Positions 1-50,260 of a stretch of DNA of 50,260 bases are shown in pieces (the stretch's first letter is position 1; the number at the start of each line of letters is the position of its first letter). Location of the stretch: contig NZ_FNJQ01000027.1 of assembly GCF_900104055.1 (NCBI RefSeq), forward strand, positions 1 to 50,260. Reading direction: 5' to 3'. Position numbers and translations under genes: made by a program. Source of the stretch: Pseudoselenomonas ruminantium. Its GTDB lineage: Bacteria > Bacillota > Negativicutes > Selenomonadales > Selenomonadaceae. The notes under the pieces were generated by a model, which did not search any database, had not been told where the DNA came from, and worked only from the letters and a program-made list of their open reading frames with translations.

Positions 1-198
1 AATCAGTCCGATTCTGTTAGCGCTTGCGATTTGCATCAAGCTGGATTCCAAAGGCAGTGTATTCTACAATGCAGATCGTATTGGCAAAGATGGCAGGAAT
101 TTCAAATGCTACAAATTCCGTTCCATGCATGTCAATGGCGATGAAATCCTCAGAGATTATCTGGCAAAGAATCCTGTTGCCGCTGAAGAATGGAAAAA
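1..198. repeat. Terminal direct repeat, left copy
   Basis: These bases are identical to 50063-50260. They lie inside one wbaP-type coding region, and the reading frame is continuous across the join. The repeat makes the window close into a 50,062-bp circle, either as an assembly overlap or as the result of two identical gene segments in the genome. Confidence 0.97.
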
Positions 199-556
199 AT
201 ATGCAAAGCTCCGGGATTACGATCCCAGAGTCACCAAGGCAGGCGTATGGATGCGCAAATACAGTCTCGACGAACTGCCGCAGATACTAAATGTCATCAA
301 AGGTGATATGAGCCTCGTCGGTCCAAGGCCGTACCTGCCGAGAGAAAAAGCAGATATCGGCAAAGACCTCAACACCATAACAATGAGCCTGCCCGGCATT
401 ACCGGCTATTGGCAGGTCAGCGGCAGAAACGACGTCAGTTTTCAGGAAAGAGTCACAATGGACACCTGGTACGTCAGAAACTGGTCCGTATGGCTCGACA
501 TCATGTATCTGGCCAAAACTTTCACCGCGGTAATTTTCGGTAAAGGAGCATACTAA
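2..556 (+). CDS. wbaP: Undecaprenyl-phosphate sugar phosphotransferase (WbaP type), C-terminal part
   Basis: This is the 3' part of a polyprenyl-phosphate hexose-1-phosphate transferase, the membrane enzyme that starts a lipid-linked repeat unit by moving a sugar phosphate from a UDP-sugar to undecaprenyl phosphate. Visible here are the KFRSM motif, the family signature SLDELPQ followed by [10 protein letters not shown], and a C-terminal [11 protein letters not shown] stretch. The start lies off the left edge. The same gene begins at 49194, and joining the two parts across the terminal repeat gives 474 residues, close to the roughly 476 of Salmonella WbaP; this part covers residues 291-474. 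It heads the surface-glycan operon, with the next gene starting one base after its stop. The sugar (galactose or another hexose) cannot be read from sequence. Confidence 0.93.
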
Positions 557-557
557 T

Positions 558-1325
558 TTGAATATAAAAATCCTAGTCGCCACCCATAAACCCTATTGGA
601 TGCCAGAGGATTCCGTTTATCTACCCATTCACGTAGGCAAGGAAGGAAAAATCGACATCGGCTATCAGGGCGATAATACCGGGGAAAATATCAGCAAGAA
701 AAATCCCCATTACTGTGAATTGACTGCCCTGTATTGGGCTTGGAAAAATTTGGATGCAGACTATATCGGGTTGGTTCACTATCGCCGTTATTTCACACAT
801 AAAGAAGCTCGTAGTGTAGAAAAGAAGCGGGCACAGGTATTAAGCGGTAATGAGTGGGCGTGTATTTTGCAAAAAACACCTGTAGTGGTAGCAGGAAAAC
901 GCAAATATTACATTGAATCCAACCGTTCACACTATATCCATGCTCATCATGCTGAAGGTTTGGAAGAAATGGAGCGGATCATTCGCAAGCAATATCCGGA
1001 TTATGTTATTTCCATGGAAAAGGTGATGAACCGTACCTGGGCACATATGTTCAACATGTTCGTAATGGACAGGAAGCACTATGATGCTTATTGCGAATGG
1101 ATGTTTGATATCCTGGCTCAGATTGAACAGAACGTAGATATCAGCAATTATTCTGCATATGAAGCACGTATCTATGGTTTCGTCAGCGAATTAATGCTGG
1201 ACATTTGGTTGGAGAAAAATCAGATTCCATATCACGAACAGAACGTATCCTTTATGGAAAAGCAGAACTGGATCAAAAAAGGCGGTAAATTCATAGCCAG
1301 AAAGATGGGCCTCTGCCGCGCATAA
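558..1325 (+). CDS. DUF4422-family glycan biosynthesis protein (probable glycosyltransferase)
   Basis: This 255-residue soluble protein starts MNIKILVATHKPYW and contains the GLVHYRRYF stretch typical of DUF4422 proteins, which occur in capsule and exopolysaccharide loci and are thought to be glycosyltransferases. The start is TTG at 558, one base after the wbaP stop, with AAGGAG at 542-547 as ribosome site. Its position directly behind the initiating transferase suggests that it adds the second sugar of the repeat unit. That role is inferred; the family assignment rests on recalled motif similarity. Confidence 0.8.
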   Translation: MNIKILVATHKPYWMPEDSVYLPIHVGKEGKIDIGYQGDNTGENISKKNPHYCELTALYWAWKNLDADYIGLVHYRRYFTHKEARSVEKKRAQVLSGNEWACILQKTPVVVAGKRKYYIESNRSHYIHAHHAEGLEEMERIIRKQYPDYVISMEKVMNRTWAHMFNMFVMDRKHYDAYCEWMFDILAQIEQNVDISNYSAYEARIYGFVSELMLDIWLEKNQIPYHEQNVSFMEKQNWIKKGGKFIARKMGLCRA

Positions 1326-1357
1326 AACAATTTGAGAAAAATGGGGAGTTGAAACCT

Positions 1358-2701
1358 GTGGAAAAAGAAGAACAGATTGACATTGGCAAAATATGGCAAA
1401 TTATGAAAGATCGCAAAAAAGTCTGTAGTGCAATAATTGGTGGCTGTACAGCAATTTCACTGTTGGTCGCAATTGTCTGGCCACCTACATATGAATCTAC
1501 AACGACCGTGCAGACACGGGTAACTGGTGTAGGAGTAAGTGGCGCTGCAGCGGCGGCAGCCGCTTTGGGCTTAGGCAGCTCTATGTCATCGCCAACTTTA
1601 TCTTATGTGGAGCTCATGAAGTCTAGCACTGTTCTGCAGCCAATCATTGATGAACTGGAGTGGGATGAAGATGAAAAAGAATTCCTGACTCCGGAAAATT
1701 TTGCTAAAAAGAATTTAAAAATTGAAAATACCAAACAAACGAACTTGATCAAGGTTACGGCTAAAGGGAAGACACCCGAAGAAGCCCAGATGATTTCCCA
1801 ACATGTGGTTGATAATTTCCTTGTTTTGATGACTAAAATGAACAAGGAAACCCAGAGCCTGTTGGTACAGTTCTTGGATGAACGCATTCAGGATGCCAAG
1901 AAGGAAGCGGAAGACGCAAGACAGAAATTTGCTACTTATCAGCAGGAGCACAAGGTCTACAGTCCGGACGAACAAGCTAAAGCGGCAGTTGCAAAGATGA
2001 CCGCCTTTGACGATGCTATTGCCAAAATGGAAGTCCAGCAGAAAGCCAATCAGGCCAAGGCCGAAGGTATAGCTGGTAAACTTGGGGATATCAAAGCTAG
2101 CAGTTTGCAGTTCAATATTAATGATAATGAAAATATTTTAGGCCTTCGTAATAAAATTGTTGGTAAGCAGTTAGAAATAGTGACGCTTCGTCAGCAATAC
2201 ACTGACGAAAATCCTGCCGTAGTTAAAGCACAGGAACAGCTTAAGCAATTACAGCAGAGCTTGGATAGTGAAGTGAATACAATAGTGGCATCAAAATATA
2301 CCACACTGAATCCAACCCAGGCTGGACTTATTCAGGAACAAATAGGTGCTCAGGTAGCTATTTCTGTAGCAAAAGCTAGTGAAGAAGCAATTGCCAAACG
2401 CCGTGATGATGAAGAAAAGAAACTACAGAATTTCCCGCAGGATGTGCTGGAATATATGAATCTGCAGAGAGATACAGCTATCAAGGAAGGCATCTATACA
2501 GATTTGGTCAAGCGATTTGAACAGAACAAGATTCAGCAGGCCATGGATTCCATGGATATACAGGTGGTTGATCCGGCTAATTTGCCATTTAAAGAGCAGC
2601 CGGTGTGGCCTAAGAAAAAAATAATTGTTCTTTTTGGTTTTGTGCTAGGAATCATGAGTTCGATTTTATATTCAATAAGAATGGTAAAAAACAGAGAATA
2701 A
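1358..2701 (+). CDS. Wzz/chain-length determinant (polysaccharide co-polymerase)
   Basis: This is an inner-membrane chain-length regulator of Wzx/Wzy polysaccharide export. It has a membrane segment near residues 21-42, a long periplasmic part rich in coiled coil (Lys/Glu/Gln/Ala-rich, about residues 180-310) and a second membrane segment near 423-443 after the proline-rich PVWPKKK stretch. An alanine-rich GAAAAAAALGLGSS stretch follows the first membrane segment. There is no C-terminal tyrosine kinase domain, so it is the O-antigen/ECA-like class rather than a fused Wzc. GTG at 1358 is preferred over TTG at 1349 because GGGGAG at 1343-1348 lies nine bases upstream of the former and abuts the latter. 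Codon usage is ordinary for this genome, unlike the AT-rich genes that follow. Confidence 0.87.
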   Translation: MEKEEQIDIGKIWQIMKDRKKVCSAIIGGCTAISLLVAIVWPPTYESTTTVQTRVTGVGVSGAAAAAAALGLGSSMSSPTLSYVELMKSSTVLQPIIDELEWDEDEKEFLTPENFAKKNLKIENTKQTNLIKVTAKGKTPEEAQMISQHVVDNFLVLMTKMNKETQSLLVQFLDERIQDAKKEAEDARQKFATYQQEHKVYSPDEQAKAAVAKMTAFDDAIAKMEVQQKANQAKAEGIAGKLGDIKASSLQFNINDNENILGLRNKIVGKQLEIVTLRQQYTDENPAVVKAQEQLKQLQQSLDSEVNTIVASKYTTLNPTQAGLIQEQIGAQVAISVAKASEEAIAKRRDDEEKKLQNFPQDVLEYMNLQRDTAIKEGIYTDLVKRFEQNKIQQAMDSMDIQVVDPANLPFKEQPVWPKKKIIVLFGFVLGIMSSILYSIRMVKNRE

Positions 2702-2705
2702 TGGT

Positions 2706-4058
2706 GTGAATAAAATGAAAATAGTTTTCGATGATTTTTGCCTATTGTGTTTTAAATGTATTTTTTTTCTGTTTTTATTTAATGCAATTTGCCAATTATA
2801 TGAGCCTTTAACGAACATATGTAACGTCTTAGCAGTTTTCGTTTGGTTGGTTATTATTTATAACACAAAAAATGTAGATAAAAGTTTTTGCGCATTGTTA
2901 TTTCCTTTAAGCTGGTTGTATTCTTATGCGATTTTCTCTGAATTGTATTTTGAATTATATCCTTCATTTACGCCTGAGTTAATGAAAACAACTTATGCTA
3001 CCGGTGGATTGGTGCGTTTAATACTATATAATTCCATATTGTTTATTGGAGCTGATATTGCATTTAAAAAAGTAAAAATGCCAATAGAGGTGATATCAAA
3101 AGCAAATCGCTATGGCATATATTTATTATATTTTGTGATTGTGTCACTATTAATAACCAGTTTTGTTACATATGGTATTCCGTTGTTGGAGGGAGTTAAT
3201 AGATTCGTTTTTTGGAATAAAGAAGTAGAGAACCCATTATTTTCCGCTGCTAGAGGTAATACATTTATTGTTTTTTTGTTGTTAATGTTACTATTTAATG
3301 AACGAAGTAAAAAAATGATATGGATGGTAGTCGTTCTCGTGATATTAACAGCTTTAGGTGGAGATAAATTTTCTCCTTTCATGGTTTTTATATTATATGC
3401 ATTAATAGTTATAGTGATAAGGGAAAATATAAAATTTGATAAAAAATTTTGCATGAAAGCTGTTGGTGGTGTATTACTGATTTTCTTCCTGCTGCTTCAG
3501 CTGATTTATTATCATTATGCTGAAATAGCGAAGGCTGTAAATGTTAATGATGCAATTGTAGCAAGATTGGTTGAACAGGGACAAGTGTGGTGGATGGTAG
3601 ATCAGATAATGCTTTGTGATAATGCTGGCCTGATTGGTAATGCGGGGATTATAGACGAAATAAAAGCAGGATTTTCTTTAACAACTGATCCATACTATTA
3701 TGGAATGTATAAAATAATGCGAATGATAATATCACAGGATATGGTTTTACGTTATTACGAATTTGGTGTTGAATTTACGGAAGGATATCCAGCAATAGGA
3801 TTGATATATTTCGGTTATTTTGGATTAGTTGTTTTTCAGTTATTTATTGGTTACCTATATGGTAAATGTGCGATCTGCTTTTATAAGTCTGTGCGTATGG
3901 GTGACGCATTAGGTTGTGCTATGATTGGAAAGTTGCATTCGCTGTTCATTGTAGGATTGGTAGGAGGTAATTTATGGAAATTATTTAGTTATAAAGCGGT
4001 GTTGCTGGTGACTATATATTATTTATGGTGTAAATTTAGAAGAAGTTTGCGGTTTTAA
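2706..4058 (+). CDS. Polytopic membrane protein, probable Wzy O-antigen/repeat-unit polymerase
   Basis: This is a 450-residue, very hydrophobic protein with about ten to twelve predicted membrane segments and a larger loop around residues 270-340. That topology, and its place between a Wzz-type protein and glycosyltransferases in a locus that also has a Wzx flippase, fits the polymerase joining repeat units on the periplasmic side. Wzy proteins share little sequence, so the call rests on topology and context. The start is GTG 2706 or ATG 2715. The gene is strongly AT-rich, and this is where the AT-rich part of the locus begins. Confidence 0.65.
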   Translation: MNKMKIVFDDFCLLCFKCIFFLFLFNAICQLYEPLTNICNVLAVFVWLVIIYNTKNVDKSFCALLFPLSWLYSYAIFSELYFELYPSFTPELMKTTYATGGLVRLILYNSILFIGADIAFKKVKMPIEVISKANRYGIYLLYFVIVSLLITSFVTYGIPLLEGVNRFVFWNKEVENPLFSAARGNTFIVFLLLMLLFNERSKKMIWMVVVLVILTALGGDKFSPFMVFILYALIVIVIRENIKFDKKFCMKAVGGVLLIFFLLLQLIYYHYAEIAKAVNVNDAIVARLVEQGQVWWMVDQIMLCDNAGLIGNAGIIDEIKAGFSLTTDPYYYGMYKIMRMIISQDMVLRYYEFGVEFTEGYPAIGLIYFGYFGLVVFQLFIGYLYGKCAICFYKSVRMGDALGCAMIGKLHSLFIVGLVGGNLWKLFSYKAVLLVTIYYLWCKFRRSLRF

Positions 4059-4099
4059 AATGAATACTATATAAAATATAGCAGATTAATCGGGAAATC

Positions 4100-4137
4100 T
4101 TAAACTAGAGTTATTTTGAGAAACAACTCTAGTTTAA
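4100..4137. terminator. Perfect 13-bp inverted repeat in the gap between wzy-like gene and GT2 gene
   Basis: TTAAACTAGAGTT at 4100-4112 and its exact complement at 4125-4137 flank a 12-base loop. The flanks are AT-rich but there is no clean T-run on the plus strand. It may be an intra-operon stem-loop, a weak terminator or the scar of an insertion. A 23-codon open frame (4141-4212) follows, and it could be the tail of a lost gene. Confidence 0.5.
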
Positions 4138-4215
4138 AAAATGATGATAGTTATTGGTGTGTTGATGAGTTGTGTGATATCAACAGGATATGCATATTTT
4201 AGGGAATGTTAAACA

Positions 4216-5217
4216 GTGATGGATAATAAATATGGTGAAAAGCCGTTGGTTAGTATTATTATACCTGTATATAATGTGGAAAAATATATACAAACATGTC
4301 TTGAATCAATGGTGACGGTTATTCGGAAAAGTGCATATGAAAATGAAATAGAAATCATTTGCGTAGATGATGGATCTAATGATGAGAGTGGGAAAATATG
4401 TGATAGTTACGCTTTGAAATATAAAAATATTAGAGTGTACCATAATGAGAATCAAGGCGTTTCTCGTGCTAGAGCATTTGGTCTGTCTAATGCCAATGGT
4501 ATATATGTTGCTTGGTGCGATGCTGATGACTATTTTGCTGAATGCTGGTATGAAAATGTTGTAAATATATTAAAAAATAATGATATTGACGGTGTGGTTA
4601 TAGGTTATGTAAAAAAGTATAAAGATAAAGAAAAGAATTTTTGTTGTAGTATACGTGGTATACAGAGTCAGCAGGAATATATATATTTATTATCTGCTGA
4701 TGATAAGATAAAAAGCTACTTGTATATACATATTATAAAGAAAGATATATTGGATAAATGTGATATTGATTTCAGCCTAAAAACTTATGAAGATTATGAC
4801 TTGCTAACGAAGGTGTCAATGTTGATTGATAAAATATATATAGTAAATAAATCTTTATATTATTATGTGTTTCGTGAGTCTAGCATTACAAATACCAGTA
4901 AGCCTAATGATTTATTTAAAGCAATTTCTGTTGCAAAAAAACGATCCTATACATATCAATCAAAATCCATTATATATAGCGATGCAGGATATTGGAAAAC
5001 ACTTATGATATATTGTGTTAAATCAGCTTGTGATAAACATGAATCTCGTAGATATCAACAGTGCAAAAGGGAATTAAGGGAGTTAATGATAAATATAATT
5101 TTTGCAAAAGAATTGAATTTTAAATATAAAGTATGTCTTTTATTGTTAGTCGTTTTTCCTAGAAGGTTCATTGGATATATGTGGAATGCTTTAAAAGGTA
5201 ATTTAAGGTGTATGTAA
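4216..5217 (+). CDS. Family 2 glycosyltransferase
   Basis: This is a GT-A fold glycosyltransferase. The N-terminus reads PLVSIIIPVYNVEKYI, followed by the nucleotide-binding VDDGSNDESG and the ENQGVSRARAFGL stretch. WCDADDYF near residue 100 supplies the DxD motif that holds the metal and the nucleotide sugar. The C-terminal third is divergent, with a hydrophobic stretch near residues 300-315 that could touch the membrane. It presumably adds one sugar of the repeat unit on the cytoplasmic side; donor and acceptor are unknown. The start is GTG 4216 or ATG 4219, with AGGGA at 4201-4205 upstream. It is AT-rich like its neighbours. Confidence 0.88.
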   Translation: MMDNKYGEKPLVSIIIPVYNVEKYIQTCLESMVTVIRKSAYENEIEIICVDDGSNDESGKICDSYALKYKNIRVYHNENQGVSRARAFGLSNANGIYVAWCDADDYFAECWYENVVNILKNNDIDGVVIGYVKKYKDKEKNFCCSIRGIQSQQEYIYLLSADDKIKSYLYIHIIKKDILDKCDIDFSLKTYEDYDLLTKVSMLIDKIYIVNKSLYYYVFRESSITNTSKPNDLFKAISVAKKRSYTYQSKSIIYSDAGYWKTLMIYCVKSACDKHESRRYQQCKRELRELMINIIFAKELNFKYKVCLLLLVVFPRRFIGYMWNALKGNLRCM

Positions 5218-5293
5218 AATGAGATGATTAAGTAGTGATGGCGAAAAAGGGATTGAAAATACTTTCGTTAGTAAATATTGCGGAGTGTGTTAG

Positions 5294-6535
5294 ATGCGAA
5301 GAGTAATTATTTTTTATGAGCTAATTTCAAGAGAGTATGATGTATGTCGAAAAATAAAGAAAAAAATAGAAGAAATGGGCGGAGAGGCATATGTATTCTC
5401 GATTACTTTCGAATGGTATGATGCAGTTGTTTTGTCCAAGAAAACAAAAATAGATTTTGTTTTGATGCCTTGGATGTATACCGACCATAATTATGAATTG
5501 GTTCAACCGTTTATTGAAAATAATCCAAACGTAAAATTGGGGAATTTTCATCATGAAGAAATAAGTTCTCCAGCTTATGAAAGCGTATTGCTGCCTAAAA
5601 GTGAAAATGCCAAAAATTCAATGCTCCATTTTGTATGGACTGGTACGTTTGCAGAGTCATTGCGATTATGTGGAGTGAAGAAAGAAAATATATTCGTCAT
5701 CGGGAATCCTAGATGTGATGAAGGTCGCACTGTGAATAAAACGCGATTAGATTTATCTCAAGAGTATAAGTTAAATGTGGATAAAAAATGGATACTTTAT
5801 GCGGAAACTAGAGATGCTTCCCCAAAGCTTTTAGCCTCAAATAAGAGAGATTTATTGGGGTTAGGAATTACTGAAGCTGTATATAATCAAGCGGTTAAAT
5901 ATGATGTAGAATCATTAAAAAAAACAATAGAACAGTTGCATTGCTTGCCTGATGAATTTTTTGATGAATATGAAATTATTTATCGGCCACATCCGGGGCA
6001 TAGAGCAAATGCATCCATTGATCAACGTGTTCATGTGATTACGGATTATTCTATTTATGAGTGGCTTAATGTAGCTGAATTATATGTGACTTGGCAAAGT
6101 ACTTCTATTTTCGAAAGTGATTTGATGGGGGTTGTTTCTTTCTTACATGAGCCCGTGAATCGTGAGGATAGATTTAGGGTTAGAGGCTTGGTGGAATATC
6201 CTAAAATAATTGATTTATCTGATTTGATTCATGTGAATATTGAATCTGCAAAAAGCAGTCAAAATAGAAAAATGACATATAAGAAATATTTGGGGGAATG
6301 TGATGGGAAATCTGTAAGGAATGTAGCAGAAAAAGTTATAGATTTAATTGAATTGCCTCCACAAAATTATAAAGTTAATTATATTGGTATTCGCAAATAT
6401 AGATTGTGGAAAGAACGCATCTATGAAATTATAACTCGTGTTTTTGTTAAATTGAATATTTTACAGCATTTACATTATCCTAATACATCATATTTACGCA
6501 TTAGAGATATTCCTTATAAGAAGGGAAATTTATAA
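5294..6535 (+). CDS. Surface carbohydrate biosynthesis protein, GT-B-like
   Basis: This 413-residue protein resembles the surface-carbohydrate-biosynthesis family found in nonulosonic acid and capsule loci. It contains FVWTGTFAESLRLCG followed by IFVIGNPRCDEG, then IIYRPHPGH near residue 232 and TWQSTSIFESDLMG near residue 265. These are the nucleotide-binding features of a GT-B-type C-terminal domain, comparable to CDP-glycerol and polysialic-type transferases. With a complete CMP-pseudaminate pathway downstream, it is a reasonable candidate for the enzyme that uses CMP-Pse. That is inference; another sugar donor is equally possible. The gap before it (5218-5293) holds no convincing gene. 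Confidence 0.6.
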   Translation: MRRVIIFYELISREYDVCRKIKKKIEEMGGEAYVFSITFEWYDAVVLSKKTKIDFVLMPWMYTDHNYELVQPFIENNPNVKLGNFHHEEISSPAYESVLLPKSENAKNSMLHFVWTGTFAESLRLCGVKKENIFVIGNPRCDEGRTVNKTRLDLSQEYKLNVDKKWILYAETRDASPKLLASNKRDLLGLGITEAVYNQAVKYDVESLKKTIEQLHCLPDEFFDEYEIIYRPHPGHRANASIDQRVHVITDYSIYEWLNVAELYVTWQSTSIFESDLMGVVSFLHEPVNREDRFRVRGLVEYPKIIDLSDLIHVNIESAKSSQNRKMTYKKYLGECDGKSVRNVAEKVIDLIELPPQNYKVNYIGIRKYRLWKERIYEIITRVFVKLNILQHLHYPNTSYLRIRDIPYKKGNL

Positions 6536-6618
6536 GGAATGCTGGGGAAATGTGTACATGGTGATGCACTCATATTTGGTAAATATTAAAGAATTTTTGA
6601 TGGATGAGGTGAGTTTAA

Positions 6619-8268
6619 ATGTACATTGAATTAAATGATTTTAGATTGGGAAACAAGTATTCTTTGGATGATAAAAAAATAAGAATAATAAATGAAGATT
6701 TGAATCAAGAAAATATAATGGAAATCATTCGTAATGAAGATCGAGTATGCATTTGCATATATAACGAAGAATTTCGCTACATTGCTTTGCCAGCATCGTT
6801 TCATGGAGAAATTTTTTATATACAAAATGGAAATGAAATAATTATATCAGATAATTTATATAAACTAGCAGCACGATTAGGGAAGTTGACTATAAATAAA
6901 AGTAACTACGAAAGATTTATATTAAAAGGATATTTCTCTTCGGAGGATACATTGTTTAATGAAATTCACAGATTTAGTAATTTTTCAGTGTATGGTATTC
7001 TTGCAGGGAATTTTAGGAAATATGAAATTCCATTTACAAAAACTGTAGATACCGAAGATGAAAAGCAATATCAAAAGTTTAAAGATGTACTAAATGAAAT
7101 AGTAGATAGAAAGTTAAGTGCTACACCGTGCTTGTTGCTCAGTGGTGGAGCCGATAGTCGGTTGCTATTATTGTTACTAAAAGAGCGAATTAAGGACCTT
7201 CAAGCAATAAATATGCAATATGCTCTATCTATGACTAACAACTTGAATGATATAATTCTTGCAGAAAAAATGTCTAAAGTTGTAGGATGTAAACTGCATA
7301 AAGTGTGTGTTGGATTTGGAGAGAAGGAACTTGACACATTATATGATGTTGCAGGAATTATGCCTAATTGTACGCATTTATCCATTGGTTTTGATGAAAT
7401 GATACATACTGTATCTAAGCTAAGATTCGATAGTATATGGACTGGGCAGAATATGGATAATTTATACAATTTAGGTCCAACAGGTCAATTTTCTTTATCT
7501 AAAGCAGGATTAGGAGAGGCGCTTAAACGATTTTATTTATCAGAAGAATTCTTTCTAACGTTAGAAGATGTTGAAGGTACCCCAAGTAAAATTACAAGTT
7601 TGGTTGGATCTCTTGGAAAATGTATGTTACGTATTGCTAGAAAAAATACAAAAATAAATTTACCAAATTCTTCGGATAAATTGATAGATAATTTTGCTCA
7701 TTCACCAGATTATTGGCCTCTTTCTTTTACTGGACGAGAGGTTAATAATAAAAAATTAATTAGGAGAAATCCGTTTGAAGTAAAGCAAAAATTATATAAA
7801 AATAAAATTAACTATTTTAATTCTGGCGATGCAAAAGTAATTGATTTTTTGGCATACAAATATGGAATAAATGCTATATTTCCGTATACTGATATGAGAA
7901 TGATAGATTTTTTTTCTGGCTTACATTTGACTATGAAAGATGTGCTTTATCCTAAGAGATATGTCTATCGTTATATATCGGAATTTATTCCGAAGTATGG
8001 TAAAGAAATTACTCAGTTCACTGCCACGAAACATGATAAAAAAATATTTGCTAAAGATCATGAAGCTTTAGGTATAAATGAATGGATAGTATATTTGCTC
8101 GATAGGACAGTATTTGGAAATGGTTTAAAAAAAGCATTGGAAAAAGTTGAAGATGGCTTAATAGATGATAGGAGTCCAACACGACTCCAAGCAGGATTAT
8201 CAAGTTTTTGGATTCAAACCATTATAAATAAACTAAAAGAAGATTATGGGGTGATTGTATCAAAATGA
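6619..8268 (+). CDS. Asparagine-synthetase-like ATP-dependent amidotransferase lacking the glutaminase cysteine
   Basis: This 549-residue protein has the Asn-synthetase C-terminal fold. The PP-loop PCLLLSGGADSRLLLLL near residues 168-184 binds ATP, and a second conserved region lies near FPYTDMRMIDF. The N-terminal roughly 150 residues look like a decayed class II amidotransferase domain: the protein begins MYIEL, so the catalytic Cys2 that would release ammonia from glutamine is absent. It probably adenylates a carboxyl or amide group and uses ammonia or an amine, as related enzymes do when amidating sugar acids. In this locus the likely target is a glycan sugar such as a uronic or nonulosonic acid. 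GAGGTGAG at 6606-6613 supports the start. Confidence 0.75.
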   Translation: MYIELNDFRLGNKYSLDDKKIRIINEDLNQENIMEIIRNEDRVCICIYNEEFRYIALPASFHGEIFYIQNGNEIIISDNLYKLAARLGKLTINKSNYERFILKGYFSSEDTLFNEIHRFSNFSVYGILAGNFRKYEIPFTKTVDTEDEKQYQKFKDVLNEIVDRKLSATPCLLLSGGADSRLLLLLLKERIKDLQAINMQYALSMTNNLNDIILAEKMSKVVGCKLHKVCVGFGEKELDTLYDVAGIMPNCTHLSIGFDEMIHTVSKLRFDSIWTGQNMDNLYNLGPTGQFSLSKAGLGEALKRFYLSEEFFLTLEDVEGTPSKITSLVGSLGKCMLRIARKNTKINLPNSSDKLIDNFAHSPDYWPLSFTGREVNNKKLIRRNPFEVKQKLYKNKINYFNSGDAKVIDFLAYKYGINAIFPYTDMRMIDFFSGLHLTMKDVLYPKRYVYRYISEFIPKYGKEITQFTATKHDKKIFAKDHEALGINEWIVYLLDRTVFGNGLKKALEKVEDGLIDDRSPTRLQAGLSSFWIQTIINKLKEDYGVIVSK

Positions 8269-8280
8269 GGAACTTGATTA

Positions 8281-9705
8281 ATGAAGCCAAATATATTTAT
8301 AAAATCTATCGCTAAATTTTATATATCTCCGTTTGTAAATTTTTTTGTCGGGATATTTGCTGTTTATGTCACAACACGGGTTTTTAACCCTACAATTTTT
8401 GGCGTAATCAGTATGTTTAATATGGTAACAAATGTTCTTATGGGGATTTCATGTCTTGGATTTAATGAAGGTTTTTTACGATTTTACCATGAAAAAATAA
8501 ATGCGCTAGGAAATGGAGGGCTGTTTCGCTATTGTCTGTCTAGGTCTATTGTTTCTTGGATCTTCTTTTCAATAATCATAATCTTCTTTTATCGGGAAAT
8601 TTCTAATTCATTATTTCATGAAGAGAATTTTGAAATAATAATATTTTTGATATTAAATACATTGTCGTATGTTGTATTATATCGTTATATGCTTAATTAT
8701 CATCGCATAACGAATCAAACATTTCTATATAATTTTCAACAAATTGTCTCCAATATTCTTGCTAAATTATTTGTGGTTGTTAGCTGCCTAGGTGTTATAT
8801 CTATTTCGCATGTGCTATTTTATAACACTGTAGGATTATTTTGTTTTATGCTTATAATGGTTGTTTCTTATAGAAGTTTGATATTCGGAAATGACGTAAA
8901 AAACAAAGATTATGACTTTGGAGATGTTCGTAGATTTTCTATTATTACATGGCCAACGTCTATTATGTATTTATTTGCAAATTTGGCAACACCTTTAATT
9001 ATCACCTTGCGGTTGGATGCATCCGCAGTAGGTATTTATACATCAACAAATTTATTTGCATCTGCGATCAATGTTTTGACTAGCGGTTTTTTGTCATATT
9101 GGGCAGTGTTTATTTATAAAAACTATAAAACGGAACAGAAATTTATAAAAAAAGTTCACGACTGTGTAATGTTTTCAACGATATGCATTATATCACTGTT
9201 ACTTATCTTTCAACATGTAGCATATATGTTTATTGGTGCTGAATTTCATGATGGACGATTATTTTTCACGTTTGTGATATTAGAGACTTTATTTCTTTTT
9301 CTAGGGGAGTCAACTCAATATGGGATATCTATATCAAAAAAAGTTTATCAAACCACGTTGATATTTGCTATTTCAATTGTCATAAAACTGGTTGGGACTT
9401 GGATGATACTTCCATACTTTGGCTTGGTAGGAGCAGCTGTTATGGCAGCTTTCTCTGCAACTTTACGCTTCGGATTATTGTCTTGGAGAGGACAAAAATA
9501 TTATTCGACTATAAGTAATGCTTGGAGAACATCTTTGGGCGTCCTATTGATTTGGTTTTTAGCAGTATCTAACTATTTATTTAACGATAAATATTTGATA
9601 GAAATGTTTTTGGTTATCTTTTGCTTACTAATTATGGGATTGATATATCGTTCTTATATAAAAGATTTGATCATGTTTGGATTAACGAAGGTTGGGAGGC
9701 AATAA
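8281..9705 (+). CDS. Wzx-type flippase (polysaccharide transporter, MOP superfamily)
   Basis: This 474-residue integral membrane protein has about twelve to fourteen hydrophobic segments and the N-terminal arrangement of the PST/Wzx group (FYISPFVNFFVGIF followed by VTTRVFNPTIFGVISM). It would flip the undecaprenyl-linked repeat unit to the outer face, working with the Wzy-like and Wzz-like proteins upstream. It starts 12 bases after the AsnB-like gene, with AGGAAC as ribosome site. The gene is AT-rich. Its last bases lie next to the ribosome site of the following dehydratase gene, so the two are probably co-translated. Confidence 0.88.
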   Translation: MKPNIFIKSIAKFYISPFVNFFVGIFAVYVTTRVFNPTIFGVISMFNMVTNVLMGISCLGFNEGFLRFYHEKINALGNGGLFRYCLSRSIVSWIFFSIIIIFFYREISNSLFHEENFEIIIFLILNTLSYVVLYRYMLNYHRITNQTFLYNFQQIVSNILAKLFVVVSCLGVISISHVLFYNTVGLFCFMLIMVVSYRSLIFGNDVKNKDYDFGDVRRFSIITWPTSIMYLFANLATPLIITLRLDASAVGIYTSTNLFASAINVLTSGFLSYWAVFIYKNYKTEQKFIKKVHDCVMFSTICIISLLLIFQHVAYMFIGAEFHDGRLFFTFVILETLFLFLGESTQYGISISKKVYQTTLIFAISIVIKLVGTWMILPYFGLVGAAVMAAFSATLRFGLLSWRGQKYYSTISNAWRTSLGVLLIWFLAVSNYLFNDKYLIEMFLVIFCLLIMGLIYRSYIKDLIMFGLTKVGRQ

Positions 9706-9707
9706 TC

Positions 9708-10757
9708 TTGTCAGCATTTAATGGAGCTACTTTGATGATAACTGGAGGAACTGGGTCATTTGGTAACACAGTATTAAAAAACTTTTTATCAACAGACATA
9801 GGTGAGATTCGCATTTTCTCTCGTGATGAGAAGAAACAGGATGATATGCGCCATCTTTTGCAGATAAAGTATCCTGAATATGCTAATAAAGTGAGATTTT
9901 ACATCGGTGATGTGAGAAATGCACAAAGTATTAGAGATGCAATGTATGGTGTGGATTATATTTTTCATGCAGCTGCATTAAAACAGGTGCCATCTTGTGA
10001 GTTCTTTCCGATGGAAGCAGTTAGAACCAATATAATTGGTACAGACAATATGTTACATGCTGCCATAGACGCTGGTGTTAAAAGAGTGGTATGTCTTTCT
10101 ACGGATAAGGCTGCATATCCTATAAATTCAATGGGGATATCAAAAGCAATGATGGAACATGTAATTTATGCCAATGCCAGAATGGCGGCAGAAAAAGGAG
10201 GTACTGTTATCTGCTGTACACGATATGGGAATGTAATGTGCAGTCGTGGCTCTGTAATTCCACTGTTTATTGATCAGATACATGCAGGAAATCCTATAAC
10301 TATAACGGATCCGAATATGACACGTTTCTTGATGAATCTTGATGAAGCAGTTGAGCTTGTTAAGTTTGCTTTTGAACATGCTGACCCCGGCGATTTGTTT
10401 ATTCAAAAGGCAGATGCTTCGACAATCGGTGATTTGGCTAAGGCTGTACAGAAACTTTTTGGAGATACTGGAACGAATATTATTGGGACGAGACATGGTG
10501 AAAAGCTTTATGAGACGCTTATGACCAAAGAAGAAAGTCTTAGAGCACAAGATATGGGGAACTATTTCCGTATTGCTACAGATGGCAGGGATCTTAATTA
10601 TGATACGTCCGTTGTTGAAGGCGAAGTAAAAACAATGGCAGATGAATCCTATACGAGTCATAATACCACAAGACTTGATGTTGATGAAACAGTTGATAAA
10701 ATTATGACAACTGATTATGTTAAGGAAGAATTGGCTGGAATTAGGCATATTATATAA
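9708..10757 (+). CDS. UDP-GlcNAc C5-inverting 4,6-dehydratase, CapE/FnlA type (PseB role)
   Basis: This is a short-chain dehydrogenase/reductase acting on UDP-GlcNAc. It shows the NAD(P)-binding ITGGTGSFGNTV, then FSRDEKKQDDMR, HAAALKQVPSCEFFPMEAV, an LSTDKA stretch, and a C-terminus with RHGEKLYETLM and YTSHNTTRLDV. The KQVPSCEFFPMEA segment and the C-terminal tail match CapE/FnlA enzymes better than Helicobacter or Campylobacter PseB, which reads KHVPIAEYNP there. Both groups make the 4-keto-L-arabino sugar, so it can feed PseC. TTG at 9708 is chosen as start because GGGAGG at 9694-9699 lies eight bases upstream. Upstream ATGs fall inside the flippase gene. Confidence 0.85.
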   Translation: MSAFNGATLMITGGTGSFGNTVLKNFLSTDIGEIRIFSRDEKKQDDMRHLLQIKYPEYANKVRFYIGDVRNAQSIRDAMYGVDYIFHAAALKQVPSCEFFPMEAVRTNIIGTDNMLHAAIDAGVKRVVCLSTDKAAYPINSMGISKAMMEHVIYANARMAAEKGGTVICCTRYGNVMCSRGSVIPLFIDQIHAGNPITITDPNMTRFLMNLDEAVELVKFAFEHADPGDLFIQKADASTIGDLAKAVQKLFGDTGTNIIGTRHGEKLYETLMTKEESLRAQDMGNYFRIATDGRDLNYDTSVVEGEVKTMADESYTSHNTTRLDVDETVDKIMTTDYVKEELAGIRHII

Positions 10758-10772
10758 AAGGAGTGGATAGAA

Positions 10773-11426
10773 ATGATTTATAGATTTCCTTTGCGTAATG
10801 TAAAAGATATGCTCTTGAATCAAATTCGTAACAACTTTTTTCAGTCTATTGATGATGAAATGCTGATTACTAAGCATCTACCCATGGTGCTGGAACGTCT
10901 TGAAAAGAATATTTCTCATAACAGTAATAAATACTATTATACAATTAATGATAAAGGCGAGAGAGAACCGTACTTTAATCAGTTGCATTCTTGCCATTGG
11001 TTATTATTCCTCTATTTGACAGCTAATACGATTTATAAGCAAGAACATGAAAAGATTAAAGCTGCCAGGACGGTTTGTGATAAGATTTATATCCAAGCGA
11101 AAAATGTGTCGGCTTGTGATATTTATTATGAAGTAGATATGCCGGATATATTCTCGTTTGATCATCCTACTGGATCATTTATGGGACGAGCAAAGTATGG
11201 AAATTTTTTTTCCTTTACGCAAGGATGTTCGGTAGAATGTGATAATGATATATATCCTGTAATTGGAGAACATGTTACGATGCAGTCAAATAGCAAAATT
11301 GTGGGTAATTCTCATATAGGTGATAATTGTATTATCAGACACGACACTGTAATCATGAATAGAGATATACCAGCTAATTCTATTGTTTCAGGTTCTGGTA
11401 ATAATTTAACAGTAAAGGCTATTTGA
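10773..11426 (+). CDS. Left-handed beta-helix acyltransferase, serine-acetyltransferase-like
   Basis: This 217-residue protein has a helical N-terminal half and a C-terminal hexapeptide-repeat region (about residues 140-210, including PVIGEHVTMQSNSKIVGNSH then IGDNCII). The layout is like CysE, but the canonical CysE active-site DHATG stretch is replaced by GNFFSFTQG. It lies between the dehydratase and the PseC aminotransferase genes, 15 bases from the former and 19 from the latter, so it belongs to the sugar pathway rather than to cysteine synthesis; a real CysE is encoded at 33494. It may acetylate or otherwise acylate a Pse intermediate or side group. The substrate is unknown. AAGGAG supports the start. 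Confidence 0.7.
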   Translation: MIYRFPLRNVKDMLLNQIRNNFFQSIDDEMLITKHLPMVLERLEKNISHNSNKYYYTINDKGEREPYFNQLHSCHWLLFLYLTANTIYKQEHEKIKAARTVCDKIYIQAKNVSACDIYYEVDMPDIFSFDHPTGSFMGRAKYGNFFSFTQGCSVECDNDIYPVIGEHVTMQSNSKIVGNSHIGDNCIIRHDTVIMNRDIPANSIVSGSGNNLTVKAI

Positions 11427-11445
11427 TATAAGAGAGGTTGTTAAC

Positions 11446-12642
11446 GTGGATAAAATTGCATTGTTTGGTGGAAAACCTGTCAGAGAAAAAAAGATTTTTT
11501 ATGGTCACCAGTTGATTGAAGATGATGATATTCGTGCAGTATCGGATGTCTTAAAAAGTGATTATTTAACTTGTGGTCCCAAGATTGATGAGTTAGAACA
11601 AAAACTTTGCGAAATTACCGGTGCTAAATATGCAGTCGTAGTAAGTAATGGAACGGCTGCTTTGCATGTAGCTTGTATGGCTGTTGGTGTAACCGCTGGT
11701 GATGAAGTAATCACTACACCTATAACTTTTGCAGCTTCAGCTAACTGTGCAGCGTATTGTGGTGCGAAACCTGTTTTTGCAGATATAAATCCGGAAACGT
11801 ATAATATTGATCCGGCTAAAATCAAAGAAAAAATAAATGCAAGGACTAAGGCTGTGGTTGCGGTAGATTTTACAGGTCAGGCTGTAGAAGCTGATGACAT
11901 TGCTGAAATATGTCATGATAATGGTCTGATTTTTATTGAGGATGCTGCGCATTCGATTGGTACTAAGTATAAAGGTCGCTCCGTAGGAACATTGGCTGAT
12001 ATTACGACGTTTAGTTTTCATCCTGTAAAGACCGTTACTTCAGGAGAAGGTGGTGCTGTCCTTACTAATGACTATGAACTATATAAGAAGATAGTTTTGG
12101 CATCACATCATGGTATAACGCATGAGGTGGAAGAAATGCGCGATAAAAATCCTGAAGGTCCATGGTACTATGAGGAGATTGCTTTGGGGTATAACTATCG
12201 CATGACTGATTTTCAAGCGGCATTGTTGCTTAGTCAGTTGAAAAAGCTGGATCGGTTCTCAAAACGCAGGAAAGAGATTGTAGATAGATATAACAAGGCA
12301 TTCGAAGAGATTCCGGAAATTTTTGTGCAGAAGGAAATTCCAGAATCGGATACTACAAGACATTTGTATATTATTCAATTGGTGTTAGACAAACTCAGTT
12401 GCTCCAGAAGAGAATTCTTTGATGCCATGGCAGCGGAAAATGTTCAGTGTCAAGTTCATTATGTTCCGGTGTATTGGTTCCCTTATTATGAGGATATGGG
12501 ATATAAGAAAGGCTTATGTCCGGAGGCAGAAAAGATGTATCGCTCTGTGATGAGTATTCCACTATATCCAGCTATGACAGATCAGGAAGTAGATGATGTT
12601 ATCAAAGCTGTGAAAAAGCTGATTGAATATTATAGAAAATAA
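11446..12642 (+). CDS. pseC: UDP-4-amino-4,6-dideoxy-N-acetyl-beta-L-altrosamine transaminase
   Basis: This is a PLP-dependent DegT/DnrJ/EryC1-family aminotransferase of 398 residues that places the 4-amino group on the keto sugar made by the dehydratase upstream. It begins LFGGKPVREKKIFYGHQ and contains VVVSNGTAALH, IEDAAHSIG and FHPVKTVTSGEGG, where Lys195 is the expected PLP lysine. The length and the opening fit PseC rather than amino-sugar transaminases of other pathways. The start is GTG 11446 with GAGAGG upstream. AT-rich like the preceding genes. Confidence 0.9.
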   Translation: MDKIALFGGKPVREKKIFYGHQLIEDDDIRAVSDVLKSDYLTCGPKIDELEQKLCEITGAKYAVVVSNGTAALHVACMAVGVTAGDEVITTPITFAASANCAAYCGAKPVFADINPETYNIDPAKIKEKINARTKAVVAVDFTGQAVEADDIAEICHDNGLIFIEDAAHSIGTKYKGRSVGTLADITTFSFHPVKTVTSGEGGAVLTNDYELYKKIVLASHHGITHEVEEMRDKNPEGPWYYEEIALGYNYRMTDFQAALLLSQLKKLDRFSKRRKEIVDRYNKAFEEIPEIFVQKEIPESDTTRHLYIIQLVLDKLSCSRREFFDAMAAENVQCQVHYVPVYWFPYYEDMGYKKGLCPEAEKMYRSVMSIPLYPAMTDQEVDDVIKAVKKLIEYYRK

Positions 12643-12657
12643 AATTGGGAGCGTCTT

Positions 12658-13344
12658 ATGAGTGCATTAGCTATAATTACAGCGCGGGGCGGTAGCAAGC
12701 GGATTCCTAAGAAGAATATCAAGGAATTTTGCGGCAAACCTATAATAGCATATTCCATTGAGGCTGCTTTGGCGTCAAAACTCTTTGATGAAGTAATGGT
12801 GTCCACGGACAGCGAGGAAATCGCTTCTGTGGCACGTTATTACGGAGCAAAAGTTCCCTTCATGCGCAGTGAGAAAACCAGTGATGACTTTGCAACTACG
12901 GCTGATGTGTTGCAGGAAGTAATTACGGAATACGGGAAGCGTGGGCAGAAATTTGATACGATGTGCTGTATTTATCCCACGGCACCTTTTGTGACCGGGG
13001 ATAAACTGCGGCAGTCGTATGATAAATTCATTGCTTTTGAGGCGGATATGCTGGAATCAGTGGTGGCGTTTTCTTTCCCGCCGCAAAGGGCGTTTGTAGT
13101 TCGTGATGGGCTGCTGGCTTATCGCTATTCGGAACATGCCAACACCCGTTCGCAGGATTTGGAAAGATGGTACCATGATGCGGGACAGTTTTATTTTCAT
13201 CGGATAGAGTCTTTTATGAAGCAGGAAGATAGACTGTCTGTAAGGATTGTGCCATTTGAACTGCCGGAAACTGAAGTGCAGGATATTGATAATCTTACAG
13301 ATTGGAAATTGGCAGAGATGAAGTATCGATTGATGGAAAAATAA
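12658..13344 (+). CDS. pseF: Pseudaminic acid cytidylyltransferase
   Basis: This enzyme activates pseudaminic acid with CTP to CMP-Pse, the donor for glycosyltransfer. The N-terminal ARGGSKRIPKKNIKEFCGKP is the CMP-sialic-acid-synthetase nucleotide-binding signature, and IYPTAPFVTG and RWYHDAGQFYF are typical of PseF. At 228 residues it has normal family length. It starts 15 bases after pseC. Base composition rises here to the level of the core genes, marking the right edge of the AT-rich block. A 13-bp stem-loop and a decayed mobile-type gene follow, so transcription of pseG-I may not simply continue from here. Confidence 0.92.
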   Translation: MSALAIITARGGSKRIPKKNIKEFCGKPIIAYSIEAALASKLFDEVMVSTDSEEIASVARYYGAKVPFMRSEKTSDDFATTADVLQEVITEYGKRGQKFDTMCCIYPTAPFVTGDKLRQSYDKFIAFEADMLESVVAFSFPPQRAFVVRDGLLAYRYSEHANTRSQDLERWYHDAGQFYFHRIESFMKQEDRLSVRIVPFELPETEVQDIDNLTDWKLAEMKYRLMEK

Positions 13345-13355
13345 GAAAGAATGGA

Positions 13356-13390
13356 AAAGCACTGTGAAAGATAGGGCTTCACAGTGCTTT
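13356..13390. terminator. 13-bp perfect stem-loop between convergent pseF and Rpn pseudogene
   Basis: AAAGCACTGTGAA (13356-13368) pairs exactly with TTCACAGTGCTTT (13378-13390) across a nine-base loop. On the minus strand the stem is followed by a T/C-rich stretch, so it most likely terminates the Rpn remnant. It could also attenuate pseF transcription. Confidence 0.7.
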
Positions 13391-13399
13391 AAGAATCAA

Positions 13400-13965
13400 T
13401 TATCGGGCAACATTTATTCCGTGTTCTTTTCCAATGCGGATAACTTCGTCAACGGAAATACTGAAGGAATCGGCAATTTCGGGAATCGGCTTGTTTTTCT
13501 TGAGATTACTTATGACAAGTTCAGTTAGCATTTCAAGGCGGCCTAAAACACGTCCCTGCTTTTTGCCTTTTTTTAACATTTTTTCGGAATGGAGTTCGAG
13601 TATTTTACCACCCATGATGTGATTAACCTCCTTTTTGGTATTCTTTTTGTCTTTTAACATATATTCTGCAATTCGTTTTGCAAGTTGCATTGTATCGGTA
13701 TAGATGTTGGCTTGCTTCGTATTTGTTGCATAGGATTCAAATCTTGCTACCATATCCTTTAGTTCTTTCAACATAGCAGAGCGTTTTGTTGGATTTTCTT
13801 CCATAGCTGCAAATTGATCTTCATAGCGCATTATATAGTAAGGAATGAATAGCCATAGATGTTTATTGAAGATTTTCTCTAATGAATATTGCTGAACTTT
13901 GATAACAGGTACACATCATCAAAAATGGTGCCGTGAGGGAGATTTTGACTGTGTGTTTTTTTCAA
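13400..13965 (-). pseudogene. Rpn-family recombination-promoting nuclease/putative transposase, internally deleted
   Basis: The minus strand keeps a good ribosome site (complement of 13971-13978) and a TTG start at 13965 followed by KKTHSQNLPHGTIFDDVY, the usual N-terminus of Rpn/PD-(D/E)XK transposase-like proteins. The frame then shifts and stops at 13879. In another frame the C-terminal part resumes (VQQYSLEKIFNKHLW) and reads to 13400, including an intact 143-codon stretch with KGKKQGRVLGRLEML. The central nuclease region, more than 100 residues in intact relatives, is missing, so no active enzyme is expected. It has its own promoter and terminator and sits against the direction of the pse genes, as an inserted unit would. 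Confidence 0.8.
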
Positions 13966-13992
13966 AATTATCACCTCCGTATCTATACCAAT

Positions 13993-14021
13993 ATTATACC
14001 GTTTTGAAGAGGTGTTTTCAA
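13993..14021 (-). promoter_or_regulatory. Promoter of the Rpn pseudogene, facing away from pseG
   Basis: Read on the minus strand, TTGAAA (14021-14016), 17 bases and TATAAT (13998-13993) form a near-consensus sigma-70 promoter upstream of the Rpn remnant. It overlaps the leader and ribosome-site region of pseG on the other strand. Confidence 0.65.
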
Positions 14022-14025
14022 TAGA

Positions 14026-15066
14026 ATGAAAATTGTAATAAGGGTAGATTCGTCTGTTCTAATCGGCAGTGGCCATCTTATGCGGTGTCTGACATTAGCT
14101 CAGCGCTATAGCAGGGAAGGACATGAGGTAATCTTTGTCTGCCGGGATTTAGCGGGCAATATTGCCGGATTGGTTCAGCAGAATCGTTTTGTGCTGGAAA
14201 TGCTGCCTAAGGCTGAAGACAGCATGAACTTGTCAGGTTATGCTAAGTGGCTGACGGTTACGCAGGCACAGGATGCGGAAGATACAATTGAGGTTTTGAA
14301 GGGGCTGGGCAAGGTTGATCGTCTGGTAGTGGACAGCTATGCGCTAGATATTGTCTGGGAAAGGCTATTGCGACATCATGTGGGTGAGATTATGGTCATT
14401 GATGATTTGGCCAACCGAGAGCATGACTGTGATATTTTACTTGATCAGAATTTTTATTTGGACATAGAGTCGCGGTATCAGGGCTTGGTTCCCGAGCATT
14501 GTCAAATGCTCTTAGGACCGGAGCATGCTTTGTTGAGGGAAGAATTCTACCGTGTCAAGGATGCTATGCGAACCTGCGATGGACAGATACATAATATTTT
14601 GGTGTTTTACGGTGGTGTTGATGCAACGGATGAAACCACCAAGGCTATAAAGGCACTGATTTCTTTAAAGGAGGCAGGTGAACTGGCTGATGTGCAGGTT
14701 ACTGCTGTGGTAGGCGCGAGCAATGGCCGGAAGGATAATATTGCCGAGCTTTGCCATATTGCAGGTTTTACATATTTGTGCCAAGTCAGCAATATGGCAG
14801 AGTTGATGGCAGAGGCTGATTTTATGTTGGGAGCCGGAGGGAGTACGACATGGGAGCGGTGCTTCCTGCAGCTTCCTGCCATTGTTACAGCTATTGCGGA
14901 GAATCAGTTTCAAATTTGCGAGGACTGTGCAGAGGTAGGGCTGATTTATTATCTGGGTCACTGGGATGAGGTGAGCCAGGAGAATATATCGCAGGCGATA
15001 AGGGAAATGTCAGCAACATCTAAAAGGATAGCCATGCAAAGAAAAATGAGCCAGTTGATGGGGTAG
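14026..15066 (+). CDS. pseG: UDP-2,4-diacetamido-2,4,6-trideoxy-beta-L-altropyranose hydrolase
   Basis: PseG removes UDP from the bis-acetamido sugar before condensation with PEP. The protein starts IRVDSSVLIGSGHLMRCLTL, the conserved PseG opening with its catalytic-region GSGHLMRC. It has the GT-B (MurG-like) layout with VFYGGVDATDETTKA in the C-terminal domain and GAGGSTTWERC near residue 270. At 346 residues it has normal length. The gene follows the Rpn remnant, so its own promoter is not obvious; a GAGGTG site lies 12 bases before the ATG. It is followed at once by pseH. Confidence 0.92.
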   Translation: MKIVIRVDSSVLIGSGHLMRCLTLAQRYSREGHEVIFVCRDLAGNIAGLVQQNRFVLEMLPKAEDSMNLSGYAKWLTVTQAQDAEDTIEVLKGLGKVDRLVVDSYALDIVWERLLRHHVGEIMVIDDLANREHDCDILLDQNFYLDIESRYQGLVPEHCQMLLGPEHALLREEFYRVKDAMRTCDGQIHNILVFYGGVDATDETTKAIKALISLKEAGELADVQVTAVVGASNGRKDNIAELCHIAGFTYLCQVSNMAELMAEADFMLGAGGSTTWERCFLQLPAIVTAIAENQFQICEDCAEVGLIYYLGHWDEVSQENISQAIREMSATSKRIAMQRKMSQLMG

Positions 15067-15076
15067 GTGATGATAT

Positions 15077-15574
15077 ATGTTAGAAAATAAAACTTATCTG
15101 CGACAGGCAGATAGAGATGATATGGAACTTTTTTTCCAGTGGGTGAATGAACCTGCTGTCAGAAAAAATTCATTTAATACAGAGCCTATCCCTTGGGAAA
15201 ATCATCAAGCATGGTTTGAGAAAGTACTGGCAGATGAGGACATTCGTATCTATGTATTGATGAAGAATGATAATCCTATCGGGCAGGTTCGTTTGGCTCT
15301 TGAAGATAGCAAATGGCAGATAAGTTATAGCATTGCCTCGTCGTACCGCGGGCAGGGATATGGAAAAGTCATTTTACAATTGGTTGAAAACAAATTGATT
15401 TATGATGGTCTAGTGGGGGAAACTCTTTTTGCTGAGGTCAAGGCGGATAATGTTGCATCGCAGCGAATTTTTATCAAATTAGGCTATCAGGAAGCGGCGA
15501 GTGAGCATACTGATGCTTATGCATATATAAAAGTGGTTGAAGCAAAGGAGAGGGCAAATGTTACAAATCAATAA
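15077..15574 (+). CDS. pseH: UDP-4-amino-4,6-dideoxy-N-acetyl-beta-L-altrosamine N-acetyltransferase
   Basis: This 165-residue GNAT-fold acetyltransferase would acetylate the 4-amino group made by PseC. The acetyl-CoA loop is IASSYRGQGYGKVIL (R/Q-x-x-G-x-G/A), preceded by YVLMKNDNPIGQVRL and followed by AEVKADNVASQRIFIKLGY. Length and position between pseG and pseI fit PseH. The 3' end overlaps the pseI start by 17 bases, suggesting translational coupling. Confidence 0.9.
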   Translation: MLENKTYLRQADRDDMELFFQWVNEPAVRKNSFNTEPIPWENHQAWFEKVLADEDIRIYVLMKNDNPIGQVRLALEDSKWQISYSIASSYRGQGYGKVILQLVENKLIYDGLVGETLFAEVKADNVASQRIFIKLGYQEAASEHTDAYAYIKVVEAKERANVTNQ

Positions 15575-16586
15575 TGATAAACCATTTATCATTGCAGAGA
15601 TGAGCGGTAATCATAATCAGTCGCTTGATAGGGCAATGAAAATCGTGGAAGCGGCGGCAGAATCTGGTGTGGATGCGATAAAACTGCAGACCTATACGGC
15701 AGATACAATGACGATTGATAAGGATATAGATGAATTTTTTATCGCTGATAAGGACAGCCTTTGGCAGGGGGAATCTTTGTATAACCTATACAAGAAGGCG
15801 TATACCCCTTGGGATTGGCAGGAGAAAATATTCCGGCATGCTGAGAAATTAGGGCTTATCTGCTTCAGTACTCCCTTTGATGATACATCGGTTGACTTTC
15901 TCGAAGGTATTGATTGTCCGATTTATAAGATTGCTTCCTTTGAAAATATTGATTTGCCGCTTATTCGTAAAGTTGCAAAGACAGGCAAACCTATCATTGC
16001 CTCTACGGGCATGGCTAGTGTGGCAGAACTGGATGAAATGGTGCGGACAGCTAAGGAAAGCGGTTGCGATGATTTAACACTGCTTAAATGCACCAGCAGT
16101 TATCCTGCAACGCCAGAGGGGACGAATCTGCGGACGATTCCCCATATGAAGGAACTGTTTAATTGCAAGGTCGGTTTGTCTGACCATACTTTGGGGATTG
16201 GTGCGGCTGTAGCTAGTATTGCCTTGGGGGCTACGGTGATTGAAAAGCATTTTACTCTGTCCCGTGCAGAGGGGGGAGTGGATAGTGCGTTCTCTTTAGA
16301 ACCGGAGGAAATGAAGTTATTGGTACGGGAATGTAACGCGGCTTATCAGGCCTTAGGCGAAATCCGTTACAATACGCAGGCTCAGGAAAAAAAGTCGTTG
16401 CAGTTCCGTCGTAGCTTGTATATTGTCGAAGATATGAAGGCTGGTGATATTATTACTGAGCAAAATATGCGCCGCATTCGTCCTGGATGGGGACTTCATC
16501 CGAAATATTATGATGCTTTGCTGGGGAAAAAGATAGCTACAGATGTTGAGAAAGGGACAAAACTTACATGGGATTTGATTATGTGA
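15558..16586 (+). CDS. pseI: Pseudaminic acid synthase
   Basis: PseI condenses 2,4-diacetamido-2,4,6-trideoxy-L-altrose with phosphoenolpyruvate to make pseudaminic acid. The NeuB-type TIM barrel is visible from FIIAEMSGNHNQSLDRAM through LQTYTADTMTI, CFSTPFDDTSVDFLE, KIASFENIDLPLI, STGMA and VGLSDHTLG to VIEKHFTLSR. The C-terminal antifreeze-like (SAF) domain begins near residue 285 (RRSLYIVEDMKAGDII). TADTMTI and the WQGESLYNLYKKAYTPW stretch point to PseI rather than NeuB or LegI. ATG 15558 is chosen because AAAGGAGAGG lies just upstream; this gives 342 residues. Confidence 0.93.
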   Translation: MLQINNDKPFIIAEMSGNHNQSLDRAMKIVEAAAESGVDAIKLQTYTADTMTIDKDIDEFFIADKDSLWQGESLYNLYKKAYTPWDWQEKIFRHAEKLGLICFSTPFDDTSVDFLEGIDCPIYKIASFENIDLPLIRKVAKTGKPIIASTGMASVAELDEMVRTAKESGCDDLTLLKCTSSYPATPEGTNLRTIPHMKELFNCKVGLSDHTLGIGAAVASIALGATVIEKHFTLSRAEGGVDSAFSLEPEEMKLLVRECNAAYQALGEIRYNTQAQEKKSLQFRRSLYIVEDMKAGDIITEQNMRRIRPGWGLHPKYYDALLGKKIATDVEKGTKLTWDLIM

Positions 16587-16595
16587 GGAATGGTA

Positions 16596-17696
16596 ATGTT
16601 TATGTATGACTATTTAATAGTAGGCAGCGGCCTGTTCGGTGCTGTGTTTGCCCATGAGGCGAAGCAGGCGGGGAAGCGTGTGCTGGTGCTGGAGCGCCGA
16701 GAGCATGTGGGCGGTAATATCTATTGCGAGGAAAAGGATGGCATCAATATCCATAAGTATGGTGCGCATATTTTCCATACGTCTTATCAGGACGTTTGGG
16801 ATTACGTGAATCAGTTTGTGGAGTTCAACAACTATGTGAATTCGCCCGTAGCGAATTACAAGGGGGAGCTTTACAATCTGCCCTTTAATATGAACACGTT
16901 TGCGAGGCTTTGGGGGATTGTGACGCCGGCTGAGGCAGCGGCGAAGATAGCGGAGCAGCGCACGGCAATCAAGGGAGAACCGCAGAATCTGGAGGAGCAG
17001 GCGATTTCTTTGGTCGGCACGGATATTTATACGAAGCTGATCAAAGGCTACACGGAAAAGCAATGGGGGCGCAGCTGCACGGAGCTGCCAGCTTTTATCA
17101 TCAAGCGTCTGCCAGTGCGTTATACCTTCGATAACAACTATTTCAATGACCGTTATCAGGGGATTCCGGTCGGTGGCTATAACAAGCTGATTGAAGCCTT
17201 ACTAGACGGTATTGAAGTCCGGACTGGTGTGGATTATAACGAATCCCGCGCTGAATCTGAGGGACTGGCGAAGAAAGTCATCTACACCGGCCCGGTGGAT
17301 GCTTATTTTGACTATAAGCTGGGGCAGCTGGAATATCGTGGCCTGCGCTTTGAGACGGAGCGTTTGAAGGAAGTCAACCATCAGGGCGTGGCTGTTATGA
17401 ACTATACGGAACGGGAAGTTCCCTATACTCGCGTGATTGAGCATAAGCATTTTGAATTCGGCACGCAGTCGGTCACCTATGTGACGAAGGAGTATCCTGC
17501 GGACTGGCAGCCGGGGGAGGAAGCTTACTATCCGGTCAACAATGAGCGCAATCAGAAACTGTATCAGCAATACGCAGACCTGGCCGCGCAGGAGAATTAC
17601 GTTATCTTCGGCGGCCGGTTGGCTGAATACAAATACTATGATATGGATGATGTCATTAAGAGCGCCTTGGAGTGTGTGGGCAGAGAATTGAAATAA
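16596..17696 (+). CDS. glf: UDP-galactopyranose mutase
   Basis: This flavoenzyme interconverts UDP-galactopyranose and UDP-galactofuranose, supplying Galf for a surface glycan. The N-terminal FAD-binding stretch is LIVGSGLFGAVFAHEA, followed by ERREHVGGNIY and KYGAHIFHTSY, and the C-terminal part has NDRYQGIPVGGYNKL and EYKYYDMDDVI. About 366 residues, normal for bacterial Glf. The start is ATG 16596 or 16602, with GAGGA at 16585-16589. It closes the glycan locus and is followed by a terminator. It suggests that the glycan contains galactofuranose as well as pseudaminic acid. Confidence 0.95.
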   Translation: MFMYDYLIVGSGLFGAVFAHEAKQAGKRVLVLERREHVGGNIYCEEKDGINIHKYGAHIFHTSYQDVWDYVNQFVEFNNYVNSPVANYKGELYNLPFNMNTFARLWGIVTPAEAAAKIAEQRTAIKGEPQNLEEQAISLVGTDIYTKLIKGYTEKQWGRSCTELPAFIIKRLPVRYTFDNNYFNDRYQGIPVGGYNKLIEALLDGIEVRTGVDYNESRAESEGLAKKVIYTGPVDAYFDYKLGQLEYRGLRFETERLKEVNHQGVAVMNYTEREVPYTRVIEHKHFEFGTQSVTYVTKEYPADWQPGEEAYYPVNNERNQKLYQQYADLAAQENYVIFGGRLAEYKYYDMDDVIKSALECVGRELK

Positions 17697-17708
17697 GGAA
17701 AAATCTCC

Positions 17709-17746
17709 AGCCGGGAGCACAAAACTTTTGTGTTCTCGGCTATTTT
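17709..17746 (+). terminator. Terminator of the glycan locus after glf
   Basis: A 16-base stem (AGCCGGGAGCACAAAA with two G-U pairs on the return arm ending at 17741) with a one-base loop is followed by ATTTTC. It separates glf from pyrH and overlaps the -35 of the next promoter. Confidence 0.7.
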
Positions 17747-17756
17747 CATGTATAAT
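17728..17756 (+). promoter_or_regulatory. pyrH promoter
   Basis: TTGTGT (17728-17733), 17 bases and TATAAT (17751-17756) precede pyrH by about 60 bases. The -35 lies inside the right arm of the glf terminator. Confidence 0.65.
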
Positions 17757-17760
17757 GTAA

Positions 17761-18539
<779 letters not shown>

Positions 18540-18540
<1 letters not shown>

Positions 18541-19097
18541 TGGTAAAAGACATTCTTAGCTCTCACGAAGAGCGTATGCAGAAATCCATCGATGCCCTGA
18601 AACGTGAATTCGGCTCCCTGCGGGCTGGCCGTGCTACGCCGTCCCTGCTGGACAAGGTGATGGTCGACTACTATGGCACGCCGACGCCGGTCAATCAGAT
18701 TGCGAAAGTCGCTGTGCCGGAACCGCGCATGATCATGATTCAGCCCTATGAAAAATCCATGCTCCATGAAGTGGAAGTGGCTATCATGAAGTCGGACTTG
18801 GGCCTGTCCCCGAACTCCGATGGTACGGCAATCCGTCTGGCTATTCCGGCGCTGACGCAGGAACGCCGCCAGGAACTCGTGAAGACTGTCAACAAAAAGG
18901 CTGAGGAAGCCAAAGTTGCTATCCGCAATATCCGCCGTGACGGCAATGATGCCATCAAGAAGTTGGAAAAAGGCAAGGAAATCACCGAGGATGAGTCCAA
19001 GAAGGCACAGGAATCCATGCAGAAGCTGGCTGACAAATACGTCAAGGTAGTAGATACTGCCCGTGCCGGTAAGGAAAAGGAAGTAATGGAAGTCTGA
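18540..19097 (+). CDS. frr: Ribosome recycling factor
   Basis: RRF works with EF-G to split post-termination ribosomes. The 185-residue protein has the usual opening (HEERMQKSIDALKREFGSLRAGRA), the conserved TPVNQIA and DLGLSPNSDGTAIRLAIPAL stretches, and a highly charged helical C-terminal domain. The start ATG overlaps the pyrH TAA, with an AGGAGG site just upstream, so the two are translationally coupled. The stop overlaps the next small gene in the same manner. Confidence 0.97.
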
Positions 19098-19309
19098 TGG
19101 CTTTGGACGTTATGGCCCTTCCTTGGGAAGTCGCGGAAAAGCGGCTTCAGGAGGCAAAGATCTCCTATGAAACAGAGATATCCCGTCCCACCCGGGATTT
19201 TTTCCCGGTGGACGAGCATAGATTTTATGTTGTGCGCCAGTGCCTGAGAGCAGACGGCAAGCTGCTTCTGACATTGGCGGCCAAACAACTGCCTGTAAAG
19301 GAGGTGTAA
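19097..19309 (+). CDS. Small conserved-looking protein of unknown function
   Basis: A 70-residue protein whose ATG overlaps the frr stop codon (TGATG). I do not recognise the family. It is predicted soluble, begins with a short hydrophobic stretch (MALDVMALPWEVAEKRLQ) and has no cysteines in its N-terminal half and a single one near residue 49. The tight coupling to frr and the four-base spacing to the ferredoxin gene make it very likely translated. A role linked to the ferredoxin or to translation would be guesswork. Confidence 0.7.
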   Translation: MALDVMALPWEVAEKRLQEAKISYETEISRPTRDFFPVDEHRFYVVRQCLRADGKLLLTLAAKQLPVKEV

Positions 19310-19312
19310 TAT

Positions 19313-19483
19313 ATGGCTTACAAAATTGGTGAGGATTGCATTTCTTGCGGTTCCTGCGCTGCTACTTGCCCGGTAGAGGCAATCAGCGAGGGTGCAGAGC
19401 GTTATGAAATCGACCCGGATAAGTGCGTAGAGTGCGGCGCTTGCGCTGCTGGCTGCCCGGTATCTGCTATCGAGGCTCCCTGA
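19313..19483 (+). CDS. 2[4Fe-4S] ferredoxin, clostridial type
   Basis: A 56-residue electron carrier with two CxxCxxCxxxCP cluster motifs: CISCGSCAATCPVEAI near residues 9-24 and CVECGACAAGCPVSAI near residues 38-53. The two halves are related by the familiar internal duplication. Such ferredoxins serve as low-potential electron carriers in anaerobes, and could for example supply IspG encoded nearby, although that partner is inferred. GGAGGTG sits just upstream of the ATG. The gene ends the pyrH-frr transcript, with a strong terminator ten bases later. Confidence 0.96.
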   Translation: MAYKIGEDCISCGSCAATCPVEAISEGAERYEIDPDKCVECGACAAGCPVSAIEAP

Positions 19484-19493
19484 CGCGAAATTG

Positions 19494-19531
19494 CAAGCCC
19501 CTCTGGTGCTTTTGGCGGAGGGGCTTGTTTT
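19494..19531 (+). terminator. Rho-independent terminator after ferredoxin gene
   Basis: CAAGCCCCTC (19494-19503) pairs perfectly with GAGGGGCTTG (19518-19527) and is followed by TTTT. Confidence 0.88.
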
Positions 19532-19567
19532 CATTATTGAGATAATTTTCCTAGTGAGGGATTATAT

Positions 19568-20377
19568 ATGCTGAAGAAAATATTGGGAAAAGCAGTCACG
19601 ACTTTGGCTGGCCGTGATGATTTCGCTATCCCGGAGCATGATTCACCACTGTTTGCAGGTATTGACTGGGACAGACTGCCGCGTCATGTGGCGGTGATCA
19701 TGGATGGCAACGGGCGCTGGGCCAAAGGGCAGGGAATGCTGCGCACGGCCGGTCATAGTGCCGGTGTCAAGACGCTCAAGAATATCCTCAAAACGGCCAT
19801 CGGATTGCAGCTGGATGCCTTGACAGTCTATGCGTTTTCCACAGAAAACTGGAAGCGGCCGGAGGCGGAAGTCGATTTTCTGATGAATCTTTTTTCCGAG
19901 TATCTGAAGAAAGAATTGCAGGAAATGCATGAGGATAATGTGCAGATTCATTTTATCGGCCGTTTGGATGGTTTGCCGCCTTCCTTGCAGAAGCAGATGC
20001 GCGAGGCGGAAGAACTCATGCAGAACAATACCGGTGTCAAGTTCAATGTTGCAGCTAACTATGGCGGGCAGGATGAACTCTTGCGTGCCGTGCAGCAGAT
20101 TGCGCTGGCTGTGAAGAATGGGCAGCTTGATCCGTCCGCTATCGACGAGGCGTTGATTGAAAAAAATCTGGACACGGTGGGGAATCTGCCGGTTGACCTG
20201 ATGATCCGCACCAGCGGGGATAAGCGTCTGTCCAATTTCCTGCTTTGGCAGGCGGCGTATGCAGAATTCTATTTCACAGATGTGCCCTGGCCGGAATTTT
20301 CGCCGGAATGCTTTGTGGATGCCATGAAGGATTTTGCCAGCCGTGACCGCCGTTTTGGCGGTCTGACCAATAAATAA
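19568..20377 (+). CDS. uppS: Isoprenyl (undecaprenyl diphosphate) synthase
   Basis: This cis-prenyltransferase builds undecaprenyl diphosphate, the lipid carrier used by peptidoglycan and by the glycan locus in this window. Diagnostic stretches are AVIMDGNGRWAKGQG, TAGHSAGV, LTVYAFSTENWKRP and the C-terminal MIRTSGDKRLSNFLLWQ. At 269 residues it is slightly longer than many relatives owing to an N-terminal extension of about 30 residues. GAGGGA lies six bases before the ATG. It heads the envelope/isoprenoid run uppS-cdsA-dxr-rseP-ispG-proS. Confidence 0.97.
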   Translation: MLKKILGKAVTTLAGRDDFAIPEHDSPLFAGIDWDRLPRHVAVIMDGNGRWAKGQGMLRTAGHSAGVKTLKNILKTAIGLQLDALTVYAFSTENWKRPEAEVDFLMNLFSEYLKKELQEMHEDNVQIHFIGRLDGLPPSLQKQMREAEELMQNNTGVKFNVAANYGGQDELLRAVQQIALAVKNGQLDPSAIDEALIEKNLDTVGNLPVDLMIRTSGDKRLSNFLLWQAAYAEFYFTDVPWPEFSPECFVDAMKDFASRDRRFGGLTNK

Positions 20378-20392
20378 TAGGAGCGTTGCTTT

Positions 20393-21220
20393 TTGTTACT
20401 ACGAATTATAACTGGGATTATCGGCATTGCCGCAGCTGCTTTTGTGATTCAGACAGGCGGCGTGGTCTTTGCCGGCTTTACCCTCTTACTGATGTTTCTG
20501 GCCTGGTTTGAGTATGCGCGGGCCTTTTCTGAGCGCGGCATGGGGCTGTCCCTCGTTACGGGGTTCATCGCTTTAGGCTTTATGTGGTATGCAGCCTGGC
20601 AGAAGCCGGAATTTTTGGCTTTGGCTTGCCCGCTGATCATCATGGTGACTTTGCTGGAAAGTGTGCTGCTGCGTGCTTCTACGAGCATTATGGATGCTTT
20701 GGCTTCCGGCGCGGGGCTTATCTATATCGGCTTCCCGTTTGCCTGCCTGCTGCTCTTGCGCAATTTCCTGCCGGATACGGTATTCGCTACGGAAATCGGC
20801 AATTTCAGCTTTGGTAATGCCTTTGTCTGGATCATGTTCATCGGCACATGGGCCAGCGATACCTTTGCTTACTTTACGGGCACGGCAATTGGCCGTCATA
20901 AGCTCTGTCCTTCCATCAGCCCGAATAAGACCATTGAGGGATTTATGGGCTCTCTGGTTGGTACCACGGCCGTAGTGGCCGGACTGGGCTATTTCCTGAA
21001 TCTGCCGCTGCAGGCGATGGCTGTCTTAGGTTTGCTGATTGCCATCCTGGCTACGCTGGGAGATCTGGTGGAATCTGTGGCCAAGCGCTATGTGGGCATT
21101 AAGGATTCCGGCAATATCATCCCGGGCCATGGCGGTGTCTGGGATCGCTTTGACAGCGTGCTCTTTACGGCACCGCTGGTCTACTATTTCGTACAGTTTG
21201 TGAATCTCTTGGGCAAGTAA
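20393..21220 (+). CDS. cdsA: Phosphatidate cytidylyltransferase
   Basis: This integral membrane enzyme makes CDP-diacylglycerol from phosphatidic acid and CTP. It has about seven to eight hydrophobic segments and ends with the CDS signature, here GDLVESVAKRYVGI followed by KDSGNIIPGHGGVWDRFDS. The start is TTG 20393 with TAGGAG upstream, 15 bases after uppS. At 275 residues it has normal length. Confidence 0.96.
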   Translation: MLLRIITGIIGIAAAAFVIQTGGVVFAGFTLLLMFLAWFEYARAFSERGMGLSLVTGFIALGFMWYAAWQKPEFLALACPLIIMVTLLESVLLRASTSIMDALASGAGLIYIGFPFACLLLLRNFLPDTVFATEIGNFSFGNAFVWIMFIGTWASDTFAYFTGTAIGRHKLCPSISPNKTIEGFMGSLVGTTAVVAGLGYFLNLPLQAMAVLGLLIAILATLGDLVESVAKRYVGIKDSGNIIPGHGGVWDRFDSVLFTAPLVYYFVQFVNLLGK

Positions 21221-21229
21221 GGAGATTGG

Positions 21230-22384
21230 ATGATGAAGAATATTGCAGTATTGGGCTCTACGGGTTCCATTGGCACGCAGACTTTGGAAGTCGTGCGCCG
21301 CAATCCGGAGCTTTTCCATATCAGCGTGCTGGCAGCAAATTCCAGCGATGAACTCTTCGAGCAGCAGATTCGTGAGTTTGAGCCGGAACTGGCGGTATTG
21401 GCAAATGAAGATGCCTATAATCGGCTGAAGAGCCGTTACAGCGGCAAGACACAGTTGGCTGGCGGCCGTCAGGCCTTTATCGATGCGGCAGCGTTTGACG
21501 GTGTCGATACCGTGGTCACGTCCATGATGGGCTTTGCGGGCCTCGAACCCACGATGAAAGCGCTGGATGCGAAGAAGAATATCGCGCTGGCCAATAAGGA
21601 AACCCTCGTGGTGGCCGGTGAAATCGTCACCCGCCGCGCCAAGGAGCAGGGCGTCAAGATCCTGCCGGTGGACAGCGAGCATTGTGCCTTCTTCCAGTGC
21701 CTGCAGGGCGAGAAGATGGAAAGCATTGAAAAACTCCTGCTGACCTGTTCTGGCGGTCCGTTCCGTGGCAAAAAGCGGGAAGAACTGCTGGATGCAACTA
21801 AGGCACAGGTTTTGGCACATCCCACATGGAATATGGGGCAGAAGATTACCGTTGATTCGGCCAGCCTGGTGAATAAGGGGCTCGAAGTCATCGAAGCCAA
21901 ATGGCTTTATGATGTGAGCTATGACCAGATTCAGGTTGTCGTGCATCCGCAGAGCATCGTCCATTCCATGGTGCAGTTCCGCGACGGTGCGGTGATTGCC
22001 CAGCTGGGTTCCACGGATATGAAATTACCGATTCAGTATGCCCTGACTTATCCTGACCGCGTGCAGTCGGAATTTGATCGTCTGGATTTTTGGCAGATGC
22101 GGGATCTGACCTTTGGGAGGCCGGATACGGATACCTTCAAGGGCTTGAAATTTGCCTACGAGGCCGGTGCGATGGGCGGCAGCATGCCCTGTGTCTTCAA
22201 TGCGGCCAATGAAGTGGCCGTAGGAGCCTTCCTCAAAGACGAGATCAAGTTCCTCGATATCTACGATATCATCGAGGAAACGATGATGAGGCGTGAGTGC
22301 ATCATGGAGCCGACGTTGGAGGAACTGTTCGAGGAAGACCGTTGGGCAAGAGAGTTTGCCACGGAAGTATTACGCAAGAAATAA
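21230..22384 (+). CDS. dxr: 1-deoxy-D-xylulose-5-phosphate reductoisomerase
   Basis: Second enzyme of the MEP isoprenoid pathway, reducing DXP to MEP with NADPH. The Rossmann start IAVLGSTGSIGTQTLEV, the ALANKETLVVAGE stretch and PVDSEHCAFFQCLQG (metal-binding acidic residues) are clear, as is VHPQSIVHSMVQFRDG. 384 residues, normal length. Start ATG 21230 or 21233 behind GGAG. The pathway's later enzyme IspG is encoded two genes downstream. Confidence 0.97.
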   Translation: MMKNIAVLGSTGSIGTQTLEVVRRNPELFHISVLAANSSDELFEQQIREFEPELAVLANEDAYNRLKSRYSGKTQLAGGRQAFIDAAAFDGVDTVVTSMMGFAGLEPTMKALDAKKNIALANKETLVVAGEIVTRRAKEQGVKILPVDSEHCAFFQCLQGEKMESIEKLLLTCSGGPFRGKKREELLDATKAQVLAHPTWNMGQKITVDSASLVNKGLEVIEAKWLYDVSYDQIQVVVHPQSIVHSMVQFRDGAVIAQLGSTDMKLPIQYALTYPDRVQSEFDRLDFWQMRDLTFGRPDTDTFKGLKFAYEAGAMGGSMPCVFNAANEVAVGAFLKDEIKFLDIYDIIEETMMRRECIMEPTLEELFEEDRWAREFATEVLRKK

Positions 22385-22399
22385 AAGGATGGTGACACT

Positions 22400-23437
22400 A
22401 TGGTATTGACCATTGCAGCGGCTATCTTTGTTTTTGGTTTGTTGGTATTGGTGCATGAGCTGGGGCATTTCATCACCGCTAAGCTTACGGGTATGCGGGT
22501 GGATGAATTTGCCATTGGTTTTGGGCCCAAGCTCATCAGCTTCACCAGAGGGGAAACGGTTTACAGCCTGCGGGCGATTCCTTTGGGCGGCTTCAATGAT
22601 ATTGCGGGCATGGACCCCAGCAATAATGAAGCCGGGGAGCGCGGTTACTGTGAAAAGCCGGTCTTTTCCCGCATGATTGTGATTTTAGCCGGTTCCATTA
22701 TGAATTTTATCCTGCCCATTGTGATTTTCTTTGGGATCTTCTTTTTTGTCGGTGTCAGTACGCCCAGCCCTGAGCCGGTGTTTGGAACCGTGCTGGCGGA
22801 TAAGGCTGCTGCTCAGGCAGGGCTGCAGGACGGTGACCGGATTGTCAGCCTTGATGGCAAGGCCATTGCAACTTGGACGGATTTTGTCGATACGGTCAAG
22901 GATAATGAGGGCACGCCGATAAAGGTGGTAGCTCAGCGTGGTGATGAGACCATTGAAACCACGATGACACCAGTCTATGATGCTCAGGCAAAAAAGGCTA
23001 TGGTGGGGGTTATGAGTTCTGTGGACACCAAGCATCCGGGGCTGTTCGAGGCCGCAGGACTGGCGTTAGAGAAGACCTATATGATCGTGGTCATGATGGT
23101 GGATGCGCTCCTGCAGATCATCCTGAAGCTCTCCGGTTCGGAACTGGCTGGTCCCATTGGCGTAGCCCAGATGGCTGGCGAAGTTGCGCAGATGGGCTTT
23201 GTGCCGCTGCTGAATTTTGCGGCGTTCCTGAGCCTGAACCTTGGCATCGTGAATCTGTTCCCGATTCCGGCGCTTGACGGCGGCCATTTTGTGACGCTGT
23301 GCGTGGAGGCTGTACGGGGAAAACCCATGAGTCCCAAGGCTTTGGAATACACCCAGAAGGTGGGCATTGTGCTGCTCATCCTGTTGATGGTGCTGGCCAC
23401 GAAAAACGACATTGTACGTGTCTTTACGGGAGGCTAA
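22400..23437 (+). CDS. rseP: RIP metalloprotease RseP (site-2 protease)
   Basis: This membrane-embedded zinc protease cleaves transmembrane anti-sigma factors and leftover signal peptides. HELGH at residues 19-23 in the first membrane segment supplies two zinc ligands and the catalytic Glu. A PDZ domain occupies roughly residues 120-195 (ADKAAAQAGLQDGDRIVSLDG), and the C-terminal NLFPIPALDGGHF supplies the third ligand. At 345 residues it is the shorter single-PDZ form common in Firmicutes. It lies 15 bases after dxr. Confidence 0.96.
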   Translation: MVLTIAAAIFVFGLLVLVHELGHFITAKLTGMRVDEFAIGFGPKLISFTRGETVYSLRAIPLGGFNDIAGMDPSNNEAGERGYCEKPVFSRMIVILAGSIMNFILPIVIFFGIFFFVGVSTPSPEPVFGTVLADKAAAQAGLQDGDRIVSLDGKAIATWTDFVDTVKDNEGTPIKVVAQRGDETIETTMTPVYDAQAKKAMVGVMSSVDTKHPGLFEAAGLALEKTYMIVVMMVDALLQIILKLSGSELAGPIGVAQMAGEVAQMGFVPLLNFAAFLSLNLGIVNLFPIPALDGGHFVTLCVEAVRGKPMSPKALEYTQKVGIVLLILLMVLATKNDIVRVFTGG

Positions 23438-23440
23438 GAT

Positions 23441-24523
23441 ATGTTTGAACGCAAGAAAACCCGGCAGATCCATATCGGCGGCGTCGCCATCGGCGGCGGG
23501 GCACCGATTTCCGTGCAGTCCATGTGCAATACCAAGACCACGGATACGAAAGCTACGGTTGCGCAGATCAAAGCCCTGCAGAATGCCGGCTGTGATATCG
23601 TGCGGGTGGCTGTGCCGGATATGGAAGCGGCGCAGAACCTCGGCAATATCATCCGGGAGATCAATATTCCCTTGGTGGCCGATATTCATTTTGACTACAA
23701 ACTGGCCCTTGAGGCCATCAAGCAGGGGATTTCCGCCTTGCGCCTGAACCCAGGCAATATCGGTGGGGAGGAAAAGGTGCGCGCCGTGGTCAAGGCGGCC
23801 AAGGAAGCCCATATCCCCATCCGCATCGGAGTGAATGCCGGTTCGTTGGATAAGAAGATTCTGGCCAAGTACGGGGCCATTACCCCGGAAGCTTTGGTGG
23901 AATCTGCCATGCAGCATGTGAAGATCCTTGAGGACCTGGATTTCCATGACCTCAAGATTTCGCTCAAGGCCCATGATGTGCCTTTGACGCTCGCGGCTTA
24001 TCGCCTCATGAGTAAGACGGTGGATTATCCGCTGCATCTGGGCATTACGGAAGCCGGCACGGTTAACACGGGGATCATCAAGTCGGCGGTGGGGATCGGT
24101 GCCCTGCTTTCCGAAGGCATTGGCGATACTTTCCGTATTTCCCTGACCGGTGATCCCGTGGTGGAAGTGAAAGTAGCCAATGAGATCCTGAAATCCTTGG
24201 GCCTCAAGGAATATGGGCCGACACTCGTGGCCTGCCCCACCTGTGGCCGTACGAGCATTGACCTGCCCGCCATTGCTGCGCAGGTCGAAAAGAAACTCGA
24301 AGGCATCCAAGATCCTATTGACGTAGCAGTCATGGGCTGCGTGGTCAATGGCCCGGGCGAGGCCCGTGGCGCGGATGTGGGCATTGCGGGCGGCAATGGC
24401 GAAGGACTGATCTTCCGCAAGGGCGAAATCATCCGCAAGGTGCCGGAAGAAAATTTAGTAGAAGAACTCTTTAAAGAAATTGACGCGATATTGGAGGAAC
24501 GTAAGAACAATGCGAGCAAGTAA
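23441..24523 (+). CDS. ispG: 4-hydroxy-3-methylbut-2-en-1-yl diphosphate synthase
   Basis: IspG is the [4Fe-4S] enzyme that makes HMBPP in the MEP pathway. The TIM-barrel part opens with the [21 protein letters not shown] stretch split over its usual boundaries, followed by [12 protein letters not shown] and [10 protein letters not shown]. The C-terminal cluster cysteines are in CPTCGRTS and in [11 protein letters not shown]. 360 residues. It begins four bases after rseP and its 3' end overlaps the proS start by 14 bases. Confidence 0.97.
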
Positions 24524-26231
24524 TTTATATGCACCCACGCTGCGCAATACGCCGGCAGAAGCCGAGATTGCGAGCCATCAGCTCATGTACCGTGCGGGGA
24601 TGATCCGCAAGGTGGCCGGTGGTATGTACACCTACCTGCCTTTGGGCTGGCGTGTCATTCGCAAGATTGAGGAAATCATCCGTGAGGAGATGGACGCCGC
24701 CGGCGGTCAGGAAATCGGCATGCCGATCCTGCAGCCTTCCGAGCTTTGGGAAGAAAGCGGCCGCTGGGCTGCTTACGGCGATGAGATGATGCGCATCAAG
24801 GACCGCCATGGCCGCAACTTCTGCCTTGGCCCGACGCATGAGGAAATGATTACGGATCTCGTGCGGGATGAGGTCAGCTCCTACAAGCAGCTGCCCCTGA
24901 TGCTCTATCAGATTCAGGATAAGTTCCGCGATGAACGCCGTCCACGCTTCGGCCTGATGCGCAGCCGTGAGTTCATCATGAAAGACCTCTATTCTTTCGA
25001 TAAGGATATCGAGGGCATGAATGAGTCCTATCAGAAGATGTACGATGCTTACACGAATATCTACACCCGCATGGGGCTGGAGTTCCGTCCGGTAGAGGCC
25101 GACAACGGCGCCATTGGCGGCGGCCATTCCCACGAGTTCACGGTGCTGGCCGAAGCTGGCGAATCCAATATCGCCTACTGCACGAAGTGCGACTATGCGG
25201 CCAGCGATGAGAAAGCAGCGCTGAGCCCCATCGAAGCACCGGCAGAAGATGAACTGCCGCTCGAAAAGGTGGCTACGCCGGGGGCCAATACGATTGAAGC
25301 TTTGGCTCAGTTCCTGAACATTCCTGTGGAAAAGACTATTAAGGCAGTGGCTTATCAGTCCGATAATGGCAAGTTGGTTCTCGCTTTTGTCCGCGGCGAC
25401 CATGATGTCAACGAAGTCAAGGTAATCAATCAGGTGGAAGGCGCGCTGGAACTCACGATGGCCGAAGATGAAGCCATCAAGAATGCTGGCGGCTGCCCGG
25501 GCTTCATGAGTGCTATCGGTATTACGCCCAGTGAAGATGTGATTGTTCTTGTTGATCCCACGGTTATGAACATGCATAATGCCGTGGCTGGGGCAAACGT
25601 TGTGGATGCCCATTACAAGAATGTGAATCCGAAACGCGACTTCAATGCCGAGGGCATTATCGTGACTGACCTGCGCATGGTCAAAGAGGGCGACGCCTGC
25701 CCGCATTGCGGCGCAGAATTGAAGATGACGCGCGGCATTGAAGCCGGTCAGGTCTTCACGCTGGGCACGAAATACAGCCAGGCTATGGGCGCGATGTTCC
25801 TCGACGAGCAGGGCAAGCAGCAGCCACTCTACATGGGCTGCTACGGTATCGGTGTAGGCCGTACCATGGCTGCTGCCATCGAGCAGAACAACGATGAGAA
25901 CGGCATTATCTGGCCGCGTGCTATTGCTCCGTTCGAAGTGGTGGTCGTAGCCGTCAATGCCAAGAAGGAAGACCAGCTGGCTTATTCCGAGGAAATCTAT
26001 AAGGAATGCAAGGCTGCTGGCTTCGACACCCTGCTCGATGACCGCAAGGAACGCGCAGGCGTCAAGTTCAAGGACTGCGATCTGATCGGCTATCCGCTGC
26101 GTGTGGTAGTTGGTCCCAAGGCCGTCGAAGAAGGCCAGATCGAGATCAAGGTGCGCAAGACCGGTGAGATGTTCACGGTGAGCCGCGAGGAATACCTGGA
26201 TAAGGTAAAAGAGCTGCTGGCAGCGTTATAA
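24510..26231 (+). CDS. proS: Prolyl-tRNA synthetase
   Basis: Class II synthetase of the bacterial ProS type. The N-terminal part has [16 protein letters not shown] and [17 protein letters not shown] (motif 2). An editing (INS/YbaK-like) domain lies near residues 225-390, followed by motif 3 ([13 protein letters not shown]) and the anticodon-binding domain. ATG 24510 is preferred over an in-frame upstream start because GGAGG lies at 24493-24497 and the resulting N-terminus ([15 protein letters not shown]) is the usual one; 573 residues. A strong terminator follows. Confidence 0.97.
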
Positions 26232-26238
26232 TGCAGGT

Positions 26239-26271
26239 AAGTCTTCCCTTTTGGGGAAGACTTATTTTTTT
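26239..26271 (+). terminator. Rho-independent terminator after proS
   Basis: AAGTCTTCCC (26239-26248) pairs perfectly with GGGAAGACTT (26254-26263), followed by a seven-base T run. Confidence 0.92.
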
Positions 26272-26308
26272 AGAAAATTATGTATACAATACACATGGCC
26301 GGAGAATA

Positions 26309-26337
26309 TAGACACTCTTTACATAAATTCGTATAAT
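26309..26337 (+). promoter_or_regulatory. Promoter of the symporter gene
   Basis: TAGACA (26309-26314), 17 bases, TATAAT (26332-26337), about 50 bases before the symporter ATG. Confidence 0.6.
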
Positions 26338-26386
26338 GGAGACAGATGGAAGCGCATTTATAATTTATAGTAAAGGGAGTGATAGT

Positions 26387-27610
26387 ATGAATCTTTCCAT
26401 CAAAATCTTTATCGCTCTGGTACTCTCCGTCGTGGTGGGACTGATTGCTGGGGAACCGGCTCTGCCATTTATCAATTGGTGGATTGCCCCGATTGGTACC
26501 ATGTTCATCAATCTGATCAAGATGATGATCGTGCCGGTCGTCTTCTTCTCACTAGTGGTGGGGATGACCAGCCTGGGGGATACCAAGAAATTAGGACGTA
26601 TTGGTGCCAAGACTGTAGTCCTGTACTTGATGACTACGGCGGTAGCAATTCTGATTGGTTTCAGTGTTGCTGGTATTTTCAGCCCGGGGACGGGGTTGTC
26701 GCTGACCAGTGATGCAGCGGTGAAGGTCAAGGAAGCTCCGGGGCTCATGCAGGTTCTGGTAGCGATGATTCCTGCTAATCCCATTGATGCGATGGCTAAG
26801 GCTCAGATTCTGCCGGTTATTGTGTTCTCCTTGTTCGTTGGTATTGGTATTGTCCATGTGGGCGGCGAGCGGGCACAGCTTTTGATGAAGTTCTTTGACG
26901 CAGCTGCTGAAGTCTCCTATAAGATTATCGGTATCGTGATGCAGTTTGCACCGATTGGTGTATTTGCTCTGCTTTTGCCGGTTGTAGCGAAGAATGGTCC
27001 GGCAGTCCTGTTGCCGCTGATGTCTGTTATTGGCTGCGTAGCCATTGGCTGCCTGATTCATGCCGTAGTGGTGTATTCGTCTCTGGCCCGTGTCTGGGGC
27101 GGTCATACGCCAATGGAATTCTTCCGGGGCATGAGTGAGGCCATGATGATTGCTTTCACGACCTGTTCCAGTGCAGCAGCTTTGCCTATCAACATGAAGA
27201 ACTGTCAGGAGAAGCTGGGGGTATCCCGCGAGGTTTCCTCCTTCGTTCTGCCGCTGGGGGCTACCATCAATATGGATGGTACGGCTCTCTATATGGGTGT
27301 CTGCTCGCTCTTCATCGCGAATGTGTTTGGTATTGATCTGACCATGGGGCAGATGCTCATGATCATCCTGACGGGTACGCTGGCCTCCATTGGTACCGCT
27401 GGTGTTCCGGGCGCAGGCCTGATCATGCTGGCGATGGTACTGCAGACCGCTGGCCTGCCGTTGGAAGGTCTGGCCTTGGTAGCTGGTATCGACCGTGTGC
27501 TCGATATGTTCCGTACTTGCCTGAATATCACGGGTGATGGTGCTGTGACCATTGTCATGGATCAGGAAGAAAAGAAGCATGATAGAAATGTAGTTGGCGC
27601 ACAGGCATAA
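26387..27610 (+). CDS. Dicarboxylate/amino acid:cation symporter (DAACS/SDF family)
   Basis: Sodium- or proton-coupled uptake carrier of the GltP/DctA group, with eight membrane helices and two re-entrant loops. The first hairpin stretch is FTTCSSAAALPINM (related to the serine-rich motif) and the family NMDGT motif occurs in GATINMDGTALYMG; GTAGVPGAG marks the second loop. 407 residues from ATG 26387, which has AAAGGGAG upstream. Substrate (glutamate, aspartate, succinate or a neutral amino acid) is not certain. It has its own promoter and terminator, and a chemoreceptor gene follows. Confidence 0.92.
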   Translation: MNLSIKIFIALVLSVVVGLIAGEPALPFINWWIAPIGTMFINLIKMMIVPVVFFSLVVGMTSLGDTKKLGRIGAKTVVLYLMTTAVAILIGFSVAGIFSPGTGLSLTSDAAVKVKEAPGLMQVLVAMIPANPIDAMAKAQILPVIVFSLFVGIGIVHVGGERAQLLMKFFDAAAEVSYKIIGIVMQFAPIGVFALLLPVVAKNGPAVLLPLMSVIGCVAIGCLIHAVVVYSSLARVWGGHTPMEFFRGMSEAMMIAFTTCSSAAALPINMKNCQEKLGVSREVSSFVLPLGATINMDGTALYMGVCSLFIANVFGIDLTMGQMLMIILTGTLASIGTAGVPGAGLIMLAMVLQTAGLPLEGLALVAGIDRVLDMFRTCLNITGDGAVTIVMDQEEKKHDRNVVGAQA

Positions 27611-27624
27611 ACTGAATAACGTGC

Positions 27625-27667
27625 AAAAAGCATCTGACTGGTTCGTTGACCGGTCAGATGCTTTTTT
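27625..27667 (+). terminator. Rho-independent terminator after the symporter gene
   Basis: A long stem (AAAAAGCATCTGAC and its complement, with one bulged pair) around a short loop ends in six T at 27662-27667. Confidence 0.92.
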
Positions 27668-27774
27668 GTTTATAGCATAAATTTTTAGCAGGAATAGGGA
27701 TGCTCATGTCGAATAAGCAGAATTAGAAAGAAGAATCTTAATAATCGGATAAGGAATGGTTTGGAGGGATAGGC

Positions 27775-29550
27775 ATGTCGCTAAAGGGACGGTTCGTGAT
27801 AATGGTCATAGGCATCGCAGTGCTGACTACCATCTGTGTCAGTGCGGCGTTTATCATGAACCTGAAATCCGAGTCAGAACGGCAGGTCGCTGCGGTGAAG
27901 CAGACGATGATCGAAGATGTGGAACGGGAGCTCAAGATTGAAACCGAGACCGCTATATCCTTGATCAAACAGGTGTATGACCGGCAGCAAAAGGGGGAAC
28001 TGACGGAAGAGCAGGCACGAAAAGAAGCGGCTGATCTGGTGCGTAACCTGCGTTATGATGATGGCAAGGGTTACTTTTGGATTGATACATATGAAGGTGT
28101 CAACGTGGTGCTCTTAGGGCGTGACACTGAGGGAAAATCCCGTATCAATCTTACGGATCCTTCCGGCAAACAGTTTATCAAGGAAATGATTGAAAATGGC
28201 CGCAAGGATGGTGGTGGTTATACGGACCTGATGTTTGCTAAGCCTAATGAAACCACACCTTTGCCCAAACGCAATTATACGGCCACCTTTGCGCCCTACC
28301 AGTGGGTGTTGGGGACGGGCGTCTGGATTGACTATATTGACAGCCGGGTAGCCGAGGAACAGGCTGCGGCAGATGAAGCTTTCAAATCTACGCTGATCAA
28401 TACGGTGATCGTCAATCTTATCCTGTTGGTGATTTTCTCGGCATTAGGGATGCTGGCGGCTAAATCCATCGTCGGGCCATTGCATATCGTTACCGAACGC
28501 CTCGGCGTCATGGCCACCGGTGATTTGCGCGAAGACAACTCCCTGGAGGAAGTATTCCATCGTACGGACGAGATCGGGGAAATGAGCCGGGCCCTGCATA
28601 CATTGCAGTCCCATGTCAGCGAGATGATGCGGCAGATCATCGATTCCAGCCAGCAGGTGGCAGCTTCCAGCCAGCAGCTTACCAACAGTTCGGAACAGTC
28701 GGCAGAAGTCAGCGGTTCTGTAGCGGACAGCATTGTCAACGTGGCGGGCTCCTGCAGTGAGCAGTTCACGGAAGTTGAGAATGCCAGCACCAATATCGAG
28801 AGCCTGTCTGAGAGCATGGAACGCTTCAAGAAGACCATCGAACATGCCGGGAAAGTGGTAGCTGAAGCCAAAGGCCAGGCTGATAGCGGGGAAAAGGCTG
28901 TGACCGGTGCTGTGCGGCAGATGGAACTCATTGAGCAGTCCGTGAGCCAGTCGGCACAGGTTATTGAGGAATTGGGCAGAGAGTCCGATAAGATCGGCGC
29001 CATTGTGGATGCGATCTCCGAGATTGCTGAGCAGACGAACCTGTTGGCGCTCAATGCGGCGATTGAAGCTGCCCGTGCTGGCGAGCATGGCCGTGGCTTC
29101 GCGGTCGTGGCCGATGAAGTCCGGAAACTGGCCGAGCAGTCGAGCTCTTCGGCCGGAGAGATTTCCGGCCTGATCGGTTCCATTCAGGATAAGGCCCGCA
29201 ATGCCGTATCGGTCATGCAGGATGGCGTTTCCCAGGTACAAAATGGTGTGGGTGCCGTGAATGGTGCAGGTAACAGCTTCAAAGATATTGCCGGTATGGT
29301 CGAGCAGGTTGTGGAAGAGACGGCGGAGATGGAGCGTACGGTGGCAGGTTTGGCCCGCAATACCACGACCATCCATGAAGCGGTCAACAAGATCAGTGAG
29401 ATGAGCCGCAATGTGGCTTCCGAGGCGGAAACAGTATCGGCGGCTACGGAAGAGCAGACGGCCACGATGAACGAGATTGCCAGCGCCAGCCGCCGTCTTA
29501 CGGAAATGGCCAATGGCATGGAGTCCTCCGTGGAGAGATTCAAGATTTAA
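27775..29550 (+). CDS. Methyl-accepting chemotaxis protein with single Cache domain
   Basis: This chemoreceptor signals ligand binding to CheA/CheW. It has a membrane segment at about residues 7-28, a periplasmic sCache_2-type sensor domain (about 35-195, with [17 protein letters not shown] and [17 protein letters not shown]), a second membrane segment near 203-225, HAMP (226-280), and a signalling domain whose hairpin tip carries [20 protein letters not shown]. 591 residues. No C-terminal CheR-tethering pentapeptide is visible. GGAGGGATAG precedes the ATG. Cache domains of this group often bind small organic acids, so sensing a substrate of the neighbouring symporter is possible but unproven. 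Confidence 0.93.
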
Positions 29551-29562
29551 GCGTATTGGAAC

Positions 29563-29590
29563 TTGCATTTTCTGCTTTAGGGCGTATAAT
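29563..29590 (+). promoter_or_regulatory. Promoter of the thi operon
   Basis: TTGCAT (29563-29568), 16 bases, TATAAT (29585-29590), just upstream of the TPP riboswitch. Confidence 0.65.
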
Positions 29591-29607
29591 GGAGGTAGAA
29601 CTTCATA

Positions 29608-29706
29608 GCAAGGGGAGCTTGCGGCGAGAGCACAGCAGGCTGAGAGGGGGCTCAAGGTCCCGACCCATAACCTGATTTGGATAATGCCAACGTAGGGATG
29701 TGCAAG
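29608..29706 (+). ncRNA. TPP riboswitch (THI element)
   Basis: The conserved core is visible: GGGGAGC at the 5' side, GGCTGAGAG, the ACCTGAT stretch, TGGATAATGCCAACGTAGGGA and the closing GATGTGC. It binds thiamine pyrophosphate and should shut off the thiS-thiG-thiH-tenI-thiF operon when TPP is plentiful. A terminator stem 20 bases downstream indicates transcriptional control. Confidence 0.95.
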
Positions 29707-29723
29707 TGAACTGTGTTTTTTAG

Positions 29724-29752
29724 GGACTGTCCGGAACGGGCAGTCCTTTTTT
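29724..29752 (+). terminator. Terminator forming the TPP riboswitch expression platform
   Basis: GGACTGTCC (29724-29732) and GGGCAGTCC (29738-29746) form a stem with one mismatch, followed by six T, between the riboswitch and thiS. Confidence 0.82.
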
Positions 29753-29775
29753 GTGGTGCAAAAGGGGGCGAATAT

Positions 29776-29970
29776 ATGGTGACAATCAATGGCAAAGCGG
29801 AGCAGGCTGCCGGCAGGAGTATTGCGGCATGGCTGGAGGCGGCAGGCTATGGCGGGCGGATGATCGCTGTGGAGTATAATGGGGAGATTATCTCCGCAGC
29901 GCAATATCCGCAGGTTATATTGCATGATGGTGATGTAGTGGAAATCGTCTGCTTTATGGGCGGTGGCTGA
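29776..29970 (+). CDS. thiS: Sulfur carrier protein ThiS
   Basis: A 64-residue ubiquitin-like protein whose C-terminal glycine is adenylated by ThiF and carries sulfur as a thiocarboxylate for thiazole formation by ThiG. It starts [13 protein letters not shown], has the family's [11 protein letters not shown]-like middle ([11 protein letters not shown]) and ends in FMGGG. The ATG at 29776 gives the right length and lies behind GGGGGCG. It is the first gene after the riboswitch. Confidence 0.93.
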
Positions 29971-29989
29971 TCTTATGGAGGCTGATACG

Positions 29990-30769
29990 ATGGAAAATAA
30001 TATGGAAGACTGTTGGGAATTAGCAGGACATAAATTTCACTCCCGTTTTATCTTAGGATCGGGCAAGTATTCGCTGAAACTTATTGAGGCGGCCGTAAAA
30101 GATGCTGGGACCGAGATTGTGACACTAGCCGTGCGCCGGGCCAACACGCAGGATAAGGAAAATATCCTGGACTACATACCGAAGCAGGTGACGCTTCTGC
30201 CGAATACGTCCGGAGCACGCAATGCCGAAGAGGCCGTGCGCATTGCTAGGCTGGCCCGGGCCATGGGCTGTGGGGATTTTGTCAAGATCGAAATCATGCG
30301 GGACAGCAAGTATCTGCTGCCGGATAACAGTGAAACCATCAAGGCCACGGAAATTTTGGCCAAGGAGGGTTTTGTTGTGCTGCCCTATATGTATCCGGAT
30401 CTCAATGTGGCCCGGGATTTGGTCAGTGCCGGGGCGGCTGCCGTGATGCCGCTCGCGGCGCCGATTGGCTCCAACAAGGGACTGGCCACGAAGGAATTCA
30501 TTCAGATCTTGATCGATGAAATCGACCTGCCCATTATCGTGGACGCGGGCATTGGAGCGCCGTCCCAGGCCTGTGAAGCGATGGAGATGGGAGCGGCGGC
30601 CATCATGGCCAATACGGCGCTGGCCACGGCGGGCAATCTGCCCCTGATGGCGGCGGCGTTCAAGGAGGCCATTGCCGCTGGGCGTAAAGCATATCTGTCC
30701 GGATTAGGACGGGTGCTCGTGCGCGGGGCTGAGGCTTCCGATCCCCTGACCGGGTTCCTGCATGATTAA
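29990..30769 (+). CDS. thiG: Thiazole synthase ThiG
   Basis: ThiG makes the thiazole phosphate ring from DXP, ThiS thiocarboxylate and dehydroglycine. The TIM-barrel protein shows [52 protein letters not shown] and [20 protein letters not shown] 29990 is chosen because GGAGG at 29977-29981 is eight bases upstream; this gives 259 residues, the normal length. Confidence 0.96.
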
Positions 30770-30781
30770 GGGGGGATTACG

Positions 30782-32047
30782 ATGACAGAAGCGAAGGAAG
30801 CAAACAGTTTTCTGGTGGATTCGGCGCGGCTGAGCGAAAAGGCTCTAGAGCGTAAGCATGAATTGGAGAACAATCCGGCGAGCCGCAAGAGTCCCCTGGC
30901 TTATTTCCCGGAAATGGAGCAGCTCGATTCCACGGTAGAGGCAGAAGTCCTCGCGGAAATGGAGGCTTATGATTACAACCGCTATACGGCAATTGATGTG
31001 CGGAGGGCACTTGACCATACGACCTGCTCGCAGGAGGATTTCAAGGCTTTGCTGTCACCGGCGGCAGCGCCATTCCTGGAGGAGATGGCAAGGCGTGCCC
31101 GGCAGGAGACCAGCCGTCACTTTGGCAATACGGTCTATCTTTTTACGCCGCTCTATATTGCCAATTACTGCGAGAATTACTGCGTGTACTGCGGCTTCAA
31201 CTGCTATAACGATATCCAGCGCCTGCAGCTTGATGAACAGCAGATTGAGCATGAGATGCAGGTGATTGCTGAAAGCGGCATGGAGGAAATCCTGATCCTG
31301 ACTGGGGAGAGCAAGGTCAAGAGCAGCATTGAATATATCGGCAAGGCCTGCCAGCTGGCGCGGAAGTATTTCCGCAATGTGGGGCTGGAAATCTATCCGG
31401 TCAATACGGAAGATTACCGTTACCTGCACGAATGTGGTGCCGATTATGTGACGGTCTTTCAGGAAACTTATGATCTCGAGCAGTATGAGAAACTGCATCT
31501 CCTGGGACATAAGCGCGTGTTCCCCTACCGCTTTGCGGCGCAGGAACGGGCTTTGCGCGGCGGCATGCGGGGCGTGGGCTTTTCGGCGCTGTTGGGGTTG
31601 GCAGATTTCCGCAAGGATGCGCTGGCTACGGCGCTGCATGTCTGGCATCTGCAAAGGCGTTATCCATGGGCGGAATTTTCCCTGTCCTGCCCGCGCCTGC
31701 GGCCCATTGTCAACAATGACAAGATCACACCGCAGGGCGTAGGCGAGCGGGAACTCTGTCAGGTGCTCTGCGCCTACCGCATCTTCCTGCCCTATGTGGG
31801 CATCACGGTGTCTTCGCGCGAGTCGGCTGCATTCCGCAACGGCATCGCCAAAATCTGCGCCACGAAGATTTCTGCCGGGGTGTCCACGGGTATTGGCGAC
31901 CATGAGGAGAAGTATGAAGGCCATCAGGAGGGAACACATGGTGATGAGCAGTTTGAGATTGCCGATAACCGCAGCATCGACACGATGTATGCAGATATGA
32001 GCAGCGAGGGGCTCCAGCCGGTGCTCAATGATTATGTCTATGTATGA
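30782..32047 (+). CDS. thiH: 2-iminoacetate synthase ThiH (radical SAM tyrosine lyase)
   Basis: ThiH cleaves tyrosine to dehydroglycine and p-cresol, the oxygen-independent route that replaces glycine oxidase ThiO in anaerobes. The radical-SAM cysteines are C130, C134 and C137 in NYCENYCVYCGF. Other family stretches are LLTGESKVKSSIEYI, ADYVTVFQETYDLEQYEKLH and SLSCPRLRP. 421 residues, longer than E. coli ThiH because of an N-terminal extension, as in other Firmicutes. GGGGGA precedes the ATG. Its 3' end overlaps the next gene by about 20 bases. Confidence 0.95.
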   Translation: MTEAKEANSFLVDSARLSEKALERKHELENNPASRKSPLAYFPEMEQLDSTVEAEVLAEMEAYDYNRYTAIDVRRALDHTTCSQEDFKALLSPAAAPFLEEMARRARQETSRHFGNTVYLFTPLYIANYCENYCVYCGFNCYNDIQRLQLDEQQIEHEMQVIAESGMEEILILTGESKVKSSIEYIGKACQLARKYFRNVGLEIYPVNTEDYRYLHECGADYVTVFQETYDLEQYEKLHLLGHKRVFPYRFAAQERALRGGMRGVGFSALLGLADFRKDALATALHVWHLQRRYPWAEFSLSCPRLRPIVNNDKITPQGVGERELCQVLCAYRIFLPYVGITVSSRESAAFRNGIAKICATKISAGVSTGIGDHEEKYEGHQEGTHGDEQFEIADNRSIDTMYADMSSEGLQPVLNDYVYV

Positions 32048-32633
32048 GCAGATGGATTGGCACAGGATTATTGCCGTGACCAATCGCCGGCTTTGTGCGG
32101 GAGATTTTTTGCGGCAGATAGAGTCGGTGGCCAGCCGCCAGCCCCGGGCCATAATCCTGCGGGAAAAGGATCTAAGTGCCAGGGAATACCGGGAACTGGC
32201 GCAGGCGGTGCAGGAAATCTGCCGCCCGCATGCAGTGCCATTGTACCTGCATAGTTTCCCGCAGGTGGCAATGGAGCTGCATGCGGCTGGCCTGCACCTT
32301 CCCCTGCCGCAGCTACGACAGTTATCCGCCGGCCAGCGGAAGGATTGGCGCGTGCTGGGAACTTCCTGTCATAGCGTGGTGGAGGTGCAGGAGGCAATTG
32401 CTTTAGGCTGTTCCTATATCGTAGCCGGCCATATCTACGCAACGGATTGCAAGCGGGGGCTGCCGGGCAGAGGTTTGGACTTCCTGCGGTCGGCCTGCCA
32501 GACGGCAGGAAATATGCCGGTCTATGCGATTGGCGGCATCACGCCGGAACGCTTGCCGGAGGTGTTGGCAGCAGGTGCTGCCGGAGCCTGTGTGATGAGT
32601 GGTATGATGAAGGAATCGGATTGGTGGAGGTGA
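32028..32633 (+). CDS. tenI: Thiazole tautomerase TenI (ThiE-like fold)
   Basis: The 201-residue TIM-barrel protein belongs to the ThiE/TenI family. The phosphate-binding end reads AGHIYATDCKRGLPGRGLDF and AIGGITPERLPEVLAAG then VMSGMM, which matches B. subtilis TenI (GHVFETDCKKGLEGRG) rather than thiamine-phosphate synthase, where GPIFPTxTK is expected. TenI turns the ThiG product into the aromatic thiazole carboxylate, which fits a thiazole-only operon. ILREKDLSAREY is shared by both families. The exact start is unclear: ATGs at 32028, 32034, 32040 and 32052 are all possible, and most overlap thiH. Confidence 0.8.
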   Translation: MIMSMYEQMDWHRIIAVTNRRLCAGDFLRQIESVASRQPRAIILREKDLSAREYRELAQAVQEICRPHAVPLYLHSFPQVAMELHAAGLHLPLPQLRQLSAGQRKDWRVLGTSCHSVVEVQEAIALGCSYIVAGHIYATDCKRGLPGRGLDFLRSACQTAGNMPVYAIGGITPERLPEVLAAGAAGACVMSGMMKESDWWR

Positions 32634-32637
32634 GTCT

Positions 32638-33396
32638 GTGCAGTTGAATACAGAAGAAAAGGAACGCTATGCGCGGCAGATCATGCTGCCGGATTTTGGC
32701 GAAGCGGGACAGGCGAAATTAAAAGCTGCCCGGGTGCTCGTGGTCGGTGCGGGCGGCCTGGGGTCGCCCGCGGCCTTTTATCTGGCTGCGGCCGGGATTG
32801 GCACGGTGGCTTTGGCGGACTTTGATCAGGTGGAGCTGTCCAATCTGCAACGTCAGCTTTTGCATACGACGGCAGATCTGGGGCGGCGCAAGATCGACAG
32901 CGGCAGGGAAAGTCTGCAGGCACTTAATCCTGCGGTACAGGTGCCTGTCTATGCAGAAAGAATAACGCAGGAATCCCTGCAGCATCTTTTGCAAAGCGAA
33001 CATTTCGATATGGTGGTGGACGCCGTGGATGATCCGCTGACGAAATTTGCCATCAATGATGCCTGCGTAAGAATGCAGGTGCCCTTTGTCCATGGGGGAA
33101 TCCTGCGGTATCAGGGACAGCTTATGACCTATGTGCCGGGAAGTCCCTGCCTGCGCTGTCTGTTCCCGGAGGCACCCAAAACAAATGGCGGCAAGAACGG
33201 CGTTTTAGGATCGGTGCCCGGCGTGATTGGCAGCCTGCAGGCCACGGAGGTTATCAAGTTCCTGCTCGGGATCGGAGAACTTTTGACCGGGCGTCTTGTG
33301 ACTTATGATTCTCTGGCGATGTCATTTCGTACGATAATGGTCCCGCAGCGTGTTCATTGTGTCTGTCAGGATATTGACAGGTCAGGGCGGGAATGA
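32638..33396 (+). CDS. thiF: ThiS adenylyltransferase ThiF (MoeB/E1-like)
   Basis: ThiF adenylates the ThiS C-terminus with ATP to prepare it for sulfur loading. The nucleotide-binding VLVVGAGGLGSPAAFYLA, the DFDQVELSNLQRQ stretch and VDAVDDPLTKFAINDAC are typical, as are the zinc cysteines in CLRCLFPE and CVC near the end. 252 residues from GTG 32638, with GGTGGAGG seven bases upstream. The closely related MoeB cannot be excluded on sequence alone, but the operon decides for ThiF. A promoter for the next gene lies inside its 3' end. Confidence 0.92.
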   Translation: MQLNTEEKERYARQIMLPDFGEAGQAKLKAARVLVVGAGGLGSPAAFYLAAAGIGTVALADFDQVELSNLQRQLLHTTADLGRRKIDSGRESLQALNPAVQVPVYAERITQESLQHLLQSEHFDMVVDAVDDPLTKFAINDACVRMQVPFVHGGILRYQGQLMTYVPGSPCLRCLFPEAPKTNGGKNGVLGSVPGVIGSLQATEVIKFLLGIGELLTGRLVTYDSLAMSFRTIMVPQRVHCVCQDIDRSGRE

Positions 33397-33402
33397 TACG
33401 AT
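33374..33402 (+). promoter_or_regulatory. Promoter of the serine acetyltransferase gene
   Basis: TTGACA (33374-33379), 17 bases, TACGAT (33397-33402), overlapping the last codons of thiF. Confidence 0.6.
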
Positions 33403-33420
33403 AATATGAGAGAAAACAGG

Positions 33421-33461
33421 ATGGTTTCAAATTCTGCTGCGGCAGTGTTTGAAGCCATTTT
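33421..33461 (+). promoter_or_regulatory. Leader stem-loop upstream of cysE
   Basis: ATGGTTTCAAA and TTTGAAGCCAT pair around an inner CTGC/GCAG helix, giving a long two-part hairpin followed by TTTTCG. It lies within the 5' leader and could be an attenuator. I do not recognise a known riboswitch or T-box here. Confidence 0.5.
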
Positions 33462-33493
33462 CGTATATGCATGGCAACAAAAAGGAGAACTTT

Positions 33494-34405
33494 ATGCAGG
33501 ATATTATCGGTCAGGATATCAAGGATATTACGCAGGACATATTGGCAGACTATGACAAGGCGCGCCATATCGACAAACTGGATGTATTCAACCAGCCGGA
33601 TACGAAGGTGATCTATGAGCTGATTGGGGAGATGAACCGGGTGGCTTATCCCGGCTATGTGAAAGATCCGCACTACCGCATCTACGATATCCGCAATAAC
33701 CTGTCCATGGTCATTGAGGATATCGCCTTCCGTCTGAACAAGCAGATTGCCATTGCCCTGCGTTATGGCATGAAACTGGATGAAGAGACGCTGGATGCTA
33801 CGCGGTCAGAGTCTCAGCGTATTACACTGGAATTTTTACGGCAGATTCCCAAGATCCGCGAATACCTGGCTACGGACGTGGAGGCCCTGTTCGATGGAGA
33901 TCCGGCAGCAGAGAGTGCCGATGAGATCATCTTTGCTTATCCTGGTCTCTATGCGGTGACGGTATTCCGCTTTGCCCATGAGCTCTATAAACTGGGTGTA
34001 CCGGTGATTCCCCGCATCATGACGGAGCTGGCGCATAGCAAGACGGGCATAGATATCAATCCCGGGGCGACCATCGGCAAATACTTCATGATTGACCATG
34101 GTACGGGCATCGTGATTGGAGAGACGACGGAAATCGGCGAGCATGTGAAGGTCTATCAGGGCGTGACCTTGGGCGCGCTTTCGACCTCCGGCGGCCGCAA
34201 GCTCTTCAACAAGAAGCGCCATCCGACCATCGAGGACAACGTGACCATCTATTCCGGGGCTTCAATCCTCGGCGGTGACACGGTGATCGGCAAGGGCTCG
34301 GTCATCGGGGGCAACGTGTTCCTGACGCATTCGGTGCCGCCGGAAACCCGTGTCAGCGTGAAGAATCAGGAGCTGCGCTATAATATGGGCAGCTGTGATT
34401 TGTGA
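33494..34405 (+). CDS. cysE: Serine O-acetyltransferase (EpsC/CysE type)
   Basis: Acetylates serine to O-acetylserine, the first step of cysteine synthesis. The N-terminal helical domain is long (about 170 residues, including IYDIRNNLSMVIEDIAFRLN), as in the EpsC subtype, and the C-terminal left-handed beta helix carries INPGATIGKYFMIDHGTGI followed by VIGETTEIGEHVK and LGALSTSGGRK. DHGTG holds the catalytic Asp-His pair. ATG 33494 has AAAGGAG upstream; 303 residues. It has its own promoter, but cysteine supply also feeds the thiazole sulfur made by the operon upstream. Confidence 0.94.
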   Translation: MQDIIGQDIKDITQDILADYDKARHIDKLDVFNQPDTKVIYELIGEMNRVAYPGYVKDPHYRIYDIRNNLSMVIEDIAFRLNKQIAIALRYGMKLDEETLDATRSESQRITLEFLRQIPKIREYLATDVEALFDGDPAAESADEIIFAYPGLYAVTVFRFAHELYKLGVPVIPRIMTELAHSKTGIDINPGATIGKYFMIDHGTGIVIGETTEIGEHVKVYQGVTLGALSTSGGRKLFNKKRHPTIEDNVTIYSGASILGGDTVIGKGSVIGGNVFLTHSVPPETRVSVKNQELRYNMGSCDL

Positions 34406-34451
34406 TATACAAATAAATAGATTTTCTTCCTATATTTCTGTCAATTCACAC

Positions 34452-34479
34452 TTGCGCTTTGTTCTCAGCGTGTTATAAT
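34452..34479 (+). promoter_or_regulatory. Promoter between cysE and dhaL
   Basis: TTGCGC (34452-34457), 16 bases, TATAAT (34474-34479). A terminator-like hairpin begins only about 13 bases after the expected transcription start. Confidence 0.55.
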
Positions 34480-34498
34480 GGTTAGGTGTGTATTTATA

Positions 34499-34529
34499 AA
34501 CTCATTGTTTCCCCATCAATGAGTTTTTT
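34499..34529 (+). terminator. Terminator hairpin ahead of dhaL
   Basis: AACTCATTG (34499-34507) pairs perfectly with CAATGAGTT (34517-34525), followed by a T-rich stretch. It either ends cysE transcripts or attenuates the dhaL promoter. Confidence 0.75.
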
Positions 34530-34571
34530 AATTTTTATTCTAATTTACTTTATGCAAGGAGTATGTGTGTT

Positions 34572-35195
34572 ATGTCGAGAATTAAAGACGCCTTTGATGC
34601 CGTAGCTGAAGCGATTATTGCGCAGAAAGATTATTTATCGGATATTGACGCCAAGGCCGGCGATGGCGACCATGGCCTGAATATGGCCCGCGGCTTCCGG
34701 GCTGCCAAGGAAGCTTTGGATGATATGGATGATACGACGCAGATTGGCCCCGTGCTGAAAAAGATTGGCAAGAGCCTGATCCAGAACGTGGGCGGCGCAG
34801 CCGGCCCGCTCTATGGCGCTGCCTTTGTCAAAGCCAGCGAAGTCTGCGACGAAGAAACCCGCATGAACATCAAGAGCTTTGAAAAATTGCTGGCTGCAGC
34901 CATTGCCGCCATCCAGGAGCGGGGCCGTGCAGAGCAGGGCGACAAGACCATCCTCGATGCCCTGATTCCCATCCATGACTGCTTCCTGCCGGAAAATGTC
35001 GAGGACAAGAATCTCTTTGAAGTGCTGCAGGAAGCTTCCAAGGCCGCTGGTGATGGCGTGAACTACACGAAAGAAATCCCGGCAAAAAAAGGCCGCGCGA
35101 GTCTCGTGGGTGAGCGCAGCATTGGCGTCGAAGATCCCGGTGCTGTCAGCACCATGCTGATGTACCGTGCCCTGTATCAGTTCCTGAAGCGTTAA
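34572..35195 (+). CDS. DhaL-like dihydroxyacetone kinase subunit (DAK2 domain), orphan
   Basis: This 207-residue all-helical DAK2-domain protein resembles DhaL, the ADP-binding subunit of PTS-dependent dihydroxyacetone kinase. IDAKAGDGDHGLNMARGF contains the Mg-ADP-binding Asp and His residues, and NVGGAAGPLYGAAF and AKKGRASLVGERSIGVEDPG are conserved. Neither the DHA-binding DhaK nor the phosphotransfer DhaM is encoded nearby, so its partner must lie elsewhere or its role differs. ATG 34572 is preferred over 34563 because AAGGAG at 34556-34561 would abut the latter. Confidence 0.85.
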   Translation: MSRIKDAFDAVAEAIIAQKDYLSDIDAKAGDGDHGLNMARGFRAAKEALDDMDDTTQIGPVLKKIGKSLIQNVGGAAGPLYGAAFVKASEVCDEETRMNIKSFEKLLAAAIAAIQERGRAEQGDKTILDALIPIHDCFLPENVEDKNLFEVLQEASKAAGDGVNYTKEIPAKKGRASLVGERSIGVEDPGAVSTMLMYRALYQFLKR

Positions 35196-35230
35196 GCTTT
35201 ATCATAGTTATTTTTTAGGAGGAAGTTTCA

Positions 35231-36685
35231 TTGAGTCAGAAGGTTCGTACCCGTTTTGCACCTAGCCCGACGGGATATATGCATATTGGCAATCTGCGCA
35301 CGGCGCTCTATGGTTATCTCTACGCTAAAGCGCAGAAGGGTGATTTTATCCTGCGTATCGAAGACACCGACCGTACCCGTTATGTGGCCGACGCTGTGGA
35401 TTTCATCAACCGTACTTTGGAAATGGCCCATATCGTGCCGGACGAAGGCCCGGATATTGGCGGCGATTGCGGTCCCTATGTGCAGAGTGAGCGCATGGAT
35501 ATCTACAAGAAGTATGCCGAAGAGCTCGTGAAGACCGGTCATGCTTACTACTGCTTCTGCAATCCGGATGAGGATCATTCCGCTGGCGAATTCGGCGGTT
35601 ATGACCGTACCTGCCGCGATCTCGATGCGGCTGTGATTGAAGAGCATCTCAAGAATGGCGATCCCTATGTTATCCGCCAGAAGATGCCACTGGACGGTTC
35701 CACGACGTTCTTTGATGTGCTCCATGGCAATATCACGATCCCTAACTCGGAACTTGAGGATCAGGTGCTGCTGAAGCGCGATGGCATGCCGACCTATAAT
35801 TTCGCCAACGTCATCGATGACCATCTCATGAGCATCAGCCATATCATGCGCGGTGCGGAGTTCATCACGTCCACGCCGAAGTACATCCTGCTCTATGAAG
35901 CTTATGGCTGGGAAGTGCCGACCTTTATCCATCTGGCACCGGTTATGGGCAAGAATGAAGACGGTTCCGTGTCCAAGCTCTCCAAGCGTCATGGTGCTAC
36001 GAGCTTCGATGATCTCGTGAAACTCGGCTACCTGCCCGAAGCTATCACCAACTATGTGGCACTCTTGGGCTGGAACCCCAAGACCACCAATCAGGAAATC
36101 TTCTCCATGGAAGAACTGATTGCCCATTTCGGTCTCGATGGCCTGTCCAAATCCCCGGCTGTGTTCGACTATGACAAGCTGGGCTGGATCAATGGCGAAT
36201 ACTTCAAGGCGATGAGCGACGAAGAATTCGCTAACCGTGCTCACGATTTCGTGGAAGACCTGCCGGATTACCTTGAGGCAAACTGGCAGACGGTTGCAGC
36301 CCTGCTGAAAACCCGCGTACAGCGTTTTAGCGACGTCAAGGATGAGATTGACTTCCTCGTGGAGATGCCGGCATTCGATGCTAACCTTTACAACAATAAG
36401 CGCAACAAGGTCAATCCGGAGAAGGCAGCAGAACTGATGCCAAAACTCATCGAGCTGCTGGAAAATGTCAGCGAAGCTGATTGGCATAATGACAGCCTTT
36501 ACGCAAAACTCGAAGAATACATTGCTGCCCAGGAACTCAAGAAGGGCCTCGTGATGTGGGTGCTGCGCATCGGTGTAGCCGGCAAATCCGTAACGCCGGG
36601 CGGCGCTACGGAAATCCTCTCCGTGCTCGGCAAAGAAAATTCTTTGGACCGTCTCAAAAAAAGTCTTGCCAACCTTACGGCATAG
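35231..36685 (+). CDS. gltX: Glutamyl-tRNA synthetase
   Basis: Class I synthetase charging tRNA-Glu. FAPSPTGYMHIGNLRTAL holds the HIGH-type motif, and SKLSKRHGATSF holds the KMSKS-type motif. The C-terminal anticodon-binding domain is helical. 484 residues, normal. The start is TTG 35231 behind AGGAGGAAG. Two tRNA-Glu genes follow directly, so the enzyme and its substrate tRNA are neighbours. A promoter for the tRNAs lies inside the last codons. Confidence 0.97.
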   Translation: MSQKVRTRFAPSPTGYMHIGNLRTALYGYLYAKAQKGDFILRIEDTDRTRYVADAVDFINRTLEMAHIVPDEGPDIGGDCGPYVQSERMDIYKKYAEELVKTGHAYYCFCNPDEDHSAGEFGGYDRTCRDLDAAVIEEHLKNGDPYVIRQKMPLDGSTTFFDVLHGNITIPNSELEDQVLLKRDGMPTYNFANVIDDHLMSISHIMRGAEFITSTPKYILLYEAYGWEVPTFIHLAPVMGKNEDGSVSKLSKRHGATSFDDLVKLGYLPEAITNYVALLGWNPKTTNQEIFSMEELIAHFGLDGLSKSPAVFDYDKLGWINGEYFKAMSDEEFANRAHDFVEDLPDYLEANWQTVAALLKTRVQRFSDVKDEIDFLVEMPAFDANLYNNKRNKVNPEKAAELMPKLIELLENVSEADWHNDSLYAKLEEYIAAQELKKGLVMWVLRIGVAGKSVTPGGATEILSVLGKENSLDRLKKSLANLTA

Positions 36686-36694
36686 TGCTATAAT
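36666..36694 (+). promoter_or_regulatory. Promoter of the tRNA-Glu pair
   Basis: TTGCCA (36666-36671), 17 bases, TATAAT (36689-36694), about 30 bases before the first tRNA. Confidence 0.65.
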
Positions 36695-36724
36695 AATTTG
36701 AGTCAGCGATAATCGACTGACCAT

Positions 36725-36799
36725 GGCGCCTTCGTCAAGCGGTTAAGACACCGGCCTCTCACGCCGGGTTCACGGGTTCGAATCCCGTAGGCGTCACCA
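36725..36799 (+). tRNA. tRNA-Glu (anticodon CUC), copy 1
   Basis: A complete 75-base cloverleaf with encoded CCA. The acceptor stem GGCGCCT pairs with AGGCGTC (one G-U). The anticodon loop is CTCTCAC, giving anticodon CUC for GAG codons; the T arm is ACGGG-TTCGAAT-CCCGT. Confidence 0.96.
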
Positions 36800-36801
36800 G
36801 C

Positions 36802-36876
36802 GGCACCTTCGTCAAGTGGTTAAGACACCGGCCTCTCACGCCGGGTTCACGGGTTCGAATCCCGTAGGTGTCACCA
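36802..36876 (+). tRNA. tRNA-Glu (anticodon CUC), copy 2
   Basis: Two bases after copy 1 and almost identical to it, with the same CTCTCAC anticodon loop and encoded CCA. It differs by a compensatory acceptor pair (G4-C69 becomes A4-U69) and one D-loop base (AAGCGG becomes AAGTGG). Confidence 0.96.
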
Positions 36877-36889
36877 ATTGCATAGAATC

Positions 36890-36917
36890 AGCCCCATCCG
36901 AAAGGATGGGGCTTTTT
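36890..36917 (+). terminator. Terminator after the tRNA-Glu genes
   Basis: AGCCCCATCC (36890-36899) pairs perfectly with GGATGGGGCT (36904-36913), a GAAA tetraloop, then a T run. Confidence 0.92.
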
Positions 36918-36936
36918 GGCTATATATTTGTGAGGA

Positions 36937-38337
36937 TCAGCAGCTCAGCTGACGCTGGCGCTGCAGAGACTGGCGTCGCTGGGCTTTCTGCTGCAAGGTC
37001 AGGAAACTATGCCGCTGCTCGTAGAGCAGGAAGGCTGAGAGCAGGACTGCTGTAAGATCTGCCGCCGGTACAGCCAGCCAGACGCCGCTGAAGCCGATAA
37101 GCTTTGGCAGGAGCAGCAGGAAGATCACGATGCCAGCAAAGTTGCGGGCAAAGGAGGCAATGGCGGAGGTCCTGCCATCGGCAATGGCCGTGAAGAAACC
37201 CGAGGTGAAGATATTGAACCCCGACAGCAGGAAGCTGAAGCCAAAGAGCAGGAAGCCATTGACGGTGATGCTGTAGGCTGAGCCACCGTCTGGCAGGAAG
37301 AGCTGGATCAGCGGTTCGGCCAGGAGGCGGGAGCCGGCAAAGGAAATCAGGGAGAAGATGCCGATGCTCAGAAGGGCCAGACGCATCAGCCGCAATAGTT
37401 CGCGGTAATTTTTCGCGCCGTACTGATAGGAGAAGATGGGCGCAATGCCGTTATTGAAACCGACGAGGATAGAGGTCAGCAGCATTTCTGCATAGAGGAT
37501 CACAGAGATTGCGGCTACGCCATCGGCGCCAGCCCAGGAAAAGGTGATGATGTTGAAGAGGTAGGTGGTCACACCTACGGAAAGTTCCGTGACCAGTTCC
37601 GAGGAGCCATTGTACATGGCCTGCAATAACATGCGCCATTCCAGTGTGGGTTTCATGAACCGGATCATGCGGCTGCGGCGGGCGAAGTAGTGAAGGCCTA
37701 TGATGGCCGCAGCTGTTTCGCCAAGGCCTGTACCCAGCGCAGCTCCCGCGATGCCCAGTCCCATTTTGGCCATGAAGAGATAGTCGAGGCAGGCATTGAG
37801 GATACCGGATACGACCGAGACGGCAAAGCCTTGGATGGGGCGACCATCAGCGATGAAGAGGGCGTTGAATATCATCATCATGGCTGCTGCCGGGAAGAAG
37901 GGCAGCAGCGTCACGATGTAGTTCACACATTCATCATAGAGGGCAGGACTGGCCCCAAGGAAGGCGAGCAGAGGCTCCATGAAGAGCCAGAGCGTAAGTG
38001 CCAATATGAGGCTCAGTACCACGCCGCTGATGGTAATCAGGGTGAACCGCCGGCTGGCGAGCTCGCGATTACCCTCGCCCAGGGTTTTGGCAACCAGTGC
38101 CGAACCGCCCGCGGCGAGCATAATGGCCAGCCCCAATACGAGATTGAACGCCGGATAGACGATATTCGATGCCGCCAGAGCGTCACTGCCAACGTAGCGG
38201 CCAATGAAGATGCCATCGGTGACGGTGTAGAGAGAGATCACGATCATCATGCCGATGGAGGGGGCCGCGAACTTCAGCAGTGACCACATACTGTGGTGAT
38301 AAGATAATGGATTACGGGTATTCTTACGCATAAACAT
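36937..38337 (-). CDS. MATE-family multidrug/toxin exporter
   Basis: A 466-residue membrane protein with twelve helices of the MATE family (MepA/NorM-like), which exports cationic compounds using a Na+ or H+ gradient. Typical stretches are FAAPSIGMMIVISLYTVTDG, FIGRYVGSDALAASNIVYP, and in the second half NNGIAPIFSYQYGA. It is divergently transcribed from a MerR-type regulator gene. Its promoter has the 19-base spacer and central dyad of a MerR-activated promoter, so drug-induced expression is likely. The substrate is unknown. Confidence 0.92.
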   Translation of the reverse strand: MFMRKNTRNPLSYHHSMWSLLKFAAPSIGMMIVISLYTVTDGIFIGRYVGSDALAASNIVYPAFNLVLGLAIMLAAGGSALVAKTLGEGNRELASRRFTLITISGVVLSLILALTLWLFMEPLLAFLGASPALYDECVNYIVTLLPFFPAAAMMMIFNALFIADGRPIQGFAVSVVSGILNACLDYLFMAKMGLGIAGAALGTGLGETAAAIIGLHYFARRSRMIRFMKPTLEWRMLLQAMYNGSSELVTELSVGVTTYLFNIITFSWAGADGVAAISVILYAEMLLTSILVGFNNGIAPIFSYQYGAKNYRELLRLMRLALLSIGIFSLISFAGSRLLAEPLIQLFLPDGGSAYSITVNGFLLFGFSFLLSGFNIFTSGFFTAIADGRTSAIASFARNFAGIVIFLLLLPKLIGFSGVWLAVPAADLTAVLLSAFLLYEQRHSFLTLQQKAQRRQSLQRQRQLSC

Positions 38338-38360
38338 TTTCCTTTCTCATAATAATCTGC

Positions 38361-38389
38361 TTGAATACTGGATTCGCATCTTGTATATT
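38361..38389 (+). promoter_or_regulatory. Promoter of the merR-type gene
   Basis: TTGAAT (38361-38366), 17 bases, TATATT (38384-38389). The expected start point falls on the -10 of the divergent MATE promoter, so regulator binding may affect both. Confidence 0.55.
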
Positions 38390-38390
38390 A

Positions 38391-38421
38391 AGCATAAAGG
38401 ATACAGTAACTGTAATGTCAA
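38391..38421 (-). promoter_or_regulatory. MerR-type promoter/operator of the MATE gene
   Basis: On the minus strand TTGACA (38421-38416) and TATGCT (38396-38391) are separated by 19 bases, longer than normal. The spacer holds the palindrome TACAGTTACTGTA (38402-38414). This overlong spacer with a central dyad is the hallmark of promoters that MerR-family proteins activate by twisting the DNA. Confidence 0.78.
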
Positions 38422-38433
38422 GGGGGATTTTTC

Positions 38434-39282
38434 ATGGCACGGCATATGACATTCCATATCGGTGAATTCGCTCGGATGACCGGGGTGAACAAACGGACGC
38501 TGCATTATTATGACAGCGAGGGCATCTTCAGTCCGGACTCGGTGGAGGCCAATGGCTATCGGGCTTATTCCTCACGGCAGTTCTATCCCTTCTATATGAT
38601 ACGCATGTTCCGGGATATGGGGCTGGAACTTGCAGAAATCAAAGAGTATATGGAAGGGCGTACGCCGGAAAGATTTGCCCGGCTGCTGGCAGAGCAGGAA
38701 GCATGGCTGAATCAGGAAATTGCCAAACTCCGGCGCATGAAACAGATTGTCGCCAATCAGCGGCAGGTCTTGGAGCAGGCCCGACAGGTGCAGCTGGATA
38801 TCGTGACAGAACAGGAACTGCCTGAGCAAAGACTGATGATTTCAGACGATTTGCGGCAGCTTTATCTGCAGGAAGATTGGGAAGGCGTGGAGCAGAAATT
38901 TGCCACGCATATGCGGGATGCGATGGAAGCCGGCCTTTTAATCGGGTATACCTTTGGGGCTATGGTGGCCAGGGAGGATTTCATGCGGCCAGGCTTTGAA
39001 CAGGTGGTTAGTCATTTCTATGTGGCAACGGATAGGAAATGGCGCAGGCTGCCCAAGGCGCAGCGCTGCCTAAGGCCGGCAGGGCGGTATGTCGTGACCT
39101 GTTTCGCCGGAGATTATATGGATACGACAGCTTCCTATGAAAGATTGCGCCAATATATGCAGGCACATGATCTCGAGGCAGCTGGTCCTTCCTTTGAAGA
39201 GAGCCTGCGCGAGGATATGAGCACGGCCAATCCGGCAGAATTCATCACTCGCATAGCTGTGCCCGTGCAAGGGAAAATTTAA
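38434..39282 (+). CDS. MerR-family regulator with effector-binding domain (BmrR-like)
   Basis: This 282-residue regulator has an N-terminal MerR winged helix (HIGEFARMTGVNKRTLHYYD, then NGYRAYS), a coiled-coil dimer helix at about residues 80-125, and a C-terminal half that looks like a GyrI/BmrR-type small-molecule-binding domain (GRYVVTCFAGDYMDTTASYERL). It probably senses toxic compounds and activates the divergent MATE exporter through the dyad at 38402-38414. The start is ATG 38434 behind AAGGGGG. Confidence 0.9.
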   Translation: MARHMTFHIGEFARMTGVNKRTLHYYDSEGIFSPDSVEANGYRAYSSRQFYPFYMIRMFRDMGLELAEIKEYMEGRTPERFARLLAEQEAWLNQEIAKLRRMKQIVANQRQVLEQARQVQLDIVTEQELPEQRLMISDDLRQLYLQEDWEGVEQKFATHMRDAMEAGLLIGYTFGAMVAREDFMRPGFEQVVSHFYVATDRKWRRLPKAQRCLRPAGRYVVTCFAGDYMDTTASYERLRQYMQAHDLEAAGPSFEESLREDMSTANPAEFITRIAVPVQGKI

Positions 39283-39292
39283 CGGTGCATAG

Positions 39293-39321
39293 TTCACTAT
39301 TACAGAAAAATATGCTAAAAT
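39293..39321 (+). promoter_or_regulatory. Promoter of rsmD-coaD
   Basis: TTCACT (39293-39298), 17 bases, TAAAAT (39316-39321), about 30 bases before the rsmD ATG. Confidence 0.55.
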
Positions 39322-39351
39322 GATAATGTTTCGTTAGTAGGGAGTGAGTGA

Positions 39352-39936
39352 ATGCGCATAATTACCGGTTCGGCCCGGGGCTGCCGCTTGAAGACGCCTA
39401 AGGGGGCCGAGGTGACAAGGCCTACGGCGGACAGGGTGAAAGAATCCCTGTTCAATATCTTAGGGAATCTGGTACAGGAACGGAAGGTGCTGGACATTTT
39501 TGCCGGTACCGGCAACCTGGGCTTGGAAGCACTTTCCCGGGGCGCAGCGTCGGCAGTATTTGTGGACAAAGCTACCGCCGGTCTGATCCGGGAGAATCTG
39601 GAACTTACGAGGCTGTCTGACAAGGGCACGGTCCGCAGCGGGGATGTCTTTGCAGAATTATCCCGGCAGTCCGCAGCGCAGGCTGGTTTCACGCTGGTTT
39701 TCTGCGATCCTCCCTATCATCAGGGGCTTTGGCAGCGGGCTTTGGTACAGATTGATGGTTCTGATGGCCTGATGGCAGAAGAGGGAATCCTCGTGGTGGA
39801 ACATGGCGCTGATGAAAATGACTATCCGGAATTATCCCGGCTGCAGTTGGTGCATAACCGCCGTTATGGGCATACCACGCAGATCAGTTTTTTCCAATGG
39901 CGTTCCTATATGGAAGCAGAGGAGGACGAAGTATGA
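39352..39936 (+). CDS. rsmD: 16S rRNA (guanine966-N2)-methyltransferase
   Basis: SAM-dependent methyltransferase acting on G966 of 16S rRNA. It starts MRIITGSARGCRLKTPKG, has RPTADRVKESLFNIL, the SAM-binding LDIFAGTGNLGLEALSRGA and the catalytic DPPY motif (FCDPPYHQG). 194 residues. Its stop codon overlaps the coaD start (ATGA), a common bacterial pairing. Confidence 0.95.
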   Translation: MRIITGSARGCRLKTPKGAEVTRPTADRVKESLFNILGNLVQERKVLDIFAGTGNLGLEALSRGAASAVFVDKATAGLIRENLELTRLSDKGTVRSGDVFAELSRQSAAQAGFTLVFCDPPYHQGLWQRALVQIDGSDGLMAEEGILVVEHGADENDYPELSRLQLVHNRRYGHTTQISFFQWRSYMEAEEDEV

Positions 39937-40427
39937 AGCGGGCGGTATGTTCGGGCAGTTTCGATCCGGTGACCATGGGGCATCTGGATGTCTTTGAACG
40001 GGCCAGCACCATGTTTGATGAGCTCATCATCTGTGTGTTCCGCAATGTGGAAAAGAGGGGATTTTTCCCGGTGGAACAGCGGGTGCAGCTGATAGAGGAG
40101 GCTGTTGCGCACTTGCCTAATGTGCGGGTGATGGCCTTTGACAGCTTGATCACCGACTTCATGGCGGCGCAGGATGCAAAGATTATCGTGCGGGGCGTGC
40201 GGTCGGTGAAGGATCTGGAATACGAGGAGAACGAAGCTTATATGATCAAGCATCTGAATCCTGAAATCGATACCGTGTTCCTGCTGACGCGGCCGGACCT
40301 GTCTTATGTGAGTTCTTCCGGTGTGCGGGAGGTTTTCCGCTTTGGCGGCAGTATAAATGGTTTGGTACCTGCCTGTGTGGAACAGGCGATGTTAGATAGA
40401 AAAAAAGCAGATGGGGAAAGGAAGTAA
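39933..40427 (+). CDS. coaD: Phosphopantetheine adenylyltransferase
   Basis: Fourth step of CoA synthesis: 4'-phosphopantetheine plus ATP gives dephospho-CoA. The nucleotidyltransferase motif is GSFDPVTMGHLDVFERA (TxGH type), and the C-terminal SYVSSSGVREVFRFGG is diagnostic. ATG 39933 overlaps the rsmD stop and gives 164 residues, the normal length. Confidence 0.96.
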   Translation: MKRAVCSGSFDPVTMGHLDVFERASTMFDELIICVFRNVEKRGFFPVEQRVQLIEEAVAHLPNVRVMAFDSLITDFMAAQDAKIIVRGVRSVKDLEYEENEAYMIKHLNPEIDTVFLLTRPDLSYVSSSGVREVFRFGGSINGLVPACVEQAMLDRKKADGERK

Positions 40428-40431
40428 CAGT

Positions 40432-41115
40432 ATGTCAGTACGCGAGACTTTGGATAGAATCGAGAATATGGTGGTGGGCGCCTCCCGGGTGCCCTTTACG
40501 GAAAAGACTTTAATCAACGACAACGAATTGGTGCATTATGTGGAGGAACTCCGCAATGACCTGCCCAAGGAGCTGAACCGCGCTGATGAGATCATGCGCG
40601 ACCGCGACCAGATCCTGAAATCCGCTGAGGAAGATGCGGAGGATATCCGCAATAAGGCCAAGGAATATGCGGCAAGCGTCATCGAGGAAAGCGAGATCGT
40701 CAAGCAGGCACGGGAAAAGGCCCGGGCTATCGTGCAGCAGGCCCAGGATCAGGAGCGCGAGATCATGGAACGCACCCAGGCCAATGCCACGCAGCTTCAG
40801 AACAATGCCGATGCCTATGCCAATCAGGTGTTCGACCAGCTCATCAGCCATGTGAACGGTACCTTCCAGGGCGTACGTCAGGCTGAGGCCGGCCTCCAGC
40901 AGGCACTCAATGTCCTGCAGCAGGCCAAAGCGCAGATGAATCAGCAGGCTGCCCGCCAGCAGCAGGAACAGCAGCAACAGCAGCAGCAATTGTTGCAGAG
41001 ACAGCAGCAGATGCAGCAACAGATGCAGCAACAGATGCAGGAGCAGTTGCAGGAGCAGGAGCCACACCAGCTGCAGCAGCAACAGCAGCGATTCATCTCC
41101 GCCAAGTCCGAGTGA
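40432..41115 (+). CDS. Coiled-coil protein with glutamine-rich tail, function unknown
   Basis: A 227-residue soluble protein. Residues about 1-30 are ordinary (RETLDRIENMVVGASRVPFT), residues about 40-130 form a charged helix/coiled coil (EIMRDRDQILKSAEEDAEDI, resembling the stalk of ATP-synthase b subunit or DivIVA), and the last 55-60 residues are dominated by Gln with Met and Leu. Position four bases after coaD, in the usual place for such a gene in these bacteria, suggests a cell-envelope or cell-division role, but I cannot name a function. Start ATG 40432 behind GGAAAGGAAG. The CAG/CAA repeats could vary in length between strains. Confidence 0.8.
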   Translation: MSVRETLDRIENMVVGASRVPFTEKTLINDNELVHYVEELRNDLPKELNRADEIMRDRDQILKSAEEDAEDIRNKAKEYAASVIEESEIVKQAREKARAIVQQAQDQEREIMERTQANATQLQNNADAYANQVFDQLISHVNGTFQGVRQAEAGLQQALNVLQQAKAQMNQQAARQQQEQQQQQQQLLQRQQQMQQQMQQQMQEQLQEQEPHQLQQQQQRFISAKSE

Positions 41116-41160
41116 TAGAGGCATAGAGGCCGGGGATGCGGCTGATGTTTTGTAAAAATA

Positions 41161-41189
41161 TTGACAAATAAAATTCCTCTCGTTACAAT
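41161..41189 (+). promoter_or_regulatory. Promoter of the rpiB-like gene
   Basis: TTGACA (41161-41166), 17 bases, TACAAT (41184-41189). Almost perfect consensus; the -10 lies inside the left arm of a long inverted repeat. Confidence 0.8.
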
Positions 41190-41219
41190 CATAATATCGT
41201 TTAGGATTGTAACGGGAGG
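41176..41219. promoter_or_regulatory. Long dyad over the rpiB-like promoter, candidate operator
   Basis: CCTCTCGTTACAATC (41176-41190) and GATTGTAACGGGAGG (41205-41219) are inverted copies matching at 14 of 15 bases. The dyad spans the -10, the start point and the ribosome site. The left arm is upstream of the transcription start, so a DNA-binding regulator is more likely than an RNA hairpin. Confidence 0.65.
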
Positions 41220-41226
41220 TTTTATT

Positions 41227-41688
41227 ATGAAAATTGCAATGGCTAACGACCATGCCGGGACGCGGCTTAAAGAGGAGATCAAGGCTTATTTGGAGAGTGA
41301 AGGCCATGAGGTCAAGGATTTCGGTACCTATGATGAGGAATCCTGCGACCTGTCGGATTTCGTTCTGCCGGCAGCTGCGGCAGTAGCCAAGGGCGAATGT
41401 GACCGTGGCATCTTTGTGGATGGCGTCGGCTATGGCAGTGCCATGATTGCCAACAAACTGCGCGGGATTTTCGCTGTGGTCTGCCAGGATCCGTTCTGTG
41501 CAGCGCTGGCCCGCCAGCACAACGACTCCAATGTGCTGTGCCTGGGCGGCAAGATCATCGGCGGCGCTATCGCCATGGAGACGGTGAAGACCTGGATGCA
41601 TACAGATCCGCTGACGGCTGAGAAATATGTGCGCCGCGTGGAGAAGGTCAAGAAAATTGATGCCGAGTTTACGGTGGCAGTAAAGTAA
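41227..41688 (+). CDS. RpiB/LacA/LacB-family sugar-phosphate isomerase
   Basis: A 153-residue isomerase of the RpiB family, most likely interconverting ribose-5-phosphate and ribulose-5-phosphate. It begins MKIAMANDHAGTRLKEEIKA and contains DFGTYDEESCDLSDF, a GYGSAMIANKLRGIFA stretch and ARQHNDSNVLCLGGKIIG. The usual CGTGIG motif is replaced by GVGYGSA, with Val in place of the Cys, a variant also seen in relatives of uncertain substrate such as LacA/LacB-like forms. ATG 41227 follows CGGGAGG. Confidence 0.88.
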   Translation: MKIAMANDHAGTRLKEEIKAYLESEGHEVKDFGTYDEESCDLSDFVLPAAAAVAKGECDRGIFVDGVGYGSAMIANKLRGIFAVVCQDPFCAALARQHNDSNVLCLGGKIIGGAIAMETVKTWMHTDPLTAEKYVRRVEKVKKIDAEFTVAVK

Positions 41689-41694
41689 TAAGCA

Positions 41695-41723
41695 TTGACA
41701 AAGCCCCATACGGTCGCTATAAT
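41695..41723 (+). promoter_or_regulatory. Consensus promoter of yceD-rpmF
   Basis: TTGACA (41695-41700), exactly 17 bases, TATAAT (41718-41723): a perfect sigma-70 promoter. Confidence 0.88.
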
Positions 41724-41743
41724 TATGTGAGGTTGATGCTGAA

Positions 41744-42244
41744 ATGATGAATATTAATATTGCTGAATTACAAACTGATTTAGGCAGGGAGCTGCCATTT
41801 GATTTTTCCGTGACGGCGGCAGAGATTGATGCCGAAAGTGATGACTATCAGTTCGCAGGTCCCATCAAGGTGACGGGAACGGTGGTCTACACGGGGATGC
41901 GCTGGCGCGTCAGCGGCAGGATCGAAGTGGTCAAGACCTTTGTCTGCAATCGTTGTCTGGCAGATTGCCGTGAAGAACAGGTGCACGAGTTTTCCGAGGA
42001 CTTCACGCGTGATGAAGGCGAGGATGACTCCATCAATGTCTTCAGCGGGGATTTGCTCGATATCGAGGACCTGGTGCATGACACCCTGCTGGCAGCCCAG
42101 TCCCTCAGTAATATATGCAAGCCCGATTGTAAGGGGCTTTGCCCAAAGTGCGGACATAACCTGAATGAAGGGGACTGCGGCTGTGACCGTTTCGTACCTG
42201 ATCCGCGCATGGCAGCATTACAGCAGTTATTGAACAAAGACTAA
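41744..42244 (+). CDS. yceD: YceD/DUF177 family protein
   Basis: A 166-residue protein of the YceD (DUF177) family, which is encoded next to rpmF in many bacteria and is linked to 23S rRNA or ribosome assembly. It carries cysteine pairs in FVCNRCLADC and a C-terminal ICKPDCKGLCPKCGHNLNEG stretch followed by DCGCD, likely zinc sites. Start ATG 41744 or 41747. The strong promoter fits a ribosomal-type operon. Confidence 0.92.
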   Translation: MMNINIAELQTDLGRELPFDFSVTAAEIDAESDDYQFAGPIKVTGTVVYTGMRWRVSGRIEVVKTFVCNRCLADCREEQVHEFSEDFTRDEGEDDSINVFSGDLLDIEDLVHDTLLAAQSLSNICKPDCKGLCPKCGHNLNEGDCGCDRFVPDPRMAALQQLLNKD

Positions 42245-42271
42245 AGAAAGTTTCAAGGAGGTGTATCCGAA

Positions 42272-42451
42272 ATGGCAGTTCCAAAGAGAAAAATGTCCAA
42301 GGCCCGCCGCGACCAGCGTCGTGCTAATTGGAAGCTGGAGGCTCCTGGCTTCGTAGCCTGCCCGCAGTGCCACGAACCGAAGATGCCCCATCATGTATGC
42401 CCGGAATGCGGCTACTATGACGGCAAAGAAGTCGTTGCTGCAGCTGAATAA
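42272..42451 (+). CDS. rpmF: 50S ribosomal protein L32
   Basis: A 59-residue basic ribosomal protein: [20 protein letters not shown], then two CxxC zinc motifs (CPQC and CPEC) spaced as in the four-cysteine form of L32. Ribosome site AAGGAGGTG lies just upstream. It ends the yceD-rpmF transcript at a shared convergent terminator. Confidence 0.97.
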
Positions 42452-42460
42452 GCGATAAAT

Positions 42461-42500
42461 AAAGCAGTGAGAAAGGTAGATACTTTCTCACTGCTTTTTT
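42461..42500. terminator. Bidirectional terminator between rpmF and deoR-type gene
   Basis: AAGCAGTGAGAAAG and CTTTCTCACTGCTT form a 14-bp perfect stem with A-rich left and T-rich right flanks, serving both convergent genes. Confidence 0.9.
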
Positions 42501-43248
42501 ATTCCCCAACCGGATACACATGAATTCCCTTGCCATGCAGCTGGCTCATGGTTTCACTGTCTGCCAGGTCGTCCGTGTAGAGGGCCGAGACTTGTTCAAA
42601 GGGCAGCAGCTTCACCGTGCCATGCGTCTTGAATTTGGCCGATTCGGTCAGCACGATGGTCTGTTCGGCCCGCTCGGCCATGACGCGGGTGGCTTCGGCC
42701 CGCATGAGGTCGTTGGACATAAAGCCGAGGTCATTGAGACCGTCCGTGCCCACAAAGAACTTGCTGACGTAGAAATCCCGCACGCAGCTGCGGATCATGG
42801 GGCCGACCATGACCTGCGATTCCTTCTGGTATTCCCCGCCCAAAAGGATTACGCGCACCTGCGGGTATTTGCGGATGTAATCGGCGATAAAGGCCGAGTT
42901 GGTGATGATGGTCACATCGCGGCGGTTGGCGGCGATTTCCTCGGCCAGCAGCGCACAGCAGCTGCCGGACTCGATCATGATGGTTTCCCCATTGTGCACG
43001 CTTTCGGCCGCCCGGCGGGCAATGCGCAGCTTCGCTTCGTAGTTGAAGGAAAGGTGGTTGCCCACATCGTCGCTGGTGGTCAGCCGGGCATAGCCGTGTT
43101 CCCGGCGCAGCAGTCCCTTTTTTTCCAATATATTCAAGTCCTTGCGGATGGTCACTTCCGAAACATCCAAAGCCTTGGCCAGTTCCGTCACCGCAATGCG
43201 GTTGTGCTGGTTCACGAGGCTCAGCAGTTTGCTATGACGAATATGCAT
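42499..43248 (-). CDS. DeoR-family transcriptional regulator
   Basis: About 249 residues with an N-terminal helix-turn-helix (RHSKLLSLVNQHNRIAVTEL, EVTIRKDLNILEKKGLLRREHGYA) and the C-terminal DeoR sensor domain related to RpiA-type isomerases (MIESGSCCALLAEEIA, FVGTDGLNDLGFMSNDL). Such proteins sense a sugar phosphate. ATG at 43248 is chosen over 43257 because the GGGG ribosome site lies at a proper distance only from the former. No sugar operon is adjacent on this strand; the RpiB-type gene 1 kb away is a possible but unproven target. Confidence 0.92.
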   Translation of the reverse strand: MHIRHSKLLSLVNQHNRIAVTELAKALDVSEVTIRKDLNILEKKGLLRREHGYARLTTSDDVGNHLSFNYEAKLRIARRAAESVHNGETIMIESGSCCALLAEEIAANRRDVTIITNSAFIADYIRKYPQVRVILLGGEYQKESQVMVGPMIRSCVRDFYVSKFFVGTDGLNDLGFMSNDLMRAEATRVMAERAEQTIVLTESAKFKTHGTVKLLPFEQVSALYTDDLADSETMSQLHGKGIHVYPVGE

Positions 43249-43329
43249 AAAAATCATCCCCTGTCGTTTTCTCTAACGTAAGTATAACATAATCGGCAGG
43301 CATTTCAAATGAAAGCGATAAAAGCGCAC

Positions 43330-43358
43330 AAAAAAACCGCCCCGAGGGACGGTTTTTT
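43330..43358 (-). terminator. Terminator of rpsT
   Basis: On the minus strand ACCGTCCC and GGGGCGGT form a GC-rich stem followed by a run of T; A-rich bases precede it. Confidence 0.85.
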
Positions 43359-43377
43359 TCTATCTCATCTGAGAAAA

Positions 43378-43644
43378 TTACTTAGCGAGTGCGTTCACTT
43401 TGCGAGCCAGACGGGACTTTTTGCGAGCTGCACAGTTCTTGTGGAACACGTGGTTAGCTGCAGCCATGTCAATGGTCTTGCAAGCAGCTGTGAGGAGGGA
43501 TTTCGCTTCATCAACGTTTCCAGCCTCAACAGCGTCGAGAACACGACGGGAAGCAGTGCGTACACGGGACTTCTCAGCAGCGTTCTTCGCACGGCGCTTA
43601 GCGTCAGATTTTACACTAAGAATAGATGCTTTAATATTCGGCAA
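43378..43644 (-). CDS. rpsT: 30S ribosomal protein S20
   Basis: An 88-residue, very basic helical ribosomal protein: PNIKASILSVKSDAKRRAKN, then RRVLDAVEAGNVDEAKSLL and HKNCAARKKSRLARKVNA. The start is taken as TTG at 43644, because AGGGGGG lies about eight bases upstream and the length then matches S20. An in-frame ATG at 43662 would place that ribosome site inside the gene. Divergent from lepA, the usual arrangement. Confidence 0.95.
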   Translation of the reverse strand: MPNIKASILSVKSDAKRRAKNAAEKSRVRTASRRVLDAVEAGNVDEAKSLLTAACKTIDMAAANHVFHKNCAARKKSRLARKVNALAK

Positions 43645-43680
43645 GTAGTTCACCCCCCTCAAATGATTCGTTACCTAGCT

Positions 43681-43709
43681 ATTTTAGCACGCCCTTTGCC
43701 AAAAAGCAA
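43681..43709 (-). promoter_or_regulatory. rpsT promoter
   Basis: On the minus strand TTGCTT (43709-43704), 17 bases, TAAAAT (43686-43681). Confidence 0.65.
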
Positions 43710-43739
43710 TAGTTTTTTGCGTTGTGCTGACTATATTTC

Positions 43740-43769
43740 TTGCAGGGGAGGGGGAAAATGCGTTATAAT
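43740..43769 (+). promoter_or_regulatory. lepA promoter
   Basis: TTGCAG (43740-43745), 18 bases, TATAAT (43764-43769), about 30 bases before lepA. Confidence 0.6.
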
Positions 43770-43801
43770 GACTGTTATATGGAAAGAAGTGCGAAAGGAA
43801 A

Positions 43802-45604
43802 ATGACCATGCAGAACAAGAATATCCGCAATTTCTCGATCATTGCCCATATCGACCACGGCAAATCCACCATTGCGGACCGCTTGATTGAATATACCGGA
43901 ACGCTGACACAGCGTGAAATGGAAGCGCAGGTCCTCGACAATATGGACCTCGAGCGGGAACGCGGCATCACGATCAAGGCTCAGACCGTGCGCCTTGACT
44001 ACAAGGGCAAGGACGGGGAGATGTATCAGCTCAACCTCATCGACACCCCGGGCCATGTGGACTTCACCTATGAGGTTTCCCGCAGCCTGGCTGCCTGCGA
44101 AGGAGCATTGCTTGTCGTGGATGCGGCGCAAGGCGTTGAGGCGCAGACCTTGGCCAACGTCTATATGGCCCTCGAAAACGATCTGGAAATCGTGCCGGTC
44201 ATCAACAAGATTGATCTGCCCAGCGCTGATCCCGACCGCGTGAAGGAAGAGATTGAAAACTCCATCGGCCTGGATGCCACGGATGCGGTACTGGCTTCGG
44301 CCAAGACGGGCATCGGCATTGAAGAGATCCTCGATGCTATTGTAGAACGCATTCCGGCACCGGAAGGGGATGAGAATGCTCCGCTGCAGGCGCTGATCTT
44401 TGACTCCTTCTTTGATTCCTACAAGGGCGTTATCGCCCATGTGCGCGTCAAGCAGGGCAAGATCAAGAAGGGCATGCGACTCAAGATGATGGCTACGGGC
44501 AAGACCTTTGAAGTCACGGATGTGGGCTGCTTCAAGCCCCAGCCTGTGGATGTGGGCGAGCTCAATATGGGTGAGGTTGGCTTTGTGGCAGGCTCTCTCA
44601 AAGATGTCCGCGATGTGCGGGTGGGCGACACCATCACCTTTGCCGACAAGCCGGCGGCCGAGCCGCTGCCCGGCTACCGCGGTGTGACGCCGATGGTTTA
44701 CTGCGGCCTGTACCCCGTGGAAAGCTCCGACTATGACAACCTCAAGGACGCGCTCGAAAAGATGCAGATCAATGATGCAGCTTTGGTGTTCGAGCCGGAA
44801 ACTTCCGTGGCCCTGGGCTTTGGTTTCCGCTGCGGCTTCTTGGGGCTCCTGCATATGGATGTCATTCAGGAGCGCTTGGAGCGTGAATATCATCTGAAGC
44901 TCATCACCACGGCGCCTTCCGTTATCTACCATGTGTTCAAGACGGATGGTTCGGTACTCAACGTCAGCAACCCGGCCGAACTGCCGCCGCAGACGGAAAT
45001 CGAGCATATCGAGGAACCATTCGTCAAGGCTACGGTGATCGTGCCCAATGATTTCGTCGGCGCGGTCATGGAGATTTCGCAGGACAAGCGCGGCGTGTTC
45101 AAGAATATGGATTATCTCGACACCAACCGCGTCATGATTACCTATCATATCCCGCTCAACGAGATCATCTTCGACTATTTTGACCGCCTGAAGTCCGCGA
45201 CCAAGGGCTATGCTTCGCTGGACTATGAACTGGCAGATTATCAGGAGTCCAAGCTCGTGAAGGTGGATATCCTGCTGAACGGTGATCCCGTGGATGCGCT
45301 TTCGACCATCGTGCATAAGGACAGAGCCCAGAGCCGCGGCCGCCAGTTGGCCTCCAAGCTCAAGGAAATCATCCCGCAGCAGATGTTTGAGATTCCGATT
45401 CAGGCAGCCATCGGTTCCAAGGTCATTGCGCGTGAGAACGTGCGGGCACGGCGCAAGGACGTGCTGGCCAAGTGCTATGGCGGCGATATCTCCCGTAAGC
45501 GCAAGCTTTTGGAGAAACAGAAGGAAGGCAAGAAGCGCATGAAGGCGGTTGGCTCGGTAGAAGTGCCGCAGGAAGCCTTTATGGCCATTTTGAAGATAGA
45601 TTAA
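43802..45604 (+). CDS. lepA: Elongation factor 4 (LepA)
   Basis: A translational GTPase that acts on stalled or mispositioned ribosomes. AHIDHGKST (from residue 15) is the P-loop, [18 protein letters not shown] is switch [13 protein letters not shown] is G3 and [10 protein letters not shown] is G4. The LepA-specific C-terminal domain is present ([20 protein letters not shown] region). 600 residues, normal length. It starts a pair with hemW 12 bases downstream. Confidence 0.97.
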
Positions 45605-45616
45605 AGGAAGATCGTT

Positions 45617-46756
45617 ATGCAATGGGGAGTTTATATCCATATTCCCTTTTGCCGGCAGAAGTGTTTCTATTGTGATTTTCCCTCCTATGCCGGGCGGGAA
45701 AATCTGATGGAAGCCTATGTGGAAGCCCTGTGTCAGCAGATCAAGATACAGGGCTTTTCCTATCGGCAAAAGTGGGGCAGGCCTGCGACTGTTTATATCG
45801 GCGGCGGTACGCCTACGGCACTGCCCTTGGAAAATATGGCGCAGATCCTGCAGACTGTGGAAAATTTCATCGGTGCGGAGATTGCGGAGTTTACGGTGGA
45901 ATGCAATCCCGGCACAGTCGATGCGCAGTATCTGCAGATGCTGAAGGCAAATGGCGTCAATCGGCTGAGTTTTGGCGTACAGAGTTTTGACGACGGGCTG
46001 CTCAGGCGGATCGGGCGCATCCATAATAGTGCGGAAGCTCTAGAAGCAATCCGGTTGGCGCAGGAAGCAGGTTTTGCTAATATCAGCCTGGACTTGATAT
46101 ACGGCCTGCCGGAGCAAACGATGGAACAGCTGCAGGCCAGTGTCGGGCAGGCGCTGAACCTGGGTGTCCAGCATATTTCCATCTATGGCCTGCAGGTGGA
46201 GGAAGGCACGGTCTTTGCCCGCCAGCAGGAATTGGGTAAATTGGACCTGCCTGCCGAGGAAGAGGCCGAAGCCATGTATGACTATATGACCAATGTCCTG
46301 CCACAGCATGGCTATTTGCGCTATGAAGTGTCCAACTTTGCTCAGCGCGGCTATGAAAGCTGCCATAACCGCAGCTATTGGCATGATGTGCCCTATTTAG
46401 GCCTCGGCGCGGCGGCCCATTCCTATCTGGAGGGGAAACGCTATGCGGCTGTTGCGGATATCCAGGAATATATCGCCGGGATAAAGGCGGGGGATGAGAT
46501 CTGGAAGCTGGAGGAAGAGCCAACCCGCCAGCACGCCATGGAAGAATTTGCCTTTTTGGCTTTGCGCACGGTCGAAGGCCTTGCGGCCCGGGATTTTGCG
46601 CAAAAGTTTCAGGTTTCCCTGCAGGAAATCTATGGTGAGACTATGGCAAAACTGGCACAGCAGGGATTGCTGCAGGTCGATGACAATGGCTGCCGTCTGA
46701 CAAATCAGGGATTTAAATATGGCAATGTGGTCTTTGCGGAATTCATATTGGACTGA
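45617..46756 (+). CDS. hemW: HemW, heme chaperone/radical SAM protein
   Basis: Radical-SAM protein related to oxygen-independent coproporphyrinogen oxidase. The start IHIPFCRQKCFYCDFPSY holds the cluster cysteines C12, C16 and C19, followed by VYIGGGTPTAL, NPGTVD and GVQSFDDGLLRRIGRIH. The CxxxCxxC spacing without the extra CNxC cysteine of HemN favours HemW. 379 residues, ATG 45617. The usual downstream hrcA-grpE-dnaK genes are absent here. Confidence 0.93.
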   Translation: MQWGVYIHIPFCRQKCFYCDFPSYAGRENLMEAYVEALCQQIKIQGFSYRQKWGRPATVYIGGGTPTALPLENMAQILQTVENFIGAEIAEFTVECNPGTVDAQYLQMLKANGVNRLSFGVQSFDDGLLRRIGRIHNSAEALEAIRLAQEAGFANISLDLIYGLPEQTMEQLQASVGQALNLGVQHISIYGLQVEEGTVFARQQELGKLDLPAEEEAEAMYDYMTNVLPQHGYLRYEVSNFAQRGYESCHNRSYWHDVPYLGLGAAAHSYLEGKRYAAVADIQEYIAGIKAGDEIWKLEEEPTRQHAMEEFAFLALRTVEGLAARDFAQKFQVSLQEIYGETMAKLAQQGLLQVDDNGCRLTNQGFKYGNVVFAEFILD

Positions 46757-46777
46757 TTGCTGTTTAGGGGGTATAAT
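46748..46777 (+). promoter_or_regulatory. Promoter of the deacetylase gene
   Basis: TTGGAC (46748-46753), 18 bases, TATAAT (46772-46777), overlapping the last codons of hemW. Confidence 0.5.
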
Positions 46778-46830
46778 GGGAAGGTATTCGAGAATTATGA
46801 ATTGGGAATTTGATTTGGGGGCGCTGTAAG

Positions 46831-47745
46831 GTGAAAAGCAAGAGTTTTACCAGGATAATCGGTGTCTTGGTGGGAATAGCCGTATTAGGCGGTATAGCAG
46901 GAGCGGCCTGGCTGGCGAAGGTCAAGGCAACGGAGCCGGCAGTTACGGCGGCTTCGGAGGCCGTGGAGGAACCGGGAGTGGAGTCCCCGGCCTATACCCT
47001 GGCCAAAGGGGATTATAGCAATCTGACCTATGACAATATCCATTTGGATAAGCCGGTCTATGACCGTTATACCCTAAAGCAGCGGCAGGAGAAAGGCCTG
47101 CCCACGATGCTGCCGGCCCTGCCGCGTTATACGGCGGAAAAGGTGGCCTATCTGACCTTTGACGATGGTCCTGATGGCAAGAATACGCCGGCCATCCTGG
47201 ATATCCTGAAGAATTATGGTGTCCATGGTACCTTCTATGTGCTGGGCGGCATGGTGGAGAAGCATCCGGACGTATTGAAGCGGATCTTTGCCGAAGGCCA
47301 TGCCATCGGCAATCACAGCTATGACCATGATTATCATAATCTCTATGCCAATAAAGAGAGATTTATCGAGGAGATGGAGCATACTGATGACATCATCATG
47401 AATACCATCGGCGTGCGTCCCTTTATCATCCGTGCCCCGGGCGGTACTGTGGGCATGTTTGCCAACGATTATTATGAGGCCTTGAATCTCTTAGGCTATG
47501 TGGAGCATGACTGGAATGTGCTGACGGAAGATGCTACGCCGAAAAAGCCCAATGCTTATCAGCAGCTCCAATATGTGGATAGAAGGACACAGGGGCATCT
47601 CAAGGACAATATGGCGTTGATCCTCATGCACTGCAACGGTGGCAAGGAAGAAACCGTGAATGCCTTGCCGGGAATCATCGAAAATCTTGCGGCGAAGGGC
47701 TATCGTTTTGGTGTGGTGACGCCAATCACGCCACAGCCATGGTAA
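46831..47745 (+). CDS. Membrane-anchored polysaccharide (peptidoglycan) deacetylase
   Basis: A NodB-domain (CE4) deacetylase of about 304 residues with an N-terminal membrane anchor (IIGVLVGIAVLGGIAGAAW). Motif 1 is LTFDDGPDGKNT with the catalytic and metal-binding Asp residues, motif 2 is GNHSYDHDY, motif 3 is IIRAPGG and the later EHDWNVLTEDA. It probably removes acetyl groups from peptidoglycan or an exported glycan outside the membrane. GTG 46831 is chosen with GGGGGCG upstream; TTG 46810 is an alternative. It is followed 20 bases later by another exported cell-wall-type enzyme. Confidence 0.9.
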   Translation: MKSKSFTRIIGVLVGIAVLGGIAGAAWLAKVKATEPAVTAASEAVEEPGVESPAYTLAKGDYSNLTYDNIHLDKPVYDRYTLKQRQEKGLPTMLPALPRYTAEKVAYLTFDDGPDGKNTPAILDILKNYGVHGTFYVLGGMVEKHPDVLKRIFAEGHAIGNHSYDHDYHNLYANKERFIEEMEHTDDIIMNTIGVRPFIIRAPGGTVGMFANDYYEALNLLGYVEHDWNVLTEDATPKKPNAYQQLQYVDRRTQGHLKDNMALILMHCNGGKEETVNALPGIIENLAAKGYRFGVVTPITPQPW

Positions 47746-47765
47746 ATAAACTTTAGGTATATACA

Positions 47766-48731
47766 ATGAAAAGGAAGGTTCGTCATTCCGTGACATTCAA
47801 ACGGATTTTTACTTTTTTCGCAGTGGTGGCGACTTTAGAAGTGGGCGGCATAGTGTCCGCTGCTCTATGGATGCATCATGGCGATGGGAAATTGGCAGCC
47901 CAGGCGGCTGCTAATTTCGCTATGGGTGAGAAAAAAAGCATACGTACGGACCGGGCGGCTGACGAGGGGGATCTGCAGGCCAATACGGCCCGCATCATCG
48001 GCACGAGCAAAAATCAGATGTCGGTTTATTTCCTGCGCCCGGACCGGGAGATCGAGCCTTTCCTTTACAACCAGAGGCAGATGTCTCCGGCCAGCATCAT
48101 CAAGCTCTTTGTCATGGCCAAGACCATGCAGGATGTCCATGACGGCAGACTGTCCCTGGAGGACAAGGTAACCATCAGGAAGAATGACGTGGTGGGCGGC
48201 GCTGGTGTCACAACCTGGTATGACATCGGCCAGCAGCGCACGATACGGCAGCTGCTGACGGTCATGATCACCGACAGCGACAATACCGCCACCAATATCC
48301 TGATCGACAAGCTGGGCATGAAGAACATCAATCAATACATCGCCCAGTCCGGCTACAGCGATACCGTGCTGGCGCATAAGATGATGCTCAGCAACGGCGG
48401 GCGCAAAAACCTGTCCTCGGTCAGGGATCTGGGTCATCTGCTGACCAAACTCTACTATCATCAGCTTGTAGGCCCTGAGGAAGATGAATTCATGCTGAGC
48501 GTCCTGAAGCAGCAGCATGACAAGGAATGTCTGGGGTCAGCCCTGAACGGCTACACGATTGCCCACAAGACTGGCGAAGTCACTGGCGTCTATACCGATG
48601 GCGGTATCTTCATTGGCAAGGATGAAGATTTCATCCTCGTCATCATCAACAACGGCACGGAAGGCCGTGTCGATACCATTGACAAGATGCAGCAGCTGGC
48701 TCGCTATTATGCTGGGACAACAAAGAACTGA
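47766..48731 (+). CDS. Membrane-anchored serine hydrolase, class A beta-lactamase fold
   Basis: A 321-residue protein with an N-terminal membrane segment (about residues 15-38) and a beta-lactamase/PBP-like domain. The catalytic triad motifs are present: SxxK at S110-K113 (MSPASIIKLFV), SDN at 171-173 and KTG at 268-270. No convincing Glu166 omega-loop motif (ExxLN) is seen between SDN and KTG, so it is more likely a peptidase-like enzyme acting on peptidoglycan than a true beta-lactamase. Pairing with the deacetylase upstream supports a cell-wall role. A strong terminator follows. Confidence 0.87.
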   Translation: MKRKVRHSVTFKRIFTFFAVVATLEVGGIVSAALWMHHGDGKLAAQAAANFAMGEKKSIRTDRAADEGDLQANTARIIGTSKNQMSVYFLRPDREIEPFLYNQRQMSPASIIKLFVMAKTMQDVHDGRLSLEDKVTIRKNDVVGGAGVTTWYDIGQQRTIRQLLTVMITDSDNTATNILIDKLGMKNINQYIAQSGYSDTVLAHKMMLSNGGRKNLSSVRDLGHLLTKLYYHQLVGPEEDEFMLSVLKQQHDKECLGSALNGYTIAHKTGEVTGVYTDGGIFIGKDEDFILVIINNGTEGRVDTIDKMQQLARYYAGTTKN

Positions 48732-48752
48732 ATAATGAAATAAATATTGCAA

Positions 48753-48793
48753 AAAGACTTGCAACACTGTAGAAAAGTGTTGCAAGTCTTTTT
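48753..48793 (+). terminator. Strong terminator after the serine hydrolase gene
   Basis: AAAGACTTGCAACACT (48753-48768) pairs perfectly over 16 bases with 48776-48791, followed by T. The symmetric A/T flanks make it potentially bidirectional. Confidence 0.93.
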
Positions 48794-48859
48794 ATTTGTA
48801 AAAAACATCCAACAAAAGTGTGTTTTGTGGATTAAGTTGATATTTTTTTACATAATGTC

Positions 48860-48890
48860 TTGTGGGGGGGGGCATATGTGCTAATATAAT
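48860..48890 (+). promoter_or_regulatory. Promoter with G9 tract in the spacer, upstream of ribbon-helix-helix gene
   Basis: TTGTGG (48860-48865) and TATAAT (48885-48890) are 19 bases apart. Nine consecutive G (48864-48872) reach from the last two bases of the -35 into the spacer. Loss of one or two G would bring the spacer to 18 or 17 bases. Confidence 0.5.
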
Positions 48891-48932
48891 GGAGTGTGTA
48901 AAAAGAAATAAATGAAAGGAAGAATTAATCCC

Positions 48933-49100
48933 ATGTTCCAAGTCCGACAGACCGAAGAAATGATCAATAAAACATTCCGCCTCCCGCAAAGCCTATTGGA
49001 GGAACTCACCAAAGTGGCCGAGTCCGAGCACGTATCGGTAAACAACCTCGTCCGCCAATGCTGCGAATACGCCCTCAGCAACATGAAAGCCGAGAAATAA
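48933..49100 (+). CDS. Small ribbon-helix-helix (Arc/MetJ-type) DNA-binding protein
   Basis: A 55-residue protein, MFQVRQTEEMINKTFRLPQS then LLEELTKVAESEHVSVNNLV. It has the beta strand (KTFRLP) followed by two helices of the ribbon-helix-helix fold, with the second helix beginning SVNNLVRQCCEYAL, as in Arc-type repressors and antitoxins. ATG 48933 has AAAGGAAG ten bases upstream; ATG 48912 would put that site inside the gene. No toxin gene is adjacent, so a stand-alone regulator is likelier than an antitoxin. It lies next to wbaP, and could control it. Confidence 0.82.
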   Translation: MFQVRQTEEMINKTFRLPQSLLEELTKVAESEHVSVNNLVRQCCEYALSNMKAEK

Positions 49101-49106
49101 TCAAAC

Positions 49107-49170
49107 AAGGCTGAAAAAAAAGCCTTCCCCTTGAGGGGAAGGGGAACCGCTTCAGCGGTGGATGAGGTGG
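49107..49170. repeat. REP-like double hairpin element, terminator on the minus strand
   Basis: CCTTCCCC-TTGA-GGGGAAGG (49123-49142) is followed by ACCGC-TTCA-GCGGT (49146-49159) and GGATGAGGTGG. AAGGCT/AGCCTT (49107-49126) gives an alternative stem. On the minus strand the first hairpin runs into eight T. The two-hairpin-plus-GGATGAGGTG layout resembles interspersed elements I recall from Negativicutes genomes. Confidence 0.6.
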
Positions 49171-49193
49171 CAATCATATCAGAAAGGAATTAT

Positions 49194-50260
49194 ATGACAT
49201 TGACCGCAGATACTAACCAAAATTCCATAAGGCAAAAGGCGAGGCGTTATCTGGCACCGGTTCTGTTCCTGCTGACTGATTATGTGGCCGTCATTCTGAC
49301 CGGTCAAATGTCAACGTCAATCTATGACCTGTCAATCCACAGGGCTTATCTATACTTTTGGCTGCCCTTGACGTTCCTGTTATTTCTCGCCCAGTCAAGA
49401 ATCTACAATACCATGCAGCCATTTATCTACACCGTGCGCAGCATCTTCTACGGCATATCCTATGCCATGCTGGCCTGTGTGGCAGCGCTGTATTTCTTCA
49501 CGAGTTGGCAGGCGCCGCGCTCTTTTTTCATAGTTTTCTGGCTATTAATGCTAATCACGATTTACTGCGAACGACTGGCCGTCAGCTTTTATCTGAAACA
49601 CCGTCATCATCTTTACGAGGACGTAATCATGATTGGTGCCGGCAAAACCGCCGAACGCGCCCTGCATTTCTTCAAGGATGACTTGGGCTATCGCTATCAT
49701 ATCGCCGGTTTCATTGACGATCATCCCGTTTCGGATAAAATTCCCCAGCGCTACAACTTGTTGGGAACTGTGGCTGAGGCGGAGCAGATCATAAAAAACA
49801 TTAATGCCAAAACGGTGATCATCACAGCACCAGGTATGGAACGGGATAAACTCCAGCATCTGATCACCACAGTCCAGCCGCATGTAAGGCATCTGTCCTA
49901 TGTGCCGGATCTCATTGGTACCCCAATGGCCGATGTAGAAGCACAGTCTCTGTTCAGCGAAGAAATCCTGATGCTGCATATGAAGAATAATCTGGCCCTG
50001 CGTCGTAATCGGATTTACAAGCGAGCCTTTGACCTGATTTTGACTACTATCGGCGGATTGGCAATCAGTCCGATTCTGTTAGCGCTTGCGATTTGCATCA
50101 AGCTGGATTCCAAAGGCAGTGTATTCTACAATGCAGATCGTATTGGCAAAGATGGCAGGAATTTCAAATGCTACAAATTCCGTTCCATGCATGTCAATGG
50201 CGATGAAATCCTCAGAGATTATCTGGCAAAGAATCCTGTTGCCGCTGAAGAATGGAAAAA
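49194..50260 (+). CDS. wbaP: Undecaprenyl-phosphate sugar phosphotransferase (WbaP type), N-terminal part
   Basis: The gene begins at ATG 49194 (after AAAGGAAT) and runs off the right edge after about 356 codons. Residues about 15-130 contain four to five membrane segments (LAPVLFLLTDYVAVILTG and on). A Rossmann-like domain follows (DVIMIGAGKTAERALHFF, then IAGFIDDHP, near residues 142-260), and the sugar-transferase domain opens with KRAFDLILTTIGGLA, then [11 protein letters not shown]. Its last 198 bases repeat positions 1-198, and the frame continues there to a stop at 556. The joined protein has 474 residues. It would begin the lipid-linked repeat unit of the glycan locus. Confidence 0.94.
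   Translation, partial: MTLTADTNQNSIRQKARRYLAPVLFLLTDYVAVILTGQMSTSIYDLSIHRAYLYFWLPLTFLLFLAQSRIYNTMQPFIYTVRSIFYGISYAMLACVAALYFFTSWQAPRSFFIVFWLLMLITIYCERLAVSFYLKHRHHLYEDVIMIGAGKTAERALHFFKDDLGYRYHIAGFIDDHPVSDKIPQRYNLLGTVAEAEQIIKNINAKTVIITAPGMERDKLQHLITTVQPHVRHLSYVPDLIGTPMADVEAQSLFSEEILMLHMKNNLALRRNRIYKRAFDLILTTIGGLAISPILLALAICIKLDSKGSVFYNADRIGKDGRNFKCYKFRSMHVNGDEILRDYLAKNPVAAEEWK
50063..50260. repeat. Terminal direct repeat, right copy
   Basis: Identical to 1-198 and inside the wbaP gene. It permits circular closure at 50,062 bp. Confidence 0.97.

Follow-up and report, generated by a model that had tools for sequence, protein, structure and literature searches.

Identical wbaP-internal ends of a 50-kb Selenomonas contig, and candidate promoter inversion at polysaccharide loci of the genus

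The two ends of the DNA stretch analysed here are identical and a gene reads through their join, which raises the question of whether the stretch is a circle, a tandemly duplicated unit or a linear piece of chromosome that was broken at a repeated gene. The window, i.e., the whole stretch of 50260 bp, is the complete contig C56 (NZ_FNJQ01000027.1), which rules out that the overlap was added when the sequence was cut. The identity of positions 1-198 with 50063-50260, described in a previous sequence-only reading, was confirmed, and it is the sole exact end-to-end match among lengths 20-1999 (198 bp). The same reading had reported an intact wbaP frame across the join; indeed, 49194-50062 followed by 1-556 forms one open frame of 474 amino acids plus stop. 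The ends of the window carry the following features.

1..198, + strand: left copy of the terminal overlap, in the 3' part of a wbaP gene; exact match to 50063-50260.
50063..50260, + strand: right copy of the terminal overlap, in the 5' part of another wbaP copy; exact match to 1-198.
2..556, + strand: 3' part of the left-hand wbaP, with a Pfam Bac_transf match; its 5' part lies most likely on contig C51, from synteny with the relative G017.
49194..50260, + strand: 5' part of the right-hand wbaP, with Pfam CoA_binding_3 and the start of Bac_transf; its 3' part is not on C56.

The Pfam search found Bac_transf in both wbaP parts and CoA_binding_3 in the 5' part. The name wbaP is taken over from the earlier reading and stands for a predicted WbaP-like sugar transferase, with the sugar not specified.

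The source genome (G000) is a Selenomonas draft of 3.21 Mb in 71 contigs, 99.98% complete. The possibility, raised earlier, that it holds a single wbaP was ruled out, given that wbaP-like matches are also present on C45, C43, C30, C51 and C19. Six 5' ends of wbaP occur in this genome (window right end, C51, C45, C43, C30 and C19) and four 3' ends (window left end, C45, C43 and C30). This excess of beginnings means that contig breaks interrupt some of the copies. The exact overlap of 198 bp is not due to chance and is explained by the several copies of wbaP in this genome. Furthermore, contig ends lie within identical stretches and the two ends of the window have different neighbours, the latter by synteny only. 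The counts of wbaP ends and the contig ends in identical patches support the first cause proposed by the earlier reading, namely that the assembly was joined at near-identical wbaP copies on either side of the segment. As judged from the sequence, the identical ends are what assembly ordinarily yields at a repeated gene and not the mark of a circle. The window would start inside one wbaP and stop inside another, each heading a different polysaccharide locus. The two copies would have at least 198 identical bases in common, probably via recombination or gene conversion, and the assembler would have been unable to pass this identical patch, so that contig C56 would stop there at both ends and the ends would coincide. 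In strain ATCC 12561 (G003), two contigs, L081 (G003 C12) and L082 (G003 C15), likewise end within wbaP-like genes.

The identical patches stand out from the divergence of the gene copies. The right-hand wbaP of the window differs from the C51 copy in 58 of 1067 columns, with the final 213 identical, and from the C19 copy in 46 of 458 columns, with an identical run of 251 bp that reaches the contig end of C19. The copies on C45 and C30 have 125 identical bp amid a background of 77%. Shuffling of the columns reached the longest run in 4 of 10000 trials for the window right/C51 pair (213 bp) and in none for window right/C19 (251 bp) and C45/C30, while codon-wise shuffles of the same three pairs reached it in 1, 0 and 0 of 10000. 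The evidence is weaker for other pairs, for which 427 (C56R/C45), 33 (C51/C45) and 124 (C45/C43) of 10000 shuffles reach the longest run. These perfectly identical patches in diverged wbaP copies are probably a mosaic left by recombination or gene conversion, and the conserved function of one WbaP domain could add to their identity.

The content of the window between its two wbaP parts bears directly on whether it could be a mobile element.

558..17696, + strand: polysaccharide locus behind the left-hand wbaP, recognised by family searches; the match to G017 resumes at 17697.
17697..48731, no strand assigned: core-gene block with uppS, dxr, proS, thiH, lepA, hemW and others, largely colinear with G017.
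48933..49097, + strand: leader open reading frame (ORF) of 55 amino acids upstream of wbaP, Arc/ribbon-helix-helix-like (Pfam Arc, E 7e-6).
49117..49169, no strand assigned: short interspersed repeat between the leader ORF and wbaP, palindromic-looking, with similar copies on many contigs of the source genome.

The left polysaccharide locus encodes DUF4422, Wzz-like and DUF6418 proteins, a glycosyltransferase and UDP-galactopyranose mutase. Genes of pseudaminic-acid type (PseC, PseG, NeuB family and cytidylyltransferase) are also found in it, with those of PseC, PseG and the NeuB family at window 11446-16586. At window 47766-48731 lies a gene for a class A beta-lactamase-like protein, which scores 86.6 against a 200-bit NCBIfam cut-off and occupies the same place in relatives.

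Synteny was assessed against the relative G017, which is assembled in 10 contigs, with C1 having 3,003,680 bp. Window 17697-29714 aligns at 87% to G017 C1:667971-679998 and window 44356-48731 at 84% to C1:695000-699384, and the segments 31000-36918, 39271-40974 and 41161-48731 keep their order on that contig, between 681274 and 699384. The colinearity is incomplete, given that window about 37004-39271 matches G017 C1 elsewhere. A real circle of 50 kb, whether a plasmid or an excised element, with its closure in wbaP would be in line with the exact terminal overlap and the intact gene across it. Nonetheless, such a circle is hardly credible, because the window carries core genes, the matching block lies within a 3.0-Mb contig of G017, and the several wbaP copies account for the overlap. 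The excised circle suggested by the earlier reading thus finds no support in the gene content or in G017, which places different sequence on each side of the matching block. A plasmid or excised circle, which should be absent from the chromosome of relatives and free of core genes, was rejected on both gene content and synteny. That reading had also offered a tandem duplication of the 50-kb segment through wbaP, in all or some cells. The repeats at both ends could recombine and the contig itself is compatible with this; however, G017 gives different flanks for the matching block, and with different neighbours at both ends no duplication is needed, which leaves it unsupported and very improbable. 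What stood of the earlier interpretation is therefore the assembly break at a repeated wbaP, and neither the circle nor the duplication.

The reading of the window as a linear chromosomal piece leads to the identity of its neighbours. Positions 77348-80986 of C51 have 92% identity with G017:640000-643637, an alignment that extends to where a serine recombinase gene ends; for the leader region of C51, the identity with G017:643866-644139 is 74%. The protein encoded by the leader ORF of the window is 100% identical to one on C51. The order in G017 is C51-type genes with the recombinase gene, leader ORF, wzz, a polysaccharide locus, and then the block matching window 17697 onward, which begins 24 kb beyond the leader; no wbaP is found in G017 between leader and wzz. 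From this gene order, C51 would therefore run into window base 1, and the 5' wbaP of C51 and the 3' part at the left end of the window would be one gene. C51 is identical to the window over 1-225 and is most likely its left neighbour. Against this link, the last two bases before the 10-N gap of C51 are TA and those of the window are CA, which leaves one mismatch in the proposed overlap. In C51 as deposited, the wbaP piece is oriented opposite to G017, which we take as a scaffolding error.

On the right-hand side, the genes that follow the beta-lactamase-like gene in G017 are found in the source genome on C17 and then on C61. Read toward those genes, C17 starts in the middle of wzz and continues with apparent glycan and sugar-nucleotide genes, named by reading their translations. 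The most likely right neighbour is C17, less firmly than C51 on the left, and C17 would fit a second polysaccharide locus that lies beyond the beta-lactamase-like gene and is headed by the right-hand wbaP of the window. This link comes from synteny with G017 alone, with the intervening 3' part of wbaP and the start of wzz missing. The stretch examined after the beta-lactamase-like gene showed no wbaP in HD4 (G013) or G010, and four ORFs of G017 after this gene gave no match in Pfam. Beside the second polysaccharide locus, C17 (L186) has at about 11743-12081 of its reverse complement an ORF of 112 amino acids that by eye resembles the C-terminal part of a serine recombinase. A linear piece with other neighbours, in which the left-hand wbaP is the copy on C19 or C40, instead of C17, follows on the right, is compatible with the fact that C19 stops in the 251-bp patch identical to the right-hand copy and that C40 also begins in wzz. 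The gene order of G017 favours C51 and C17, and other neighbours are considered unlikely. We hold it as highly probable, given the sequence and the synteny, that the window is a linear piece of chromosome ending in two wbaP copies, with C51 and C17 as its likely neighbours and its left locus behind an invertible promoter.

The invertible promoter is suggested by the head of C51, where two inverted sites of recombinase type and the serine recombinase gene stand in front of the polysaccharide locus that occupies window 1-17.7 kb. Leader and wbaP are on a 1.45-kb piece of C51 that has AGTGTCAAAAAGTACAC as its very first bases; these 17 bases are found again after the N gap, next to the recombinase gene. 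A search of the source genome with the site pattern gave both C51 sites and one match with 3 mismatches on C28, while no such site was found in the window. When this genome was searched with the promoter segment of G004, only the site-like ends on C51 and weak short matches were obtained. The promoter segment of C51 seems to be missing from the assembly, in which only its two sites appear to be assembled. The left-hand wbaP and its locus would sit behind this invertible promoter, and inversion would make the promoter point to the operon (ON) or in the other direction (OFF), giving phase variation of a surface polysaccharide.

Sites of this type, TCAAAAAGTRYACTTTTTGA-like and near-perfect palindromes, are present in 16 of 22 genomes of the genus when searched with a degenerate pattern at up to 1 mismatch; in 6 of the 22 no site was found with this pattern, and a backward-pattern control had matches in 1 of 22. 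At the same stringency, 53 forward-strand sites were counted in the genus genomes. Examination of 29 loci around sites, with up to 2 mismatches allowed, gave 24 complete site pairs from 14 genomes. All 24 head leader/wbaP/wzz (the adjoining feature being the leader ORF in 16, wzz in 7 and wbaP in 1), and each encloses a promoter-bearing segment of about 150 bp that heads a polysaccharide locus. The segments have in common a promoter-like T(A/G)GAC(A/T)-17 bp-TATAAT (TACAAT in G012), which by best consensus score, and not by RNA, faces the genes (ON) in 6 of 24 and away from them (OFF) in 18. The spacing of the sites is 145-147, 153, 156-159 or 168 bp in 23 of the 24 pairs, at loci that have common descent; the distance of 199 bp in G020a spans an N gap, and this pair was left out of the spacing set and kept in the ON/OFF count. 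No more than one ON promoter was found per genome in the eight of eight genomes with at least two complete pairs, which with a chance probability of 0.48 is no evidence for a limit of this kind. Most invertible segments (L075-L089, L206-L224) hold an internal TCTCAAAAAGT-like half-site. Exact inverted arms of at least 11 bases were also sought upstream of 98 wbaP matches, some of them duplicates of one locus; distant loci gave few short arms in this search, which had no control and overlooked all three heads of G010.

Reversal of the segment is seen when related loci are compared. The locus of G018 is 86% identical to that of G009 over 5.2 kb, and the 165 bp spanning both sites are 98% identical in the opposite orientation. 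Between G018b and G019a the segment is reversed at 93% and the flank has 95%, and in the more distant pair G020a and G003a the segment is reversed at 97% with a leader flank of 88%. Within G010, a genome assembled in one contig, heads a and c have a segment that is 98% identical when reversed, next to a flank with leader and wbaP that is 89% identical. In G002, two contigs overlap across one invertible segment. By inspection, no more than 150 bp separate at least 5 of the 53 sites from a contig end versus an estimated 0.42 expected (an estimate made with the lengths of all contigs but one), and most of the 53 are not at ends. Contig breaks at the sites are compatible with a mixture of orientations among the cells sequenced, and nearby repeats could also cause them.

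The C51 recombinase has 218 amino acids and matches PF00239. Among solved structures, the closest to it is Sin/Bin3 (2r0q, E 8.8e-30), with DNA invertase chains scoring lower, and it aligns with Sin including the YxRVSS stretch, which presumably holds the catalytic serine. By its PF00239 match and the 2r0q alignment it is like the serine recombinases of Sin/Bin3 and gamma-delta type. Sin and gamma-delta are resolvases; in contrast, the inverted sites in Selenomonas predict inversion. In the stretches examined, 10 of the 16 site-bearing genomes, the source genome included, have a recombinase gene of the C51 type (relatives 65-94% identical) near a site, within about 0.5 kb in 7 genomes and at about 1.6 kb in 3. 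One recombinase may serve all the sites of a genome. The palindromic sites could instead be operators for a regulator such as the Arc-like protein of the leader, given that they are near-perfect palindromes and that the leader ORF encodes a predicted DNA-binding protein. This is quite improbable, because the segment enclosed by the sites occurs in reverse between unchanged flanks, a serine recombinase gene lies close to a site in those 7 genomes, and sites at contig ends exceed the number expected. The reversal of the segment between unchanged flanks disfavours palindromes that are mere operators. The polysaccharide loci are well-supported candidates for phase variation by promoter inversion, as far as genome comparison can tell, and for C51 we infer that its recombinase flips the promoter, that expression depends on the orientation and that the culture used for sequencing contained both orientations.

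The right-hand locus of the window has a head of another kind.

48864..48872, + strand: run of nine G before TATAAT, the only G or C run of at least 7 in the window; candidate slippage-controlled promoter of the right-hand locus.
48885..48890, + strand: TATAAT, candidate -10 box read from the sequence by consensus only.

The same poly-G stretch precedes leader and wbaP on C45, on C30 and in G008, and all four heads of the S. ruminantium group that have the tract show nine G in the assembled consensus. Runs of G8-G10 after the same ATGTCTTG also precede wbaP in L173-L177 (Anaerovibrio slackiae and a Selenomonadaceae MAG). A poly-G of 8-10 G between the conserved ATGTCTTG and a TATAAT-like box is found in two genera (L030:17986, L032:12240, L084:9634 and L173-L177). 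Among the six wbaP heads of the source genome, one has invertible sites (C51), three have poly-G (window, C45 and C30) and two have neither (C43 and C19). Promoters controlled by homopolymer slippage are known, of the Neisseria porA/opc type, and the Selenomonas heads are like these in that a G run shortly precedes the -10 box of genes for surface structures. The position of the run before the -10 box suggests slippage control of the promoter. A possible, although doubtful, extension is a surface switching of three layers in rumen Selenomonas, in which one recombinase would flip the promoters of several polysaccharide loci, poly-G tracts would tune other loci, and recombination at the near-identical wbaP heads would re-pair heads with downstream operons.

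Invertible capsule promoters controlled by Mpi are described for Bacteroides fragilis, and capsule switches for B. intestinalis, with the repeats ARACGTTCGTN in the part of PMC8375218 that was available. The Selenomonas heads are like Bacteroides Mpi, as presented in that part, in having a promoter segment of less than 200 bp within inverted repeats, several polysaccharide operons per genome, a serine recombinase and both orientations. They differ from what this portion of the paper (PMC8375218) describes in belonging to another phylum and in having sites that are TCAAAAAGTRYACTTTTTGA-like and not ARACGTTCGTN. Also unlike Mpi, as far as the same portion describes it, the recombinase gene is beside one switch and 16 of 24 pairs are followed by an Arc-like leader ORF. 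The predicted Selenomonas switches resemble Mpi in their working and would not be members of the Mpi family, given that the repeat sequence differs. For Mitsuokella multacida DSM 20544, 181 invertons found by PhaseFinderDC are given in the section available of PMC11892184, with many in Negativicutes-like gut genomes. These include promoter-type inversions in the same wider bacterial group; neither Selenomonas nor the present sites are described in that section of the text, and overlap with them is possible. The search of one literature collection listed no paper on invertible promoters, DNA inversion or phase variation of this sort in Selenomonas. The kind of system is already known, and its use at polysaccharide heads across Selenomonas was not found described.

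For assembly and annotation, the lesson is that multicopy heads of polysaccharide loci can give a contig exactly overlapping ends that join into an intact gene, without a circle. If the reading of three layers is true, a locus could move between a promoter switched by inversion and one switched by slippage. Promoter inversion at polysaccharide loci is indicated across rumen Selenomonas, and such switching of the surface would bear on phage resistance and on persistence in the rumen.
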